Part shown: positions 1 through 64,000 of the stretch, piece by piece
Layout: each line of letters starts with the position of its first letter
Position numbering within the stretch: the stretch's first letter is position 1
Virus record (IMG/VR): IMGVR_UViG_3300014720_002243
Location: 1-64,000 of that record
Reading direction: 5' to 3' (one strand)
Length of the DNA stretch: 64,000 bases
Origin: a virus
Program-made: the position numbers and the translations under genes
The notes under the pieces: generated by a model
Database searches by the model: none
Told to the model about the DNA's origin: nothing
Seen by the model: only the letters and a program-made list of their open reading frames with translations

Positions 1-348
1 CGTTTGACTAGATGTTGGAGTTTTGGTATTTGTTGGGGTTTGTGTTTGTGCTTTTATTGATGTCCCGGTAGGTGTGGGCGCCTTAGTTTTGGTTGTGGTA
101 GGAGTTCTAGTGTTTGTAGTAGTTTGTGTAGGTGTAGCTGTTGGTGTTTTAGTGATCGATGGAGTTGGAGTTTGAGTATTTGAAGGGGTCGGAGTATTCG
201 TAGGCGTTACTGACAATGTAGGTTTTGGTAAAACCTCTGGATTACTCTCCAAATTACCAAAAGATATAGTCTTATCGCTAGCTTTATCAACAGCAAAGTT
301 AGCGTCTGTTTTAGTATTTATAGTCTTAAATAGACATTCATCCGACAT
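1..348 (-). CDS. Thr/Pro-rich repeat protein, 5' part only (C-terminus outside window)
   Basis: The reading frame starts at an ATG at 348, eight bases after a strong GGGGAGGA ribosome site on the minus strand, and stays open to base 1, so only the first 116 residues are visible. A ~45-residue N-terminus (MSDECLFKTIN...) is followed by a long low-complexity tract of TPTPT/TKTPT/TQT repeats. The same repeat type occurs in the 1557-6548 protein two genes upstream. Such tracts are common flexible linkers in phage fibre and adhesin proteins, so a structural tail-tip or fibre role is likely from position. The functional domain presumably lies in the missing part. The gene start is separated from the upstream stop by one base, indicating translational coupling. 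Confidence 0.8.
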   Translation of the reverse strand, partial: MSDECLFKTINTKTDANFAVDKASDKTISFGNLESNPEVLPKPTLSVTPTNTPTPSNTQTPTPSITKTPTATPTQTTTNTRTPTTTKTKAPTPTGTSIKAQTQTPTNTKTPTSSQT

Positions 349-349
349 C

Positions 350-1546
350 CTAATCCTCCCCGACTAAGTAGAATCTTGGCCTTATAAGAGGAGGATTTAT
401 TGTTAACGGTGCAGCTGGACAATTAATGTATATACTTAAGGTATCATTAGATGCTAATACGTCATTTTCATATAAATGTACATATATAGTCAAAACATTA
501 TTGTTCAAATTATTCAGTATGTCTATATTGTTATTAATATCTATCTCTAAAAGTTGATTATTTCCATAATATAATTCTTCATTCTCAAATAATATCTTCG
601 CTTCCAAAGAACTACTAAATCTTAATCTATAATTGAAGCCTTTTCTTAAAGAGTGTAACCTAATCTTGAGTGTGGTCCCTGCTTTTTTATGAGTATCACA
701 AGCTCCGTCTATATGTTCTAGTTTTATGCTCTTTTGATTATTTTTAACATCGATATTTGAATTACATTGCTTATAAATAAACATAACTGATGGTTTATCA
801 AAGTTGTCTAAATCCTGATCTATAGTTTCATACCACAAATAATCGGGTATTTGCCCAGCCTTGTTGGATATAATAAGATATCCCTCATTAGTAGTTAATC
901 TTTTGATCTGGTTAAAAGGATCAGAAATATCGCTAGGATCAAACACTAAATAAGATCCCTTATCATCTGTAGTATAAATTTTTGTACTATTATTTAATAA
1001 ATTTGTTACTTCTGGAACAGGAACCCATGCTCCCTCCTGAGTTAAATAAGCTCCTTTGCCAGTGATCCAAACTAATCTATCTTTATCTATAGCTAAATTG
1101 CTAGTAGTCTGTGATATTACATTTAATATGATATTACCGCTAGCAGTATCGTTACCACTAGAACTCACACTATATGTGAAAGTATTAGATCCTGTTACAG
1201 TAATAGAGAACGAGCCGTTATATGCTGATGGCGAAGCCCCACTAACAACAATATTATTACCAGTAGATAAACCGTGATTAGTACTAGTAACCGTAACAAC
1301 CGTACCTGCTCTACTCATAGAAGATACTGTTTTAGGAGTGGATACTACGGGTCCTGGAACCTTGATAGACAAACCTCTTGGTAAACAAAAGTCCGGATTA
1401 GAGACAATATTACCGTCTTCAGGATCCGGTATAGGTTGATTAGCGTTCAATATAGATGATTGCTCAATTACATATGCAAATGTAAGCGGAAAAGTTTTAT
1501 TACTATATATAATTGGTTGTATATTTTGATTTATAATTTGTTTCAT
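350..1546 (-). CDS. Tail-fibre-region protein with an E1-FCCH-like beta domain
   Basis: 398-residue protein in the fibre block. Residues ~80-140 (VTVTSTNHGLSTGNNIVVSG, then a YNGSFSITV and TFTYSV pattern) match the short beta domain often annotated as the ubiquitin-activating-enzyme E1 FCCH domain in phage tail proteins; it has nothing to do with ubiquitin here. The segment around residues 150-240 resembles parts of the neighbouring 1663-residue protein (glycine/aspartate-rich loops, YLIISNKAGQIPDYLWYE compared with VIIIINKAEAPLPYEWYS), suggesting a shared structural module. The C-terminal third is beta-rich without a family I recognise. No signal peptide or membrane segment. Virion surface or fibre role is inferred from position and composition. 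Confidence 0.75.
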   Translation of the reverse strand: MKQIINQNIQPIIYSNKTFPLTFAYVIEQSSILNANQPIPDPEDGNIVSNPDFCLPRGLSIKVPGPVVSTPKTVSSMSRAGTVVTVTSTNHGLSTGNNIVVSGASPSAYNGSFSITVTGSNTFTYSVSSSGNDTASGNIILNVISQTTSNLAIDKDRLVWITGKGAYLTQEGAWVPVPEVTNLLNNSTKIYTTDDKGSYLVFDPSDISDPFNQIKRLTTNEGYLIISNKAGQIPDYLWYETIDQDLDNFDKPSVMFIYKQCNSNIDVKNNQKSIKLEHIDGACDTHKKAGTTLKIRLHSLRKGFNYRLRFSSSLEAKILFENEELYYGNNQLLEIDINNNIDILNNLNNNVLTIYVHLYENDVLASNDTLSIYINCPAAPLTINPPLIRPRFYLVGED

Positions 1547-1556
1547 AATTTAATTC

Positions 1557-4500
1557 TCAATCTATAATACCTATACTAAAATTACCACCAGCAGATATAG
1601 ATAACCATGTATAAGATGCTCCTATTCTAACAGGAACATATCTTGTAACGAATGTATCATCACCTAATTGACCAATATTATTACTACCCCAAGCCCATAA
1701 TTGACCTGTGGAATTGATAGCTAGAGCATGATTAACTCCAGCTGCTATATCTGTCCAATTAGATGCAGAGCCGATTCTTACTGGTACGAATGAGTATGCT
1801 CCTACTTCTGTTCCTAACTGTCCATTTAGATTATTACCCCAGGCCCATAGTTGACCTAAGCTATTTAAACCAATCATAAATTCATTACCTATAGCTATTT
1901 TAGTCCAATTATTCTGAGCACCAACTCTAAGAGGAGCGTTTCTATTTGTAGTATCCCCCAATCCTAATTGTCCAAAATTATTATTACCCCATGTATAGAG
2001 TTCACCGTTTGTGGTAATAGCAGCAGCACTAGTTCCTTCAGTGCTAGTAAAAATGTCTCTACAAGATAATGCTACTCCTCCTACCAAGGATAAGGCTGCA
2101 AAACCTACGGCGGCGGTGGTGTTTGTACCCACACCTAAAACTCCATTAGTATTAAGACCAGCAGCATATGCTCTATCGTTAACATCTATATAAAATGAGC
2201 AATTAGCGCCTGCGGCTATTTTCTTCACATTTGTAATTATGCTAGAGGTGGTGGAAGAATTAATTCTAACTGAGGTTAAATTTATATAATTGCTAGAAGC
2301 AGGATGATAACCAGAAGATCCTCCTACAAATAAATTAGAACCTGTGTCTAAAACCAGATAGTGAGTGAATCCAGCAGCGATCTTCTTTATACCGTTAACA
2401 CTAGATAGTCTTGGACCTTGATTCGCTACGTTCGAAGAATTTGCCCCCCATGAAAACTGCTGCCCCGAACTGTTAGTAGCTATAGCAAAATTAGAACCAC
2501 TATCTATTTGTGTAAAATTATTAGCATTAACAGTACTAACATTAGAGCCATATTGAGTAAAACTATTTGTACTAGCACCTATAGTTGATTGTCCAGAATA
2601 GTATATTGTATTATTTTTAATGGTCATAGAGAATCTAAAAGGCGACATCGATAAACTATTATAATTTTGAGATGTTTCTATTCTTGTTGTTACCGGTTTG
2701 GCAGCCGAGGTGCCATCTCCTAAAAGACCCGTACTATTGTATCCCCAACCATATAATTCTCCTAAACTATTAATAGCCATACTACTATATATTGATGTGA
2801 CAATAAAATTTGGTAACCAATTCGAAGATGAGCCTACTTGTATAGGTGTAGCTCTTACATTTGTTGTTCCATCTCCCAATTGACGGTTATCGTTTCGTCC
2901 CCACGCCCACAATTGTCCAGCACTATTTACAGCTAATACATGGTTTGCATATGATCTTGATACAGCTCTAACCCAGTTCGAAGAAGAGCCAATTCTGGTA
3001 AATGAAGTAGTAACTAAGTTATTATTGAGACCTAGTCCAGTCTGTCCATAAGAGTTAACGCCCGCGGCGAATAGCTTCCCATCTGTAGAGATGGCAACAA
3101 TAAAATTGTCATAATATTTGGAGGTACCACCCAAAAGACCTCCTATAGTTACATCCGACCACCCAGTTATACCCGTTGGTGGTGTTATTTTGGTAAATGT
3201 AGGTATAACAACGGGGTTGTCGGCGCCAGTGCCAAAAAAGCCAGTACCAGCAACCCATAATTCACCAATACTATTTATCGCTGCACTAACTGTAGTTCCA
3301 ACAGAGGCTTTTACCCAATTACTTGCGGTTCCTATTCTCATAGGTGTAGCACTAGTGGAGGTGGAGCCGTTACCTAATTGACCAGCCCAATTAGATCCCC
3401 ATCCCCATAACTCCCCATTACTATTTATAGCTAAAGCATGACTATCTCCGATAAAAACTTGTGTCCAGTTACTTGCGCTCCCTATTCTCGTCGGTGAAAA
3501 TGTAGTGCCGGAGACGGAGCCTATTCCGGTTAAACCATTAGCATTGTTACCCCAACCATATAGTTTACCATCAGTAGTTAAAGCAATAATTGTTTCATCC
3601 GACAAGCCCCCTCCTAAAAATATTTGACTCCAAGATATTCCTAATGGAGCTGGTAAAGATCTGTTGGTACGAAAACCGTCTCCTAAATTACTATTACTAT
3701 TATCTCCCCAAGATAATAAACTTCCTTGTGGATATATTATTATGCTAGAACTATTAGTATATGCTCCTAAACCTATACTATTACGAGCAGCAACTCTAAA
3801 CACATATGATGGTCCAATAGCAACAGTTGGCGAAGCAATATTAATACTATTAGATACGGTATTGGTGCTTACATTTGACCAAGACACACCATTATCATTA
3901 GATATTTGGATGGTATAGTCAATAATATTACTTCCATTAGATTGCGGTGTGCTCCATGAAAGGTCTATACTATTACTAGTTATAGTACCAGAAACAGCAG
4001 ACGGAGCCGAAGGTACTGCCGCAAATAATAATGGAGATGTTGATGAACTAATGGCTCCACCTCCAACTCTATTTATAGCTGCTACTCTAAAAATATAAGA
4101 CTGTCCAAAAGTTAAACCTGTAATTGTTGCTGAAGTAGCTGAAGAGACCCCATCGTTTACTTGTACCCAGGTAGCATACGAGCTAGAGCTAGAAGCATAC
4201 TGAACCGCATAATCAGTAATAGTTGCTCCTCCATTGTTACTAGGGGCAGTCCAAGATAAATTAATATTTAATCCAGATAAATTTGCAAATAAACTCGTTG
4301 GCGCTGCGGGTAGTGTTGCTGGAATGGTACTGGCACTATTTATGCTATACTGGCCGGTTCCGGCAGAATTAACAGCTGCTACTCTAAAAATATAAGAAAC
4401 ACCATTTGTTAAACCTGTAATTGTTGCGGTTGTTAATGTTGAAGGCGCTCTAGTAACATTTGTCCAAGAAGCTCCAACATTATTCGAATATTGAATAAGA

Positions 4501-6548
4501 TAATCTGTTATAGCTGCTCCTCCATTATTTGGCACAGTCCATGAGATAGAAGCTTGAGCATCGCCTCCAGTAACCGAAGTAACAGTTGGTGCAGCAGGAG
4601 GGGATGCGATTGGGGATACTGGTGATAATGTTGTTGCATATGAACCGGATCCGGCCCCGTTTGTTGCGGCAACCCTAAAGAGATACGGAGTGCCATTAAC
4701 CAACCCTGTAACCACTACGCTGGTATTAATGCTAGTACCATCGTTAAAAGTGGTCCAAGACGATCCTGAATCAGAACTATATTGAATCGTATAGTCTCTA
4801 ATAATAGAAGCGGCCGGAGCAACCCAAGATAGATTTACTAAAGTATTGCCAGCCACGGCTACTAGATCTGTTGGTTCTCCCGGAGGGGTAAGAGGTGTAG
4901 TTGGAGTTGGGGTTGGGGTGGGAGTAGAAGTGGATGTTTGGGTTGGAGTTGGAGTTTTTGTTTTCGTAGGAGTTCTAGGAGGATATGACTTTAAAGATTT
5001 AGAAGCTGTTGGAGTTGGTGTAGTAGCGCAAAAATCTCTATCACATTTCTCTAGAGTTAGATATGATGTAGAGGTTACATAATTATCTAAATTAATAACT
5101 TTAATATATAAAGTAGTTCTTATTTTACCAATCCCCGTAGTCATCAATGTTCTAATATTTTCTGTTGTATTACCATTATTTATAATGCCATTATTAGTAA
5201 CAAAAGAGATATCATCAGTATTCGTTGTATCTCTAGGCTCGTCAGGATTAGCATTGCCATAGGCATGAACTCCAAATTCATAATAATACCTAGATTCTTC
5301 AGACATATTAGTTACTGTAGCTGATAAAAAGTCTTTATAACAGTCTTCGCAGTTATCTATTACCAATCTAGGACCAGCATCAAAAACTACTGTGTGTTTT
5401 TTACTCGAAGGAGTTGGTGTTGGAGTTGGGGTGGGTAGGTTTAACAATTGTTTTGTACTAAACTTGAACCTATCCTCACTAAGTAAAACTAGATTATCGT
5501 CATACAGTCTAACTCTAACTTCATATGGACCAGTTTTTTGAATATAAAAAGCACTATTAATATAAGTAGAGCTAGATATTCCTGGTATAGATATAATATT
5601 ATTTTGAATTAAATTTCTTTTTTCATAAACAATATTGTCAGAATCCACCTCTACAGAAAAAGGATATTTAACAACGTCTTGGGTAAGTTCTATATAGGGA
5701 TTATTGAGTGTAGCGTTATAAAAATATAGTTTAGTTTTATTTAAGCTCTTAATCAAAAAATAGTTATTGCTTAGGAAATTAGGGTCAGCAGCCGATAAAA
5801 TTCTCCAATTATTTAGCTTGCCCTGACCGTTTAATCCGTCGCTAACTAGTTGCTGATTTATAACAAGATTACCTTTGCTATCTATTGTGTAGTCGCCGCC
5901 TTCTTCTAAGTCATATTGAAAAATATTCCTATAGTCGATATCAGGAGACTGAATAATGTCTGTAATAACATGATAGGTTGATTCTGATAAAGTGTTATAA
6001 ACTTCTGATGTGAGAACTATTGGATAACTTGATAAATTATTTAAATTAAGTATTATTTCATCCGTTTTGTCATTATAAGATGTTCCAAGAGCACAAAAGT
6101 TATTTAGTATAATTTCTTGATTAAATCTTACTTTAGGATCATAAATCTTATTATAAGAGTACCACTCATAAGGAAGTGGTGCTTCGGCTTTATTAATAAT
6201 AATTATAACATCGTTTTTTGAAATAGTATAGAATTGATTAAAATTATCTGTAGGACCATTATATATTAAATATGTAGATTCTTCAGTAACCTTATATATT
6301 TTTTTAACGTTTTGAAAAAATGAAAAATAATATGGAACTAAAGATGTTCCTGTATATTTATACATTCCGTTTTCTATTATATTGTCTTGGGCTGTTAGTA
6401 GAACAACAGCATTATTATGTAAAGATAGAGTTAAATCCTCTAAATCTAAATTAGACGATGATACATAGTCCGGCACCAACAAAAGATCTTCGTCTCCGTG
6501 GTATTGAATAATCTGAATAGGTTTTGTTATTTTTTCTACTGTTAGCAT
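1557..6548 (-). CDS. Giant tail/adhesin protein: four fibronectin type III domains plus RCC1-repeat propeller(s)
   Basis: 1663 residues. Residues 1-400 are an unrecognised beta-rich N-terminus. TP-rich linkers lie near residue 375 and around 520-550. Four fibronectin type III domains follow (~555-935), recognisable from repeated LSW, DY-IQYS and Y-FRVAA-N-G patterns. From ~940 to the end there are many RCC1-type repeats (LYGWGNN, LWAWGSN, GQLGDGT, HALAINS), enough for roughly two seven-bladed propellers. FN3 and RCC1 domains are protein or carbohydrate binding modules, so a host-surface recognition role on the tail is likely. The internal repetitiveness creates several false short frames on the other strand. 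The gene is 10 bp from the downstream fibre gene and 2 bp from the upstream one. Confidence 0.85.
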   Translation of the reverse strand: MLTVEKITKPIQIIQYHGDEDLLLVPDYVSSSNLDLEDLTLSLHNNAVVLLTAQDNIIENGMYKYTGTSLVPYYFSFFQNVKKIYKVTEESTYLIYNGPTDNFNQFYTISKNDVIIIINKAEAPLPYEWYSYNKIYDPKVRFNQEIILNNFCALGTSYNDKTDEIILNLNNLSSYPIVLTSEVYNTLSESTYHVITDIIQSPDIDYRNIFQYDLEEGGDYTIDSKGNLVINQQLVSDGLNGQGKLNNWRILSAADPNFLSNNYFLIKSLNKTKLYFYNATLNNPYIELTQDVVKYPFSVEVDSDNIVYEKRNLIQNNIISIPGISSSTYINSAFYIQKTGPYEVRVRLYDDNLVLLSEDRFKFSTKQLLNLPTPTPTPTPSSKKHTVVFDAGPRLVIDNCEDCYKDFLSATVTNMSEESRYYYEFGVHAYGNANPDEPRDTTNTDDISFVTNNGIINNGNTTENIRTLMTTGIGKIRTTLYIKVINLDNYVTSTSYLTLEKCDRDFCATTPTPTASKSLKSYPPRTPTKTKTPTPTQTSTSTPTPTPTPTTPLTPPGEPTDLVAVAGNTLVNLSWVAPAASIIRDYTIQYSSDSGSSWTTFNDGTSINTSVVVTGLVNGTPYLFRVAATNGAGSGSYATTLSPVSPIASPPAAPTVTSVTGGDAQASISWTVPNNGGAAITDYLIQYSNNVGASWTNVTRAPSTLTTATITGLTNGVSYIFRVAAVNSAGTGQYSINSASTIPATLPAAPTSLFANLSGLNINLSWTAPSNNGGATITDYAVQYASSSSSYATWVQVNDGVSSATSATITGLTFGQSYIFRVAAINRVGGGAISSSTSPLLFAAVPSAPSAVSGTITSNSIDLSWSTPQSNGSNIIDYTIQISNDNGVSWSNVSTNTVSNSINIASPTVAIGPSYVFRVAARNSIGLGAYTNSSSIIIYPQGSLLSWGDNSNSNLGDGFRTNRSLPAPLGISWSQIFLGGGLSDETIIALTTDGKLYGWGNNANGLTGIGSVSGTTFSPTRIGSASNWTQVFIGDSHALAINSNGELWGWGSNWAGQLGNGSTSTSATPMRIGTASNWVKASVGTTVSAAINSIGELWVAGTGFFGTGADNPVVIPTFTKITPPTGITGWSDVTIGGLLGGTSKYYDNFIVAISTDGKLFAAGVNSYGQTGLGLNNNLVTTSFTRIGSSSNWVRAVSRSYANHVLAVNSAGQLWAWGRNDNRQLGDGTTNVRATPIQVGSSSNWLPNFIVTSIYSSMAINSLGELYGWGYNSTGLLGDGTSAAKPVTTRIETSQNYNSLSMSPFRFSMTIKNNTIYYSGQSTIGASTNSFTQYGSNVSTVNANNFTQIDSGSNFAIATNSSGQQFSWGANSSNVANQGPRLSSVNGIKKIAAGFTHYLVLDTGSNLFVGGSSGYHPASSNYINLTSVRINSSTTSSIITNVKKIAAGANCSFYIDVNDRAYAAGLNTNGVLGVGTNTTAAVGFAALSLVGGVALSCRDIFTSTEGTSAAAITTNGELYTWGNNNFGQLGLGDTTNRNAPLRVGAQNNWTKIAIGNEFMIGLNSLGQLWAWGNNLNGQLGTEVGAYSFVPVRIGSASNWTDIAAGVNHALAINSTGQLWAWGSNNIGQLGDDTFVTRYVPVRIGASYTWLSISAGGNFSIGIID

Positions 6549-6550
6549 AA

Positions 6551-7228
6551 TTATAATACTTCTACTTTAATAGAACCTAAATTACCATTTGGATACAATC
6601 CTGATTCAAATTTAGCAGTGAGTGGTAAGAAATTGGTCGAATTGAGATTCTGATAATACAACAATTCAAAGGACATGGATGGTTTATAATCACTGATAGC
6701 GGACATTCTGGCTATTAGAATCTCATTACCTGCTGATACATAAGAAATATTAAATGCTTTTGGTAAGCCCTCATTTGGAGTAACAGGATTAAATCTCAAA
6801 GAATTTCTGGCTCCGGACGTAAAAGATATTCCATGACCAGATACAGAGCATATATCTTCGCATGTTTCTGGAATAGATAATGAGGTGGAATAATCCATAG
6901 AAACTTGGTTTAGATCACAAACTGGACTTGGTTTATACATAACTATTCTTCCTGTAACTAATTTAGTATATAAATTTCCTGTAACAGCATTTAAAACTAT
7001 CTCTCCAACAGCCAGATCGTTGGGACACGGATGATTGGTTGTTGTCTGATCTCTTTTAAGTAGTATCCTGTTAGGTTTTTTAACGAAATTTTGAGCTAAT
7101 TGTTTAAAATTAGTATCATTCTCGTCTGGTACAGGATTTACTATGGGTGGTTGAGGCCCTAAAACGTGTACTGTTCCAGGATCCAGATTGCTCCATATAG
7201 GTTGTTTTTCGTCAGATGGCCATCCCAT
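6551..7228 (-). CDS. Tail fibre-associated protein with a fibre N-terminal-type motif
   Basis: 225 residues. Residues ~70-95 contain LAVGEIVLNAVTGNLYTKL, close to the GELAxNxADGKLYTK motif common at the start of phage tail fibres and receptor-binding proteins. The rest is beta-rich with no recognised domain. It lies between the giant RCC1/FN3 protein and the 2240-residue adhesin-like fibre, so it may connect or trimerise fibre parts. Translation starts at an ATG right after a run of intergenic sequence that also contains a GTATATACT motif (see the late-spacer finding). The specific function is unknown. Confidence 0.75.
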   Translation of the reverse strand: MGWPSDEKQPIWSNLDPGTVHVLGPQPPIVNPVPDENDTNFKQLAQNFVKKPNRILLKRDQTTTNHPCPNDLAVGEIVLNAVTGNLYTKLVTGRIVMYKPSPVCDLNQVSMDYSTSLSIPETCEDICSVSGHGISFTSGARNSLRFNPVTPNEGLPKAFNISYVSAGNEILIARMSAISDYKPSMSFELLYYQNLNSTNFLPLTAKFESGLYPNGNLGSIKVEVL

Positions 7229-7285
7229 TTACAGAACTCCCAGTAATTTTGATTGAGTATATACTTAAATTACACCATTAGCCAA

Positions 7286-10200
7286 TTACGAACATTGTAG
7301 ATTCGCGCCACTACAAGTACCTCCAAAAACAACCAATCCTCCATCAATAGTATCAAAGCTATTTAATGTATCAATATACAAGTTTTCAATTTTTGTGGAG
7401 CCCTGAATAGTTGTATCTGCAAAAATTGGTACATTACCATTGATTTTTGACGAAACCGCTCCTGAACCAATTACAGCAGGCGTATCGGTATTATATAGTA
7501 AGTGTTGATTCTTTTTATTGTCAACCAATAAATCATCATAAGTAAAGAATCTTAAATTACTTCCAAAAACCATACCGTGACGATTATATAGAACTGAATT
7601 ATGAGGAATCACAACATTACCAAGATTATCTATATTTGATAACATCAATCCGTCGGTATATGTTAGACCCTTTACAGAAAGTGAGGCTGCTAGAGGAATA
7701 TTACCTTCGGCTTTTGTTAACGTTGTATTATTTTGACCATCAACTGTAGATAAACCTAGCTGTCTTTTGATAACTTTAACCTTAATATTGTTATTCACAA
7801 TACCTGTGGTTTCTATACCTTTATTGTCTTTGACTCTCTGGATGTTTCCGATTCTATCATCAACAAGACCCGGATTAACAGCCGTCAATGATACTCTAAT
7901 ATCCCACTCTACTGGTGCGCCCTGAGTAGAGGTGGGGATGGTTTTAGTAACAATCTGTCCAAGAATTTTTTGAGTGTTATCATATATAATTTCAATTACG
8001 TCTCCAACCATAAAATCTATTGATAATGGAATAGCCGACCCTGTTAATCTCAATAGAGACGATGTTTCTTCTACTTTACCCAATAAATACTTTTCTTGCC
8101 ATCCATAATCGTAATAAATAGGACTATTAATGTCTGATTTATAATCTGATAATAAAGAACTGTTAAAAGTAATATTTTTATTATAAGCTCCATAAATAGC
8201 AGACTTAGAAGTATTAATACTCACTGTTCTATTTATACTATCAACTAAGAACGAAGGATCTGGTCTATTAACTTTGAAACCTCCATAAACAGCGAAGTCT
8301 ATTCTCTTTCCAGAAGTATTAAATAGATTAGGTACTCCGTCTCTATTACTCAATACTAATTCTGGCGTTGTTCCTGGGAAATTGAAGGTAATATAACCTC
8401 CTACTCCCTCAGACATAATAGCGACTTGTCTCAACTGATTACTAGCATCTAAAGAATATGTAGACTGATCTATTTCTAGTTTTTCGCTTAATACTATCTG
8501 AGTCTGTAATGTTTTTTCTGTTGTGGTTTTTTGACCAGATAACCAAACAGCATTAACACCCAATACTCTAACTTTAACAATTTTCTGAGGATATGGCTGT
8601 CCTTCGATATGATTATCAGGTTTGTAATAAATTACTATTCTAACAATATCTCCCATGCTAACTCTTTTTGTCGCATCTCCATCTATCCAAACTTCTGTTT
8701 TTTGTAAAGAGTTATTGTATAATAACAATCCAGCTAATGCATTACTATAACCATAGTAAAATACATTTTCGGTACCGTCTATAGTTGATTCATTAATAGA
8801 ATTGTTATCATTTTGATAAGGAGGCTCATTAAACTTGTTAGTTTTTCCAGTTCTATAGTATGTGTTGGGCGCGGGATTTTGTGCAAATAGGAGGGTGTTT
8901 CTCGTTATACCTCTTATTCTAAAAGAATTGGAGATAGATTCGGCATCTGATCTAACATTTAAGGTATCCCTAATTAATCTAGCTGATGTTAGTATATCAT
9001 TAGTTTCGACTGGGAAATTAGCTATATCGATTAATGGGTCTAATGATCCCTCTACAAGTGTTGTATCAACGCTCTTAGGTACAGTAATGATATCATTAGA
9101 TGAACGACTAACGCCGTCTGGACCCTCATCCCAAACAGCAAAACCATAAGCATCAGACCTTAGATACATACCTCTAGTAGATCTAAATAAAGGTCTACCT
9201 TTTTCATCAACCATTTCTCTTACTTTTGTAGCGTCTTGTGGATCTACTTCGACTTGTCTAGTTAATCCAGTACCTATGCGAATGCCGCTAGTACCTATCC
9301 AGCCTCTAACTGTTAGATCCGCAAACCAAACACCACTCTCTTTTGGATTACAGGGTTGGCACTCGTCTCCTGGAATTGGAACCGGTATCCAGCTTGGTTT
9401 CATAGTATGTAACATAAAGCTGTTTATAGAAGCATTATAGTAAAATGCGGGAACTTTTGTTACACACGGAATATCAATTGGTACAGCGTCTGGGTCTAGC
9501 TTCCAAACTTTATAATCCGATTCAGAACCTATTGTGAATTTCGGCACATCTACACTATCAGCTGTCCTATACTTTGAACCTGTACCATAAATAATAAAGT
9601 CTGTTTCTTGTAGACCCATATTGAATGCTGTTGGCACTGCTCTATCTAAATCTGTGTCTCCTCCGGGCACTTTGGCAGCATCGTCTGGAGCCCCTCTCTC
9701 ATCCCACCATCCCTTAATATCGTTTTGAGTTTCCATTGGCCTAAGATATGTAGCCAATTCTGTATCTATTACAGCACTAGAAGCATGTAACTGCTCGGTA
9801 TAGAATGTCATTTCGTCTTTATTAAAACGATAATGAATTTTCTTTTGTCTTGTATTTTTCTTTGGAATAGTGGACAACATATACTGTGGAGCTACCATAC
9901 CATTTGGTAGTGAGGCGGCAGCAAACGATCCTCCTATATCTGTTTCCTCTATATTATCGTTAAGAGGAGAAGGCATAGAATTTTTTCTACGACCAATTGC
10001 AAATACGCCTTCTTTATTATATCCAGCTGAAGCTAATATTCTGTCGTATGTAGAATCAGCAGTTCCTCCGATGCTTTTATATTCTTTAGTAATCAATTCT
10101 GGAACGAAGTAAAGCACATTTGCTGAGAAAGGAACGTAGTAGCTTTCTGGGTTACGTCTCTCTTCTCTTCCCAATGCTAATAACTTATTTGCATATTCTA

Positions 10201-13200
10201 ATTTATAAGGATTGACATCCGCGCTTTTTTCTAATTCTGTTAGAACTTCAGCTAGAACATTTCTTCTTAATCCATCCAAAGACATTACAGCATATTTGTC
10301 ACACCATAAATATTGATCAAATACTAAGCCGCTTCTAGCTATAACGCATCCAGAAGGATTGTATATTACTTGATTAAGTGGTACAGTGGAGGCATCTACC
10401 ACCGACCTAACCAACTGAGACATCGGCTGTATTTTACCATCAGTAAGATTTGATCCGCTCCAATACATTAATGTTCCGGGCAATCCTTGAAAATCGATCT
10501 TTAGTCCAGATTTCCACTCAACCTCTCCGTTCTCATTTTTACTAGTTAAAAAGTATCCTGCGGAAGCATTATTAGGAATTGATAGAAAATTAATAGTTCC
10601 TGAAGTAGCTAATAATGTTGTGGTTCTAGTAGAGCCAACGACATCCAAAGTATTTTGAGGAGTAGATGTGTTTATACCTACCCTATTTTCAGAACTAGGT
10701 ATGATAAGAATAGCCGGTTCGCTAACCTCAGATGTTCCCATTACTCCAACAGCAGTATCAGACTGGAATTTAGAATTAAATAAGATACCTCTTCTAAAAG
10801 AATTCCTACCTACAATTTCTTTGTTGACATTGATTCTAGTTGGAGGAACGGTGAACGGATCTATAATTTCCGACACTATGGTGTCTTGACGGCCTCCCAA
10901 ATCAAATAACTTAAATCCATGATCTACGTGTCCGAAATAAATTGAGTTAGGATCAGTATTTGTTGTTCCTAATCCGATTGCTCCTTGAAAAACAGAAAAA
11001 GAAGGATATCTCCAATTAAATCCATTTCTATCAATAAACCAACTTCTTTCAATAGTATTATTATGTCCGATAACAATACCAGAGTATGAAGTAGTACTAC
11101 CTATTTCAAATCTATTACTATTAACATCAGTACCGTATTTATTATTATTACCAAAAACACCTAAATAACGACCTTCTGTAATAAAGTTTTCATCGCCAAT
11201 TACCACTTTATTCTCGTCAGTAATAGGATAAACAAAAGCGTCTATATTGTCGGGTATAGCAGAGGTTGGGAATAGGGCCTTTACAAAATTTTGTAGTGGT
11301 ACCGGATTAAATGTATCAAATAATGGGTTGAGTGTTGTTCCGTAATTAGGGCCCTTCTCTGCAAAATACATCTGGTCGCCTCTAACAAAGGTGGCGTAAC
11401 CAGAAAAAGCAGGAAGATATGTGCCGCTTATAGCAAGTTGAACAATTAATTTCTGTGAATTAACTACTCTTCCGTCGGTAGGATAGAATCTAGCAGCGTT
11501 TTGACTAAGAACTATAGCATCTAATGAAGAATCATAAGAACCTGAAGAAAAAATTAAACTATCATTAGTATTAAAAAATTTGCCATAACCAATAATAGTA
11601 TTACTATCTCCTACGATAGACGTATTTCTATCATAGACTCTATTCCCGCTGCCAATAACATCTCCGTTGATAACAAAATTATCTGACCCTAATATAGAAC
11701 TAAATTGATATTCATTAGTATTATTAAAACCAATATTAGTTAAATCATTAGTAATTCCTTTAAAATTGTGTCCTATATTAATAATGTTGTTACCACTACT
11801 AGAAACTAGTTTGGAGCCGATATTAATAACATTATTACCAGTAATATTAGATGAAGAAGATATATTAGTAATCATATTGCCAGAAGCTTTATTTAGATTA
11901 CCAATAATAAGTCCAGACATACCAATAATAGTATTAGTATTACCTATAATAGTATTTGGATTACTATAATTATATGTAATTTCATCTTGTAATGTTTGTG
12001 ATTTAATATATAGTGTTTGATTCAACAAACTACTAGGGATAGGATTTTGAAACTCTATAGTGAATTGTGAGGATTGATCATTGGATGGTGGAATCTTATT
12101 TTCTATAACAAAGATCTCGTCTGAATCTCTTAATGATACCCTGTCTCCAACTCTGAATAGATTACTATTAGTTAAATCAGTAAGAACAGAATATTCAGAG
12201 TCATAAAAAGCTTCTACTGGCTGTACTGTTAAATCAAATATATTATCTAGCTTATTATTATCTCCTACTACATTGATATTTTGTATACCAGAACTTATAA
12301 TATTGTTTTGTCCAATGACATTAGCATCAATATATGTGCCAGATCTGAGTATATTATTATGACCATACAAATTAATTTTTAGTACATCTTCTGTTTTATT
12401 ATTATTACCAGTAATAATAGAATGAGAACCGCTAGAAAGTATATGTGAACCTATATCTATATTATTATTACCGCTTATAGATCCATGATTACCAATAAAA
12501 ATACCTGAGTTAGATAATAAATTTTGCTGGTTACCAAAAATTAAATTATTGTTCCCACTAGCACTTAAATTAGATCCTATAGCAGATATTTGTGAGCCGG
12601 TTACATTAAGTGAATTACCAATAATATTATTGTTGACGCCACTAACCCTATTGTATGATCCTAGAATATTACCACTGGATAAAACTATATTGTTATTAAA
12701 TCCTAATAAAGATGTTAAATCTATAGATCCTAAATTATTAGAACCTAAAACTATTCCAGAAACAGAGTTTACGATATTATTGTCACCTAATACCACACTG
12801 CTTATGGATCCGCTGGCTATTGTATTATGAGAACCATTTAGAACAATAGCCGACACGCCGCTAGAAGCATTATGACTACCAAAAACAATAGTCCCACTAG
12901 CATCTATAGAGTTATATGATCCAAGTATAAAAGAGTTTTCTATATCGCTACTACCAGAAGATAAAATACCTGTTAGTTTTTGTGTTTTAACATTATTATA
13001 ACTACCAAACATAAAAATATTATTGCCACTAACAGAAGAAGAATTACCTATAGCAATAACATTATTTCCAGATAGAGCATTTTCACTACCAATTAGAATA
13101 TTAGAAGTCCCTATATACGCAACAGCAACTGTATCATCTATCTTTGTCCATATACCAGTATTAGCGACATAATATCCGTTTAAAAGAGCATTATTTTCTA

Positions 13201-14008
13201 TCTTTACTATATCACCTTGTGCTAAGTCATCATTTGGACCCCAATTCAAATCAGACGGCATTCCTAGAAGTGGACTTTCCCCAACATCGTAACCTAATAC
13301 ATATACAACACTATTTTTAATTAAATCAATACTATTATCTGATCCTAGTAAATACAAATTATTACTACGATTAGCAAAATTTCCATCTCCAATAACTTTA
13401 GAATTATTTACATAAGATAAAGAATTACCTGAACCTAAAACGCTTGTGTATGTAGCATTATCAACATTATTAATACCTATTTGATTAACACTATCATCTA
13501 GTTTCAGTATAGACTTTGAGACGCCAGATGACTCAACATTAACAACAAACTGACCTCTTGTTTGTCCTTTGAGCGGATTAAGTATTTTGGATTGTACTTG
13601 TGCGAAATTTACAACATTACGATTATTATTTCTTGCGGATAGGTTTAATGATCCAGCTATGCTTCCAACTTGTGGTACCACATCTGGATTGTTATACAAC
13701 GTTAGTGCTACTCCTCCTGCTCCGCAGTTGCCTTCAAAAACAGCACATCTTCCAACCATATGAAAATTTGGGGATGATTCATATACAGGAAAACTTGGAG
13801 TATTGATGGCCACTTTACCATCTTTAGTAAGAATGAAGAAGTTTCCTTGATTAAGGCTAATTTTTAATGGGTATAGTCCTGATGAGGCTATTTGTGTGGC
13901 CCCCAATACAACACTAGCGTCTATAGGATTTGTATAAGAACCAGAATTACCAATTATCAAAGAATTATTGCCGCTACTCCAGAATAGATTTGGTTGAATT
14001 TCTGCCAT
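7286..14008 (-). CDS. Very large tail fibre with YadA-head-like left-handed repeats
   Basis: 2240 residues. Residues ~180-760 are dominated by degenerate 14-16 residue repeats of the type SGNNNIIGNxNxIxGSN (for example NNVIAIGNSSSVSGNNIF, NTIIGNTNTIIG). This is the pattern of the head domain of YadA-type trimeric autotransporter adhesins, a left-handed parallel beta-roll. Beyond ~residue 1100, NTLDVVGSTRTTTLLATSG and ASAGYFLTSKNENGEVEWKS resemble phage fibre shaft or chaperone-attachment segments. The remainder mixes beta-rich domains up to a C-terminus ending in a Gly/Cys-rich stretch. It is probably a trimeric long side or central fibre. It starts 13 bp downstream of the tape-measure stop, so the two may share a transcript. 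Confidence 0.85.
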   Translation of the reverse strand: MAEIQPNLFWSSGNNSLIIGNSGSYTNPIDASVVLGATQIASSGLYPLKISLNQGNFFILTKDGKVAINTPSFPVYESSPNFHMVGRCAVFEGNCGAGGVALTLYNNPDVVPQVGSIAGSLNLSARNNNRNVVNFAQVQSKILNPLKGQTRGQFVVNVESSGVSKSILKLDDSVNQIGINNVDNATYTSVLGSGNSLSYVNNSKVIGDGNFANRSNNLYLLGSDNSIDLIKNSVVYVLGYDVGESPLLGMPSDLNWGPNDDLAQGDIVKIENNALLNGYYVANTGIWTKIDDTVAVAYIGTSNILIGSENALSGNNVIAIGNSSSVSGNNIFMFGSYNNVKTQKLTGILSSGSSDIENSFILGSYNSIDASGTIVFGSHNASSGVSAIVLNGSHNTIASGSISSVVLGDNNIVNSVSGIVLGSNNLGSIDLTSLLGFNNNIVLSSGNILGSYNRVSGVNNNIIGNSLNVTGSQISAIGSNLSASGNNNLIFGNQQNLLSNSGIFIGNHGSISGNNNIDIGSHILSSGSHSIITGNNNKTEDVLKINLYGHNNILRSGTYIDANVIGQNNIISSGIQNINVVGDNNKLDNIFDLTVQPVEAFYDSEYSVLTDLTNSNLFRVGDRVSLRDSDEIFVIENKIPPSNDQSSQFTIEFQNPIPSSLLNQTLYIKSQTLQDEITYNYSNPNTIIGNTNTIIGMSGLIIGNLNKASGNMITNISSSSNITGNNVINIGSKLVSSSGNNIINIGHNFKGITNDLTNIGFNNTNEYQFSSILGSDNFVINGDVIGSGNRVYDRNTSIVGDSNTIIGYGKFFNTNDSLIFSSGSYDSSLDAIVLSQNAARFYPTDGRVVNSQKLIVQLAISGTYLPAFSGYATFVRGDQMYFAEKGPNYGTTLNPLFDTFNPVPLQNFVKALFPTSAIPDNIDAFVYPITDENKVVIGDENFITEGRYLGVFGNNNKYGTDVNSNRFEIGSTTSYSGIVIGHNNTIERSWFIDRNGFNWRYPSFSVFQGAIGLGTTNTDPNSIYFGHVDHGFKLFDLGGRQDTIVSEIIDPFTVPPTRINVNKEIVGRNSFRRGILFNSKFQSDTAVGVMGTSEVSEPAILIIPSSENRVGINTSTPQNTLDVVGSTRTTTLLATSGTINFLSIPNNASAGYFLTSKNENGEVEWKSGLKIDFQGLPGTLMYWSGSNLTDGKIQPMSQLVRSVVDASTVPLNQVIYNPSGCVIARSGLVFDQYLWCDKYAVMSLDGLRRNVLAEVLTELEKSADVNPYKLEYANKLLALGREERRNPESYYVPFSANVLYFVPELITKEYKSIGGTADSTYDRILASAGYNKEGVFAIGRRKNSMPSPLNDNIEETDIGGSFAAASLPNGMVAPQYMLSTIPKKNTRQKKIHYRFNKDEMTFYTEQLHASSAVIDTELATYLRPMETQNDIKGWWDERGAPDDAAKVPGGDTDLDRAVPTAFNMGLQETDFIIYGTGSKYRTADSVDVPKFTIGSESDYKVWKLDPDAVPIDIPCVTKVPAFYYNASINSFMLHTMKPSWIPVPIPGDECQPCNPKESGVWFADLTVRGWIGTSGIRIGTGLTRQVEVDPQDATKVREMVDEKGRPLFRSTRGMYLRSDAYGFAVWDEGPDGVSRSSNDIITVPKSVDTTLVEGSLDPLIDIANFPVETNDILTSARLIRDTLNVRSDAESISNSFRIRGITRNTLLFAQNPAPNTYYRTGKTNKFNEPPYQNDNNSINESTIDGTENVFYYGYSNALAGLLLYNNSLQKTEVWIDGDATKRVSMGDIVRIVIYYKPDNHIEGQPYPQKIVKVRVLGVNAVWLSGQKTTTEKTLQTQIVLSEKLEIDQSTYSLDASNQLRQVAIMSEGVGGYITFNFPGTTPELVLSNRDGVPNLFNTSGKRIDFAVYGGFKVNRPDPSFLVDSINRTVSINTSKSAIYGAYNKNITFNSSLLSDYKSDINSPIYYDYGWQEKYLLGKVEETSSLLRLTGSAIPLSIDFMVGDVIEIIYDNTQKILGQIVTKTIPTSTQGAPVEWDIRVSLTAVNPGLVDDRIGNIQRVKDNKGIETTGIVNNNIKVKVIKRQLGLSTVDGQNNTTLTKAEGNIPLAASLSVKGLTYTDGLMLSNIDNLGNVVIPHNSVLYNRHGMVFGSNLRFFTYDDLLVDNKKNQHLLYNTDTPAVIGSGAVSSKINGNVPIFADTTIQGSTKIENLYIDTLNSFDTIDGGLVVFGGTCSGANLQCS

Positions 14009-14021
14009 AATAAATTACCCT

Positions 14022-17000
14022 TTAAGCCATATTTTGACTGTTTTGATTGCTGTATGCGGACGGGTTGTAGTTCATACTGATAGCGCCATCCGTTTCCCTT
14101 GCTAGTTGGGCAAAAGCATTGTTTATCTCGTTTTTAATCATGTTAGAGACATATTTATCCATATTACTAAATACACTAGCGCCATTAATATTTACATTTA
14201 CATCGTGTTTACCGGTTATAGTTATAACTGGCGGAATATTTAGCTTTAATAACTCTTTGGTAAAGTTATCAAATCTTTGAGTAAAGTTATTCAATGAGGC
14301 TAATGTTGTTTCATCCAACTTCAAAGATGGAATAGCTAAGTTAGCCAATTTATTACTAAATTCACTAAATCTTGATGTAAATTCTCTAATTAAAGATATT
14401 GATTTATCATCTAATGATAAAGAATACATACTACCCAATCCACCAGTTTGTTGAACAGGCGTTTGGGTTCCTTGCTGGTAGTATTTTACAACTCCTCCTC
14501 TTTGATAGTTCTGACTATTAATTTGTTTTAGAAGAGGTAGGTTCTTTTGTGTGGCTCGTTTATTAATTACAAATTCGCCAGGAGTTAACATTGCTGGTAC
14601 AGTATCGGTACCTTTTGGAGCAAAATTTACTAATGACCCTGATGAATAATAACTGGGCACAAAACCACCCACCGCCATATTAACTGGACCGGTTGGCTGT
14701 GTTTTTGGTTCTGGCTTTTTATTTCTAGTAAAGTAATCTACGATAGACTTTAAGTTCTTTGTTTCTCCAAAATTTAATATTCTACTTTGGTTATATTTAT
14801 TTTTTACTTTTTGAGCATACTGGTTTATCTCTGCTTCTTTAAGAATATTATCTATATTATTTATCTCTGATCCTACCGCGGTCTTTTGGAAACTTAGAAT
14901 ATTGTCTGGGTCTTCGCCAGCAAAGGCTGATCTTAAAGTACTATCTCTTCCCTCTTTATTGATGTATGCATCTACTATATCTAAAGCTTCTTCTAGATTA
15001 AAAAATAGAGTGGTTAAAAAATTACTTCTATCTTTAAGCATTTGAGCGGCTGGTTCTACCGATTGCTTTACATAATTACCCTTTGAATCTTTCAAGCTAC
15101 TCAAAAATTTAGACGAATCAATATTTTCATCGGTATATGCTTCTTTATTCTTAATTTCAAAAATATCTGGCATAGCTTTATATTCATAGGCTAATTCATC
15201 AATTAATTTTAATGCTGGATCTTGCTTACTAAAAGATGTTTTCTGGTTTCTGTATATTCCTTGACCCATTACGAGTCTGTGTTGTTTGGCATCAAACCAT
15301 GGATATTTTGTCGATGCTGCTTTTTGGGCTAACTTAGAATCATTACCATATATTGTAGCTAATTTATTCATATCGTATGTCAAAAGTTCATTTGATGGTA
15401 AAATATTACCATTAGCATCAAAAATCTTACTCGTATCACCAGCCTGTGAACCTCTACCTCTACCAGCTTTTAATGGTACAACAAACCACTGATCATTAGC
15501 TTGTGAAAGATTTTTTTGAGTCGTTAATCTACTTTGATATAAACCAGAAACCTCGGAAACCAAACCTCCTCTAGCAAAATTTACAGCAGCAACTCTTCTT
15601 GATGCTCTTTCTTGCGGATCTTCTGTATCTGGTTGAAGCTTACTTGCCTCTATAGCGTCTTTTATATCTTTTGGTAAAGCAACCGTTCCTGCGATCTCTG
15701 ACGCTTGCATAATATATCCTTGTCCCTGAACCAATCTATTATTGATTTCAGCCAATACACGTAAAACATCACTTCCTGTTTCTTCAGGTATCATTGTAGT
15801 TAAACCTTTAGCGAGCTTTATATTTCCTATCTTGCTCGCCAATGCCGCCCCACCTATGGTGCTAGCTGCTACGCTTATACCATCTAATGCTCCTAACATA
15901 AGTTCATGATCACGTCCACTGGTTCCTCCTTTCATACCTGATCTAATAGCCAAAGCCATTTTTTCTTCCCATAGTTTTTTTTGATTTCCGGTAATTGCTT
16001 GAGCCCAAGAATCTGTAGATTCTAAATTGGAACCAAAAGTAGAGTCTACAGCTCCTAATACATTATTATATAAAGAAGCGTAATTCATTACCGCTCTTTC
16101 TAACTCTAATGCCGCCCCCTCATTCATAACATTAACAAATTCTGAAGTATCAAAACCTATAGCTCTAGTAAATGCATCTTTTGATCCAGGAAAGAGGTAG
16201 TCCGTCCCAGAAAGAAGCATGTCGGGTATTGAAACTACAGAACCCACAGTTAAACCAGCTAAAGCACCAGCAGCTCTTGTTGTTCCGACAGCAACATTAC
16301 TAATCATATCTAACATGCTTGAGAAAATCTTAACAGGCTTATATCCATTTCCGTAAGGTTCCCATTCTATAGCATTATTTATTAACTCTCCTAGTTTCCC
16401 TAATCCAGATGCGACCATTCCTGGAACGGTAGCAAAAGCTTTCTGTCTTTTGAGTTCTGGATGATCAAAATAATTTATTCCACTTCTACCTTGACTCTTA
16501 ACATATTCTTCATCAGCTTTTTCTATCATTCTCCATTCAATAGGACCAATACCTCTATCGTTTCTGTCAAAATACTGAGCATCATAACCTCTACCTATTT
16601 GATAAGGAACATTTAATTTTTTTGCTTCTCTTGGTGACAAAAGCATTGATCTTGGACCACCAGCCTTATCTCTTACATATGCTCCATCAGCAGCATAAAT
16701 TATTCCTCCTCTCATATAAGATTTACTATTACTTGTGGAGTTATTGATAGATTGTAATAATGGTAAATTCTTTTGTGTAGCTTGTCTATTTACAACAAAC
16801 TCACCAGGAGTAAGCATCGCTGGTACGGTATCTGTACCTCTCGGCTGGAAATTAATCAATTGACCATTAGAAGCATAAATCATCCCGCCGGTTTGTTTGT
16901 TTACTGCGGTTATTCTTCTTTGATTTTCCCAAGCCTTAATAGTGTCTAAGTCTTCTTGGTTCATAAATTCTCTTCTGAGAATAAGACTTCCTCCAGGAAC

Positions 17001-20000
17001 ACTATTGGTATCTATCATAATTCTTTCGGCATCCAATATACGATCAATTCTACCAACTATTTTTTCTGATTCTATTCCATCATTATTAAGATCCCATAAT
17101 CTTCCTCCATACCATAATCTATCTACATTATTAAATACTTGTTGACTTTCTGGTTTATTTGTGGACGAGGTTTTAGGAGCAGGAATACTACTGCTAGAGG
17201 ACTTAACTCTATTAAGATAATTTTTATCTCCTGAACTTAGCTTATCTATAGGCACGACTATATTTTTATTATTATTTTTGTTTAATTTAACATCTCTACT
17301 TTGATTAACAAAGGACATTAATTTTGCAATTGTATTATATTTACCAGAAACATCGATCCATTTTCTAAACTCTTGACCTAATACAGATATTTCATCCGAA
17401 ACATTAGTTACGGATCTATTCTCTGGTTTTTGTGGAAATACAGGTTCAGCAGCTTTTGTAGAAGTATATGCTACCTCTGCATCCGGCACCGGTACTGCTT
17501 CTGCTGTTGGTACAGCAAACTTCTTTTGTTTTTCTAGTACATTTGATAATAAAAAGTCAGATAATTTAGAAGCGATATATCCTTGGTTTGGATCGTATAC
17601 CAAACCAGCATTAGTACTTATTTTAGAAATCCTGTCTCTGCTTCTATATTGTTTAACAAAATCTGATCCGTATTCTTTCTCTAATCTATTTAATGCCTCA
17701 TTAATACCTATTTTTTGATAGGGATAAGGATCATCTACTGATAATTCTCTATTAGATAGTAAAGAAAATACAGATTCTTGCGACGATGGACCCAATAGGT
17801 TTATCGGGAAAGCAGTAACCCCCGCCGTTTTCTTTTCGGGTTCCATTATGTCTGTACCAGCGATCTTTAGTATAGCCAAGAATTGTCTAGCTGCGTCATA
17901 TGCTACTATTCTACCGTCTGTTCTATTTTTTCTATCCCATTTTTCAAATGTCATAGTTGGTGTAGATAGATTAATACTGCTAGTTGGACCTTCTTCTAGC
18001 ATTAATTCTCTTTTAAGAATCCTCTCTTTTCTTTCTTTGTACTCTTTTTCAAATTGTTGCGAGGCATTAATAGCATCACTATCGCTAATATAAGATTCAG
18101 CGGAATATTGAGGTTTATATGATTCTCTAGCTCTTCTACTAGCTTGTGCTCTAGAAGATGGAGAATACGCAGTTGGATCTTCTGCTGGTGGCATATATGG
18201 GTTTTCTTGTCTATTCCTCTGAGAAGCCATGGATCTAGATGATGGAGTCCATGTTGTTTCAGCCACATCTCTCTTGAAGCTTACAGATGTTTGATTTGGT
18301 CTAGCAAAAGAAACATCGGCTGACACCGGTTGAGCTTTTCTTACGACTCTACCTCTAGGAATGTCTCCTCCAAAACCAGCCCAACGGCCAGCTGTTAAAT
18401 CCCATACAAATTGTTTGAATCTATCCAAAGACATTGTTTGTTTCGAATTACCATAACCTAATATATCTTCATCAGAGGCTGATCTAATATCATTGACAAA
18501 TTGACGGATCCAGTCTTGTGGAGAATCAGACGATACAGGGTTTTGCGATCCGTTTTGTAGATATTTGACAACTCCTCCGGTTTGATAATTTTGACTATTA
18601 ATAGCTTGTAATAAAGGTAGATGTTTTTGAGTAGCCTGTCTATTGATGACAAATTCACCCGGAGTCAACATAGCTGGGATAGTATCTGTTCCCCTAGGTT
18701 GAAAATTAATAATTGATCCACCATTATTGTAATATCCTACGGAGCCACCCTTTGATCTATAAATGACATTTGAATCTTCTGTTGTGCTATCTCTGAGAGC
18801 TTCTTCTTTTTTAGCTTTTTCAAATAATGTAGCATATATTGTACCAGCTAAAGCTTTATAAGATGTTGTATAAGCTCCGGTACCTTTAATAGGATCAGCC
18901 GATCTATGATCAGGGTTTTCGTATAATTTACTATCAAAAGTATTAACCGGTCCTTGATATATAGTTCTTGGATCTTGTAATGTAAATTTCCCGGCTGCTC
19001 CTATCATATCGACTAATTCATTAAAAGCATTAGAAACGTTGGTAAATGCAGCATTATCTAAAAATGTTTCATATATTGACCAAGGATTAACTCCATTAAT
19101 ACTTTCTGTATTTAATGCATAGTTTGACAATCTAGGAGCTTTAATATCTCTATCATCTCCTTGTACTTTGATACCCTGAACAGAACTAATAGGCTGTGAC
19201 AAAATAGCATCTTTAAAAGCTAAATATGTCAATAGATCACTCGATGGATCTATCATAGACTTGATTCTATCAAGATTAGGATCTTTAACACCTCCAGGCA
19301 TATTAAATTTCTGAATAGCATCAGCTATATCCAGTCTGTAACCTTCTGTATAAATTTTCGTGGTATCTAGAGCTTTAGTTAATAAATCTGTTAAATTATT
19401 AGCTGGTGTTTCTGCTCCAATAGTAGCAGATCCCGTTGCTCCTATGGATAAGGACTGTATATCTTCTGCTAGATCATTAGCGTCTTGCTGATTAAATGAA
19501 GCCTGACTAGCTTTATTAAGAATGTTTTGAATATTTTCTATCATACCTTTACGGGAAATAATAGAAAGATTATATCTAGCAAAACCTGCCCAATCTGGAC
19601 CTCCAGCTTTCCACCACTGTTTGCCTCTCTTGCCAGCCACTCTCGAATCTTCAAAAACTGATAATTTATCTAAATCTTCCGTGCCAAAGAAACTTTTTTG
19701 CAGATCATTAAACTCGCTCGATAGTGTATTTGATGCTGCTGCTGTTTTACCCCCATTAACATAGAAACCCAACTGCAACAGACTCATCAATTCTTGGAAA
19801 GCTCCGGGATATTTAGCTTCGGTGGCATTCATTAGGTCTGCTGTTTTTTGTGTTTTATCCCAGCCCAAAGTTTGCAAATAAACCTTTCTTAGATTGTCTG
19901 GGACCTCCGGACCTCCGCTAAATAAATCCCCTATTCTACTATCTTGTAAGTTTTTAACCCATGGTGCTAAATCAGATAAATTCAAATTAGATATACTAGA

Positions 20001-23000
20001 TTGATTAATAAAATCTTCTAATAATGATTCTTTAGACTTCACTAATTCATTCTTTATATTTAGTAGACCATTTGCATAAGCAGGAAACCTTTGATTGGTA
20101 GCGTTGGTGGCAAAAGCTTTATTTAAATCCACCTTATCTTTAAAATCATTAACCATAGATGGATCTAGATCTAAATTACCGAAATTAGCTTCGCCACCTT
20201 CTCTATATAGAACGCCAATGCCTGCTAATTGTTGGTACAAGCTCCCTTTTGCTCCAAAAATATCTCTTCTAGCGGCCGCCGTTTCTCTAGATAGATCGTT
20301 ATCTTCTGGAATAATATCCAAATCACTAGGTTCTAACTGTACTAATTTGGACAATAATTGTAAGTCTACAGCTTTTGTCGGAACTTGACCACCGTTACTA
20401 TTGATCCATTGTTTAATTTTATTAGATAATATAGATGATGCATCTGTTTTAGTTAATAATAATTTATTGTTATTATAATCTGTAGTGGCTAGTTTGAATG
20501 GATTTATAGTTTTATTATCACCTAACATATTAAATGTATCGGCATATAAACCAAAGCCATTGTATTCTTTGCTAATAGAACCACCATTATTAAAATCAAA
20601 AATAGGTAGTTTTTTCAAGGTCTTATATGGGAACTCTACATTGATTTTTTTATCTATAGCCCATGGAGCATCAAATGTTTCAGAAAATGTTTCATTTATT
20701 AAATATTGTTTAGGATCTAAAAATGGTTTTACACTATTAAGAAAGTCAGATCCGGTGATACTGTCAGATAAAGACCAAACAAAATTTTCTATATTATTAG
20801 TATCTATGTTTTTAATTGGAAAATCAGAACCAATATTTGTGGCATTTTTAAACCTAGGATTAGTTTTGATTTTAGAAGCATCAAAAGACCTCTTACTCCA
20901 CACATAAAGATCTGTTAGCTTACTGAGATCTATTCTATCTCCTTTTACAGATGATAAATTGGCTACTTCGTCTTGATCAAGAATATCTCTATTAAATTTA
21001 GCTTTTTCTATTAAACCTTTAGAAATATCACTAAGAGCATTCTGATAAAGAGCATATTGATTGGAATAGATAGTCTCTGGACCAAAACTATCCTTCTCTA
21101 AATCTTCGAAGTCCGATCTAATTAGTTGTAAAAATTCTAAATTTTCACTAATACTATCTCTAGATGTTCTATATATTTTAGATGGTGGCAATACTGATAG
21201 ATTTTTTTGTCCAGATCTTGAGGATCTACTAGCTATATCGACAGTAAAGCCGCCCGCTCCATAAATAGGTAATCCTGGATCCCCTGTTGTTATTTGCAGA
21301 TTATTTACATCAAATCCAACTGGCATACCAGATCTATTCAAAGCAGATATTTTTTGATTAACTACTGGATCACTGGTGCCAGGAACCAAGAATAGAGCTT
21401 TTTCACCAAAACCTTTGGTATATTCTAACTTATTAAGATCAGCTTTAGCCTTAGTAAATATAGCATTATCTATACCTCCACCAAAATCGATAACGGATTT
21501 ACCTTCCTTGTACCATATGGGTAATTGACTAGACAAGGCTTCTGTATATTTTTGTTGATTATATATTTGATATGTGTTAAGATCTAAATTCTGAAGAACG
21601 CTATCTATCACTGGTTTTAATCTTAAGGCTTCCGCTGCTTCTCTCTCTTCTAAGAATCTTTCTTTAATAGTTCCTATATTTTTGAATAGGGCTTCTGGTA
21701 TAGCTGGTCCTAACTGAGAAACCTGTACATTGTTTGGTGCGTTATCTGCTAAAACAGTACCATTTAGAGCCATCTTATATCTTGGATAAAAACCAATACC
21801 AACAGAAGTTGCAGAAACTCCATCATTAATAAAGTTTTCAAATGTTTTATAGTTTTCTGAAGATGTAGCACCTAACGGGAATGCATCAGGACCAACAGCA
21901 TTTAATCCTAATGGTATTATACTAGGATTATTTGTTAATTTCATAAGTCTTACAGTATTTGCGTCTCTCAAAGTTTCTGTTAACTGTCCAGGATCAAAGT
22001 GTCTATTTTTACTAAAATTTTTGTTTCTTTTACCAGCAGCATCTGGTGGATTCTGATAAAAATCACTCGATAAACCAAAATTCTTTGTTTCTGCTTCTGA
22101 ACTAGCAGAGGTAAAACCAGTTTCATTTTTCAATAAACTAGATACATAACCGCCAGTAGCATAATATTTTACCTTTCCTCCTCTAGCATAAGTATTAGTA
22201 TTAATCGCATTTAATACTGATCCATATTTTTGTGTTGCTGATTTATTGACAACAAATTCTCCAGGAGTCAACATAGCAGGAACAGTATCTGTTCCTTTTG
22301 GCTGGAATATCGAGCCACCGATATTTCTATAAACCACACCACCACTAGAAAGACCAGCGGCTGGGGTCTGTTTAGATAGTATCTCTTCTATCTTTTGCAG
22401 ATGAGATACCTGGGCTTCTTCAAATTTAACCAGAGTATCTGTTATGGCGTTTTTAAATGCTTCTTCTGAACTTTGTTTAAGATTTTGAGCAAAATTTGTG
22501 TTCAATTCAGCGAGCAACTCATTGGCCTTAGACTGAATCTTTATTCCTTCTTTATATTGCTCTACTAATTGGGACATCTCCGAATTATTTTCTGGATTTC
22601 TAAGAGACTTAATAACCTCATTAAACATAGGTGTCATTCCTATGCCAGCCTCTTGTAGCATAGTCTCTAAAACATTAGCCTTAATTGTATTCTGCTCTCT
22701 TGTATCTCCTAAGAAAGGAGCCAGCATATTAAATGCTTCGAGAGTATCTCTTCTATCCTGAGCTATAGCTTGATCAGCAGCCAAAACTGGATTATCGCTA
22801 TCTCTCATTGCCTCAAACACATTTCTTGAAGCGAAAGGATCATTAACCATACCCCTCATATTATTATCTAGTCTCTCAAAAGCAGAAGATAGTTTAAAAT
22901 TATCTTCTCTTGTTGACGTTAAGTATCTTTCTATTATATTTTGTCCAGCTTGAGTTTTTGCTTGAACCTCTGATATCTTTTCTAATGCTGCGGATGCTTG

Positions 23001-26000
23001 TTCGCTATTGGCCGCTAGATCTTCTAATGCTTTTTGATTATCTCTTAAGGATCTTGTGGTTCTAGATAATTGATCAGTAAAACCTAATACATCTCTAGCT
23101 CCTGACCTTCCTCTGTCTTGGGCTGATTGTAATTGGTTTTGTTGAAATGCTCTTCTATTTTCTAATCTATTAATATTGTCTAATATACCTTCAGGCGATG
23201 CTGGTCCCCCTGTCTGGTTACGAATAGTTGTGTCTCTAAAACTTTGTATAGCATTTACATCAATACTGGAACCAAAAGTTCTGCTTAATTGTGAGGCGCT
23301 ATTGAATCTAATCTCACTAGCTTTTCTTAGTAAATCGCCGGCTTGTACTAAAAGTTCTACTGAAGTATTGGTCTTATCAACTAGAATACCAACTTTTTGA
23401 GCATAGTCTTCCAAAGCCTTAATGGCAATATCTTGTGCTCCCTTGAGAGCGTCTATAGAATCTTTTAATTGTGGAATAGCTTCTTCTAGATCTCTAAAAT
23501 CTACCTTGTCATCTCCACTCTTTCTTCTTTTTTCTAATTCTATGGCTATTTGTTGACCAAGCTTATCACTTAAATCTTGAGGTAATGACGACTCCGTGAG
23601 TTCTGCTCTAACGCTTTTTCTGATAGCAGCAGCTATTGCCTCATCCGTTGTTGATCCGGGCAACGTTTGTGCTGCTTGTATAGATGCTAACACAGCAGAT
23701 TCTATTTTTGGTCCAATATTAATTAATTCTCTAATTGTACCACTTTCTGAACCAAAGAAAGAACCGGCAACACTAGCAGCTTGTGCTCTCTCTTCATTCG
23801 TCGAAGCTCTGGGATTTCTGATAATATTAGATGTTTCACTCTTAAAAACACCTATTCTAGCTTGACCTTTAACCGAGGCTTCGGCTAGTTCTACAGAAGT
23901 GTTAAAGTTTTCTAGAGCTACAGAACTTCTATTGATAGCTTCATCCATATTTGCAAACATATTTTTCAAACTTCTGGTATAAGCTTTTGTAGCATTATCT
24001 AGATCTATTAATCCTTTTTGTCTTAGCCATATCTGCTCTTGTTGCCTTAACTGTGCTGATGCTTCTATCTGTAAAGCCTCTTCTATTCTTGCTTTCTTAA
24101 CATCCTCAGTCAGTGTTGCATCAGACTGAATGCCCCTGATAATTGCTTCCACCTCAGCATTTGATCTAGCCAAAACTTGTCTTTGAGCATTCCACTCCGG
24201 CCTTCTCATAATATCTTCGCTAGTTTCGCCGGTTGTAAATCTTTGATTAAAAACTTCTAATATAGAGCTTCTGCTTCTACCAAGCAGCAATGAGCTTTCC
24301 TCGGCTGTTGTTCCAGATGTTCTATCTGCACCGAGCGATTGAGCAATAGCCGCTGCTACTGTTCCACCTATAGCTGCCCCTATAGCTGTTCCTAATCCGG
24401 GAGCAATAAAAGTACCTATTGCGCCACCAGCTATGGCTCCGGCACCCAAAGAAGTGCCTGTTGCCATACCAAAGCGTCTATCTCCAGCACTTCTAGCATT
24501 AGCTTCATTAATAGCTGCAATGCCAGCTGATGTCGCAAAAGTATTGGCTAGTTCAAGAGTTGCTCTATCTTGAACCTTGGAATATTTTTCTAAAGCTTCT
24601 GCTGACTTGGTTAATGCTCTCTCTTGCTGTTTTTGAGCTTCTTCTATTCTACTTTCTTTAAGAGCATTACTATAATCTATAAATGTCTGTGTAAGGGCTA
24701 CAGCCGCCGCAGTTCCGGCTCCAAAAGCTGTTGCTATTCCTCCAACTGTAGATGATCCAAAAATACCTCTAATCTGCTGATTAAAAAATCTGTTTAAGCT
24801 AACTGTATTTATACTTTGTGCAAATTGACCAAGAATCCTCTGTCCGAATCTAGAATCTGCAAAATTACCAATAGCTCTTATAGCTTGAGCAGCTTGGTAG
24901 AAACTTCCTGTTACGGAACCCACAGAAAAAGCTAATCCACTTAATGTTTTTCCTGCTACTGTCGTAGATCCAGCAAATCTTGATGTTGTTTCTATAGCTG
25001 TAGCTAAAGCTCCACCAAATATATTAGCTCTAGTTGATAATTGCTCAATAGATCTATTAAATACAGACGAAGAGAATCTTTGATATCTTTCTTGTATATT
25101 GGGGTCGTTTTCTCTAGTATTTCTTCTTATCCTTCTACTAACAGGATTATAATCAATACCAGATGGTAAAGTTGCTGAGTAAGGATTAGGAGCACCAGAA
25201 CCCGACATAAAAGCAAATGTTCTCTGACCACCCGGACCTGTAGGACCAGAAGGTGTTGGAGGAGCCATAAAAGGAAATGTTGTTTGAGTATTTGCATCTG
25301 TTTGGGCTTTGGTGGCATCTGTTTGGGCTTTAGTGGCTTCTATTTGCTCCATAATGCGAGCACCCAAATCTTTAAGATCAGCAGAAGATAATCTTTCTCC
25401 CGTAGTAGCGTTTCTGCCACCAGTAGCCTCCCAAGCTAAATGTCTTTGTACTATCTCTTTTTGAAGCTGTGCATCATTTAAAGGATTAGCTAAACGATAT
25501 CTATCGCTGCTTTCTCTTGGATTTTTTTCCATATGCAATTGTTTACCAATATCCCACGCTGCCCAAGATTCGCTCTTGCCCCATTTACTGATAGCTATAC
25601 CAGCGGCTCTAGCCGCATCCTCCATTTCTTTTCTAAGCTTTTCAATTAGAGCATTTACTTTTATTGGGTCTTCGCCAGCTAATGCTTTAGCGTATAATTG
25701 TCCTCTATCATTAACCCCTCTGGATGGACCAATATCGCTATAATCTAATCTACTATAATAATCTTCTGGTTTAACGACTGGTTTTGGATATATTTCGCTT
25801 CCTACACCTCCTACACTCCTAGCCATAGCTTGCATTACGTCTTTAGCATCAGAGGCTCCTGACTCGAAAACTTTTCTACCGGCTCTTGCTTTTTCAACGT
25901 CTTCATAATATTCTTTACCCGGACCTTTATAACTTGAGCTAGAACGTATAGTGTCTAACTCTATAACGTCTAACTTACGAATTCCGGCTCCTAAAATTTT

Positions 26001-29000
26001 TCTAATTCCTTCTACTACTTCTGGTCCTAAATTATCAATATTTTTTTGAGCAAATACTAGTTGTTGTCTAAGTTTTAAATTTATATCGTCAAAAGTATCA
26101 CCTGTATTTAAAGATATAGAAGCGGAGTCTAGGGACTTCTCTATAATATTTTTAATACCTTCTGGCATCTTTTGAAAGACTTCCCATGTAGCTGCTATAA
26201 TCTCGTTTAATTGAGCTTCAGAAGCAACATTGCCACCAACATTAAATCTTTGTATTCCTCCTACAGGACCACCTTTATTATATCCTTGTAATTTGTCTGC
26301 TTGATTTAGTCTGTTAAGCTTACCGTATCCTATACTTTGAGCAGCTTTCTTATTGATAACAAACTCACCCGGGGTTAATAATGCTGGAACAGTATCTTCT
26401 GGTGAGCCTCCATTTGCAAATCTTCTAATCGAACCACCCATGGCAGCTCTCTGAAAGTATTGCAGAGCCATGGCTCTACTATCTTGTTTTCTGTTTGTTT
26501 TTATAACAGCGCTTGGATCATTGATTAAAGAAGGAGATTTGCTATAACCGCTTTGTAATATCCATGCTGGATCATTGGCTGGGGGCCATGTTTCTTCTCT
26601 TCCATATAGTTTAGGATCAATATCTGCTTGATTTCTTGTCCAATCATCTGGTTTTAATGGTGTTTTTTTAACATCTCCTCTATTTTTAAAATAATATTCC
26701 CATACTCTTTTGGCATCGCCACTAACGCTACTTCTATCTGAAGTTAACATAGCTCCTTTTTCAGTAGCTGCTTCCATTACAACATCATATAATCTTGGCC
26801 CATAACCACTAGTAGCTTTGGATAAACCAACGTAATATAGATAATCTCTCATTTTATATGCATTGACATATCCAGATCTATCATCATTACTCTTAAGATA
26901 CCCTGCACTAATAGTATTTCCATCTTCAGTGATGCTTATCTTACCATAATTTTTAGAGGGCTTGTCTAAAGTAGCGGTGCCTCCATCAGCAAATTTAGTG
27001 GCTTGTAAGAATTCAGATAACGCTTGTTGTTCTGCTGTAACTCTTTGATTGGCCACAGAAGAATCTGCCACGGCATCTAAAGCGGCAAATTTAGCTCCTT
27101 TAACGCGTTTCTTTTGAGAAGCGAACAGTCTAAGCTTTTCCTCAAAATCTTTATCGCTTAATCCCATAAATTTAGCTATTTTTTTCTGTTCTTCAAATTC
27201 TGATTGTGATAATCCATACTTCTTAGCAAGAGGGTCAACTTTACCTCCCCAGAAATAACCTTGTGGCATGGTACTAGCGAAATTAGCATTTAATCCTGAT
27301 GAATAAAATATATCAGAAAGTAATTTTTGTGCTGCTGTATTTTTTTCTAAAACAATCATGTCTAATAAAGAAGGTATTATCTCATTAGCTCCTAATGTAG
27401 ATGATATTTCTTTATCTAAAGATTTTATTGTTTCTGATGATTTATATTTTTCTGGTAATATCGTAGTTAATCCTCTAAAAGAAGAACTACCTGTTTTTGG
27501 ATCAGTAAACATTTTTTCAGGCTGATATGTTCCTAATAAACTTTTACTAAGTTTAGATTTAGTATATATTTCTAAGTATCTATCTTTATTAGCTAAAGAC
27601 TGTTGTAGTAGATTGTCAAAGATTTGAGGATGATTTAAAGCTAAAAATCCCTGAATAGTATGGAAAGCTTCATGCGGTAAAAGACTCTCGGCGCCAGGAC
27701 CGAGAGTAATTGAATTTTTGGTTTGACTAAGCTTTTCTATAGCAAATTTTTCTAACTCTGAATATTCTGATTCTGTGAATTTACTTTTATTTTTACGCAA
27801 AGAATTTATCAAAACTGAGTAATTTGTACCTTTGGTATATCCAAAATTAGCATTAGGAATCATAAATTTTAAGGCTTTTAGAAACATAGAATTATTTCTA
27901 TTAATATCAACATTTGTACCGACTAAAAATCCATCATCAGCAATATACTCAGCCGGCATTATACTTTTAATAATGTCTTTATATTTTACTAATAAATCAT
28001 CTACTTTTCCACCTTTAGCAAACTGTTGTACCAGATCCCCTTCCGGTTCTGGTACTCCATAAACTCCTCTAAAGTATCTTTGAAATTCCTCCATAGCCTT
28101 AGCTCTAGATGTAGAGTCAATCGTTCTCTTAGCTTCTGTTGGTATATTGGCATCTATACCAAAAACTTTACCAGCTACTTCTCCTATTCCACTTGGAAAG
28201 TCTATAGCTCGTGTTCTAACAGCATCGTCTAGCACATCTGCTCCTAGAGTAGCTAATAATTGTTCAAAAATACCACCCTCTATATTTCCTTGATTAAGCA
28301 CTTCTCTCTTTTTAAGATCTAGACTTTTTAATGATCCTGGTTCTCCCATCATTCCAGCAGCTGTCTGAACTATACTGCCGGTTTGCTCACTAATATAATC
28401 AGCTACAGCTTTATACTTAGCTGGTAACACTCTTTCCATAATTGTAGCAGATACCGAGACCGGTTCTCCTGCTGTGTTATTACCCAAGTTCCAAGTCAAT
28501 GGGCCTTGTAAACCATTTTTACCTCTAAGGCCAACAATAGCTAACATTTGTGTTTGGGCTATTTGTTGAGCTGTGCTTTCTAATAATGATTGTTGTGATC
28601 CACTCTTTTGTTTATTAAATAAATCTATAACATAGTCTCTAGTAGCCGCATATGTGGATACGTCTTCTTCTGTAAGACCAGTAATTTCGCCGGGTCTTCT
28701 CATGAATGTCTTATAGTCGCTAAACCAATAAGGAAGATTAGTTTTTACTTTCTTTCCTAGTTTAAGATGATCATACAACGATCTACCAGCAAATTTACCA
28801 AATCTATCCTCGTTAGGAATAACACTATTCCCTAGAGCTTTTAGAACTTCTTGATTAGAAGCTGGTAATAATCCAGATCCTCTAGAAGCTGTTTCTTTTT
28901 GAACTCTAGCTAATATTGATTCTTGAATTGGAGAAAGTGTCTCAGCGGAACCTATGGACGGGAAAGAATCTCTCATACTTTCCGTAACTTGCCCCATCAT

Positions 29001-32000
29001 TATATCTCTATCTATATCCTGGGCTGCTGCGGATACGGATGCTGTCCTATTGGGATCTAAAGCATACATTTCAGGATATTGAGAAGATAAAGCTTGAATA
29101 ACATTGTATGCTCTATATCCAAAAGCTCCGCGAGCCATCATATCTCTTTGAGACCTGATTTGCCTTACCTGCTCCGCCACCTCTGGAGCATTTTCTCTGA
29201 GTTTAGCGCTAACATTCTTGTATGGACCTCCGGGAGCTGACTCCAATAATCTCTGCACTTCCGCATTAGAATTAGCTTTTTCTACTTCTACTACTTCTTT
29301 TATTTTTTCCAAAAGCATAGGAACCATCATACTTCGATTACGAAGCTGTGTTCTATTACCCATTAAGATAGAAGCAATGCTTGGGTCTAGATACTCTTGA
29401 AGTAAAGCATCATCTCCTTTGAATAGTGCATCTCTAACCTTTGTAGCACTAATATCTTCTATACGAGGAATATCTTCTACCTGAATTCCTGCTCTTTGAT
29501 ATTTGCCAAGTACTCCTTCTTCTTTACCGGATGTAACAGCCATAGCTCCTTTTAATCTAGCAAAACGTCTTCTACCTCCTGAGCCAGCGACCTCCATAAA
29601 CTTAGGCAAAGATCCGGGAGGCTGATCTTGAGTACTAATCATCGCTCCACCGAAATTTATCTGACTCAATAAAGCCCTAAAATCTGATGGGAAAATACCG
29701 TATCTTGCTGAATGCTCAATACCTTCTGATCCTTCAGTCATCGGAAGATTAGGAGCAACACTAACAACTATATCTTCTATAGAAGCATCGGGGTTTTGCT
29801 TTATCATTCGAGCTAACAAACTATTTAATGCTCCTCTATGACCTCTTGTTGGAGGAGCAAATCCACCAGTATAAAAACCTCCCGCTTGTACAATCTCTGG
29901 TAATTCACTTTCTCTTTTTCTTCTTAAACCATATGAACCATCTTTTCTTCCAAGAACCATCGCTCTAGAGCCCAATTCTTCTCTTAGAACAGTTTCGTCC
30001 AAGGCAAAATCAGTCGTTGCTCCTCTTGTGGTTCCAGGTTTACGCCCGTATAACCCTTGCCCAGTAGCGTCTCTTCTTTCTTTATTCGCTTCTATTTGTT
30101 GTCTTTCTTGAGCAGAAGACGACGATAGTACATAGGCTCGGTCTACATCTCTAAGGTAAGCATCTAGTTTAGAGTCACTAGCTGTTGATGTTAAAACTAG
30201 CACTTCATCGACGTTGGCTATATCTTGTGGCGTTAGTATTTGAGAACGGGTAGTTTTTCTTAAACTTGCATCGTCTGTTGCTCCCACTCCTGTTGCCAAA
30301 CTGCTTTTACCGCTACCAGCAGCTCCAGCGATGGCTCTTAATCTTAAAAGAGATCCAGATTTTCTCGCAGTCGCTGCTCTTTTGGCTAACTCTATACTAT
30401 ACGCACTAGTATCTGTTAATCCTAATTTCTCCATTTCTGCTGAAACAGTATCTCTATTGTTTGGATCTCTTAAAACATCTGTATCTATAATTCCAACTCT
30501 TCTTAATGCTACTTGTTTTAATCCTGCTAATCCTCCTACTGCAAATTTTTGTATTAATCCACCTAGGTTAAATCTAGGCTTTCCTTTTCTCTTTTTTACA
30601 TCTCTCCCCCACTCCCACATTGGTCCAAAACTATCTCCTTCAATATCTTCAATATTATCTTCGCTTAAATGTTTATCTATATAAGTTTTAGATAATACCA
30701 TTCCATCAATAATTGTGGGTTTACCTTTTTTATCATATCCCATATTAGATCCATGAGCGTCTATCCAATATAAACCTCTTTCTGCTAGCTTACCTTGTAA
30801 TAGTTCAGCGTCTCTCATTCCTTTGTCAGTATCATCTGTTTTAACTTTATCTTGTAAAGCAGCAGTTAATTTTCCAAATTGCTGGACTTTTCTATATCCA
30901 GATACATGTTCCAGCCCTTTTGGTAGTTGATAGTTCCCTATTTCTGCTACTTGTTTCTTTTTAAATCCAATATCTTTAGCTATTTGTTGAATGCCAAAAC
31001 CTGTGCGAGAAATTTTTAGTATTTTGTTACCTATATCGAATGCGACATTTTCTCCTCCTGATCCTATAACCTTAGCCGAACTGACACCGTAAGCTTTTTC
31101 TATTTTATCTAATATACTAGACAATCCTTGTATTTTTAAAATATCCGATAAAGAATAGTAGTCATATCTACCGCCCTTATATCCTTTTAGTGCGGACATT
31201 AGTAGTCCTTGTGTTGTAGTTTTGCCTCCTTTAGCAAATTTTTGTATTAGTCCACCAAAATTTCTACGATTAACTATTGCTTTATTTTGAGGATATAATT
31301 CAAGATATTTATCTTTAGACAGTTCAGATTCTTTCTTTCCTCCTTCGTATTGATATCCTAATCCCTTAGACAGTAGGGTATTTTTAAGTTGATCATTAGC
31401 AAAAAATGGACGACCATATTTATCTTTACCTCCACCAGTTCTTCTATATCCTTCTTTAAAGTCTTCTGTTACGTCCTGATTTGATCTGTAAAAATTTTCT
31501 GTTTCTTGTTTAGCTGCTGCTGCAAGATTTCTTCTCCATTTTGGTCCTGAGTTTAATTCGTATGTATCTATACCTAATAGTCTACTGCTACTATTATATG
31601 ATTCAGATTTTGGCGTAAATTGAATATTTAAACTATCTCCGTCCCTGACTATCTGATTAATTACTTTCTGTGGCTCAGGAGCCCTGCCTCCACCAGCAAA
31701 TCTTTTTCTTCTACTAGCTGACCCTGCTCTTATACTTCCACCACCACCATACTTATTCATTCTTTGTAAGTTTCCAGCACCAATAGTTTCAACAGCTTTC
31801 TTTCGTATAACGAATTCACCGGGCTGTAACATTGCTGGCACAGTGTCGCTGTTACCTACTCCGGGAACAACACCCCCTCTAGCAAAAGCTCTTACTACTC
31901 CGCCACTATTTATAGTTTGTGGGCCAGTTCTTCTATTATTAGTAATACTAGAATTAAGCTGCTGTACAGCTGATGTTAATGATTGTAAAGCGTTGGTATT

Positions 32001-33653
32001 TGTTGAAAGAGCCCTAGTATTATTAACCGCTGCTGCTGCATTTTGCTGATTTCTAGCTCCGCTTAAAGCTTGTCCTGCATTTTGACCAACTGATCCTGGA
32101 GATTGTCTAGCAAAGCCACCTAAAAAACCACTCCCAAATTGAAATAATGCTTCAGAACCTTTAACCGCTGCGATAGAGGTTAAAATAGGTAATAATGGTT
32201 TAGCTACAGAAGCAACCTTAATAAAGGTATTTGCTAAGGTTAATCCTACATTAACTAAAGATCTAAAACTATCACTATTACCAACATCTCTAATTAATGC
32301 TACGAAATTTTCTCTAGTTTTTACAAACTGTATGGATAGCGAAGCTTGGGCTTTGGCCGCATCGGTTGCTAATGATCCTTGTCCCGCATAAGCTACTTTT
32401 AAGGCTTCCTGTGAAGTTGCAAACTGTTGAATTAAAGGCAACACCTTACCTATTTGACGAAAACCTCCAAGTTCTTCAACTATAGAACTAAATTTCAAAT
32501 CTCTAGGATCTAAACGCCCTAATCCTTGAGCTAATAATTCAACAGCTCTATATGCTCCTACGAATTTACCTTCTACGTCGATTAATGTAACCCCATACTC
32601 TTTAAGAGCTTCAATGGTATCCGCTCTTTGAATACGCGTAAAAATTGTTCTTAAACCTGTTGCAATAGTTTCTGCGCTTTCACGAGTGGTGGCTCTAACA
32701 CTAGTAAAAATAGCTAAAAACTCATTAAGAGCATCTGTACCTTCACTAACACCTTTGCTAGCACTAGCAAACACACCACCGGTACGCTGAATAGCTGTAA
32801 TTAAGTCGCTGGATTCTACGGCAAAAGCAGCGGCTACTGAATTAATAGAGCTTAAGGCTTTTTCCAAGTCTCCTGTAGAAATGCTAAACTGTCTCATTAA
32901 AGCGATAGAGCCTTCTACCGTCTCATTTAAACTGTCGAATGATGGAGCAAGAGCACTTAGAGCTAAAGCCTTAAGAGCTTGTTCTGTTTCTCTAGCACTT
33001 AACCCTGCCTGTGCTAATGTGTCTGCAATCCCTATTAACTCACCAGAAGTAACACCTAGGGAAGTAGATAATCCTGTTATAGTTCTGGTCAATCCTCCTA
33101 ATTGTTCGTATGAATCTCCTGTAATCTGAGTTAATCTTACTATTTGTCTATCAAACTCTATAAATTCTGCCGTGGCTTTACTAACGGCATTAACTAAGCT
33201 ATAAATGGCTCCTGTTGCAAGGCTAAAGGCGGCAAAACGTCTTACTGCCAAAGCCGATTGTCTTCCGAATTCTTCTAATTCTGTTCTAGCGGCAGCGGTT
33301 TGTTGTGCTGCTCTTTGTATGTTTTGAGTTGTTTGAGCTATATTTCTAGGTAAACCGTTTAATGATCTAGAAGCAGAGTTAGCACTAGTTTGAAAAGCAT
33401 TAAGAGCATTAGCCAATTGACTAATATTGGTTGCTGTTAATCTTGATTGAGTACTAGTTGTTGTTAATACATTATTTAATCTGGTTAATGTAGTCGCTAG
33501 TTTATTTGCATTATTCGATGCTTGTGGATCTATTTTAACTGTAACAGCAGTATCTATGGTACCTAGTTGTCTACGAATGTCAGCTATAACATTCCTTACA
33601 TTTGATGGTCCTCTTAGATTAATCTCTGCTGTTAGATTAAAACCTTTAGCCAT
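14022..33653 (-). CDS. Tape-measure-type giant protein with embedded enzyme-like modules
   Basis: 6543 residues. Residues ~150-520 are a classic phage tail tape-measure core (FIEFDRQIVRLTQITGD..., Ala/Ser-rich amphipathic helices). A second tape-measure-like helical region with a Gly/Ala hydrophobic stretch lies at ~2900-3700. Between residues ~650 and 2330 sits a run of enzyme-like modules, listed separately, each preceded by an F-A-x-G-G linker. Six copies of DTVPAMLTPGEFV-type motif occur at about residues 602, 2419, 3788, 4988, 5606 and 6348. An SHD1-like domain lies at ~5426-5486. At ~1.5 angstrom per residue the whole chain would correspond to a tail near 1 micrometre, but globular inserts would shorten that. 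Only one frame is open over 19.6 kb with no sign of disruption. It follows the tail chaperone-position gene after a terminator-like hairpin. Confidence 0.93.
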   Translation of the reverse strand: MAKGFNLTAEINLRGPSNVRNVIADIRRQLGTIDTAVTVKIDPQASNNANKLATTLTRLNNVLTTTSTQSRLTATNISQLANALNAFQTSANSASRSLNGLPRNIAQTTQNIQRAAQQTAAARTELEEFGRQSALAVRRFAAFSLATGAIYSLVNAVSKATAEFIEFDRQIVRLTQITGDSYEQLGGLTRTITGLSTSLGVTSGELIGIADTLAQAGLSARETEQALKALALSALAPSFDSLNETVEGSIALMRQFSISTGDLEKALSSINSVAAAFAVESSDLITAIQRTGGVFASASKGVSEGTDALNEFLAIFTSVRATTRESAETIATGLRTIFTRIQRADTIEALKEYGVTLIDVEGKFVGAYRAVELLAQGLGRLDPRDLKFSSIVEELGGFRQIGKVLPLIQQFATSQEALKVAYAGQGSLATDAAKAQASLSIQFVKTRENFVALIRDVGNSDSFRSLVNVGLTLANTFIKVASVAKPLLPILTSIAAVKGSEALFQFGSGFLGGFARQSPGSVGQNAGQALSGARNQQNAAAAVNNTRALSTNTNALQSLTSAVQQLNSSITNNRRTGPQTINSGGVVRAFARGGVVPGVGNSDTVPAMLQPGEFVIRKKAVETIGAGNLQRMNKYGGGGSIRAGSASRRKRFAGGGRAPEPQKVINQIVRDGDSLNIQFTPKSESYNSSSRLLGIDTYELNSGPKWRRNLAAAAKQETENFYRSNQDVTEDFKEGYRRTGGGKDKYGRPFFANDQLKNTLLSKGLGYQYEGGKKESELSKDKYLELYPQNKAIVNRRNFGGLIQKFAKGGKTTTQGLLMSALKGYKGGRYDYYSLSDILKIQGLSSILDKIEKAYGVSSAKVIGSGGENVAFDIGNKILKISRTGFGIQQIAKDIGFKKKQVAEIGNYQLPKGLEHVSGYRKVQQFGKLTAALQDKVKTDDTDKGMRDAELLQGKLAERGLYWIDAHGSNMGYDKKGKPTIIDGMVLSKTYIDKHLSEDNIEDIEGDSFGPMWEWGRDVKKRKGKPRFNLGGLIQKFAVGGLAGLKQVALRRVGIIDTDVLRDPNNRDTVSAEMEKLGLTDTSAYSIELAKRAATARKSGSLLRLRAIAGAAGSGKSSLATGVGATDDASLRKTTRSQILTPQDIANVDEVLVLTSTASDSKLDAYLRDVDRAYVLSSSSAQERQQIEANKERRDATGQGLYGRKPGTTRGATTDFALDETVLREELGSRAMVLGRKDGSYGLRRKRESELPEIVQAGGFYTGGFAPPTRGHRGALNSLLARMIKQNPDASIEDIVVSVAPNLPMTEGSEGIEHSARYGIFPSDFRALLSQINFGGAMISTQDQPPGSLPKFMEVAGSGGRRRFARLKGAMAVTSGKEEGVLGKYQRAGIQVEDIPRIEDISATKVRDALFKGDDALLQEYLDPSIASILMGNRTQLRNRSMMVPMLLEKIKEVVEVEKANSNAEVQRLLESAPGGPYKNVSAKLRENAPEVAEQVRQIRSQRDMMARGAFGYRAYNVIQALSSQYPEMYALDPNRTASVSAAAQDIDRDIMMGQVTESMRDSFPSIGSAETLSPIQESILARVQKETASRGSGLLPASNQEVLKALGNSVIPNEDRFGKFAGRSLYDHLKLGKKVKTNLPYWFSDYKTFMRRPGEITGLTEEDVSTYAATRDYVIDLFNKQKSGSQQSLLESTAQQIAQTQMLAIVGLRGKNGLQGPLTWNLGNNTAGEPVSVSATIMERVLPAKYKAVADYISEQTGSIVQTAAGMMGEPGSLKSLDLKKREVLNQGNIEGGIFEQLLATLGADVLDDAVRTRAIDFPSGIGEVAGKVFGIDANIPTEAKRTIDSTSRAKAMEEFQRYFRGVYGVPEPEGDLVQQFAKGGKVDDLLVKYKDIIKSIMPAEYIADDGFLVGTNVDINRNNSMFLKALKFMIPNANFGYTKGTNYSVLINSLRKNKSKFTESEYSELEKFAIEKLSQTKNSITLGPGAESLLPHEAFHTIQGFLALNHPQIFDNLLQQSLANKDRYLEIYTKSKLSKSLLGTYQPEKMFTDPKTGSSSFRGLTTILPEKYKSSETIKSLDKEISSTLGANEIIPSLLDMIVLEKNTAAQKLLSDIFYSSGLNANFASTMPQGYFWGGKVDPLAKKYGLSQSEFEEQKKIAKFMGLSDKDFEEKLRLFASQKKRVKGAKFAALDAVADSSVANQRVTAEQQALSEFLQATKFADGGTATLDKPSKNYGKISITEDGNTISAGYLKSNDDRSGYVNAYKMRDYLYYVGLSKATSGYGPRLYDVVMEAATEKGAMLTSDRSSVSGDAKRVWEYYFKNRGDVKKTPLKPDDWTRNQADIDPKLYGREETWPPANDPAWILQSGYSKSPSLINDPSAVIKTNRKQDSRAMALQYFQRAAMGGSIRRFANGGSPEDTVPALLTPGEFVINKKAAQSIGYGKLNRLNQADKLQGYNKGGPVGGIQRFNVGGNVASEAQLNEIIAATWEVFQKMPEGIKNIIEKSLDSASISLNTGDTFDDINLKLRQQLVFAQKNIDNLGPEVVEGIRKILGAGIRKLDVIELDTIRSSSSYKGPGKEYYEDVEKARAGRKVFESGASDAKDVMQAMARSVGGVGSEIYPKPVVKPEDYYSRLDYSDIGPSRGVNDRGQLYAKALAGEDPIKVNALIEKLRKEMEDAARAAGIAISKWGKSESWAAWDIGKQLHMEKNPRESSDRYRLANPLNDAQLQKEIVQRHLAWEATGGRNATTGERLSSADLKDLGARIMEQIEATKAQTDATKAQTDANTQTTFPFMAPPTPSGPTGPGGQRTFAFMSGSGAPNPYSATLPSGIDYNPVSRRIRRNTRENDPNIQERYQRFSSSVFNRSIEQLSTRANIFGGALATAIETTSRFAGSTTVAGKTLSGLAFSVGSVTGSFYQAAQAIRAIGNFADSRFGQRILGQFAQSINTVSLNRFFNQQIRGIFGSSTVGGIATAFGAGTAAAVALTQTFIDYSNALKESRIEEAQKQQERALTKSAEALEKYSKVQDRATLELANTFATSAGIAAINEANARSAGDRRFGMATGTSLGAGAIAGGAIGTFIAPGLGTAIGAAIGGTVAAAIAQSLGADRTSGTTAEESSLLLGRSRSSILEVFNQRFTTGETSEDIMRRPEWNAQRQVLARSNAEVEAIIRGIQSDATLTEDVKKARIEEALQIEASAQLRQQEQIWLRQKGLIDLDNATKAYTRSLKNMFANMDEAINRSSVALENFNTSVELAEASVKGQARIGVFKSETSNIIRNPRASTNEERAQAASVAGSFFGSESGTIRELINIGPKIESAVLASIQAAQTLPGSTTDEAIAAAIRKSVRAELTESSLPQDLSDKLGQQIAIELEKRRKSGDDKVDFRDLEEAIPQLKDSIDALKGAQDIAIKALEDYAQKVGILVDKTNTSVELLVQAGDLLRKASEIRFNSASQLSRTFGSSIDVNAIQSFRDTTIRNQTGGPASPEGILDNINRLENRRAFQQNQLQSAQDRGRSGARDVLGFTDQLSRTTRSLRDNQKALEDLAANSEQASAALEKISEVQAKTQAGQNIIERYLTSTREDNFKLSSAFERLDNNMRGMVNDPFASRNVFEAMRDSDNPVLAADQAIAQDRRDTLEAFNMLAPFLGDTREQNTIKANVLETMLQEAGIGMTPMFNEVIKSLRNPENNSEMSQLVEQYKEGIKIQSKANELLAELNTNFAQNLKQSSEEAFKNAITDTLVKFEEAQVSHLQKIEEILSKQTPAAGLSSGGVVYRNIGGSIFQPKGTDTVPAMLTPGEFVVNKSATQKYGSVLNAINTNTYARGGKVKYYATGGYVSSLLKNETGFTSASSEAETKNFGLSSDFYQNPPDAAGKRNKNFSKNRHFDPGQLTETLRDANTVRLMKLTNNPSIIPLGLNAVGPDAFPLGATSSENYKTFENFINDGVSATSVGIGFYPRYKMALNGTVLADNAPNNVQVSQLGPAIPEALFKNIGTIKERFLEEREAAEALRLKPVIDSVLQNLDLNTYQIYNQQKYTEALSSQLPIWYKEGKSVIDFGGGIDNAIFTKAKADLNKLEYTKGFGEKALFLVPGTSDPVVNQKISALNRSGMPVGFDVNNLQITTGDPGLPIYGAGGFTVDIASRSSRSGQKNLSVLPPSKIYRTSRDSISENLEFLQLIRSDFEDLEKDSFGPETIYSNQYALYQNALSDISKGLIEKAKFNRDILDQDEVANLSSVKGDRIDLSKLTDLYVWSKRSFDASKIKTNPRFKNATNIGSDFPIKNIDTNNIENFVWSLSDSITGSDFLNSVKPFLDPKQYLINETFSETFDAPWAIDKKINVEFPYKTLKKLPIFDFNNGGSISKEYNGFGLYADTFNMLGDNKTINPFKLATTDYNNNKLLLTKTDASSILSNKIKQWINSNGGQVPTKAVDLQLLSKLVQLEPSDLDIIPEDNDLSRETAAARRDIFGAKGSLYQQLAGIGVLYREGGEANFGNLDLDPSMVNDFKDKVDLNKAFATNATNQRFPAYANGLLNIKNELVKSKESLLEDFINQSSISNLNLSDLAPWVKNLQDSRIGDLFSGGPEVPDNLRKVYLQTLGWDKTQKTADLMNATEAKYPGAFQELMSLLQLGFYVNGGKTAAASNTLSSEFNDLQKSFFGTEDLDKLSVFEDSRVAGKRGKQWWKAGGPDWAGFARYNLSIISRKGMIENIQNILNKASQASFNQQDANDLAEDIQSLSIGATGSATIGAETPANNLTDLLTKALDTTKIYTEGYRLDIADAIQKFNMPGGVKDPNLDRIKSMIDPSSDLLTYLAFKDAILSQPISSVQGIKVQGDDRDIKAPRLSNYALNTESINGVNPWSIYETFLDNAAFTNVSNAFNELVDMIGAAGKFTLQDPRTIYQGPVNTFDSKLYENPDHRSADPIKGTGAYTTSYKALAGTIYATLFEKAKKEEALRDSTTEDSNVIYRSKGGSVGYYNNGGSIINFQPRGTDTIPAMLTPGEFVINRQATQKHLPLLQAINSQNYQTGGVVKYLQNGSQNPVSSDSPQDWIRQFVNDIRSASDEDILGYGNSKQTMSLDRFKQFVWDLTAGRWAGFGGDIPRGRVVRKAQPVSADVSFARPNQTSVSFKRDVAETTWTPSSRSMASQRNRQENPYMPPAEDPTAYSPSSRAQASRRARESYKPQYSAESYISDSDAINASQQFEKEYKERKERILKRELMLEEGPTSSINLSTPTMTFEKWDRKNRTDGRIVAYDAARQFLAILKIAGTDIMEPEKKTAGVTAFPINLLGPSSQESVFSLLSNRELSVDDPYPYQKIGINEALNRLEKEYGSDFVKQYRSRDRISKISTNAGLVYDPNQGYIASKLSDFLLSNVLEKQKKFAVPTAEAVPVPDAEVAYTSTKAAEPVFPQKPENRSVTNVSDEISVLGQEFRKWIDVSGKYNTIAKLMSFVNQSRDVKLNKNNNKNIVVPIDKLSSGDKNYLNRVKSSSSSIPAPKTSSTNKPESQQVFNNVDRLWYGGRLWDLNNDGIESEKIVGRIDRILDAERIMIDTNSVPGGSLILRREFMNQEDLDTIKAWENQRRITAVNKQTGGMIYASNGQLINFQPRGTDTVPAMLTPGEFVVNRQATQKNLPLLQSINNSTSNSKSYMRGGIIYAADGAYVRDKAGGPRSMLLSPREAKKLNVPYQIGRGYDAQYFDRNDRGIGPIEWRMIEKADEEYVKSQGRSGINYFDHPELKRQKAFATVPGMVASGLGKLGELINNAIEWEPYGNGYKPVKIFSSMLDMISNVAVGTTRAAGALAGLTVGSVVSIPDMLLSGTDYLFPGSKDAFTRAIGFDTSEFVNVMNEGAALELERAVMNYASLYNNVLGAVDSTFGSNLESTDSWAQAITGNQKKLWEEKMALAIRSGMKGGTSGRDHELMLGALDGISVAASTIGGAALASKIGNIKLAKGLTTMIPEETGSDVLRVLAEINNRLVQGQGYIMQASEIAGTVALPKDIKDAIEASKLQPDTEDPQERASRRVAAVNFARGGLVSEVSGLYQSRLTTQKNLSQANDQWFVVPLKAGRGRGSQAGDTSKIFDANGNILPSNELLTYDMNKLATIYGNDSKLAQKAASTKYPWFDAKQHRLVMGQGIYRNQKTSFSKQDPALKLIDELAYEYKAMPDIFEIKNKEAYTDENIDSSKFLSSLKDSKGNYVKQSVEPAAQMLKDRSNFLTTLFFNLEEALDIVDAYINKEGRDSTLRSAFAGEDPDNILSFQKTAVGSEINNIDNILKEAEINQYAQKVKNKYNQSRILNFGETKNLKSIVDYFTRNKKPEPKTQPTGPVNMAVGGFVPSYYSSGSLVNFAPKGTDTVPAMLTPGEFVINKRATQKNLPLLKQINSQNYQRGGVVKYYQQGTQTPVQQTGGLGSMYSLSLDDKSISLIREFTSRFSEFSNKLANLAIPSLKLDETTLASLNNFTQRFDNFTKELLKLNIPPVITITGKHDVNVNINGASVFSNMDKYVSNMIKNEINNAFAQLARETDGAISMNYNPSAYSNQNSQNMA
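17195..17375 (-). other. Tape-measure module: SHD1-like domain
   Basis: Residues ~5426-5486. FRKWIDVSGKYNTIAKL followed by VKLNKN and IVVPIDKLSSGDKNYL reproduces the SHD1 (SLA1 homology domain 1) pattern R-W-D--G-F--A-F, V-L-K--G, V-PL-KLS--D--Y. SHD1 is abundant in planctomycete secreted proteins and rare elsewhere in bacteria, so it may have been captured from the host lineage. A second, weaker repeat (RLWYGGRLWDLNNDG) follows ~40 residues later. Confidence 0.55.
26665..26975 (-). other. Tape-measure module: GNAT-like segment
   Basis: Residues ~2226-2329. YYVGLSKATSGYGPRLYDVV, then a block resembling the GNAT acetyl-CoA loop region (G-G-x-R-L-x-x) and AKRVWEYYFKNRGDVKK at the end, as in small acetyltransferase-like domains of phage polyproteins. 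Preceded by a KFADGG linker. The assignment rests on a short motif and is tentative. Confidence 0.4.
27200..28000 (-). other. Tape-measure module: HExxH metallopeptidase-like domain
   Basis: Residues ~1880-2140. The zinc-binding motif HEAFH lies at 27660-27674 (residues ~1994-1998) in a helical context (SLLPHEAFHTIQGFLAL), with possible third-ligand acidic residues downstream (NEIIPSLLDMIVLEKN). It is preceded by a QQFAKGGK linker and followed by a YFWGGK linker. It could process the polypeptide itself or host proteins; nothing in the sequence decides this. Confidence 0.55.
29400..30350 (-). other. Tape-measure module: P-loop plus nucleotidyltransferase (NMN adenylyltransferase-like)
   Basis: Residues ~1100-1420. 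GAAGSGKSS (~1108) is a Walker A P-loop. GGFYTGGFAPPTRGHRGAL (~1254) has the G-F-PxxxGH signature of the nucleotidyltransferase superfamily (the HxGH position reads RGHRG), and ISATKVRDALF (~1400) matches the ISxTxVR motif of NMN/nicotinate and pantetheine-phosphate adenylyltransferases. The order kinase-like P-loop then adenylyltransferase recalls a reversed NadR. A role in NAD or coenzyme metabolism after entry is possible but is inference. Confidence 0.65.
30560..31200 (-). other. Tape-measure module: protein-kinase-like domain
   Basis: Residues ~818-1031. VIGSGGENVAFDI followed by NKILKIS looks like a glycine-rich loop plus the ATP-binding lysine. DAHGSNMGYDKKGKPTIIDG looks like the catalytic loop (D...N) followed by the metal-binding D-G of a kinase-like (RIO/aminoglycoside-kinase-type) fold. 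Flanked by FAKGG and FAVGG linkers. Kinase folds are a known ingredient of phage polyvalent proteins. Substrate unknown. Confidence 0.6.
31260..31680 (-). other. Tape-measure module: staphylococcal-nuclease-like domain
   Basis: Residues ~660-800 of the giant protein read IVRDGDSLNIQF...RLLGIDTYEL...AKQETENFY...DKYGRPFFANDQLKNTLLSKGLGY. The DGD, a RL-GID-E-type strand, and a D-YGR plus N-LL-GLGY ending are the order expected for thermonuclease/TNase-like domains (catalytic R-D-E set). One or more catalytic arginines are not obvious by eye, so activity is uncertain. It is bounded by FAGGG and FAKGG linkers. Confidence 0.6.
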
Positions 33654-33671
33654 ATATTATGTCCTTTGAGT

Positions 33672-33714
33672 ATTCAAAAATAAAAACACCAACAAGTCGT
33701 AAAACCTGCTGGTG
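33672..33714 (-). terminator. Terminator-like hairpin between tail-chaperone-position gene and tape-measure gene
   Basis: Read on the minus strand, an 8-bp stem with one G-U pair (arms at 33707-33714 and 33687-33694, CACCAGCA against TGTTGGTG) is followed immediately by TTTTTATTTTT. It lies inside the late operon, so it should attenuate rather than end transcription and would lower tape-measure output relative to the upstream genes. Confidence 0.75.
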
Positions 33715-33749
33715 CTTTTAAAAAACAAAAAAAGTGAAGTAAACTAAAA

Positions 33750-34646
33750 TCAGCTATTTTCTGAAACAGTTGGTTCAACAGGTTCCTTGACTGGTTCCTG
33801 TGCCACAACTGGTTTGGGTGTTTCTGTTTTTGTATTTCCATTATTATTTTCATCTACAATAACTGGGTTACCATCATCATCTAGGAATGGAGCGGTTTCT
33901 ACTATATAGGAACCTTCTTCATCTACTCTATTACCAAACTTATCAACAAAATTACCTTGTTCATCAATAAATCGACCATTCTCATCAACTAGCCTACCTT
34001 CTGCATCAATCAAACGGCCTTGTTTATCAATTAGTCTTAGTTTATCATCAACAAACTTAAATTTCTTTAAGAATTTGTTTTCTGGTAAACCAGACTCATA
34101 ATCGTTATCCAAACCATACAACATTGAAGCCAAATTTTGAGCACCCTTTATCGCAGCATCTTCTCCTATCCTATTAAGATAGTCTTCCATATCTTTAAAA
34201 TATGGCTGTTTGCTATCATTATACACCAAACAGCTTGATACGAGATAGTTAAACCTAGCATTATCAGCCTGTCCTTCAGCACTATGATTATCTAGAGATG
34301 TCTTAACAGAGATAAGCTCTCTAATTTCATCTCTATTCTTTTTCATATCCATCGCTAACTGTTTGGCCTCTTTAAGACTAAAGCCACCCTTGGCTAATCT
34401 TCTTTCTCCGTCCAAAATCTGTTGTTGCAGGGTATTGAACTTGACCTGTTTTTCATCATTCCATAAACCCTGATCCTGTAATAGATCATCTAATTTAGCT
34501 CTTACTACTGCTTTGCTTTTAACCGCATCTGTAAAAGCTTGATTATAAACCTTCTGAGCCTCTCTCTGGTCGTGGATAGAGGGCGAACGAACCATCAAAT
34601 CAACCTTCTGTTCATTAACCATAGCTGTAAAAGTTTTAGTCTTCAT
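33750..34646 (-). CDS. Putative tail assembly chaperone with tandem 7-residue repeats
   Basis: 298 residues directly upstream of the tape-measure gene, the position occupied by tail assembly chaperones (lambda G/GT-like) in siphophages. Residues ~1-180 are charged and helical. Residues ~205-250 contain six to seven heptapeptide repeats of the form (R/N)-hydrophobic-(I/V)-D-x-x-G (RLIDKQG, RLIDAEG, RLVDENG, RFIDEQG, NFVDKFG, NRVDEEG). The C-terminus is Pro/Glu/Val rich and probably disordered. Its ATG overlaps the stop of the upstream 107-residue gene (ATGA), so the pair is translationally coupled; no slippery sequence for a G/GT frameshift is evident. The function is assigned from position only. 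Confidence 0.7.
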   Translation of the reverse strand: MKTKTFTAMVNEQKVDLMVRSPSIHDQREAQKVYNQAFTDAVKSKAVVRAKLDDLLQDQGLWNDEKQVKFNTLQQQILDGERRLAKGGFSLKEAKQLAMDMKKNRDEIRELISVKTSLDNHSAEGQADNARFNYLVSSCLVYNDSKQPYFKDMEDYLNRIGEDAAIKGAQNLASMLYGLDNDYESGLPENKFLKKFKFVDDKLRLIDKQGRLIDAEGRLVDENGRFIDEQGNFVDKFGNRVDEEGSYIVETAPFLDDDGNPVIVDENNNGNTKTETPKPVVAQEPVKEPVEPTVSENS

Positions 34647-34966
34647 ACTTCATCGTCCTTTCTGTTTTTATCATTAAAATAGAATTTGTAGTTGTATCTC
34701 GTAAAAGGTTTATCTTGAGCTATTTTTCGAATATCATCTATAACAGCTCTAATTTGATTATTTCCATGATTTAATATACCAGTTCTAGTATACTCCCAAG
34801 TATCTTGAAACTTTTCTTGACTTGCCGTAAGAGGCTTATCGTAGTCTTCATCATAACCCCATAGGGTGCCGAACGAACTCTCGAATCTTGCCAAACAGCC
34901 TATCATAGTGGTTTCTAGTCTTTTTGATACTAAATTTATAATAAGATCTTGTTCTTCTTTTGTCAT
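34643..34966 (-). CDS. Hypothetical tail-module protein (107 aa)
   Basis: Helical, charged 107-residue protein (MTKEEQDLIINLVSKRLETTM...) with a positively charged C-terminus (NDKNRKDDEV). It overlaps the next gene by 4 bases (ATGA) and follows the 347-residue gene by 11 bases, so it is part of the tail operon. Position just before the chaperone-position protein makes it a candidate for the first half of a two-gene tail chaperone system. No recognisable family. Confidence 0.65.
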   Translation of the reverse strand: MTKEEQDLIINLVSKRLETTMIGCLARFESSFGTLWGYDEDYDKPLTASQEKFQDTWEYTRTGILNHGNNQIRAVIDDIRKIAQDKPFTRYNYKFYFNDKNRKDDEV

Positions 34967-34977
34967 ATATTAATCCT

Positions 34978-36021
34978 TTATTTAGGAGGTGGTCCTTGAT
35001 TTAATTTCATTTTAACTTCTCTCTGAACGTCTGGTAATTGGAATTCATCAATAGCTTTATCAGAAGATAAAACAACTTTTTGTCTTTCTTGCAAGGTTTG
35101 TCTAGAGTTTTGGGAATTTAGGTCAAAAATCTCTTGAGCTTCTTGATTATCAGTAGCCATTACAAATACTTCCGCAGCATTATTAGCTTTTCCACTTTTA
35201 CTAGATAATGTTTGACTCTTCTTTTCTTTTTCTCTCTTTCTCTTCTGTGAGATCATCCACCCATCCAGAGCATCATCATCCTCTATAATATCATCATTGG
35301 GACAATCTGGGTGTTCATATACAGAATCATACATCCTGCTTAAATTAATTAATACCCTTTGCTCATCGGTATAATCGCTAGAATCTGAACCAAATACATT
35401 AGTTTTTCCACTAGCATTCCAGTACGACTTCCATATCTCTGATTTAACTAATGATTTTAAAGAATCTATACCAGGAATATTTTTAGCTATTTCATTGGCG
35501 CAATCATTCAAAAAATCTGATTCATTCTTTTTGTTTTTATTAAATACTTTGTGAGTATTAGTACTGTTATATAAACAATTCATAATAATATATTCATTAC
35601 GAATTCTAGACGCATATGCTTCTATAGTATGCTGATCTATAGAATGTTTTATATTAGATAGATTACTTGTTTGTTTTCTTATGTTTTTAATTTTATTACG
35701 ATAATCTTGTTTTTTTTTGCTAAACATAAAGTTTTCAAATAATAATACTTTGAGATCGTCTAATTGTTTATCCAATTCCTTGAGAGTGTTCTCATGGTTA
35801 TTGCTCCAAAGTCCATTTTCCATAAGAACAAATTTGGTTTTATCTAAAGTTAACCATCCATCATATATATGATCTTGGATAGTCTCTTCATATAATAAAT
35901 CTGCTTTATAATTTATTTCTTTAGAAGCTTTTCTATAGATATATTTTTTGTTGTTAATTCTAACTAACATAGAACCAAAAACAATCCTGGATAGCAGAAT
36001 ATCGTTGCTAGTCCTCATCAT
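34978..36021 (-). CDS. Hypothetical tail-module protein (347 aa)
   Basis: 347 residues, mostly helical and charged. A KKKQDYRNKIKNIRKQ region suggests a coiled coil, and a low-complexity KRKREKEKKSQTLSSK patch lies near residue 260. The C-terminus (LPDVQREVKMKLNQGPPPK) is typical of phage tail assembly proteins with proline tails. Starts MMRTSN; the second Met is an equally good start. Encoded between a 47-residue coiled-coil gene and the 107-residue gene in the same operon. Family not recognised. Confidence 0.65.
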   Translation of the reverse strand: MMRTSNDILLSRIVFGSMLVRINNKKYIYRKASKEINYKADLLYEETIQDHIYDGWLTLDKTKFVLMENGLWSNNHENTLKELDKQLDDLKVLLFENFMFSKKKQDYRNKIKNIRKQTSNLSNIKHSIDQHTIEAYASRIRNEYIIMNCLYNSTNTHKVFNKNKKNESDFLNDCANEIAKNIPGIDSLKSLVKSEIWKSYWNASGKTNVFGSDSSDYTDEQRVLINLSRMYDSVYEHPDCPNDDIIEDDDALDGWMISQKRKREKEKKSQTLSSKSGKANNAAEVFVMATDNQEAQEIFDLNSQNSRQTLQERQKVVLSSDKAIDEFQLPDVQREVKMKLNQGPPPK

Positions 36022-36035
36022 TTAAAGAAAATCCT

Positions 36036-36179
36036 CTAATTCTTATTAGAAAGCTGCTCCTCCAATTCCTGTATTCTTGCGTCTTTATCCTTTAATTGCT
36101 GTTGAAAATTAGATATGATTCCTTGCATCTGAACCATGTCTGTATATAGCTTTCCTATAATTGTAAATAGCTCCTCCAT
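36036..36179 (-). CDS. Small coiled-coil protein (47 aa)
   Basis: Open frame MEELFTIIGKLYTDMVQMQG... to ...ELEEQLSNKN, 47 residues, ending in TAG at 36036. It is preceded by a near-perfect ribosome site (ACAGGAGGACAG then ATG). The last ~25 residues form a heptad-like helix (FQQQLKDKDARIQELEEQL). It fills the otherwise empty gap between the tail-tube gene and the 347-residue gene. Likely a small tail assembly factor; function unknown. Confidence 0.75.
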   Translation of the reverse strand: MEELFTIIGKLYTDMVQMQGIISNFQQQLKDKDARIQELEEQLSNKN

Positions 36180-36212
36180 CTGTCCTCCTGTTTATTCTTT
36201 TAACTAATTATA

Positions 36213-37223
36213 TCAACCCCAATTAACCTTAAAGTCATTGTAATTACGATAACTATATGTAATTGTAGCATTTCCACCACCAGTGTCACCACCACTGTAG
36301 TTTACTGATGTTAGCTTATTCTGTGTGCCAAGGTCGATTGTTACTACTTTTCTGCCGCTAATAACATTTTCTGAGTTACCATCAGCATCTACACCAGCTG
36401 GTAGAGCACAAACTACTAGTACGATAGTTTCGTTGCTAAGATTGCTTGTGGCACCTTGTTGGCAACCACTATCAACCATGTCTGCTGCAACACCGTCGCT
36501 ATTCTGGGCTAGAACCTGGAACTCTGATGTTACTTCTACGGGGAAAGTAGCATAACGATGATAAGGTGTTCTTTGACCTAGAACGAAAATACTTTCGCGG
36601 CCCAAACTAACACTAGCACTAGCACTATTTAGCACAGCACTATTGCTTTGATTAACACTAGCTGGTATTGTCGAAGCGTCTTTATTGAAAGCCCATCTTT
36701 GAGCTACAGGAGCAATACCAGTTGATGTTGTTACTGCTGATCCGGACCATTCTTTATGGTTACCTACTAGAGTTAGTTCTTCTGTAAAATTACCGTCATT
36801 AGTTAGATTATAACTGATACTAGAAACATACATACCTGTGCATTTTACTGTGGCCTGTGCTGTTCCTGTGGCAGCAATATTTGTATCAGCAAAAATGCTT
36901 AACTGTAGTGTGGCTCTAGCGTTCTGTAGTTCTGCTAAACTCTTGTTGGCAGCACTGGCTCCGCCACATGCTTGTAAATAAACTGGCATACGACCATCAA
37001 TAATCTTACTTAGAGTAACTTCTACTTCTGGTACTCCTTCGGTAATATAATAGCTGGCCAATTGCCCCAACTGATAAGTGGGATCAAGAGCAAAAGTTGT
37101 ATTAATACCTACACTTTGCAAACCGCCCGCCTCTGTAACCGAGGGATTAGCGCTTCCGTTAATATTACCACCTAGGGCGACGTTTTGTACAGCGTAGTAA
37201 ATTCTTTTATTCTGATTTGCCAT
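36213..37223 (-). CDS. Probable major tail tube protein
   Basis: 336 residues from the ATG at 37223 (MANQNKRIYYAVQNVALGG), chosen over an upstream in-frame ATG because an AAAGGG ribosome site lies 7 bases before it and the extra 25 residues overlap promoter-like intergenic sequence. The protein is beta-rich and Gly/Ser/Thr-rich. The phrases PEVEVTLSKIIDGRMPVYLQA, VSSISYNLTNDGNFTEELTLVGNHKEWSG and TVDLGTQNKLTSVNYSGGD-type endings are typical of phage tail tube proteins with a beta-barrel core. Position between neck genes and tail chaperone/tape measure fits. Codon use is more GC-rich than neighbours, consistent with high expression. Confidence 0.75.
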   Translation of the reverse strand: MANQNKRIYYAVQNVALGGNINGSANPSVTEAGGLQSVGINTTFALDPTYQLGQLASYYITEGVPEVEVTLSKIIDGRMPVYLQACGGASAANKSLAELQNARATLQLSIFADTNIAATGTAQATVKCTGMYVSSISYNLTNDGNFTEELTLVGNHKEWSGSAVTTSTGIAPVAQRWAFNKDASTIPASVNQSNSAVLNSASASVSLGRESIFVLGQRTPYHRYATFPVEVTSEFQVLAQNSDGVAADMVDSGCQQGATSNLSNETIVLVVCALPAGVDADGNSENVISGRKVVTIDLGTQNKLTSVNYSGGDTGGGNATITYSYRNYNDFKVNWG

Positions 37224-37310
37224 TTTTAAACCCTTTGTTATTTGTTGGATCGTTGACAGGAAGGAATGAAATGCATCTTCAGCATAAGTATACACCAAAA
37301 AAATTAAAAG

Positions 37311-38270
37311 CTATAATACTGTTTTGATTGTAACTCTGGTAGCATTATAGTATAAATCGCTTTGTAGTGTTTCATTATCTATACTCTTAATATCTTCAAA
37401 ACTAGAGTATTTCCAAAAATAAGCCGAATTATTAAGTAGATTTAAATAATTGATTCTATTGGAATTTAGTGATCCATTACTATTTAGTTCATAAACTTTG
37501 TCTTTGACCACTTTTTTAAGATCATATAATAATAATGTTCTATCTTTTTGTAGTTTAATAATATCTACAATATTTTGTTTATCTATAGCATTTTCTGTAA
37601 AAACATGCAACATTATATCTTGAGAAGCCAAAAAAACGGTCGAACCCAATTGATAAGGTTTGTAACTATTTCCTGGTATAACTTGCACTATTACGCAAGG
37701 CATTTGAGCGTTGGGTTTGCTTTTTAAATTTTTAGTATCTTCTGATCTTAAAAATGTGTACCTCTGTAGATCTTTTAAGTTAGACAAATTATCTGTAGCT
37801 TTATAGGTTTGAATAGCTTTGTAGGAATAATCCATTTGCACAGATGTATTGGCCGGTAATCCGCTAGTAAAAATAACTCTACCAAAATTATAATCTAAAG
37901 TATAAGAATACTGCGAGTTACCTGTTGGTCCAGGGATAAAAGTGCTATTGACATAAACTCCACTAATTTGTATTGGTGATATTCCTTTGTACTGGATACC
38001 ACTTGTCGATACCCATTGCCTCTTAGGCGTTTCCCAGATCCTTCCTGAAGACTCTATTAAAAATTGGGGATCAGACTGAAGCTTTAAATTATGAAAACCA
38101 ATAGCGTTATTAATATTTTGTGTTGGCCTATTAATATTGATAAATCCACCTATATTTAGAAAACCCCAATCTAGAAAGCTCTTAAGGTTATCCTCTAGTT
38201 GAGTTTCTAAATAATAAGAATTAAAGTCTTCAACATTTTGAAAACCAGGATTATAATTACAATTAGTCAT
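37311..38270 (-). CDS. Tail completion/tail-module protein (319 aa)
   Basis: 319 residues. The central YTLDYNFGRVIFTSGLPANTSVQMDYSY segment is a beta-sandwich pattern seen in phage tail connector proteins. Its start codon overlaps by one base the stop of the 211-residue gene (TAATG-type). It sits between neck genes and the tail tube, where tail terminator/connector proteins lie. No catalytic motif is visible. Assigned by position; the family is not certain. Confidence 0.65.
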   Translation of the reverse strand: MTNCNYNPGFQNVEDFNSYYLETQLEDNLKSFLDWGFLNIGGFININRPTQNINNAIGFHNLKLQSDPQFLIESSGRIWETPKRQWVSTSGIQYKGISPIQISGVYVNSTFIPGPTGNSQYSYTLDYNFGRVIFTSGLPANTSVQMDYSYKAIQTYKATDNLSNLKDLQRYTFLRSEDTKNLKSKPNAQMPCVIVQVIPGNSYKPYQLGSTVFLASQDIMLHVFTENAIDKQNIVDIIKLQKDRTLLLYDLKKVVKDKVYELNSNGSLNSNRINYLNLLNNSAYFWKYSSFEDIKSIDNETLQSDLYYNATRVTIKTVL

Positions 38271-38905
38271 TATATATTACTTTCTATGGTTTCTTGAAAA
38301 ATTTTACTTATTTGATCATCTAATTGATCTATGGCTCTTGTGATCCAGTTGTCTCTTTCTGTTCCTGCGAACTCTGGAGGAACTCTCCAAGAACTACTGG
38401 TGCTAGTTCTCATTATTGCTTCACCTGTTCTAGAGAAAGTACTACTTCCAACAACCACAACGTGGTCTTTTACTAAAATCTTACCACCTTCTAATAATAA
38501 CCAATTTAACCAAGGCAAAGAATATCCTCTTATTTTATCTTCTACTTGAGCTGCTGATGTTCCTAGAACATCTGAAAAATCACTTTTTATACAATTTATA
38601 CTAAATCCTCCATATAACCCCATGTTTGTAACCTTAAACTGTTTAATCTCTACATTTATATTAGTAGTCCATACGTTTAATAATTCTTCTATCTTTGATG
38701 CTGCATCTGGTATACCAAGTTCTGCCCTTAGCTGACCAGAAACTAAAGAGGAATACTCTGGACTATTTTTAATAGCATCAATAATTAAGTTTTGTATTTT
38801 ATCTTTAATCTGAGGTATAGACTTATTAAAAGTATCTCTTACATCTTCCAATAATGCGTTAAGCATCATTTGTCTAATCGTACTATCGTTTTCTATAATT
38901 CTCAT
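38270..38905 (-). CDS. Neck/head-tail connector protein (211 aa)
   Basis: 211 residues, helical N-terminus (NALLEDVRDTFNKSIPQIKDKIQNL) followed by a beta segment and a basic stretch. The layout, with short coupled overlaps on both sides (4 bases with the upstream gene, 1 with the downstream gene), is typical of HK97 gp10-like or neck genes between capsid and tail tube. No motif proves the assignment. Confidence 0.6.
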   Translation of the reverse strand: MRIIENDSTIRQMMLNALLEDVRDTFNKSIPQIKDKIQNLIIDAIKNSPEYSSLVSGQLRAELGIPDAASKIEELLNVWTTNINVEIKQFKVTNMGLYGGFSINCIKSDFSDVLGTSAAQVEDKIRGYSLPWLNWLLLEGGKILVKDHVVVVGSSTFSRTGEAIMRTSTSSSWRVPPEFAGTERDNWITRAIDQLDDQISKIFQETIESNI

Positions 38906-39411
38906 TTACGTTTCCACATCATAAAAATATAGTCACTATTGCCTAATCCAGCAAATCTAGTATGTTCAAATTTAGTATATCTTTCTATAGTATTATTATT
39001 AAAATATATTTCTTTAGCATTTAATAGTTTAGGTAATAGATTTGAACGACAAATTGTTTGTACCATATTGTCAGCAACATTAATTATGTTATTGTCTGTA
39101 TTGGTCCAGTATTTACTATCAAATATAACAGCCATATATATTGTTTCTGTGGATTTTACAGTAATAAATCCTATGCCTAGACATACTGGACACACAGAAT
39201 TTTCTGGAAAAGGATTTGGTCCTGTACTGTTGTATAAACTAGAAGATTTTTGAGCAACCGGATCGTACACGCAATTATTACATAGTTCATTCTTCACATC
39301 ATACATTAGTGTAACAGGTAGAGTGAGACCCTCTTGCGAGAGCATGGAGTCTATACCTGATGCGTATATGCTTTTGAGTTCCGCATACGGAATATTAAAA
39401 CCTTCACTCAT
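38902..39411 (-). CDS. Neck-region protein with a four-cysteine zinc-ribbon-like motif
   Basis: 169 residues. ELCNNCVYDP and, ~28 residues later, SVCPVCLGIGFI give two CxxC pairs as in a DnaJ-type or zinc-ribbon knuckle, so a metal-stabilised fold is likely. The rest is beta-rich with an aromatic C-terminus (SDYIFMMWKRK). Located between the collagen-like gene and the 211-residue neck gene. Comparable CxxC-bearing head-completion/tail-terminator proteins occur in myo- and siphophages. Probable structural connector. Confidence 0.65.
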   Translation of the reverse strand: MSEGFNIPYAELKSIYASGIDSMLSQEGLTLPVTLMYDVKNELCNNCVYDPVAQKSSSLYNSTGPNPFPENSVCPVCLGIGFITVKSTETIYMAVIFDSKYWTNTDNNIINVADNMVQTICRSNLLPKLLNAKEIYFNNNTIERYTKFEHTRFAGLGNSDYIFMMWKRK

Positions 39412-39415
39412 TGCT

Positions 39416-39922
39416 TTATACTCCTAATCCTACGGAAATAACTCTCCATTTTTGTGCTGTCTGATCATATATCAAATTAATTGAATTGTTAGGATTAAGG
39501 GTAATATTTTGACTACTATTAGTTAGAATTCTTTGATCTGTACTTATAGATGTATCATTATGTTTTATAACTATATTATTTGATCCTATATTAGTTAATA
39601 TTCTAAGCTCTCCCTCTGTTCCGGCTCCTATACCTATAATATTATTTGTTGAGCTTGATGATAATTTTATCCATGTCGCATTTATAACTGGTATGCTGTT
39701 GTTCTCAATATCTAAAGATAAAGAAGACGAGGCGAATACTGTTCTTGGAAAGAATGGTGCCGCTCTACCTCTAGGTCCTCTTGGTCCCGGAGGCCCTGGC
39801 GGACCTTCTGGCCCAGTTTTTCCCTCTGGACCAACCAAAGCCTGAATAATAGTATTAGTATAATTATTATCAGATATATTTAATATCTCTGTTTCATTCA
39901 CAAATATAGTTTGTTCTGCCAT
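39416..39922 (-). CDS. Collagen-like short tail/head appendage protein
   Basis: 168 residues. Residues ~32-53 form a Gly-X-Y tract (GPEGKTGPEGPPGPPGPRGP), diagnostic of a collagen-like triple helix, flanked by an N-terminal anchor and a beta-rich C-terminal head (NNIIGIGAGTEGELRIL...). Such proteins trimerise and are common as phage fibres, whiskers or head decorations. The gene is 2 bp from its upstream neighbour and 4 bp from the next. A TATAAATA string overlaps its start codon but is too close to act as its promoter. Confidence 0.8.
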   Translation of the reverse strand: MAEQTIFVNETEILNISDNNYTNTIIQALVGPEGKTGPEGPPGPPGPRGPRGRAAPFFPRTVFASSSLSLDIENNSIPVINATWIKLSSSSTNNIIGIGAGTEGELRILTNIGSNNIVIKHNDTSISTDQRILTNSSQNITLNPNNSINLIYDQTAQKWRVISVGLGV

Positions 39923-39924
39923 AT

Positions 39925-41394
39925 TTATACTGCACTTTCTGGATTATATCTGTCTATTTCTATAGAAACTCCACTAATGCCATCTATAGCATTATTAACA
40001 CTAAATACAGTTACATCGTCGGTGGTATCATAAGACGGACTAGTAGAAATAGTTCTTATTGTAAAAGCTTCACCAAAACCAGTATTATATTTAATAACAA
40101 CAAAATCGTTTATACTAAATTCTGTTGTTTTATCTCCGGAAAGGGTGACGCCGGTACCGCTAATCTCTCCTGCTCGTGTTACTCCTCCACAATACAAGCT
40201 ATTTGATAACTCATTGGATTGTTCATTCTTGAAGTAAATAATAAGTTTTACTGCTCCTATAGATCCAGAATTCTTTCTTTCAGTATCTAATCCATATATT
40301 CTCCATTCTCCTTGAGCATTAGTATTCTCAAAAGTAGACAGAGTATAGCCATATACGTTTATATTTTTAGTAGAATCAGTTTCATCAAAAGCTCCTTCTG
40401 GAAAAATATCTTTCGTAATTGGTTTTGGTCTTGCTGCTCCTAAATTTTTATTTGTTAATAAGGAGCTAAAATAGTGATTAACATTACCAACAGTGGGTTC
40501 TGAATCTGTTGGGTCAGCTCTTAAAGGAGTATAATCTGAAAGTATAAAAGATAAATTTCTTAATTTATTGTCAAAATTAAACTTATTGTTACTTACTAGT
40601 AATACTCCGCTACCAGCATGAGTAAGCAATAGTCTAACGTCTTGTGCAAAGTTATGGGACATGTTCTCTATCATTATGTCTATTCTTTCTATTACTTTAG
40701 ATTCTGGAACATTGAATGATAGATACTTAGGATAAGAATTACCATAAGGATTTTCTAACACGTCTAAATCCTTAAGAATTAAAGATGTGTCACCATAAAA
40801 AGAAGGATCTGGATTAGTAAGAGAATAAATATTGGCATTACCTCCTATAAACTCACATGGCGAACCAATACAACTATCCAAAGCGGAAAAAGACACCTGT
40901 TCTTCTGTTACTATTGCTGCGTTACTTCCTGTTGACAAAGAAGCTCCACATCCTGGTATATTTACAGCTGGAATAAGTCTTCTCGTTAAATTTATATCTC
41001 CTTGTAATAATCTTTTGATTGTTTTCATACTTCCTTGAAAAAAATTGTCTGGTGTTAGTATTTCCAATTCATATTTAGCGTTAGACCATTCTATTGGAGG
41101 AGATGCTCCTGGTTGTAAAAATAGATTAGTCATTTCTGCTGATAGCTTTAAAGAAATAATCCCCTCTTCTGGACTAATAGAAAATGAGTAAAAAGGAGTA
41201 ACTGTTTGTGCAACAGTTGTAAAAGTTATAACAGATAGATTCTGTGTCTCATTGTCTGGCGCTGGCAATATTCTTAATGTAACACAGTGATTAGACAGGT
41301 TTATGGGGGAGGCTGTCTCTGCGGTTAGGTATGTAAACTGAATAGAAAAAGATGTACCTTGTTCAATTGAAAAATTATATGTTGTTGCTGCCAT
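39925..41394 (-). CDS. Virion protein with a C-terminal proprotein-convertase P-like (galactose-binding) domain
   Basis: 489 residues. Residues ~1-140 are an unassigned beta domain resembling phage baseplate/neck proteins (FSIEQGTSFSIQFTYL). Residues ~200-400 fit a P/Homo B domain: VIERIDIMIENMSHNFAQDVRLLLTHAGSG, then NNKFNF..., then GEWRIYGLDTERKNSGSIGAVKLII, the usual order of strands. P domains are beta-jellyrolls that bind ligands or stabilise subtilisin-like enzymes. No protease domain is present, so a binding role on the neck or head surface is more likely. Position in the neck module is unusual for an adhesive domain. Confidence 0.7.
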   Translation of the reverse strand: MAATTYNFSIEQGTSFSIQFTYLTAETASPINLSNHCVTLRILPAPDNETQNLSVITFTTVAQTVTPFYSFSISPEEGIISLKLSAEMTNLFLQPGASPPIEWSNAKYELEILTPDNFFQGSMKTIKRLLQGDINLTRRLIPAVNIPGCGASLSTGSNAAIVTEEQVSFSALDSCIGSPCEFIGGNANIYSLTNPDPSFYGDTSLILKDLDVLENPYGNSYPKYLSFNVPESKVIERIDIMIENMSHNFAQDVRLLLTHAGSGVLLVSNNKFNFDNKLRNLSFILSDYTPLRADPTDSEPTVGNVNHYFSSLLTNKNLGAARPKPITKDIFPEGAFDETDSTKNINVYGYTLSTFENTNAQGEWRIYGLDTERKNSGSIGAVKLIIYFKNEQSNELSNSLYCGGVTRAGEISGTGVTLSGDKTTEFSINDFVVIKYNTGFGEAFTIRTISTSPSYDTTDDVTVFSVNNAIDGISGVSIEIDRYNPESAV

Positions 41395-41403
41395 GTTATT
41401 TCC

Positions 41404-41919
41404 TTATGTATACATTCGTCTATAATATGCATTATTTGTACTAATCATTCTAGGATCAAAATTATTACCGACGAAAGGACTAAGAATAGCTCTAACTGAT
41501 GTTGCATCTTGTACATTCCAATGAGATGTTAATTCTTCATAGGTTGCACACGCTCCTTTTTCAATAACCATTTTCCATCCAGTTAAACTATTGGCTATAC
41601 TTAAGCTGGCTGGGCCAAGCACGGTCTTAATTCCTTCTAGTGCTGCTTTGGTTCTTAGTGTGCTTTGATCTATAATACAAGCTGTTTTAAGGCTAACTAA
41701 ACTAATAAATATATCATCTTGGCTAACAGTAGGATCCGGAGTAATATTTGGATTTACTACATTTATATTATAGCTATTCTCTAAAGAAACATCAAATTGA
41801 ACATATTTTGCTGCGACAGAGATAACTTGTAACAATCTCTCTTCACTATATGTTGGTGGATCGGACCAATCATTTATTAATGTTCGCACAATAATGGGTA
41901 TCTCGGTTTGCCAGCTCAT
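41404..41919 (-). CDS. Head completion/connector protein (171 aa)
   Basis: 171 residues with the helical composition (YSEERLLQVISVAAKYVQFD, then DIFISLVSLKTACIIDQSTLRTKAA) typical of gp6/gp15-like head-tail connector proteins that ring below the portal. It is the first gene after the capsid operon terminator, preceded by a GAGGG ribosome site 7 bases before its ATG and by the GGTGTATTTAATATTG spacer motif that may be a late promoter. No motif, but position strongly suggests a head completion role. Confidence 0.7.
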   Translation of the reverse strand: MSWQTEIPIIVRTLINDWSDPPTYSEERLLQVISVAAKYVQFDVSLENSYNINVVNPNITPDPTVSQDDIFISLVSLKTACIIDQSTLRTKAALEGIKTVLGPASLSIANSLTGWKMVIEKGACATYEELTSHWNVQDATSVRAILSPFVGNNFDPRMISTNNAYYRRMYT

Positions 41920-41965
41920 ATTTTGACCCTCGTGCCTTTTTTGGTTATATCAATATTAAATACAC

Positions 41966-41997
41966 CTAAAAAAAAAGGCCGGCGCAAGGCCAGCCTT
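41966..41997 (-). terminator. Strong intrinsic terminator after the major capsid gene
   Basis: On the minus strand AAGGCTGGC and GCCGGCCTT form a 9-bp stem with one G-U around a short TTGC loop (41975-41997), followed by nine T residues. It lies 30 bp past the capsid stop codon and separates the head operon (portal to capsid) from the neck/tail genes. Confidence 0.92.
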
Positions 41998-42026
41998 ATT
42001 TTCGCTAACGAATTAGCTAATTAAAA

Positions 42027-43040
42027 TTAGAGAGCACCAAGAAGAACTCTGCGGTTGTCTAGAACAGCAAAGCCTTGCTCTGCCCAGCCGTAGAAACCGG
42101 CTCTCTTCTGACGATGTAGCGACTCGTCTTCGAAGATCTGAACCTGTTCACGAACTGGCATTATGAAGCTGTCTCTCTTGCGGAGGTCTAGACCAACTAC
42201 AACCTCTGACTTACCAGATGGTAGAGTACCATTTAGTAGGTTGCTATAGAATAGTTGGTATTCTTGACCTTCACCAAGCTCATCAACATCATGTAGATTG
42301 ATGCCGAATACACGGTTGAGGGTACCGTCAGCGGCGGTATAGATCTCACGACGAGTTACTTCGTCAACTTGATCTAGACCCCAGCTACGAATATCCTCCA
42401 TAGCCTCGGGAGAAACATAAAGATCAGTCAACATACCACGGTTTGTTGAGGCAGAGTTACCGCCACCGTTTCTACGCATAACTGTCTTCATAAGGCTAAC
42501 CAAACGCTTGGTGAATAGACCATTTGCAGCATCGTTGTCAAATACAACGATATTGCGATCTACACCGGCGGCTAATAGAGTGTGCCAACCGTCGTCATTT
42601 AGCTTCTTAACGAACGAAGCCTCTAGAACCTCCATAGCACGACCAACAACATCCCAACGAGCATCGCGGGCATACTTTAAGAGATAGTCGATTGAAGAAC
42701 CAACGTCGTAGGTTGGGACCATGACGTAATCGCCTTCAACGTGTCTCTCTGGAATATATCCATGATTTGGAACAGTATAGGCTACGAAGTCTTTTTCTGT
42801 GCCAGGAGCAAGAAAATCTAGTGGGAACTCTGGAGTGGCGCCTTGTGCCAAAGTAATAGGCTCGAAGATGCCATCTAGAATATCTCCACTAAGAATACCT
42901 TGTCTTAGCGGTAGCTCTAGGGCTTTTGCAATTTGAGCATTAGCTTCTAGAGAGACTTCTCTTACGGGTGAACCAGAACGCACAAGAAGATCTGTAAGTT
43001 CTGTTGAGGGTTGAAACTTATTTACTTTGGCTGATGACAT
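42027..43040 (-). CDS. Major capsid protein, HK97 fold
   Basis: 337 residues (HK97-type proteins range ~280-400). The order helix-rich N-arm (EVSLEANAQIAKALELPLRQGILSGDILDGIF), E-loop-like segment, spine helix (RDARWDVVGRAMEVLEASFVKKL), P-domain and the C-terminal A-domain stretch (GLDLRKRDSFIMPVREQVQIFEDESLHRQKRAGFYGWAEQGFAVLD) is characteristic of major capsid proteins. Positions after scaffold/protease and decoration genes agree. The codons (CGT/CGC, GGT, CTG, AAC) are richer in G+C than in the surrounding structural genes, consistent with very high expression. A GGGAG ribosome site precedes the ATG. Confidence 0.9.
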   Translation of the reverse strand: MSSAKVNKFQPSTELTDLLVRSGSPVREVSLEANAQIAKALELPLRQGILSGDILDGIFEPITLAQGATPEFPLDFLAPGTEKDFVAYTVPNHGYIPERHVEGDYVMVPTYDVGSSIDYLLKYARDARWDVVGRAMEVLEASFVKKLNDDGWHTLLAAGVDRNIVVFDNDAANGLFTKRLVSLMKTVMRRNGGGNSASTNRGMLTDLYVSPEAMEDIRSWGLDQVDEVTRREIYTAADGTLNRVFGINLHDVDELGEGQEYQLFYSNLLNGTLPSGKSEVVVGLDLRKRDSFIMPVREQVQIFEDESLHRQKRAGFYGWAEQGFAVLDNRRVLLGAL

Positions 43041-43054
43041 TTTTTTCTCCCTTA

Positions 43055-43513
43055 TCAGGTAATATTGATATCTACTTTGACATAACCATCGGAATCTTTA
43101 CTACTGAGGAATCTTCCAACCTTAGTACTGTTGGTACTAACTGTTGTTAGATGCCCAGCTACGTCGTAGTAAGCATCAACGCCAGCCGATGGTGTTTGAC
43201 CAGAGGCTACCATGTTGGTTACAACTTGACCCTGACGTAGAAGAGTGACTTTGCCGCCCTTTTGGACTTCATCACGATGCCAGTTGATGTGCTGTCTTGT
43301 TAGATCAAGATCAACAACATCGTTTAACAATAGACCGGCGGGTTTTGTACCAGCGTTGACGCCTGTTGGATACATAACAACAGCACCAGCATCATCCATA
43401 GATGCGCCGGCACCCGAAGTATTATGAACAACGATGCCTCCACGCTCGGCAACTGTATTCATGAAGAATGAAACATCTGTGTACTTTTCGATACGATCTG
43501 GTTTAAGAGCCAT
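43055..43513 (-). CDS. Capsid decoration/head-stabilising protein candidate
   Basis: 152 residues between scaffold and major capsid genes, like lambda gpD. It is beta-rich and Gly/Val-rich (GGIVVHNTSGAGASMDDAG, KGGKVTLLRQGQVVTN, VGRFLSSKDSDGYVKVDI), as are other phage decoration or parallel-beta proteins. Codon use matches the capsid gene, implying similar copy number. AAGGGAG ribosome site. Assignment from position and composition. Confidence 0.7.
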   Translation of the reverse strand: MALKPDRIEKYTDVSFFMNTVAERGGIVVHNTSGAGASMDDAGAVVMYPTGVNAGTKPAGLLLNDVVDLDLTRQHINWHRDEVQKGGKVTLLRQGQVVTNMVASGQTPSAGVDAYYDVAGHLTTVSTNSTKVGRFLSSKDSDGYVKVDINIT

Positions 43514-43528
43514 TTCTGTTCTCCCTTA

Positions 43529-45055
43529 TTAGTTTTTTAGAGTTTTACCTAGTCTGGAATAAACGAATTCAACCAAAGCTGCGCGAGTGTTCTCAGCAGA
43601 CGAGTCTACCTCTCCGCCTACACCAAGATTTACTTCTTCTTCAACTTCGGCTGTCTCAAGAATAGCTGGATCAGCAGCTTCGGCTTCAGAAGCTTTCTTC
43701 TTATCTTTCATTTCTTCCTCTTTGTCTTCTTCGTCTTTTTTAAGCCAAGGAGGCATTTTACCAGCAAAAAGACTGGTCATAGCTGCAAAAGCTTCGTCAT
43801 CTAATGACTCAAATTTATCTACTGTGGCCGAGGCCGTATCATTATCAATGCCTGCTTCGATTAGAGAAGCCATTCTTTTCATCTTCTTCTCTTTCTTGGC
43901 CATTTCTTCTTCTTTGTTCTTGTAAGCTGCAATGGTCTCATTAGCAGCATCAAGCTCACTTTTTACCTTCTTCATCTCTTCTTCTTTGAGCATTTCTTCT
44001 TCTGACTTTTTCTTAGCTGCTTCTTCTTTTTCAGTAGCGGCTAATTCAAGAGCAGAAGTTAGTTCTGTAATTTTGTCCTCGTGAGCTTTTATTGTGCCTT
44101 CGAGTTCGACTGTTTTATCTTTTAGAGTAGTAGCAGCTGTAAAGGCTTCTGACAAACCTTGTAAAGCTTCTAGCTTATTTTTGATTTCTGCTACTTCTGT
44201 CATAATAGGTTCAAGATCTAAACTCATAGTATTGTTCTCCACATTATTGGTTAACTGATCATTAGATACACCTGCTGTTGATAAATCTTCGCTTTTTTCC
44301 GTAAAAATTTTAGAACCCTCAGAAATTAGCTCTTTTGTAAAAATAATACTATCAGGATTTGCGGGCTTATTGACAAAACCCTTGCCTGAAAAAGTGATAT
44401 TTCTAAGGACTCTACCAATTTTATAGTTCTGATGTTCGCCAACTCCACCGTAGGCTCTAAGGTGTTTTGTTAAGTATGCTGTTTCATTATTCCTGGCTAA
44501 TATTTTATATTCTCCAGTACTTTTATTAATTAAACCATAATCAAAACCATTAAAGAAACACTCCATACTAACGTATTTGGTTCCGTCTTCTATTTCTGCT
44601 ATAAGTTTAGCAGCTCTCTCCTTAAGCTCTGGATTGCTAAAACCCTTATAAATTACAGAACCTGTTAAAATATGATATTTATCTGGTAAATTTTCTATTG
44701 GAGTATTTTCATTAATTAATATTCCATCTTCTGTGATTGGCCAATTAGATATGATATGACCAATAATAACACTCTCATCATGCTCTAGATTGGTTGGCTT
44801 ATGTTCTGGGGTATGTTTAGCCGCCCAAACTTCATTCTTATCAAATATATCGTCATTTTTATTCCATGACGAGCTAACTAAAATAGATTGGACATAATAT
44901 AAATCACTATCACTATAAAAAGCTAAACTCTTGATATGCTTAATATCAACAGGAGTATTAGAGCATGGAGAAGCTTCGGTGGCATATGATATAGCGGCCG
45001 AAGCTTTAATTTTTTCTTCTAGACCATCGGCTATTTCTTGCTCAAAGATTTGCAT
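43529..45055 (-). CDS. Prohead protease fused to a scaffold-like coiled coil
   Basis: 508 residues. N-terminal half (~40-240) has the features of a phage prohead protease: HKPTNLEHDESVIIGHI supplies the conserved histidine segment and TKYVSMECFFNGFDYGLI the serine-containing strand; RNITFSGKGFVNKPANPDSI closes the domain as in XkdF-like head maturation proteases. Residues ~270-430 are strongly charged heptads (KEEEMAKKEKKMK, EEEMLKEEEMKK), i.e. a scaffold coiled coil. The C-terminus is acidic (EVEEEVNLGVGGEVDSS). One chain would therefore serve as both scaffold and maturation protease. Located between portal and decoration genes as expected. Confidence 0.82.
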   Translation of the reverse strand: MQIFEQEIADGLEEKIKASAAISYATEASPCSNTPVDIKHIKSLAFYSDSDLYYVQSILVSSSWNKNDDIFDKNEVWAAKHTPEHKPTNLEHDESVIIGHIISNWPITEDGILINENTPIENLPDKYHILTGSVIYKGFSNPELKERAAKLIAEIEDGTKYVSMECFFNGFDYGLINKSTGEYKILARNNETAYLTKHLRAYGGVGEHQNYKIGRVLRNITFSGKGFVNKPANPDSIIFTKELISEGSKIFTEKSEDLSTAGVSNDQLTNNVENNTMSLDLEPIMTEVAEIKNKLEALQGLSEAFTAATTLKDKTVELEGTIKAHEDKITELTSALELAATEKEEAAKKKSEEEMLKEEEMKKVKSELDAANETIAAYKNKEEEMAKKEKKMKRMASLIEAGIDNDTASATVDKFESLDDEAFAAMTSLFAGKMPPWLKKDEEDKEEEMKDKKKASEAEAADPAILETAEVEEEVNLGVGGEVDSSAENTRAALVEFVYSRLGKTLKN

Positions 45056-45074
45056 ATAATGCCCCTTTACTAAA

Positions 45075-47270
45075 TTATGATTCTAGTTTCGAATACACCA
45101 TAGAATAAAAAGAAGCTTTAGCCTGTTTCTGTTCTTCTACTGATAAATCTTTATTTAGATCATTTTTAATATTTTTTATCCAAACATTATAACCATTGAT
45201 AATATTATTAAAATCTTTTTCATTAGAAGTTACATTACTGAAAGAGTCTAATACTTTAGTTTCATCAATAATAGAAAAAGGATTAAAGCTAAATAATATC
45301 TTTGTTTTAACTAGATCTGCTTCTTTAGTTTCTGTACTAGATAAGCTTCTCCAGTTTTTCTTTTTGTAGAAATCTAAAAATACAGGATTTAAAACTTCAC
45401 TAATTTTATCTTGAGCATTATTTGCCCAAATTTCTAAGCTAGCACCAGTTTGAGGACTAAATTCTTTGGTTTTTCTTTTTTCTGTATCTTTAGAAAGTTT
45501 AGGACGCCCCTGCTGAGGAACGCCTTTGTTACCTTGAGGAACAGGTTGACCTCCTCCGGGTGGAGATGCGGGAACTTTCATTTCCAAAGCTGACTTCTCT
45601 CCGCTCTTTTTCTTATCTAGTTCCAGCCCAACTTGACTGGGAGCAACCGATCCGTTCTGTAGTGCTATCTTCTTTAAAGAATTTTCAAACTGAGGATCAA
45701 ACCATGGACCAGCTTTATTAACCATTCTTTCTGATTTCCTATCTCTATTTTCTCTATTAAGTCTTGTTTTTTCCATATCTGGATCTATGCCAAATCTAGT
45801 TTGTAACAACTCATCACTGATTAGATTTCTATCAACAAGCTGAACTAGTAGTGCTTTCTCTGCGTCCTCATTACTCAAGTCCATTCTATCAAATTCTATT
45901 TTTGCAGCGTACTTGAAACCCATAGTTTTTTGTACGATTGCTATCTCTTTTTCCCAAAACTCTACAAGTATATCTCTTCCATACTGTAATCTTTGTGTGA
46001 GTGTTTTTAGACTAATAAAATTATTAGTAGTTCCTGCTGCCCCGAATGTTCCTGTAAGAGTTGGAGGAATACCTAATCCAGCATAGACACTATTAAGATG
46101 TGGTATATATTTACCTTCTCCTAAAAATTGATGAACATTAGTTTTACTTTCAATAAGTTCTATATCAGGCCCCCATACTAAATCCATAGTACCACCGCCC
46201 ATATTATTCCCTAAAATCTGTGCTAGTTTTGCGGTGGCTGCTTTTGTTGGGGCAATTTTATGTTCTAGGCTTCCTAGCTTAAAAATTCTAATATTACTAA
46301 TTGCACCATCTAATGCTGCTGTATCTGCTAATTTTAGTTTTTCTATTAATACAATATCATCCATGATAGCATATATCATAGGAAAAGCCCATGTTTGCCA
46401 ATCATCTTTTTTGTAATGATATACTAGTGTTTTTTCTGGATCTAAAGGGTATGCTTTTTTTGTTTTTGCTGCTTCTATAATAGGGGATGGTAATTGTGCT
46501 ATAACTTCTTTTTCAGCATCAGTCTTAGGAGTGTTGATAATTTTTCTAAGAGCGGCTGGTAAAACCAATTCATATTTCTTATTTGAAACGAATGATGATA
46601 AAGGCCCAGCTGCAACATCAACGAAAACAGGATCTATAAAAGTATATCTCCAAGGAACTTCTCTTTTTTCTAGATTATTATTCTCTAGTTCATTGATCTG
46701 AAGATCGGATCCTGCAACAGCTTTATATAGCTGATCAGCGACTTTAAGATTTAGCTTTGCTGTTTGCCTATTGATAACAACATTACCTGTTTTGTAAATG
46801 TTATTTAGGAATCTCTCTGATCTGTCTCTTCCTTTTACCTTTTTAAACCATTGTCTATAAAATCTCTCTATTCTTTTATTTTTATGAGATAATCTTATTC
46901 CTTGTGCTGCGAAATCTCCCATAAGATCTATTACATTCTTAACTAATCCCACTCTCTGGTAAACGTCCTCTGCTTTGGCTATTATCCTTTTTATTTCAGT
47001 AGGAATACTCTCTTGAGGTCTAAAGAAATCATAATCGGATCTTGTTAATCCGGGTCGGCCGCCAGTATTAGTATCTAGTCTAGAAAAATCTACATTATAT
47101 CTACGATTACCTACTGCTCTATCTATTAACGTATATTCGTCCAGTGACTGAGAAGCTGTTTTTAAGGCTTTTTGCTTACTATCCAAATCATCGCCCCAAG
47201 AAACATAAGCCTCTTCTGACAATGGTTGAGCGTTTTTTATAGAGCTATTTCTTGTAGTTTTTTTGGCCAT
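45075..47270 (-). CDS. Portal protein
   Basis: 731 residues, between terminase and protease/scaffold. Clip/stem-type segments typical of portals: VGLVKNVIDLMGDFAAQGIRL, FIDPVFVDVAAGP, YHYKKDDWQTWAFPMIYAIMDD, HLNSVYAGLGIPPTLTGTFGAAG, NNFISLKTLTQRLQYGRDILVEFWEKEI, followed by a lysine- and proline-rich tail with an added ~150-residue C-terminal extension beyond the usual ~550 residues. Forms the dodecameric DNA channel that holds terminase and neck. Its upstream 49-bp spacer contains a TGTATAATTAAT motif that may be its promoter. Confidence 0.88.
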   Translation of the reverse strand: MAKKTTRNSSIKNAQPLSEEAYVSWGDDLDSKQKALKTASQSLDEYTLIDRAVGNRRYNVDFSRLDTNTGGRPGLTRSDYDFFRPQESIPTEIKRIIAKAEDVYQRVGLVKNVIDLMGDFAAQGIRLSHKNKRIERFYRQWFKKVKGRDRSERFLNNIYKTGNVVINRQTAKLNLKVADQLYKAVAGSDLQINELENNNLEKREVPWRYTFIDPVFVDVAAGPLSSFVSNKKYELVLPAALRKIINTPKTDAEKEVIAQLPSPIIEAAKTKKAYPLDPEKTLVYHYKKDDWQTWAFPMIYAIMDDIVLIEKLKLADTAALDGAISNIRIFKLGSLEHKIAPTKAATAKLAQILGNNMGGGTMDLVWGPDIELIESKTNVHQFLGEGKYIPHLNSVYAGLGIPPTLTGTFGAAGTTNNFISLKTLTQRLQYGRDILVEFWEKEIAIVQKTMGFKYAAKIEFDRMDLSNEDAEKALLVQLVDRNLISDELLQTRFGIDPDMEKTRLNRENRDRKSERMVNKAGPWFDPQFENSLKKIALQNGSVAPSQVGLELDKKKSGEKSALEMKVPASPPGGGQPVPQGNKGVPQQGRPKLSKDTEKRKTKEFSPQTGASLEIWANNAQDKISEVLNPVFLDFYKKKNWRSLSSTETKEADLVKTKILFSFNPFSIIDETKVLDSFSNVTSNEKDFNNIINGYNVWIKNIKNDLNKDLSVEEQKQAKASFYSMVYSKLES

Positions 47271-47319
47271 AATTATAATAGTATTACATTAGGATTGAAT
47301 TGCTATTAATTATACACTG

Positions 47320-49350
47320 TTATCTATGATAAACACCAAAGAAGTCAGCGTCATTAGCTCCAGAGGTAAACCACTCTGGTCCTTTATACATATCTCCTTT
47401 ATTTTCTACCATATCCCTAGTATTTCCTCCCACAATATCATAGCTCATAGGTTGCAAAGATATTCTTGCTTGCCTAGCCATCATGTTAGCTATGAGTAAA
47501 GCGCTATATCGGTCTTTTCTAAGTCTTCCCTTTTTACCATTTTGTAATTTTACTTCCGGAGTATCCCATCTGTCTCTGGCATTAGGACCCGTGCTAGTCT
47601 GAGTCATAACAATTGTGGTCAATTCGTTTTTTAGTTCTTCTATTTCTAAAATACATTCACTTAAATTATCATATATCGGAGTAAGATCAGATTCAAGTAT
47701 ATCTTTTCCTTCTTTATCTAGAGCTAAACCTAACGTTAAACTATCAAATCTAGGGAATAGTACTGTTTTATCTTCTAAATCTTTTCTTAATCCATGATTA
47801 GCTTGGGCTGTCCAGTCTGCTTTAGCAAATTGTACCAATTCTAATATGTGTTGTCCCGGTTGATTATCTGTATCTTTTGATTTATCATAATTAATTATTG
47901 GCCAAATTAATTGCTCTCCATCTTCTAGTTTAGACGGATCGTGCAAAGCTTCTTCTATTGCTACTCCTCCTCCCTGAGCATCCAACCCTATTTTTACACA
48001 CGGAAAAACTTTCATCAGATTACGTATCTTTCTAGTGCAAAACCCATAAAAATCATATTCTTTAACTAGGCCGGTTTTTTGTCTTTCTTTAAAATTGCTT
48101 CTATTAGTTGTCCAACAGTATACTACTCTAGCATGTGTTGGATGAACCTCTAAAACAACAATACTAAAGTTATCTTTCTCTGAGGCCGGGTCTATTCCAA
48201 ACACATATTGTGCAGATGAGTTTCCGATTGTCTGTGCGTCAAAAATTATTGGTTTTTCATCAAAAATTATAGGGTTAGCATCATTTACTACACAGCTTTC
48301 TATTAAACTTCTCTTAAAGAAGCCTTGACTATCTGTTACGAAACACGCTGCATATTCCATATTGTATATGCCAGTATGAATTGTAGCTTTAGCTCTTGCT
48401 ACTTGTTTATCATCCATGAATCCTTTAGGAATTAATTCATAAGGCATTCTTACTATAGAATAGTCTTTCCAATTAAACGTTTGAGGTACTTCTCCTTTAA
48501 AAATATTTTCTAGTTTTGTAGGATCTCCTTTGCTTTCTATAATAGCTTTATATCTTCTCCAATAGCTAGCAAAATGCTTAAAAGCATAGTCTGCTGTTCC
48601 AGCTATAATAGCTTGATTTCCCATTTTATAATCTAGTGCTTCTAACTGCTCATTCCATATTCCAGCTTCTGCCATTGCTTGTTTTTTAGCTTGTTCTTTA
48701 ACATTCTGAATAGGACTGGCACTAACGGCGGCGAATCCAGAAACCACAGTCTCATAAATATCTGGTGATATCGATGCAAATTCGTCTGCTATAATTATAT
48801 GCGCTCTTAAACCTCTGATTTTAGATCCATCACCCATGGGAATAGCTATAACCCAGCTATCTCCTAATCTTAATGTACAACGATCAACGTCTCTTCTTGG
48901 TCCGTCATCATTACCTGAAAATATGCTTCTTAAAACAGGGCTGGTTCTCCAGATGTTTTCCATATATTCGAAAAGAATTTTACTCTGTCTAAATGCAGCT
49001 CCAACTACAACGATTTTTGTGCCCGGCTTAAATACGCAGCGTAATATACAATATAATGACATGATAAAGCTTTTACCAAAACCACGACTAGCTATAAACA
49101 TAGGGAATGACCTAATCCAAAATTCTTGTAATATTGCGATTTGAATAGGATGCAATTCGATACCGAATAATAATTTACATGTAACACCAAAATATTTAGG
49201 ATTGCAAAGCAATCTCATAAGATGCAAGTCGGGATTTTCTATATCCTCTTTGCTTCTATGAATCATTAAGTTTTGAGTAGTAGGTATTAGAGATAAGTCT
49301 CCAAGACCTAACCACGCATCTTCAAATATCTTTTTGTTGATCTTTTGCAT
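47320..49350 (-). CDS. terL: Terminase large subunit
   Basis: 676 residues. ATPase: Walker A FIASRGFGKSF (residues ~86-95), Walker B AHIIIADEFASI (~183-194, with the catalytic Glu). Nuclease domain: FGIDPASEKDNFSIVVLE and KIGLDAQGGGVAIEEAL supply the first two Asp positions of the RNase H-like site, with a late Asp in DRYSALLIANMMAR. This is the packaging motor and headful or site-specific nuclease acting at the portal. It overlaps the ERCC4 nuclease gene upstream by 29 bases and is separated by 49 bp from the portal. Confidence 0.95.
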   Translation of the reverse strand: MQKINKKIFEDAWLGLGDLSLIPTTQNLMIHRSKEDIENPDLHLMRLLCNPKYFGVTCKLLFGIELHPIQIAILQEFWIRSFPMFIASRGFGKSFIMSLYCILRCVFKPGTKIVVVGAAFRQSKILFEYMENIWRTSPVLRSIFSGNDDGPRRDVDRCTLRLGDSWVIAIPMGDGSKIRGLRAHIIIADEFASISPDIYETVVSGFAAVSASPIQNVKEQAKKQAMAEAGIWNEQLEALDYKMGNQAIIAGTADYAFKHFASYWRRYKAIIESKGDPTKLENIFKGEVPQTFNWKDYSIVRMPYELIPKGFMDDKQVARAKATIHTGIYNMEYAACFVTDSQGFFKRSLIESCVVNDANPIIFDEKPIIFDAQTIGNSSAQYVFGIDPASEKDNFSIVVLEVHPTHARVVYCWTTNRSNFKERQKTGLVKEYDFYGFCTRKIRNLMKVFPCVKIGLDAQGGGVAIEEALHDPSKLEDGEQLIWPIINYDKSKDTDNQPGQHILELVQFAKADWTAQANHGLRKDLEDKTVLFPRFDSLTLGLALDKEGKDILESDLTPIYDNLSECILEIEELKNELTTIVMTQTSTGPNARDRWDTPEVKLQNGKKGRLRKDRYSALLIANMMARQARISLQPMSYDIVGGNTRDMVENKGDMYKGPEWFTSGANDADFFGVYHR

Positions 49351-49810
49351 GTTTTGTATGTACTCTTTTCATAATCGACATGGCTGTTTTTTCTGCCCAA
49401 CTAGGACAACCGCAAAAGATAACATGTATACCATAATACATTTGTAACTCTACTAAATATTTTAGTATATATGCTGGTTGTATTTTAATATTCTTCCATA
49501 GTTTTTGAGGAACATCCGAGCCTATGGGGTAATTCATCAATTGATCATAATCACATTCAATCAAGATAAAAGCATACTTATAACCAGACATTCTTTCTAT
49601 TACATCTTTAAATCTTTTTTCCGTAATATTATTAGCAATTTCTGCTATGCCCTTTTTTCGCTCAATGCATAAAAGATGCTCTAATCCTTCTATAGAATAA
49701 TCTCCGGTATCTAGTTTACGATTAGCTATAGAATGGTACGGAAACTCCCAAGGTTGTTGTTCTCTTGTATCTATAATAACGGTAAATTCTGAGTTTTCTT
49801 GATTATTCAT
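49322..49810 (-). CDS. ERCC4-family nuclease
   Basis: 162 residues. VIIDTREQQPWEF, RKLDTGDYS and CIERKKGIAEI give the D-...-GDY-...-ERK core of XPF/ERCC4-type nucleases (branched or flap DNA). It is the whole domain without helicase or HhH parts, as in small phage resolvase-like ERCC4 proteins. Its start overlaps the HNH stop by 8 bases, and its stop overlaps terL. It may process branched concatemers before packaging (inference). No strong ribosome site, so translation is probably coupled. Confidence 0.85.
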   Translation of the reverse strand: MNNQENSEFTVIIDTREQQPWEFPYHSIANRKLDTGDYSIEGLEHLLCIERKKGIAEIANNITEKRFKDVIERMSGYKYAFILIECDYDQLMNYPIGSDVPQKLWKNIKIQPAYILKYLVELQMYYGIHVIFCGCPSWAEKTAMSIMKRVHTKHAKDQQKDI

Positions 49811-50081
49811 AATTTTTTTTATTATCTAGTAATCTTAATAACGTTCCAGCATAAATTTCTTCCATACCTTTAATGCTATCGTGATGATATTTACACAGTG
49901 TTATACCGTTATTGATATCAAATCTTAATCCTGGATATTGTGACCAAGATTTAATATGATGAGCATTTAGTTTTTTCTTTTGTAAACATCCAGGCCACTG
50001 GCATTGATGCTTATCTCTCGTATAAACCCGTTTTCTCCATTCTTTATAAATTGGATCTTTGAAATTTCTAAACATGTTCAT
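49803..50081 (-). CDS. HNH endonuclease
   Basis: ~92 residues. CQWPGCLQKKKLNAHHIKSWSQYPGL then NNGITLCKYHHD is a full HNH signature with two CxxC/H pairs binding zinc. Small HNH proteins next to terminases often nick DNA in packaging. The first ATG after a TTG at 50087 is at 50081 (another at 50075); the start is uncertain. It overlaps the gmd stop by 14 bases and the ERCC4 start by 8. Confidence 0.85.
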   Translation of the reverse strand: MNMFRNFKDPIYKEWRKRVYTRDKHQCQWPGCLQKKKLNAHHIKSWSQYPGLRFDINNGITLCKYHHDSIKGMEEIYAGTLLRLLDNKKNYE

Positions 50082-51060
50082 TCTCAATATCGAATTTTAC
50101 CATTTCTTCTACTAATTGATCAAATGTATATTCTGGTTTCCATCCTAGTGTTTTTCTGATTTTAGAGCTATCACCATTAAGATAATCTACTTCTGCTGGT
50201 CTATACAGATTAGGATCGACTATAACGTAATCTTTCCAGTTTAAATTAACGATACCAAAAGCTTTCATTAAAAATTCTTCTACAGAATGTACTTCTCCTG
50301 TGGATACTATATAATCATTTGGTTTTTCAGTTTGTAGCATTAAGTACATAGCTTTTACATAGTCCTTAGCGTGACCCCAATCTCTTTTTGCAGATAGGTT
50401 TCCTAGACTTAATTTATCTCTCGTTTTTCCATTGATTACTTGGCCTATATACTTAGTAATTTTTTTAGTTACAAAGCTTTCTCCTCTTCTTGGACTCTCA
50501 TGATTAAAAAGAATACCACAAGAACCATACATATCGTATGACGATCTATAAATTCTAACCAAATTATGTGATGCTAATTTTGCTGCTCCGTACGGACTTT
50601 GCGGAAACATTTGGGTTTCTTCATTTTGGTATTTTATACCTGTGTTATTTATGCTAAAATTATATCCGAACATTTCGCTGGTGCTTGCTTGGTATAATCG
50701 TGTTGCAGGAGAGGAGACTCTGATGCTCTCTAGTATGTTTACAACACCTAGAGTATTAACATTAAGCGTAAGACTAGGCTGACTAAAAGATGTACCCACA
50801 TGACTCTGTGCTGCTAAGTTATAGAATTCGTCTGGTTGATATTTCTGAATCATACAAGAGCAGGAAACAGGATCCGTTAAGTCAAATTCTTCTAATTTGA
50901 ACTCGGGGACATTTAAAATATTAGATATTCTATTAGTATTTAAATTACTTGACCTCCTAACGAGGCCCACGACGGTATAATCATGGTTTAATAAAAATTC
51001 TGCTAGGTAGGAACCATCCTGCCCAGTTACTCCTGTTACTAGTGCAACTTTTTTACTCAT
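50068..51060 (-). CDS. gmd: GDP-mannose 4,6-dehydratase
   Basis: 330 residues, near full length for Gmd (~340-370). TGVTGQDGSYLAEFLL is the NAD(P)-binding Rossmann start; NLAAQSHVG, QASTSEMFG, QSPYGAAKLASH (YxxxK) and NHESPRRGESFVTKKI are diagnostic of GDP-mannose 4,6-dehydratases. It converts GDP-mannose to GDP-4-keto-6-deoxymannose, the precursor of GDP-fucose, rhamnose and perosamine. No partner epimerase/reductase is in the window. Inserted in the terminase-proximal late operon with overlaps on both sides (8 and 14 bases), which is an unusual location for a sugar gene and suggests late use, for example glycosylating virion proteins or host envelope. Confidence 0.92.
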   Translation of the reverse strand: MSKKVALVTGVTGQDGSYLAEFLLNHDYTVVGLVRRSSNLNTNRISNILNVPEFKLEEFDLTDPVSCSCMIQKYQPDEFYNLAAQSHVGTSFSQPSLTLNVNTLGVVNILESIRVSSPATRLYQASTSEMFGYNFSINNTGIKYQNEETQMFPQSPYGAAKLASHNLVRIYRSSYDMYGSCGILFNHESPRRGESFVTKKITKYIGQVINGKTRDKLSLGNLSAKRDWGHAKDYVKAMYLMLQTEKPNDYIVSTGEVHSVEEFLMKAFGIVNLNWKDYVIVDPNLYRPAEVDYLNGDSSKIRKTLGWKPEYTFDQLVEEMVKFDIENEHV

Positions 51061-51877
51061 CTTGTTCTACGCTTTCTGGTGTTAAGAAAGGTTTATCTAG
51101 TGTGCCGTCCTCGAATGTATGGTATTCAAATAGTTTCTCTTTAGCTTTGTTAGTTGCTAAATTAAGAATTTCCATTTCTCTACCTTCTTTTTCACGAATA
51201 GCTTCGTCTTCTAACATACGAATTAATCCTACCCAACTACTTTTACCATCTTCGATTCTTTTAATTCTTTGCTCTCTTGTGGCTTTTAGATCCTTGCTAA
51301 TCTTTTGCTGTTCATTTAAAAGCTTAGTATACTCATTAGTATAATTAGCAATACTATTTCGTGCAAAACTTAATTGAGTTTCTAAATTTGCTAGTTTAGG
51401 AATATCTCTTTCTGTTTCTGGTTTAGCATATTGAGCGTCTACTAGTTTCTGAAGTTTTTCAGTATCTGTGATGTGTCTTTTTCTTTCTTTCATACTTCTG
51501 TTAATAAGAATGTCTATGGTGATAAATTGTTTAATCTGTAATTCTTCTGCTGGTAAAACATCTTCACGAAACTGTTTCATCAATCCTATCCAAGTATCTT
51601 CAAAATATTTTAATTCTCCGCTTTCTTCATCAAACTGCCTGAGAATTTCTGACCAAAAAGTTTTTAGATGTAGTCTTTTAATCAGATAATCGTCTGTTTT
51701 TTTGGTATCATCAGTAACATCCAGATTATTTTCTACTATATATCTTTGTATAGGAGCTGGACTTCTATTAAGCTCCTGAGCAATAGCTTCTATGCTAATA
51801 CTGCCAGCATTTTCAGTAATGAATTTTTCTTCATCGAGGCTTAGTTGTCCTCTTTTCTTAGGTGGTTGTTTTTCCAC
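51053..51877 (-). CDS. HTH plus coiled-coil protein, candidate terminase small subunit
   Basis: 274 residues. An N-terminal helix-turn-helix (ISIEAIAQELNRSPAPIQRYIVEN, residues ~27-50) is followed by a long helical region (~85-250) with heptad character. That is the usual plan of small terminases: DNA-binding HTH plus oligomerisation helices. It is upstream of terL in the same operon although gmd, HNH and ERCC4 intervene. Overlaps the sigma-like gene by 37 bases. Alternative: a regulator of the late operon. Confidence 0.6.
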   Translation of the reverse strand: MEKQPPKKRGQLSLDEEKFITENAGSISIEAIAQELNRSPAPIQRYIVENNLDVTDDTKKTDDYLIKRLHLKTFWSEILRQFDEESGELKYFEDTWIGLMKQFREDVLPAEELQIKQFITIDILINRSMKERKRHITDTEKLQKLVDAQYAKPETERDIPKLANLETQLSFARNSIANYTNEYTKLLNEQQKISKDLKATREQRIKRIEDGKSSWVGLIRMLEDEAIREKEGREMEILNLATNKAKEKLFEYHTFEDGTLDKPFLTPESVEQDE

Positions 51878-52539
51878 TCTGTTGTCTCCATTAGATTAGC
51901 AATATGCTGTTGTAGTTTAACTAAATGATGTTTAGGCACTTTTGTTCCGTGTTTTATTTTTAAATAAAATTCTCTATATTCAATACCTATATTATTATCT
52001 AAAAACTCGATAATCTCTTTGCTCTGTACCCAATTTTGAAGATCACCCTTAGCGTGACTAATATCAAAACCATTATCCATATGACTTGGTTGCATAATAT
52101 TTTTCTTAGCACTATTTCTAGTATTCCAACTAGCATATAGTTCGCATTCATTCTTGTTTAAGAACTTAGAACATTGATTAGTCGAACACTGAAAATTTTT
52201 ATCAAAAAAGGGACAAGTCAAACAAGGTTTATCTGGTCTTTGATAGTTGTCTCTTTTGTAATTAAAAAGCCTGTTACGAACATGAGTCCATAAGAAATTT
52301 TCTAAAGGTCTGCTTCTGTCGTATTTTTCTAGTCCCTCTAATGCAAAAATAGCTGCTTGCTGTTTCATATCGTCAAAATCATGATATCCAAATTTAAATT
52401 TATGACCTAATCTCTTAGATATATTATCTAAAACGGTCAAAAACTCTTGTTCACTAACATTATTGGGTAAATTATTTTTGACTACTTTTTTCGGTTTCTT
52501 TTTCTTCACTATTTTCGGACGGATTTTCTTTTTGCTCAT
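51841..52539 (-). CDS. Phage sigma-like factor with a cysteine cluster
   Basis: 232 residues. After a lysine-rich N-terminus, residues ~40-100 read HDFDDMKQQAAIFALEGLEKYDRSRPLENFLWTHVRNRLFN, a good sigma70 region 2 (core-binding helix, then -10-melting aromatic stretch). CLTCPFFDKNFQC and a following NQC give a likely zinc-binding cluster inserted after it. A shorter helical C-terminus lacks an obvious region 4. The layout is like T4 gp55, a late sigma needing co-activation. It probably directs host RNA polymerase to late promoters of this leftward block. Confidence 0.7.
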   Translation of the reverse strand: MSKKKIRPKIVKKKKPKKVVKNNLPNNVSEQEFLTVLDNISKRLGHKFKFGYHDFDDMKQQAAIFALEGLEKYDRSRPLENFLWTHVRNRLFNYKRDNYQRPDKPCLTCPFFDKNFQCSTNQCSKFLNKNECELYASWNTRNSAKKNIMQPSHMDNGFDISHAKGDLQNWVQSKEIIEFLDNNIGIEYREFYLKIKHGTKVPKHHLVKLQQHIANLMETTEWKNNHLRKEDN

Positions 52540-52654
52540 CTAATAATTCCGCTATACTTTTTCCTTCGGGTAAATTTAAATCACTTTCTACACTAGCTGC
52601 TGCTCCGCATGGATGAACTTCTAAGGTAGATTTGACAATATTAGCATCACTCAT
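52472..52654 (-). CDS. Small acidic protein, first gene of the leftward block
   Basis: 60 residues from the ATG at 52654, chosen because AAGGAG lies 6 bases before it; the in-frame upstream ATG has no such site. Sequence MSDANIVKSTLEVHPCGAAAS... ends in a Ser/Glu/Lys-rich tail (SEEKETEKSSQK), overlapping the sigma-like gene by 68 bases in another frame. No family recognised. First gene behind the 52.7 kb promoter, so it may be a regulator or anti-factor. Confidence 0.65.
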   Translation of the reverse strand: MSDANIVKSTLEVHPCGAAASVESDLNLPEGKSIAELLDEQKENPSENSEEKETEKSSQK

Positions 52655-52690
52655 AAAAAACTCCTTGCACAAAGTTGTCAACCACATACT

Positions 52691-52718
52691 ATTATAGTGT
52701 TAGTACACTTTTAGTCAA
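52691..52718 (-). promoter_or_regulatory. Sigma70-type promoter for the leftward block
   Basis: On the minus strand TTGACT (52713-52718), a 16-bp spacer and a consensus TATAAT (52691-52696), followed ~35 bp later by the AAGGAG site of the 60-residue gene. It lies in the only divergent gap of the window. Confidence 0.8.
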
Positions 52719-52742
52719 TTTAATTTGTTAAAGGAACACCAA

Positions 52743-52973
52743 ATGGCAACATATAAGAAATGGCTTCAGACCGAACTAGACTTTATTAGATCAAATCAGG
52801 AACTATATAATGATGAACAACTTAGTGCTAAACTAAGCCAAATGACCGGCCAAAACATTACTACTGCTATGGTTCGCCGTCAGCGTAGAAAATTGGCCAT
52901 TAAGAAAAAGAGAGGTCGCCCCAGTAAAAATAAGGTTGTGGTCTCTCCGATTCAGGATAATGTTGTTTCTTGA
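52743..52973 (+). CDS. Small DNA-binding protein with an AT-hook-like tail
   Basis: 76 residues (MATYKKWLQTELDFIRSNQELY...). The start at 52743 is preceded by AAAGGAA at correct spacing. Helix-turn-helix-like segment (DEQLSAKLSQMTGQNITTAMVRRQRRKLAI, residues ~24-53) followed by KKKRGRPSKNK, an AT-hook-type minor-groove motif (RGRP core). Probably a regulator of the divergent region or a chromatin-like protein. Followed by its own terminator. Confidence 0.75.
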   Translation: MATYKKWLQTELDFIRSNQELYNDEQLSAKLSQMTGQNITTAMVRRQRRKLAIKKKRGRPSKNKVVVSPIQDNVVS

Positions 52974-53010
52974 TCTTTTATTGTTGTGCAGCATAAAGGT
53001 CTAGTGGTGG

Positions 53011-53049
53011 GGGATTTCAGGGTAAAATTTGGAATCCCTCATCTTTTTT
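53011..53049 (+). terminator. Intrinsic terminator after the AT-hook gene
   Basis: GGGATTTC (53011-53018) pairs with GGAATCCC (53031-53038) over 8 bp with one G-U and a 12-base loop. A six-T run follows a few bases later. Confidence 0.65.
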
Positions 53050-53067
53050 AACCAGGAGATTAATCTA

Positions 53068-53355
53068 ATGAAATTGTTTAGTTGTATGTTGGTTTTGTTT
53101 ATGGTCATGATGGTGGGAAATAATAGTTATGCTTGTGAGTGGGTAAGGGCTCGACCAATTCAGACAGTAGTGGTATATGCTTATCCACCTTCGGTATACA
53201 ATGTTTATCCCGTTTATATTGCTCCTCAGCCTCAACCAGTAGTAACCTATGAAACGGTTTTGGTTCCTGTGGTGCAGCAAGGGGTACAGTGGGTTTGGCC
53301 AAATTATTATCAGGTACAGCCGGTATATATTAGACCAACATTAATAAGGTACTAA
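53068..53355 (+). CDS. Small exported Tyr/Pro/Val-rich protein
   Basis: 95 residues from the ATG at 53068 (CAGGAGA site 9 bases upstream). MKLFSCMLVLFMVMMVGNNSYAC is a clear signal peptide with a likely cut after Ala-22; the cysteine context (S-Y-A-C) is not a good lipobox. The mature part is nearly all Tyr, Pro, Val and Gln (YPPSVYNVYPVYIAPQPQP), with no catalytic residues. Proteins of this kind are frequent among short planctomycete secreted proteins. It may alter the host envelope, but this is only inference. Confidence 0.75.
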   Translation: MKLFSCMLVLFMVMMVGNNSYACEWVRARPIQTVVVYAYPPSVYNVYPVYIAPQPQPVVTYETVLVPVVQQGVQWVWPNYYQVQPVYIRPTLIRY

Positions 53356-53384
53356 GCTAATTATATAGTATAGGCCACAAAGAG

Positions 53385-53412
53385 AGACAGGCAGAGATGC
53401 TTGTCTTTTTTT
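53385..53412 (+). terminator. Intrinsic terminator before glmS
   Basis: AGACAGGCA and TGCTTGTCT form a 9-bp stem with a GAGA loop (one G-U pair) followed by seven Ts. Its right arm supplies the -35 box of the glmS promoter. Confidence 0.85.
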
Positions 53413-53429
53413 GTATAATTTGGTATAAT
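53401..53429 (+). promoter_or_regulatory. Promoter of glmS-gna1 (overlaps the upstream terminator)
   Basis: TTGTCT (53401-53406), 17-bp spacer, TATAAT (53424-53429), then AAAGGAG before the glmS ATG. The -35 box is the descending arm of the terminator hairpin. Confidence 0.75.
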
Positions 53430-53451
53430 AATGTATATAAAGGAGAATTTT

Positions 53452-55278
53452 ATGTGTGGTATAATGGGTTACAAGGGAAACAAGAAGTGTTTGCCAATTA
53501 TATTAGATGGACTTAAACGACTAGAATATAGAGGATATGATAGTGCTGGAGTATCCTATATAATAGGCAATAAATTAATTACATTTAAAAGTCCTGGATG
53601 TGTTAATGAGTTAATTAATAATTGGATAGATTTTGATATGCCAAGTAATATTGGTATAGGTCATACTAGATGGGCAACACACGGTCAACCATCTCAAAGA
53701 AACGCTCACCCTCATACTACTAGCGACGATAGATTAAGCATCGTTCATAATGGAATTGTAGAAAATTATGTAGCATTACAAAAAGAATTAATAGATAAAG
53801 GTTACTTATTTGTTTCGGAAACAGATACAGAAGTTTTATTATATTTAATATACGATTATTTAGTAATAGAAAATTTACCATTATTTGAAGCTGTTAAATT
53901 TGCTCTAGAAAGAGTTGTTGGGGCGTATGCTATATGCGTCATAGATAAAAAAGATCCAGAAAATATAGTAGCTGCTAGAAAAGGAAGTCCTCTTGTTGTA
54001 GGTTTGGGCGAACCGGGAGAATTTTATGTTGCTAGTGATCAATTAGCTTTAGTAGGATATACAAATGATATTGTTGTATTAGAAGATAATGTTGTTGTGG
54101 AACTAAAAGATCAATTAACTTGCTATGATATGAGAAATAAAAAAATATCTCAATGCAATATATCTAAACTATATAATCAAATATACAATATTGAAAAAAA
54201 TGGATACGATCATTTTATGATCAAAGAAATATATGAACAGCCTAGAGTTGTAGCAGACTGTTTGAGTGGTAGGATTGATGGTTATAGGATAAAACTTGGA
54301 GGTTTATTTGGTTATGAAAATATCTTAAGTACTGCGGATCATATTACTATACTTGCATGTGGATCATCGTGGCACGCTGGATTAATAGCAAAATATTATT
54401 TTGAAGAATTTTGTGGAATAAAAACTAGCGTGGAATATGCTAGTGAATTTAGATATAGAAAACCAGTTATTAATGAAGACGATATTGTAATAGCTATATC
54501 ACAAAGTGGCGAAACAGCTGATACTATTAATGCTGCAAATTTAGCAAAATCCAAAGGGGCTATTGTTATTGGAGTTTGTAATGTAGCAGATTCTTCGTTA
54601 GTTAGATTAACAGAGTGCGGAGTATATTGTAGGGCTGGCGCAGAGATAGGGGTGGCCAGTACAAAAGCTTTTATGTCTCAAGTAATAGTATTATTATTAA
54701 TAGCACTATGGATAGAACAATATAGAGACTCTAGAATGTTAATAGATTATAGACAAGCTATTATAGATGATTTAAAAAAATTACCAATAGTATTAGAAGA
54801 AGTATTAAAGTTAAATAAAAATATAAGAAAACTTGGTGCTAAGTTCCATAAATCTAAAAATTGCATTTATCTAGGAAGAGAATATAATTTTCCTGTAGCC
54901 TTAGAAGGAGCATTAAAATTAAAAGAAATATCTTATATTCATGCTGAAGGATATCCTGCTGCCGAAATGAAACATGGTCCTATAGCTTTAATAGATAAAA
55001 ATATGCCGGTAATTGTTGTGTCTAACAACAAAAAACAATATAGTAAAATTGCAAATAATATCAAAGAGATACAAGCTAGGAGCGGAGAAGTTATAGAGGT
55101 TTATGCAGAAGATAGGTTTTCTGGTGATTATGGATTAAAAGTTCCTAGTGTGGTTGATCCCGTAAGTCCTTTGATATCTAGTATGGTATTACAATTATTT
55201 GCATATTATTGTGCTATTTTGAGTGGTCACGATGTTGATAAACCAAGAAACCTAGCCAAAAGCGTAACTGTAGAATAA
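53452..55278 (+). CDS. glmS: Glutamine-fructose-6-phosphate aminotransferase (isomerising)
   Basis: 608 residues, the usual GlmS length. Start MCGIMGY was chosen over an in-frame ATG at 53431 because Cys must follow Met as the N-terminal nucleophile and AAAGGAG precedes it. Glutaminase: IGHTRWATHGQPS and SDQLALVGYT. Isomerase: two SIS domains, ACGSSWHAGL, SQSGETADT, GAEIGVASTKAF, NFPVALEGALKLKEISYIHAEGYPAAEMKHGPIAL, and the C-terminal KSVTVE ending. All catalytic blocks are intact. Makes glucosamine-6-phosphate from fructose-6-phosphate and glutamine. Its extremely AT-rich codons contrast with the small genes downstream. The stop overlaps gna1 (TAATG). Confidence 0.97.
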   Translation: MCGIMGYKGNKKCLPIILDGLKRLEYRGYDSAGVSYIIGNKLITFKSPGCVNELINNWIDFDMPSNIGIGHTRWATHGQPSQRNAHPHTTSDDRLSIVHNGIVENYVALQKELIDKGYLFVSETDTEVLLYLIYDYLVIENLPLFEAVKFALERVVGAYAICVIDKKDPENIVAARKGSPLVVGLGEPGEFYVASDQLALVGYTNDIVVLEDNVVVELKDQLTCYDMRNKKISQCNISKLYNQIYNIEKNGYDHFMIKEIYEQPRVVADCLSGRIDGYRIKLGGLFGYENILSTADHITILACGSSWHAGLIAKYYFEEFCGIKTSVEYASEFRYRKPVINEDDIVIAISQSGETADTINAANLAKSKGAIVIGVCNVADSSLVRLTECGVYCRAGAEIGVASTKAFMSQVIVLLLIALWIEQYRDSRMLIDYRQAIIDDLKKLPIVLEEVLKLNKNIRKLGAKFHKSKNCIYLGREYNFPVALEGALKLKEISYIHAEGYPAAEMKHGPIALIDKNMPVIVVSNNKKQYSKIANNIKEIQARSGEVIEVYAEDRFSGDYGLKVPSVVDPVSPLISSMVLQLFAYYCAILSGHDVDKPRNLAKSVTVE

Positions 55279-55718
55279 TGTTTTATATTAGACCCATATC
55301 TATATATGATAATTTAAATGAATATATGAGGTGTGTGGAGGATCTAAACGGTTCTGATGTTAGTGTCAGCAATGAACAAGAAATGAGGGGATGGTTATTT
55401 TCTAGACCAGACAATATTGTAACATATGTATGTGTTTATAATAGAAAAATAGTTGCTACGGCTACTTGTTTGTTTGAAAGAAAACTAAGATACAATCAGT
55501 TGTGCTGTCATTTGGAGGATGTGGGAGTTGTGCAAGAGTGTCGTTCTATGGGTTTGGGGCGATTGATAGTTAACTATTGTGTGGGCGAAGCAAAATTTAG
55601 AGGATGCTATAAGATAAAGCTTCATTGTAGCGATAAGCTTCTTGGTTTCTATGAGCATCTAGGTTTTGTAAAAATTAATAATGGAATGGAAAAAAATATC
55701 AATAAACTGGCCAATTAG
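55278..55718 (+). CDS. GNA1-type glucosamine-6-phosphate N-acetyltransferase
   Basis: 146 residues. CHLEDVGVVQECRSMGLGRLIVNY is the acetyl-CoA-binding signature (R-x-x-G-x-G) preceded by the E-D-V strand of GNA1. GCYKIKLHCSDKLLGFYEHLGF is the diagnostic GNA1 block (GCYK-L-CSD--FYE--GF). Family GNA1 acetylates glucosamine-6-phosphate to GlcNAc-6-phosphate, the route used mainly in eukaryotes; most bacteria acetylate glucosamine-1-phosphate with GlmU. The start codon overlaps the glmS stop by one base, so the product of GlmS would be handed straight to this enzyme. Other GNAT substrates cannot be excluded. Confidence 0.82.
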   Translation: MFYIRPISIYDNLNEYMRCVEDLNGSDVSVSNEQEMRGWLFSRPDNIVTYVCVYNRKIVATATCLFERKLRYNQLCCHLEDVGVVQECRSMGLGRLIVNYCVGEAKFRGCYKIKLHCSDKLLGFYEHLGFVKINNGMEKNINKLAN

Positions 55719-56044
55719 TTTATGGTGTCCCTACTTCTTTTAGACCACCCCCGGTTTTTATGGAAAAAAGTGGCAGTCCTTTAGAAAATGAAAAAACCCC
55801 CTAAACCTTTACTCTGCAAGGGTTTACGGCGAATATTTTGGGCCACATTTTTCATAAAGCCTTGAAAATCATAGACTTACGTGCATTTTACAAAAATGGC
55901 AGGACAAAATGGCAGAAACTGCAAGAATGACATAGTGCCATAATGACAGAATCATCAAAAACGCCGAGAAAATCGTGGAAAAAATATTTTTCGGCATTTG
56001 GCACGGTATCTGCACTATATATTGGTAGAAAAGAAAGGAAAAGA
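55719..56044 (+). other. Gap before the small-gene array: repeat element 1 and possible operator
   Basis: No convincing gene. It holds inverted-repeat element 1 (55801-55881) and then two direct ATGGCA copies with an inverted TGCCAT (ATGGCAG...ATGGCAG...TGCCATA, ~55890-55945), a possible operator. A weak promoter (TTGGCA then TATATT) precedes the next gene. An in-frame upstream start at 55943 for the 62-residue gene is possible but unlikely. Confidence 0.6.
55801..55881 (+). repeat. Intergenic inverted-repeat element 1 (forward)
   Basis: Left hairpin TAAACCTT with AAGGGTTTA; CAAGGGTTTACG at 55817-55828 is complementary to CATAAAGCCTTG at 55853-55864 except one G-G position; AGACTTA tail at 55873. 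Follows gna1. Confidence 0.8.
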
Positions 56045-56233
56045 ATGAATAAGTACAGCAAAAAGGTGCTTTCCAAGCGTTTGAACAAGTTGGGCTATAC
56101 TTTGGGTCGTGATATTTTCGGATGGGTCGTGATTTCCACCCATACAGGCTTCGAATGGAAGTTCCCCACCCTAGGAGGGGTGAATAGGTTTATTCTTGAC
56201 ACGGAAAGCCTCAAGGCCATGAATACCCCATAG
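56045..56233 (+). CDS. Small unknown protein, GYTL paralogue family member 1
   Basis: 62 residues from the ATG at 56045, which has AAAGGA before it. The sequence LSKRLNKLGYTLGRD...WVVISTHTGFEWKFPTLGGVNRFILD parallels the gene at 56840 (IAKELQKMGYTLKRT...YHWNFKDLKGVERFMVD), with the same length and pattern, so the two are duplicates. It lies between element 1 and a promoter that begins right after its stop. Function unknown. Confidence 0.75.
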   Translation: MNKYSKKVLSKRLNKLGYTLGRDIFGWVVISTHTGFEWKFPTLGGVNRFILDTESLKAMNTP

Positions 56234-56240
56234 AGGGGGG

Positions 56241-56269
56241 TTGACAAGCGATTTTTTCTAGTGTATAAT
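56241..56269 (+). promoter_or_regulatory. Promoter P1
   Basis: TTGACA, 17-bp spacer, TATAAT; no CGATAA box and no repeat element at this junction (6 bp after the previous stop). Confidence 0.85.
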
Positions 56270-56299
56270 CATTTCATCATCACCAAGAGGAAAAAAGAC

Positions 56300-56623
56300 A
56301 TGACCAAGTTCGCAATCATCGAAAACGCCAAGCGTCAAGCCCGTATGTGCTTTCTCGGTATCGCTATCCCGTGCGACAAGACCACTGTTGATGGTAGCGT
56401 GATTCGTTCCGAAAAGGTTTTGAAGTTCAACCGTAAGGCTCTGCGTCGAGCCAATAGCGTCAAGATGGAAAAGGTTGATCCCCGCGTTGTGGGGGGTGAT
56501 GATAGCATGATCGTAAAGGTTGGAAAGCCCGGCTCCCCCGAAAGGGTGGAAGCACTCGCTGCTCAATACTCTGCCGTAATGGCAGAAGGGATCGAAGTAT
56601 CCCCCTTTGGGTGGGATGGCTGA
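56300..56623 (+). CDS. Small basic protein (107 aa), unknown
   Basis: 107 residues from the ATG at 56300, with AGAGGA eight bases upstream. MTKFAIIENAKRQARMCFLGIAIP...; basic in the first half, with a strongly conserved-looking core (KTTVDGSVIRSEKVLKFNRKALRRANSV). The C-terminal third is acidic/neutral. Its codons are GC-richer than those of the structural genes. It has its own consensus promoter and is followed by element 2. No recognised family. Confidence 0.75.
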   Translation: MTKFAIIENAKRQARMCFLGIAIPCDKTTVDGSVIRSEKVLKFNRKALRRANSVKMEKVDPRVVGGDDSMIVKVGKPGSPERVEALAAQYSAVMAEGIEVSPFGWDG

Positions 56624-56695
56624 CGTAACCCGTTGAGACGCAAGGCTTTGCGTTCGACGGGGCCACAGAGGCTTGACGTAAACCCTTGCAAATCA
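56623..56695 (-). repeat. Intergenic inverted-repeat element 2 (reverse orientation)
   Basis: Outer stem CCGTTGA/TCGACGG (7 bp) around ACGCAAGGCTTTGCGT; CAAGGCTTTG (56641) matches downstream CGTAAACCCTTGC (56677) except one C-C position. Confidence 0.8.
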
Positions 56696-56735
56696 ACAAC
56701 ATAGCAAATACCATGCCAAACAAAGGTAAAACCGT

Positions 56736-56762
56736 AAAAAGTTTTGTCAAAATCTCTTGACA
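56736..56762 (+). repeat. 27-bp direct repeat copy A
   Basis: Identical to 58509-58535 (starts AAAAAGTTTTGTC, ends CTCTTGACA), lying between element and promoter in both cassettes. Indicates recent duplication. Confidence 0.9.
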
Positions 56763-56782
56763 GAAAAATCCAAAGATTTTGC

Positions 56783-56811
56783 TTGCAACCTAAAGAATCG
56801 CCCTGTATAAT
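56783..56811 (+). promoter_or_regulatory. Promoter P2 with downstream CGATAT box
   Basis: TTGCAA, 17 bp, TATAAT; CGATATAAGAA starts at 56814, 8 bp after the -10 start. Confidence 0.85.
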
Positions 56812-56839
56812 GTCGATATAAGAAAAGAGGAGAAAAAAG

Positions 56840-57049
56840 ATGAACAGCAAAACGATTGCCAAAGAGTTGCAGAAGATGGGTTACACACTCAAGCGGACTT
56901 CCGATGTTGAAGCCCGATGGATGGTTCGCTCGGATGTGCTAACCTACCATTGGAACTTCAAGGACTTGAAGGGTGTGGAGCGTTTCATGGTTGACGAACG
57001 GGCTATGTATCGGTATGCTAAGGCGAACGGTGCTACGCTTCGCAAGTAG
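56840..57049 (+). CDS. Small unknown protein, GYTL paralogue family member 2
   Basis: 69 residues (MNSKTIAKELQKMGYTLKRTSD...); AGAGGAG ribosome site. Paralogue of the 56045 gene by the shared L-K-GYTL-R, W-F-L-GV-RF-VD pattern. Basic C-terminus (YAKANGATLRK). No known family; possible small nucleic-acid or protein interaction factor, but this is a guess. Confidence 0.8.
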   Translation: MNSKTIAKELQKMGYTLKRTSDVEARWMVRSDVLTYHWNFKDLKGVERFMVDERAMYRYAKANGATLRK

Positions 57050-57061
57050 AAAGGAAATGAT

Positions 57062-57244
57062 ATGATGTTTTCGGATTGCTGTGGTGTTCAGATTGTAGAC
57101 GATATTGCAGGATTGGAACTCTGCCCGCGTTGCTGGGAGCATTGTGAGGTTATCGTCGAAGATGAGGATATGGCCGCTGCTCGGGAAGAGATTGAAAATA
57201 TGTCCGTCGAAGAGTATAATAGCCTTCCTCTCTATAAGGGCTGA
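57062..57244 (+). CDS. Small cysteine-rich acidic protein
   Basis: 60 residues (MMFSDCCGVQIVDDIAGLELCPRCWEHCEVIVEDED...). Four to five cysteines (CC...CPRC..HC) suggest a zinc-ribbon; the remainder is strongly acidic. The start is one of two ATGs 3 bp apart after an AAAGGA site. 12 bp behind the GYTL gene, so on the same transcript. Unknown function. Confidence 0.7.
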   Translation: MMFSDCCGVQIVDDIAGLELCPRCWEHCEVIVEDEDMAAAREEIENMSVEEYNSLPLYKG

Positions 57245-57247
57245 ACA

Positions 57248-57457
57248 ATGCAAGTTTTCGATCATAGACTTTTGGTTGCTGTGCCTGCGAATAAGTGGAT
57301 CGGGGAATGGATTCAGCGTGACCCATCCCCCATATACAGAGGTACACTTGCTGCACAGTTGCGACTGATCCGCAAGAGGCACGGTACCCCCTATGCGAGG
57401 GAGTGGCGTGACCATATGGTGTGGCTTGGCAGTTATCCTCCCAAATATAAGTACTAA
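57248..57457 (+). CDS. Small basic protein (69 aa)
   Basis: 69 residues, MQVFDHRLLVAVPANKWIGEWIQRD...; aromatic and arginine-rich second half (RLIRKRHGTPYAREWRDHMVWLGSYPPKYKY). Three bases after the cysteine-rich gene, on the same transcript, with AAGGG at proper spacing. Followed by element 3. Unknown. Confidence 0.7.
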   Translation: MQVFDHRLLVAVPANKWIGEWIQRDPSPIYRGTLAAQLRLIRKRHGTPYAREWRDHMVWLGSYPPKYKY

Positions 57458-57458
57458 T

Positions 57459-57527
57459 CCTAAATCGTTGGCCCATAAGGCTTTGCGACTTGGGCCCTCG
57501 GCCTAGGTTGACGCAAACCCTTGGGAA
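57459..57527 (-). repeat. Intergenic inverted-repeat element 3 (reverse orientation)
   Basis: GGCCC/GGGCC stem (57470-57496) with AAGGCTTTGCG loop; the loop is complementary to CGCAAACCCTTGGG at 57512 except one C-C position. Confidence 0.8.
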
Positions 57528-57592
57528 ACAATACGTTGCAGATTTTTTCGATTTGGCACGAAATTATATTTGAAATTTTCCAAAGATTTCGC

Positions 57593-57620
57593 TTGCAATC
57601 TAAAGAAAACTCTGTATAAT
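57593..57620 (+). promoter_or_regulatory. Promoter P3 with downstream CGATAT box
   Basis: TTGCAA, 16 bp, TATAAT; CGATATAAGAA at 57623 (+8 from the -10 start). Confidence 0.85.
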
Positions 57621-57659
57621 GTCGATATAAGAAGTAGGAAAGAAAAAGGAGACGATAAA

Positions 57660-57899
57660 ATGGTTACCTTGAGCACCCGAGACGAGTTGGTTGAGTTCCT
57701 GTATGGTGCGGACAGCACTTCTCCCGATACGTTGGTTGGGGTTGCCACCATCGGTGGAGAGTTGCTGGCTGAGGCTCTTACCCACGATCTGCGGGATGGC
57801 ACCTTCCATATTGGGGATTTCTTCCCGATGGGTGATGAGGGTGAGGGAATCACCGTTGACCGTGATGGACGCATTCTGGAAGACTATCTGTACTATTGA
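57660..57899 (+). CDS. Small acidic protein (79 aa)
   Basis: 79 residues (MVTLSTRDELVEFLYGADSTSP...). The ATG at 57660 was chosen over one 90 bp upstream because it follows AAGGAGA and lies downstream of promoter P3. Acidic, with a TIGGELLAEALTHDLRDGTFHIGDFF core. Unknown; first gene of a two-gene stretch followed by its own next promoter. Confidence 0.75.
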   Translation: MVTLSTRDELVEFLYGADSTSPDTLVGVATIGGELLAEALTHDLRDGTFHIGDFFPMGDEGEGITVDRDGRILEDYLYY

Positions 57900-57905
57900 T
57901 CAGTA

Positions 57906-57933
57906 TTGACAGCATAAAAATCTGTAGTATAAT
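57906..57933 (+). promoter_or_regulatory. Promoter P4
   Basis: TTGACA, 16 bp, TATAAT; directly after the preceding stop; no element and no CGATAA box. Confidence 0.85.
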
Positions 57934-57956
57934 AGTAGAAAAGAAAGAGAGAAAAG

Positions 57957-58181
57957 ATGCAATCCTCGATGAGCGTAAACGGTTTTCTTGCTAGCCTTCC
58001 TAGGATCGTACAGAAGAAGGTGTGGAAGGTTACGGATAAGGATGGTACGGTTGTTCAGTATGTTGGTGCTACGGATAACCGAAAGACTACTGCACAAAAG
58101 TATATCGACACCAAGTATCCCGATAAGGTACTGGTATTGACATTTTCACATTTCAATGGTATGATTACACTTCCTCGCTAA
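57957..58181 (+). CDS. Small basic protein (74 aa)
   Basis: 74 residues (MQSSMSVNGFLASLPRIVQKKVWKVTDKDG...). Basic, with a beta-like core (VWKVTDKDGTVVQYVGATDNRKTTAQKYI) and no motif. GAGAG site before the ATG. It shares its transcript with the 54-residue gene that follows. Unknown. Confidence 0.7.
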   Translation: MQSSMSVNGFLASLPRIVQKKVWKVTDKDGTVVQYVGATDNRKTTAQKYIDTKYPDKVLVLTFSHFNGMITLPR

Positions 58182-58202
58182 CCCTTATGCAAGAAAGAAA
58201 TA

Positions 58203-58367
58203 ATGAATCCTCAAGCAATCAATGATTCTCGGCCTCTCGTGTGGACGGTTTCGGAGAATGTTCCCGATACTTACTGCCTGTATATTGATGGTATTCTTAT
58301 GCACGAAAACCTCTCGTTCGAGGAGTTTTACCCCCTGTATAAGGGGTATATTTCTAATAAGACGTAA
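58203..58367 (+). CDS. Small acidic protein (54 aa)
   Basis: 54 residues (MNPQAINDSRPLVWTVSENVPDTYCLYIDGILMHENLSFEEFYPLYKGYISNKT) with TAA at 58365. Weak AAGAAAG ribosome site, so probably coupled to the preceding gene. An acidic/aromatic small fold; unknown. Followed by element 4. Confidence 0.65.
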   Translation: MNPQAINDSRPLVWTVSENVPDTYCLYIDGILMHENLSFEEFYPLYKGYISNKT

Positions 58368-58370
58368 AAC

Positions 58371-58445
58371 ATGAAGCCACAAGGGTTTACAACACTTGTG
58401 AGTATAGAGGGACGATGTAAAGCCTTGTGCGACATAGACTTAGGA
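58371..58445 (+). repeat. Intergenic inverted-repeat element 4 (forward)
   Basis: CACAAGGGTTTAC at 58378 is complementary to TGTAAAGCCTTGTG at 58416 apart from one G-G; a local CACAAG/CTTGTG stem; GACTTAG at 58437. Confidence 0.8.
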
Positions 58446-58508
58446 ATTGTGCTCTTTTGGCATGGCTTTTGCTCTAGCATACTCTGTGCCAAACAGCGTC
58501 AAAATGAG

Positions 58509-58535
58509 AAAAAGTTTTGTCAAAATCTCTTGACA
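58509..58535 (+). repeat. 27-bp direct repeat copy B
   Basis: Identical to 56736-56762; same position between element and promoter. Confidence 0.9.
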
Positions 58536-58555
58536 TAAAAAATCCAAAAAATCTC

Positions 58556-58583
58556 TTGACTTTCAAGTTTTAGCCTGTATAAT
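58556..58583 (+). promoter_or_regulatory. Promoter P5 with downstream CGATAA box
   Basis: TTGACT, 16 bp, TATAAT; CGATAATAGAA at 58586 (+8). Confidence 0.85.
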
Positions 58584-58621
58584 GTCGATAATAGAAGAGA
58601 GAGAAAGAAAGAGAGAACTAA

Positions 58622-58876
58622 ATGCTTCGCAAGATTCCAAAGACTGAAACGATTCGCAAGAGTATCCGCCGGTATGCGTATATTGCTGGCTTTACGCTCC
58701 ATCCCCATAGCGTTGGGTCTATTCCTTCTGGTGTTCCCGGTACGTATAGTCTTTTCGATATCAAGATGGGCTACTATACTCATCGTAGTATTCCGATGGA
58801 TACGGTCGTTCGCGTTATAGTAGACGAACTGTATGCTATAAAGTATCGACTCGGCCCCTCTCTTGTGAGGGGTTGA
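58622..58876 (+). CDS. Small basic protein (84 aa)
   Basis: 84 residues (MLRKIPKTETIRKSIRRYAYIAGFTLHPHS...). Arginine-rich N-terminus, beta core (GTYSLFDIKMGYYTHR), and a charged C-terminal helix (VIVDELYAIKYRL). Its stop codon TGA (58874-58876) lies inside the TTGACA of the next promoter. Unknown. Confidence 0.7.
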   Translation: MLRKIPKTETIRKSIRRYAYIAGFTLHPHSVGSIPSGVPGTYSLFDIKMGYYTHRSIPMDTVVRVIVDELYAIKYRLGPSLVRG

Positions 58877-58900
58877 CAAGGTAAAATAGTTTAGTATAAT
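58873..58900 (+). promoter_or_regulatory. Promoter P6 overlapping the previous stop
   Basis: TTGACA, 16 bp, TATAAT; stop TGA of the 84-residue gene is within the -35. No CGATAA box. Confidence 0.85.
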
Positions 58901-58928
58901 ACCTAAATCAAGAAAGAAAGAGATAAAA

Positions 58929-59105
58929 ATGAGTTGCCCTGACCCGCTTTATGATTACGAGGATTGGAACGACGAGGATTCGTCCGACGATGGATATGAT
59001 GCCATGAAGGATAACTATCTCACTAATGGTGGGTATGGTTACAATGAGCGTACCCGGCGTGAGGATCAAGAATGGGCCGATGAGTGCCGCCGTAATAAGT
59101 GGTGA
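58929..59105 (+). CDS. Acidic MS-PDPLYD protein, copy 1
   Basis: 58 residues (MSCPDPLYDYEDWNDEDSSDDGYDAMKDN...), strongly acidic N-terminus and a basic/aromatic C-terminus (RTRREDQEWADECRRNKW). The first nine residues match the start of the 119-residue gene at 61513 (MSHPDPLYD), so they are paralogues. Acidic phage proteins may act as DNA mimics; that is only a possibility. Followed by element 5. Confidence 0.75.
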   Translation: MSCPDPLYDYEDWNDEDSSDDGYDAMKDNYLTNGGYGYNERTRREDQEWADECRRNKW

Positions 59106-59114
59106 ATCACATCT

Positions 59115-59180
59115 CTATGCTCGACAAGGCTTTGCATCGAGCAGCCCCGGCCACGCTTGACGTAAACCCTTGTGGCATAA
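59115..59180 (-). repeat. Intergenic inverted-repeat element 5 (reverse orientation)
   Basis: GCTCGA/TCGAGC stem (59119-59142) encloses a 12-base loop CAAGGCTTTGCA, which is complementary to CGTAAACCCTTGTG at 59161 apart from a C-C position. Confidence 0.82.
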
Positions 59181-59197
59181 GAAAAAAGATTTTTTGC

Positions 59198-59226
59198 TTG
59201 ACAACCTAAAGACTGGCCTGTAAAAT
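59198..59226 (+). promoter_or_regulatory. Promoter P7 with downstream CGATAT box
   Basis: TTGACA, 17 bp, TAAAAT; CGATATAAG at 59229 (+8). Confidence 0.85.
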
Positions 59227-59258
59227 ACCGATATAAGAGAAAGAGAAAGGAACCCAAA

Positions 59259-59486
59259 ATGAAACTTTCCGGAATGTTGGTTGAGAATCGTCGGCCTGTT
59301 TATTCGTATTCTTGGCTTTGCGAAAAGATGGCTGATCGTTCGCGTGTTTTGCTCAAAACTGGAGACGGAAAAAACCATTTTGGTCTAATCAATGGTATCC
59401 GTCCCGAGGATGGTAGCGGTCGATGCTGGCTGGTGACTCTCACCGAAAACGGAAAGAATGAAACGGTTTTTATGAGAACCTCTTGA
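59259..59486 (+). CDS. Small unknown protein (75 aa)
   Basis: 75 residues (MKLSGMLVENRRPVYSYSWLCEKMADRSRVLL...). Beta-like with HFGLINGIRPEDGSGRCWLVTLTENG; unknown. Its stop TGA (59484-59486) lies inside the -35 box of promoter P8. Confidence 0.7.
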   Translation: MKLSGMLVENRRPVYSYSWLCEKMADRSRVLLKTGDGKNHFGLINGIRPEDGSGRCWLVTLTENGKNETVFMRTS

Positions 59487-59511
59487 TTTTCTAAAGTGTA
59501 GACTGTAGAAT
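59483..59511 (+). promoter_or_regulatory. Promoter P8 overlapping the previous stop, downstream CGATAA box
   Basis: TTGATT, 17 bp, TAGAAT; CGATAACACTAG at 59514 (+8). No element here. Confidence 0.78.
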
Positions 59512-59538
59512 ACCGATAACACTAGAAAAGGAAATAGA

Positions 59539-59850
59539 ATGACTCACAGCGAAGCGATTAGCATGGTTCATGGTAAGCGTAATGCGAAGCGACGTAAGGT
59601 TGGAAATAACACCTACGCTGAAATCCTGCATGATAATAGTGTAGGGATTATGCTTCACAGCACCTATGTTGTGAAGATTCATCCGGACGATACATACACC
59701 CTGCAAACAGGGGGATGGCAAACGGTAACGACCAAGGATAGAATCAATCAATATAGTCCGGTTCGCGTGTATCAGCGAAAGTATGAGTGGTTTGTAAAGA
59801 TACACGGAAAGGAATACCCCTTTATGGAGGGGATGGTAGTGGGAGGTTGA
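59539..59850 (+). CDS. Conserved phage protein of unknown function (103 aa)
   Basis: 103 residues. RKVGNNTYAEILHDNSVGIMLHSTY, VVKIHPDDTYTLQTGGWQTVTTKDRINQY and FVKIHGKEYPFMEGM recall a family of small phage proteins of unknown role that I have seen in several actinobacterial and freshwater phages. The family probably folds as a compact beta protein. Followed by element 6. Confidence 0.75.
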   Translation: MTHSEAISMVHGKRNAKRRKVGNNTYAEILHDNSVGIMLHSTYVVKIHPDDTYTLQTGGWQTVTTKDRINQYSPVRVYQRKYEWFVKIHGKEYPFMEGMVVGG

Positions 59851-59932
59851 CGTAAACCACGGTGCCGCAAGGATTTGCGGAAACTGTGGCCGGACTCATT
59901 TTTCATAAAGCCTTATCGTGTAAGGTTTTAGG
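59851..59932 (+). repeat. Intergenic inverted-repeat element 6 (forward)
   Basis: Two-tier stem CCACGG/CTGTGG and CCGCAA/TTGCGG, then TAAAGCCTTA/TAAGGTTTTA (59906-59930), a 10-bp terminator-like hairpin followed by GGATTTTCTT. Confidence 0.8.
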
Positions 59933-59952
59933 ATTTTCTTCAGTTTTGGCTA

Positions 59953-59981
59953 TTGACAAGCCGATAATATCTTTGTAGAAT
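59953..59981 (+). promoter_or_regulatory. Promoter P9 with spacer CGATAA box
   Basis: TTGACA, 17 bp, TAGAAT; CGATAAT at 59962, 14 bp before the -10 start (others are 12). Confidence 0.85.
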
Positions 59982-60001
59982 GATCCCATAAGGAGAAAAC
60001 G

Positions 60002-60295
60002 ATGCTTGCAACCAAAAGAGACATGGCCGAGCGGATCGCTGAGAAGGTTGGTGTTACTGGAGCCCAAGCCAAGGAGATTGTACAGGCAACTCTTGATGAT
60101 TTGGTGTTGACTCTTGCCAGTACGGGCAGAATCGAACTGAGGAACTTTGGTGTTTTTACGGTGAAAGTTCGGGCCGCTCGTAAGGCTAGGAATCCTCGCA
60201 GTGGTGCAACCGTTATGATTGGCGAGCGTCGTACCGTTAAGTTCAAGCCAGGAAAGGCTATGGAACAGGCTGTACAGAATCCTCTCCCCTCTTGA
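60002..60295 (+). CDS. HU/IHF-family DNA-binding protein
   Basis: 97 residues. Helical N-terminus (MLATKRDMAERIAEKVGVTGAQAKEIVQATLDDL), then GRIELRNFGVFTVKVRAARKARNPRSGATVMIGERRTVKFKPGK, the HU/IHF beta-arm and DNA-intercalation region (R-NP-SG). Standard ~90-100 residue length. A phage-encoded histone-like protein: could shape phage DNA or act at the repeated intergenic elements. AAGGAG site. Followed by element 7. Confidence 0.92.
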   Translation: MLATKRDMAERIAEKVGVTGAQAKEIVQATLDDLVLTLASTGRIELRNFGVFTVKVRAARKARNPRSGATVMIGERRTVKFKPGKAMEQAVQNPLPS

Positions 60296-60307
60296 GGGGG
60301 AGCCTCT

Positions 60308-60390
60308 ACATAAATCCAATAGACACAAGGGTTTATGCTAGGTGGCTTCGGGAGCCAAAATCGTAAAGCCTTGTGTGCATTGAACTTAGA
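60308..60390 (+). repeat. Intergenic inverted-repeat element 7 (forward)
   Basis: CATAAATCC/GGGTTTATG hairpin (60309-60337); CACAAGGGTTTATG pairs with CGTAAAGCCTTGTG (60362) at 13 of 14 positions; inner GGCT/AGCC stem; AACTTAG tail. Confidence 0.85.
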
Positions 60391-60408
60391 TTTTTTTAAA
60401 GAATACGC

Positions 60409-60437
60409 TTGACAAATGACGATAATAGATGTAGAAT
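60409..60437 (+). promoter_or_regulatory. Promoter P10 with spacer CGATAA box
   Basis: TTGACA, 17 bp, TAGAAT; CGATAATAG at 60420, 12 bp before the -10 start. Confidence 0.88.
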
Positions 60438-60463
60438 GGATCAGAAACCTATTGGAGAGTAAA

Positions 60464-60655
60464 ATGGAAACCTTGTTTGTTCCTGTTCGTCATGATGTTG
60501 TTTCTTTCGCCTATAAGGGTAAGTCCTATACCGGGGAAGTTCGTAGAGTTTATGAAAAGCCCAAGGGTCATCTGATGATCGTGAAGATTGCGGAAGGTAA
60601 GTATCGCTCCTGCTATCTGGAAAACTGCGAAAACTTTTCATTCATTAATAAGTGA
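60464..60655 (+). CDS. Small unknown protein (63 aa)
   Basis: 63 residues from METLFVPV, chosen because TTGGAGAG precedes it and an earlier in-frame ATG lies upstream of the promoter. Beta-like, SH3-style pattern (FAYKGKSYTGEVRRVYEK...LMIVKIAEGKYRSCYLENC). Unknown. First of a chain of four small genes on one transcript. Confidence 0.72.
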   Translation: METLFVPVRHDVVSFAYKGKSYTGEVRRVYEKPKGHLMIVKIAEGKYRSCYLENCENFSFINK

Positions 60656-60661
60656 GGAAAA

Positions 60662-60880
60662 ATGTCTACAATCTCTGTCTGGTTGGCTGGGGTTTCTGTA
60701 GTTTTTCTTGTAGGAGGCTTTGCCTGTTGGGCTATTGAGTCTTGTAAGAATAACTGGAGAAATAGAATCACAGTAGAGGATCTGGAAGAACTTGGTCGAT
60801 TATTTGAGCAGGAAGGCTCTTTCATTGGTTTTAATGATCGTGGGGAAAAGTTTTTAGTTGGTTTCACAAAGGATAAATAA
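60662..60880 (+). CDS. Small single-pass membrane protein (72 aa)
   Basis: 72 residues. Residues 3-25 (TISVWLAGVSVVFLVGGFACWAI) are a membrane segment; the cytosolic remainder is charged (RNRITVEDLEELGRLFEQEG) and ends in a basic tail. GAGGAA site. Precedes two tiny membrane peptides. Inner-membrane small protein, role unknown. Confidence 0.75.
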   Translation: MSTISVWLAGVSVVFLVGGFACWAIESCKNNWRNRITVEDLEELGRLFEQEGSFIGFNDRGEKFLVGFTKDK

Positions 60881-60894
60881 ACAAAGGAAAAAGG

Positions 60895-61002
60895 ATGTTC
60901 GGTATTAATATAGACTGGATGTGGATGGGTGTGGGATTTATTGTGGGTATTGGTTGTTCTTGGGCTGTTTGCGATCTTGTTTTTCCGATAAAGAGGCAAT
61001 AA
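60895..61002 (+). CDS. Tiny membrane peptide (35 aa)
   Basis: 35 residues (MFGINIDWMWMGVGFIVGIGCSWAVCDLVFPIKRQ), one hydrophobic helix with a basic end, AAAGGAA and AAGG sites just before the ATG, and TAA at 61000. Overlaps the next ORF by one base (TAATG). Could tune a membrane enzyme or act as a small holin-like/toxin peptide; nothing decides. Confidence 0.6.
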   Translation: MFGINIDWMWMGVGFIVGIGCSWAVCDLVFPIKRQ

Positions 61003-61079
61003 TGAATCTTTACGATAAGATTATCTTGTCGAGTTCTTTTATCCTTGGCTGTGTGGTGAGCTGGATTATTAATCACTAA
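61002..61079 (+). CDS. Tiny membrane peptide (25 aa)
   Basis: 25 residues (MNLYDKIILSSSFILGCVVSWIINH), hydrophobic with a charged start. Start overlaps the previous stop, suggesting re-initiation. Followed by element 8. Very short, so reality depends on expression data. Confidence 0.5.
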   Translation: MNLYDKIILSSSFILGCVVSWIINH

Positions 61080-61080
61080 A

Positions 61081-61166
61081 CATAAGTCCTTGTCTAGCAA
61101 AGATTTGCGGCAAGGCTATGCGGCCACGAAAATCATAAACCGTTGCCAATAAAAGACTTAGGCAAA
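61081..61166 (+). repeat. Intergenic inverted-repeat element 8 (forward)
   Basis: GGCAAGGCTATG (61109) against CATAAACCGTTGCC (61134); local TTGCC/GGCAA stem and TAAGTC/GACTTA outer pair; GACTTAGG at 61155. Confidence 0.75.
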
Positions 61167-61190
61167 ATCCGATTTTTTCAAGAACCCCTC

Positions 61191-61218
61191 TTGCATTAGC
61201 CGATAATGACTGTATAAT
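61191..61218 (+). promoter_or_regulatory. Promoter P11 with spacer CGATAA box
   Basis: TTGCAT, 16 bp, TATAAT; CGATAATG at 61201, 12 bp before the -10 start. Confidence 0.85.
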
Positions 61219-61240
61219 CGGTGCAACACTAGGGAGAAAA

Positions 61241-61429
61241 ATGATGAGCATCTTCGAAGATACAGATACGATCAACGCTATCCTCTCCGATCTTGCGGAG
61301 CGTGAGATTCTTGAACCTATGGCTGAACCGATTGACGATCCCGACTGTCATCCTCTGGATTGGGCGGAAGTTGTTGGGGTTGCCGATGAGATTTTCGATG
61401 AAATCTACCCAGAATCAAACAGGAGTTGA
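61241..61429 (+). CDS. Small acidic protein (62 aa)
   Basis: 62 residues (MMSIFEDTDTINAILSDLAEREILEPMAEPIDDPDCHPLDW...), very acidic, AGGGAGA site. Its TGA stop (61427-61429) is inside TTGACA of the next promoter. Unknown. Confidence 0.7.
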   Translation: MMSIFEDTDTINAILSDLAEREILEPMAEPIDDPDCHPLDWAEVVGVADEIFDEIYPESNRS

Positions 61430-61454
61430 CAAATAAAATGTTGAACGGTATACT
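61426..61454 (+). promoter_or_regulatory. Promoter P12 overlapping previous stop
   Basis: TTGACA, 17 bp, TATACT. The -10 lies inside a tiny reading frame (61438-61509). No box, no element. Confidence 0.7.
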
Positions 61455-61509
61455 CTTTATTGTCGGATATATCGGTTTGTTCTATATCGCTGTAACCTTG
61501 AAGGACTGA
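61438..61509 (+). CDS. Possible 23-residue membrane peptide
   Basis: MLNGILFIVGYIGLFYIAVTLKD, one hydrophobic helix, with AGGAG 12 bases before the ATG. The reading frame begins inside the spacer of promoter P12, so it can be translated only from transcripts of the upstream promoter. May be chance. Confidence 0.35.
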   Translation: MLNGILFIVGYIGLFYIAVTLKD

Positions 61510-61512
61510 AAG

Positions 61513-61872
61513 ATGAGCCATCCTGACCCGTTGTATGATCCCGAAAACTCTTATGAGGATGATGATATGGACGCAAACTATGACGATTACAATGATTTCC
61601 ATGATGGCGTTGATGGTGATGATCGTACTAATGAGTATTGGCCCAACCTAACTACCGGCGGTGATGACGATGAGGATGGCTGGAATGAATTTGATAGTTG
61701 GGATGAGGATTATGATGATAGTATGGACGGCGACCATGATAGCGGTATGGCTTCTGCAGGATGGGGAACCGACGAGGATTACGGTTATTACGGGGACGAT
61801 GTAGAAGATTTTCATACAGATGAGGCTGTGGGTTTTGTAGATTACGACGAAGACGGCCCATATTACGATTGA
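61513..61872 (+). CDS. Acidic MS-PDPLYD protein, copy 2 (119 aa)
   Basis: 119 residues, extremely Asp/Glu/Tyr/Gly rich (MSHPDPLYDPENSYEDDD...YYGDDVEDFHTDEAVGFVDY). N-terminus matches the 58-residue paralogue at 58929. With a net charge near -45 it is a natural candidate for a DNA mimic or a calcium/metal-binding protein, but no test is possible here. AAGGACT site. Followed by element 9. Confidence 0.75.
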   Translation: MSHPDPLYDPENSYEDDDMDANYDDYNDFHDGVDGDDRTNEYWPNLTTGGDDDEDGWNEFDSWDEDYDDSMDGDHDSGMASAGWGTDEDYGYYGDDVEDFHTDEAVGFVDYDEDGPYYD

Positions 61873-61873
61873 A

Positions 61874-61942
61874 CCTAAAGCCTTATCGCACAATGGTTTG
61901 CGATTAGGCTCTCCGAGAGCATATGTCTTAAACCCTTGTGAG
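61874..61942 (-). repeat. Intergenic inverted-repeat element 9 (reverse orientation)
   Basis: GCCTTATCGC/GCGATTAGGC (61880-61909, 9 of 10 pairs) around ACAATGGTTT; adjoining GCTCT/AGAGC hairpin; TTAAACCCTTGTG at 61928 complementary to the loop apart from one position. Confidence 0.82.
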
Positions 61943-61973
61943 GCAACGCTTTAGAAAAAATAAAGATTTGCTA

Positions 61974-62001
61974 TTGCAAAAGCCGATTATAGTGGTAGGA
62001 T
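61974..62001 (+). promoter_or_regulatory. Promoter P13 with spacer CGATTA box
   Basis: TTGCAA, 16 bp, TAGGAT; CGATTATAG at 61984, 12 bp before the -10 start. The next ATG is at the expected transcription start. Confidence 0.75.
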
Positions 62002-62007
62002 ACGAGT

Positions 62008-62187
62008 ATGAGCAAGCGAAACAGCAAAAAGACGATCACGATTAGCCTGAATCTAAAAAAGGTTTGGGAGGTTCCTCGCGGACATTGTGAACATATTAGT
62101 GGTACCGGTGTCCACGATAATAGGGCTAGGCGTGAGCGTACCCGTGGTACTGCTAACCGTAAGGCTTTTAGAGACTATGAGGACTGA
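62008..62187 (+). CDS. Small basic protein (59 aa), possibly leaderless
   Basis: 59 residues (MSKRNSKKTITISLNLKKVWEVPRGHCEHISG...). Lys/Arg rich throughout with RARRERTRGTANRKAF; probably nucleic-acid binding. Its ATG lies 7 bases past the -10 box, where transcription should begin; AGGATACG may still serve as a site if transcription starts upstream. Unknown. Confidence 0.65.
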   Translation: MSKRNSKKTITISLNLKKVWEVPRGHCEHISGTGVHDNRARRERTRGTANRKAFRDYED

Positions 62188-62272
62188 GTCTCTGCTAATC
62201 CTAAAGGATTGACTAGAGTGGCTGTAGTCAGCGAGAATTTCTTGTATAGACATTATCAACATAAAGGATAAA

Positions 62273-62443
62273 ATGCTAAAATCTTCTAATGTTTTGATTT
62301 CTTTGTCTGAGATCGAAGTTTGTTTGATTATTGCTGGTTTGTATACTGTAAAGGGTAAACAGGCTGATGAATCTTATAAGATTTTTGTCCAACAACTAAT
62401 CGACAAGGTATCGAAGACTCAACCGGAAACATCGATTTGCTAG
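62273..62443 (+). CDS. Small protein (56 aa)
   Basis: 56 residues (MLKSSNVLISLSEIEVCLIIAGLYTVKGKQADES...), AAAGGA site 5 bases before ATG, ending TAG at 62441 immediately before TTGACA. Helical, no motif. The 85-bp gap before it holds only a TTGACT without a matching -10, so it is likely on the P13 transcript. Confidence 0.7.
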   Translation: MLKSSNVLISLSEIEVCLIIAGLYTVKGKQADESYKIFVQQLIDKVSKTQPETSIC

Positions 62444-62472
62444 TTGACAAACTCTTACAAGAAAGGTAGAAT
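62444..62472 (+). promoter_or_regulatory. Promoter P14
   Basis: TTGACA, 17 bp, TAGAAT; starts 1 bp after the previous stop. No box, no element. ATG of next gene only 6 bases past the -10. Confidence 0.82.
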
Positions 62473-62478
62473 GTTGCT

Positions 62479-62778
62479 ATGACTGGTATGACGCTTAAGG
62501 ATTGGATTAACGCTTATATTCCAAAAGGAAAGACTGAGGATAATATGGTAAAAGTGGTGGTTACGCAAACTGATACGTTCTGTGGTGAGCCTAACTATGG
62601 CTGGGCTAACCGATATGAGTTTATTATTCACAAACAGGCATCTCAGCGTAATGTGGTGCGTAAGGCTAAGGCTTTGGCCGGAATGACTGGTGTTAAGGCC
62701 GATACCTACGATTATGGTGATGGTTATACTGTAAAGCCTCGTGGATATAATCAGGTTATTTTTGTGGATTTTGAATAA
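62479..62778 (+). CDS. Conserved small protein (99 aa), possibly leaderless
   Basis: 99 residues (MTGMTLKDWINAYIPKGKTEDNMVKVVVTQTDTF...). Alternating beta core (WANRYEFIIHKQASQRNVVRKAKALAGMTG) and TYDYGDGYTVKPRGYNQVIFVDF. Start at the predicted transcription start of P14; an internal ATG (MTLKD) is the alternative. Its stop overlaps the next start (TAATG). Unknown family. Confidence 0.7.
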   Translation: MTGMTLKDWINAYIPKGKTEDNMVKVVVTQTDTFCGEPNYGWANRYEFIIHKQASQRNVVRKAKALAGMTGVKADTYDYGDGYTVKPRGYNQVIFVDFE

Positions 62779-62912
62779 TGAAACTTTTTAAAAAGAAAAA
62801 CCCATATGAAAAAGCTAGAGAAAGAATGGAGCGTGAAACAGCTAGGGCTCTTGCTCATGTTCAGAATCTAGAAAAAATGTATCAAGAAATGAAAAAGAAG
62901 CATAAGACGTAA
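62778..62912 (+). CDS. Small coiled-coil basic protein (44 aa)
   Basis: 44 residues (MKLFKKKNPYEKARERMERETARALAHVQNLEKMYQEMKKKHKT), almost all helix and strongly basic. Overlaps the preceding stop by one base (TAATG), coupled. Followed by element 10. Unknown. Confidence 0.7.
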   Translation: MKLFKKKNPYEKARERMERETARALAHVQNLEKMYQEMKKKHKT

Positions 62913-62990
62913 CCTCTTGATAATCAAGGCTTTGCAAAAAGCCTCATCAATAGAAGAACTCATAAACCATTGTCCAGAAAGGACTTAAAG
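62913..62990 (+). repeat. Intergenic inverted-repeat element 10 (forward)
   Basis: CAAGGCTTTGC (62925) against CATAAACCATTGTCC (62961); local GTCC/GGAC stem around AGAAA (62972-62984); GGACTTAAAG then GATTTTT. Confidence 0.72.
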
Positions 62991-63018
62991 ATTTTTGAAA
63001 AATCACTACAGAGACCCC

Positions 63019-63047
63019 TTGACAGATACCGATAAAGATAGTAGAAT
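63019..63047 (+). promoter_or_regulatory. Promoter P15 with spacer CGATAA box
   Basis: TTGACA, 17 bp, TAGAAT; CGATAAAGA at 63030, 12 bp before the -10 start. Confidence 0.85.
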
Positions 63048-63072
63048 ACGACAACAACAGGAAAGGAAGTTT

Positions 63073-63270
63073 ATGCTCTACCGTTTTTATGATATTGTGG
63101 CCGAAAACGATGAAACCGAATACTCTTTGGATAAGGAATACACTCTAGATATTCCAGAACATGATATGTCTACCGCTGTTGAGCGGCAAGAATACCTCGG
63201 TAAGATGTTTGATGCTCTGATTGCTGCTACTGGTTGCAATATTTCCTCTTTTAGTTGCGACCCATCGTAA
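63073..63270 (+). CDS. Small acidic protein (65 aa)
   Basis: 65 residues from MLYRFYDIVAENDETEYSL, chosen because AAAGGAAG precedes it and earlier in-frame ATGs are upstream of the promoter. Acidic with a C-terminal helix (YLGKMFDALIAATGCNI). Unknown. Followed by element 11. Confidence 0.72.
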   Translation: MLYRFYDIVAENDETEYSLDKEYTLDIPEHDMSTAVERQEYLGKMFDALIAATGCNISSFSCDPS

Positions 63271-63285
63271 GCAGACACCCGTTTT

Positions 63286-63367
63286 CATAAATCCTTACCA
63301 GATAAGGGTTTGTGAACTTCGGGACCGGCATAGATATGCGTAAAGCCTTGCAACGTAAGAACTTGCA
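63286..63367 (+). repeat. Intergenic inverted-repeat element 11 (forward)
   Basis: Perfect-looking 12-bp hairpin CATAAATCCTTA/TAAGGGTTTGTG (63286-63314, G-U pairs) with loop CCAGA; GCGTAAAGCCTTGC at 63338. Confidence 0.83.
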
Positions 63368-63396
63368 TCAAAAAAAGATTTTTTCAAGATTTGCTC

Positions 63397-63424
63397 TTGC
63401 TTTTGTCGATAATAGAGGTATACT
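63397..63424 (+). promoter_or_regulatory. Promoter P16 with spacer CGATAA box
   Basis: TTGCTT, 16 bp, TATACT; CGATAATAG at 63407, 12 bp before the -10 start. Confidence 0.82.
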
Positions 63425-63454
63425 TAGAGAATACCACTCGAAGGAGATGCTAAA

Positions 63455-63718
63455 ATGAGTCCTGACGGAACCTACAACGGATATGCGAATCGTGAGACTT
63501 GGAATGTTTGTCTTTGGATTTCTAATGATGAAGGTCTGAACGAGTTTGCGGCCGTTTGCCAAAACTACAATGATTTCAAGGCTAGGCTTCGTGAAGTTGA
63601 TCCCGATTCGGCTATCGCATATGAAACGCCCGACAATGTGGCTTGGAACGATAGTGCCGTGAATCTTGCAGAAATGCAGGACTATTGGGAAGAAAACTTT
63701 TCTAAGGTTTGGGGTTGA
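63455..63718 (+). CDS. DUF7249-like small phage protein (87 aa)
   Basis: 87 residues. YNGYANRETWNVCLWISNDEGLNEF is a block shared by a widespread family of small phage proteins (N--TW--LWI-NDEGLY, DUF7249-type). Function unknown in the family. Its stop TGA (63716-63718) is inside the next -35. AAGGAGA site. Confidence 0.8.
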   Translation: MSPDGTYNGYANRETWNVCLWISNDEGLNEFAAVCQNYNDFKARLREVDPDSAIAYETPDNVAWNDSAVNLAEMQDYWEENFSKVWG

Positions 63719-63743
63719 CAAACGACGATACAGAGTGTAAACT
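63715..63743 (+). promoter_or_regulatory. Promoter P17 overlapping previous stop, spacer CGATA box
   Basis: TTGACA, 17 bp, TAAACT; CGATACAG at 63726, 12 bp before the -10 start; a second CGATAACAATAG at 63756. No element. Confidence 0.8.
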
Positions 63744-63782
63744 GTAAGCAAGTGACGATAACAATAGAAGAAAGGGAATGAT

Positions 63783-64000
63783 ATGAGCGATTGGATTCTG
63801 ATTGGCGGTGTTTTTACGGCTGTGATGGTGTCTATTATGGCCTTTGTTGTCTATGGTGTTTATGGTGGTGTTCATGCTTCGCTGTCGAACGCGAAGAAGG
63901 GAGAGGTTTACAACTTCCTTTATGAGCAGCCACTTCATGGTGATCCTGAGAGATTTATGGCTAGAGTTCTTACTGTGAATATTATGACTGACGAAGACAT
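63783..64000 (+). CDS. Small membrane protein, 5' part (continues beyond window)
   Basis: At least 72 residues (MSDWILIGGVFTAVMVSIMAFVVYGVYGGVHASLSNAKKGEV...), an N-terminal membrane helix at residues 4-26 and a charged remainder. AAAGGGAA site. Cut off by the window end. Confidence 0.7.
   Translation, partial: MSDWILIGGVFTAVMVSIMAFVVYGVYGGVHASLSNAKKGEVYNFLYEQPLHGDPERFMARVLTVNIMTDED

Follow-up and report, generated by a model that had tools for sequence, protein, structure and literature searches.

RCC1-like proteins have been detected in phage virions by mass spectrometry, with three of them, all in phrog_4219, in W70 (PMC11370258) and one in GAP32 (PMC5259590). In honeybee bifidobacteria, RCC1 proteins are found at the cell surface, where they are clustered, anchored to the wall through LPxTG, and composed of 2-4 domains of about 7 repeats (PMC4449606). 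These articles and the one on phAPEC6 cited below are drawn on in excerpt, and what we say of them applies to those excerpts. A literature search of titles and abstract openings, mostly of open-access articles, returned neither an FN3-RCC1 phage protein nor an account of RCC1 as a phage adhesin; many of its matches were apparently culture-collection numbers prefixed with RCC1.

Here we describe a phage protein of 1663 amino acids (aa) in which four FN3 domains are followed by 14 RCC1 repeats. It is encoded in the window, the 64,000 nucleotides analyzed, which are bases 1-64000 of a viral record 84,699 bases long. We compare it with its neighbors, with its counterparts in sister records, and with RCC1 proteins of viruses and prokaryotes in general, and we weigh what such a protein may do.

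Domain architecture

The protein is the product of an open reading frame (ORF) with an ATG start. Its parts are given below from the N terminus, the two linkers and the four-cysteine segment being delimited by sequence.

1557-6548, minus strand: whole protein, 1663 aa, with an N-terminal part, Pro/Thr linker, Cys-bearing segment, Pro/Thr linker, four FN3 domains and 14 RCC1 repeats
5436-6548, minus strand: N-terminal part, residues 1-371, without a Pfam match, presumed anchor
5400-5435, minus strand: Pro/Thr linker 1, residues 372-383
5025-5399, minus strand: four-cysteine segment, residues 384-508, possibly Ig-like
4881-5024, minus strand: Pro/Thr-rich linker 2, residues 509-556
3726-4880, minus strand: four FN3 domains, residues 557-941, from sequence profiles
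2610-3722, minus strand: RCC1 repeats 1-7, residues 943-1313, predicted first propeller, from repeat count, model and fold match
1560-2609, minus strand: RCC1 repeats 8-14, residues 1314-1663, putative second propeller, from repeat count, with the model confident only at 1494-1663

The Pfam matches lie far beyond chance. The fn3 family (PF00041) is matched at an E value of 1.2e-46 (157 bits against a cutoff of 25) in four stretches, which bears out the four FN3 domains of the preliminary description. RCC1 (PF00415) is matched at 1.9e-67 (224 bits against 21.7) in seven stretches, and the RCC1-like domain WD40_RLD (PF25390) at 4e-100 (336 bits against 150). In the DNA, eight RCC1 repeat matches fall at 1572-3728, seven of them over the curated cutoff. 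Cut by eye at the repeat motif, residues 943-1663 give 14 repeats of 42-62 aa each, among which repeats 8-11 are degenerate. RCC1 domains have seven blades, so the 14 repeats make two propellers by count, in agreement with the earlier placement of about two propellers at residues 940-1663. Among PHROG families, the protein matches the RCC1 families phrog_7220 (1.9e-72), phrog_4219 (5.4e-71), and phrog_16766 (5.4e-49), and its FN3 part matches tail proteins, namely phrog_6977 (minor tail protein) and phrog_31 (central tail fiber J).

Recent duplication of blades is ruled out, as the highest nucleotide identity between any two repeats is 0.65 and no repeat is therefore a fresh copy. The second propeller is likewise no recent copy of the first, since the mean amino acid identity of repeat i to repeat i+7 (0.315) is no higher than at offsets 1-9 in general (0.296-0.335). 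There is also no clear sign that the FN3-RCC1 part arrived recently from a foreign source. GC3 in the six segments of the protein is 0.18-0.27 (0.213 for FN3 and 0.269 and 0.197 for the RCC1 halves), near the 0.20-0.23 of five other window genes. Overall GC is 0.37-0.41 in the FN3-RCC1 part versus 0.29-0.31 in the N-terminal segments, a gap that may be explained by amino acid make-up.

The N-terminal part has few likenesses. Pfam recognized no known anchor domain in it, a protein search found no relatives in any of 20 records, and a scan of viral contigs gave 11 pattern matches and no true relatives. Within a 20-protein set, residues 71-130 resemble the product of the 398-aa neighboring gene (30% identity over 63 aa; E value, 1.9e-4), and the four-cysteine segment is weakly similar to a protein of sister record G008 (30% over 54 aa; E value, 0.003). 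An AlphaFold2 model of the N-terminal part, built on an alignment of two sequences, was meaningless (mean pLDDT, 29) and was left unused.

Predicted structure

As a whole, the AlphaFold2 model of residues 554-1663 is of low quality (mean pLDDT, 51.7; pTM, 0.41). It is fair to good at about 972-1269, where blocks are mostly at pLDDT 70-88, and good at 1494-1663. Values fall below 50 over the FN3 part, at 1270-1398, and in two shorter stretches up to 1493. The FN3 part, for which the alignment was nearly empty, was modeled at a pLDDT of ~30, and the FN3 assignment is therefore owed to sequence profiles.

Structural comparison supports an RCC1-like propeller fold for the first ring as modeled. 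In VIA-align, the ring matches UVR8 with a Z score of 34.8 and rmsd of 3.3 (319 of 370 residues aligned) and the RCC1-like domain of HERC2 with a Z score of 34.7 and rmsd of 3.5 (324 aligned). The first 14 rows are all RCC1-like domains (Z, 34.8-33.1), and matches to those of UVR8, HERC2, HERC1, and RPGR have Z scores of 31.6-34.8 over 308-325 residues. Further matches include RCC1 itself (Z, 29.8) and BLIP-II (Z, 20.9). The rows cover model residues 379-818, which are residues 932-1371 of the protein; because this range passes the end of repeat 7 (1313) and runs through a low-confidence stretch, the boundary of the first ring is approximate. Foldseek gave a single-ring match to the third domain of HERC2 (3kci; E value, 2e-22; TM-score by target length, 0.68; rmsd, 6.0). 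Its top rows were UVR8, with E values down to 1.3e-25 and poor superposition (rmsd, ~16; TM-score by target length, 0.43), in alignments of more than 600 columns that extend past one ring.

The C-terminal part thus did not turn out to be something other than a beta-propeller, the fold on which the preliminary description depended. Of the two rings it expected, prediction delivers one RCC1-like ring and is confident of the other only in its last part (1494-1663). The second propeller would have seven blades by repeat count, and its closure is putative.

In eukaryotes, RCC1 binds chromatin and is the Ran exchange factor, which raises the possibility that the protein acts inside the host cell, for example, as an exchange factor. 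RCC1 is, however, not the nearest fold (Z, 29.8 versus 34.8 for UVR8), with the caution that a fold match is no proof of function either way, and the size of the protein, its FN3 domains and Pro/Thr linkers, and its position among structural genes make an intracellular role extremely improbable.

Gene neighborhood and sister records

The minus-strand gene order is tape measure, 2240 aa, 225 aa, RCC1 protein, 398 aa, which puts the RCC1 gene within the tail block, three genes on from the tape-measure gene. Beyond the 398-aa gene the contig continues for 349 bases, and the block is seen only to there.

47320-49350, minus strand: large terminase subunit, 72-82% identical to the viral loci kept (80 of 120)
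14022-33653, minus strand: tape-measure protein, 6543 aa, matching phrog_28 (E value, 3.3e-22) over its first part
7286-14008, minus strand: 2240-aa protein, with relatives in 6 of 24 sister records
6551-7228, minus strand: 225-aa protein, to which G008 and G018 have relatives in a comparable position
350-1546, minus strand: 398-aa neighbor gene, with a short region in common with the N-terminal part of the RCC1 protein

Judged by the terminase, the window phage belongs to an uncultured lineage that includes large phages. Records with terminase relatives reach 232,683 bases, while all comparisons with 46 named phage records are below 60% identity; among the 30 named-phage matches listed, identity is 23-34% over 22-71% of the protein.

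The 398-aa gene is possibly a second member of an adhesin block. Relatives of the 225-aa protein occur in 3 of 24 sister records, the third being weak (E value, 1.9e-4), and a relative of the 2240-aa protein directly follows the tape-measure gene in G005, G007, and G008. The tape-measure protein is 50% identical to its G008 counterpart over 652 aa. It holds six copies of the motif DT[VI]PA[ML]LxPGEFV, a match to SHD1 (PF03983; E value, 1.7e-8) at about residues 5428-5486, and, by pattern only, two further motifs, Walker-A-like at 1110 and HEAFH at 1994, neither of which had Pfam support in the pieces scanned. Elsewhere in the window, on the strand opposite the structural genes, 53431-55278 (plus strand) encodes a 615-aa protein that matches phrog_13807 (E value, 1.4e-206) and, weakly, amidotransferase families.

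The comparison with G008 is the most informative. There, a tape-measure gene of 4284 aa is followed by genes of 862 and 159 aa, an island of ~31 kb, and a pair of paralogs (611 and 652 aa). Relatives of this pair come directly after the 2240-aa counterpart in four other sister records, and after two intervening genes in a fifth. The G008 island thus lies between genes that are adjacent in relatives, and the window protein is at the matching place. The island (L103/L104, G008:C1:79967-111063) lies between conserved tail genes and holds 14 ORFs of 150 aa or more, several of them similar to one another and several with Pro/Thr-rich stretches, so that it looks like a large adhesin region. Four of its ORFs have RCC1 repeats. 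In all four, the best Pfam RCC1 region lies inside the protein, with more than 100 residues between it and the C terminus, and Pfam found fn3 in none of them (one was scanned minus its last 58 residues).

RCC1 was found in 3 of the 20 records searched, one of which, G001, was drawn from an FN3 search and not via the terminase. In G018, FN3 domains are found in an 899-aa protein adjoining the relative of the 225-aa protein. Genes with GGVLAPNGDIHFVP-type repeats were seen by eye near FN3-bearing proteins at L009:9221-11023, another repeat type in a possible adhesin region.

RCC1 proteins in viruses and prokaryotes

With 13 RCC1 sequences as leads, scans located RCC1 coding stretches both in viral contigs (at least 595) and in prokaryote genomes (at least 572). 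RCC1 proteins are thus frequent in both. The rarity suggested earlier was overstated, given these numbers and the existing PHROG families. For closer study, the viral and prokaryote sets were each the best 80 loci by similarity to a window-led alignment and are not random samples. The best 79 viral loci contain 169 RCC1 ORFs, up to 8 per locus.

The fusion with FN3 is another matter. FN3 and RCC1 occur in one ORF in 2 of the 169 viral cases, in none of 38 in an earlier, partly duplicate viral set, and in 4 of 97 in prokaryote genomes; these tallies are lower limits, the profile having been made from the four window FN3 domains only. Pfam found no fn3 in four RCC1 proteins of named phages. Ig-like partners were seen in the 17 members scanned (16 of them with RCC1), TIG in 6 and He_PIG in 6. 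With tblastn against 28 matched phage records, no place covers 80% of the query, no best place spans both the FN3 and the RCC1 blocks, and RCC1-type rows start no earlier than residue 918, the edge of the FN3 block. The exact build of the window protein was not met again in the sets scanned, although each ingredient was, as was the order FN3 then RCC1. The combination, which had been called unusual, is therefore rare and not unique, and the phage RCC1 proteins to which it belongs are a widespread class.

Viral RCC1 spans tend to come in whole propellers. After removal of identical ORFs and those at locus ends, 132 of the 169 were kept for counting, with near-copies remaining among the 79 loci. 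Expressed in units of 352 aa, the repeat span differs from a whole number by no more than 0.1 in 114 of these 132 complete, nonidentical ORFs, and the other 18 fail the rule; the unit is the best of six tried, with 104 to 114 of 132 fitting for units of 345-358 aa. Most spans (87 of 132) round to one propeller, and the largest is about eight. Above 500 aa, 32 of 45 fit, whereas 5000 uniform draws, an easy null, averaged 9.2 and never exceeded 20. The RCC1 span of the window protein, 721 aa, is 2.05 units. Counting copies, 150 of 154 complete viral ORFs have repeats that end within 15 aa of the C terminus, and the median N-terminal extension of complete viral RCC1 ORFs is 28 aa.

Some of these genes stand in rows. 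At L278:1674-11764 there are eight RCC1 genes, each about one seven-blade propeller, with short N termini that are all different, followed in most by a proline-rich stretch; a near-identical row is found in L280. By eye, RCC1 genes in L107, L109, L111, and L113 are followed by glycosyltransferase-, methyltransferase-, and sulfotransferase/TPR-like genes, and genes annotated as sulfotransferase, glycosyltransferase, TPR, and 2OG-Fe(II) oxygenase lie at a similar place in S-SRM01.

Other neighbors point to the tail. In S-SRM01, baseplate wedge and long tail fiber genes adjoin RCC1 genes. In BUCT-ZZ01, an RCC1 gene is separated from a tail fiber gene by one gene, and in LIBA6276 it adjoins one, with a second tail fiber gene two genes further on. 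Among 30 upstream neighbors of viral RCC1 genes (those of the 79 loci that passed the filter, near-copies included), 10 match the tail-fiber family phrog_9017, a count that low-complexity repeats can inflate, 5 match collagen repeats, and 2 match homing endonucleases; the first-listed is without a match.

This setting bears on the proposal that the RCC1 part organizes the DNA packed into the head. For the RCC1-like proteins of phAPEC6 and W70, an ordering or encapsulating role was proposed by the authors (PMC7247149, PMC11370258). PHROGs assigns these RCC1 families to DNA, RNA and nucleotide metabolism, and viral RCC1 stretches are indeed slightly positive overall (median, +3.8 per 350 aa; n = 146). 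The net charges of the RCC1 halves of the window protein, however, are +2 and 0, weak for a DNA condenser, and its RCC1 part is fused to four FN3 domains and Pro/Thr linkers in a gene of the tail block. Taken together with the tail-fiber genes near RCC1 genes in other phages, this leaves a DNA-organizing role improbable.

Function of the protein

We consider it likely that the window protein is a virion-surface adhesin on the tail of a tailed phage, with an N-terminal anchor, an FN3 stalk, and a propeller head. This is the best explanation of the tail-block position, the Pro/Thr linkers, the FN3 stalk, the C-terminal head, and the tail-fiber neighbors elsewhere. It sustains the earlier reading as a tail protein or adhesin, to which the domains, the PHROG tail matches, the place after the tape-measure gene, and the neighbors of RCC1 genes in other phages all lend support. 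The adhesin would be mounted on the tail, probably at the tip or baseplate, through the N-terminal part (residues 1 to about 508), which seems private to this protein. The two Pro/Thr-rich linkers would be hinges and the four FN3 domains the stalk, and the two seven-bladed C-terminal RCC1-type propellers would form the head touching the host surface, where they may bind protein or glycan. Tail fibers usually bind with their C-terminal end, and the mostly C-terminal position of viral RCC1 repeats supports an adhesin.

A related possibility is a decoration of the virion surface, such as a whisker or tail-shaft fiber, that adheres loosely to cells, glycans, or particles and increases the encounter rate, and is not a receptor-binding protein proper. 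The internal RCC1 regions in G008 indicate that RCC1 does not generally form a terminal head in this lineage, which makes the adhesin tip slightly weaker and a decoration slightly stronger, and several such genes lie side by side, with up to 8 RCC1 ORFs in a row. Hair-like tail appendages are reported for phAPEC6 and CBB (PMC5259590), and phAPEC6 has eleven RCC1-like proteins (PMC7247149). CBB, however, is hairy yet without the RCC1-like protein of GAP32 (PMC5259590), and the excerpts of PMC5259590 and PMC7247149 do not assign RCC1 to the hairs. We regard a decoration as unlikely and the tail adhesin as the likelier reading.

By itself the window protein is of modest importance. The broader point is that RCC1 is widespread in uncultured phages, yet is handled as a DNA protein by PHROGs and, in the excerpts, by PMC7247149 and PMC11370258; the phage class is probably misfiled as DNA-related. 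We are evenly divided on a wider proposal, namely, that tailed phages may use seven-blade RCC1 propellers generally as an interchangeable module for adhesin heads, with whole propellers being added or dropped (7, 14, 21 to about 56 blades) and with the genes often arranged in rows of alternative adhesins. The phage genes named "regulator of chromosome condensation" would then be receptor-binding arrays and not DNA-packing proteins, with the window protein as a long-stalked member. Were RCC1 repeats adhesin heads, they would point to probable determinants of host range in many environmental phages and would represent a binding scaffold in closed sets of seven blades.

Comparison with known systems

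The nearest described relatives are the phage RCC1 virion proteins (PHROGs 7220, 4219, and 16766; W70_237-239; GAP_001 of GAP32; and those of phAPEC6), tailed-phage proteins of which there are often several per genome. The window protein matches these families by sequence. It differs in build from the W70 proteins, which are 40-43 kDa, in having 1663 aa with an N-terminal part, Pro/Thr linkers, four FN3 domains, and two propellers. Closer in domain order are two viral ORFs, L260:4697-6088 and L231:5689-7053, in which FN3 directly precedes a C-terminal seven-repeat RCC1 region, as in the window protein, although they are shorter (463 and 454 aa), each with a single FN3 domain, 7 repeats, and no long N-terminal part.

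Other systems resemble it in the FN3 or the RCC1 part. A row of FN3 domains is found in a phage tail or putative tail protein at L010:6519-9755, an FN3-matched ORF with no RCC1 match, and in minor tail proteins of Microbacterium phages, which match the window protein in the FN3 block only. The RCC1-like domains of BLIP-II, UVR8, and HERC2 have, by prediction, a fold in common with it; their contexts are unrelated, and no shared function is implied. BLIP-II is a beta-lactamase inhibitor that works outside cells. The surface RCC1 proteins of bifidobacteria resemble the window protein in their multiple domains of ~7 repeats and are encoded in tandem gene clusters and displayed on the cell surface (PMC4449606). 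They have an LPxTG wall anchor and Flg_new repeats, with FN3 unmentioned in the excerpts of that article, whereas the window protein has FN3. Together with BLIP-II, the bifidobacterial proteins provide precedent for RCC1-fold proteins that act outside cells.
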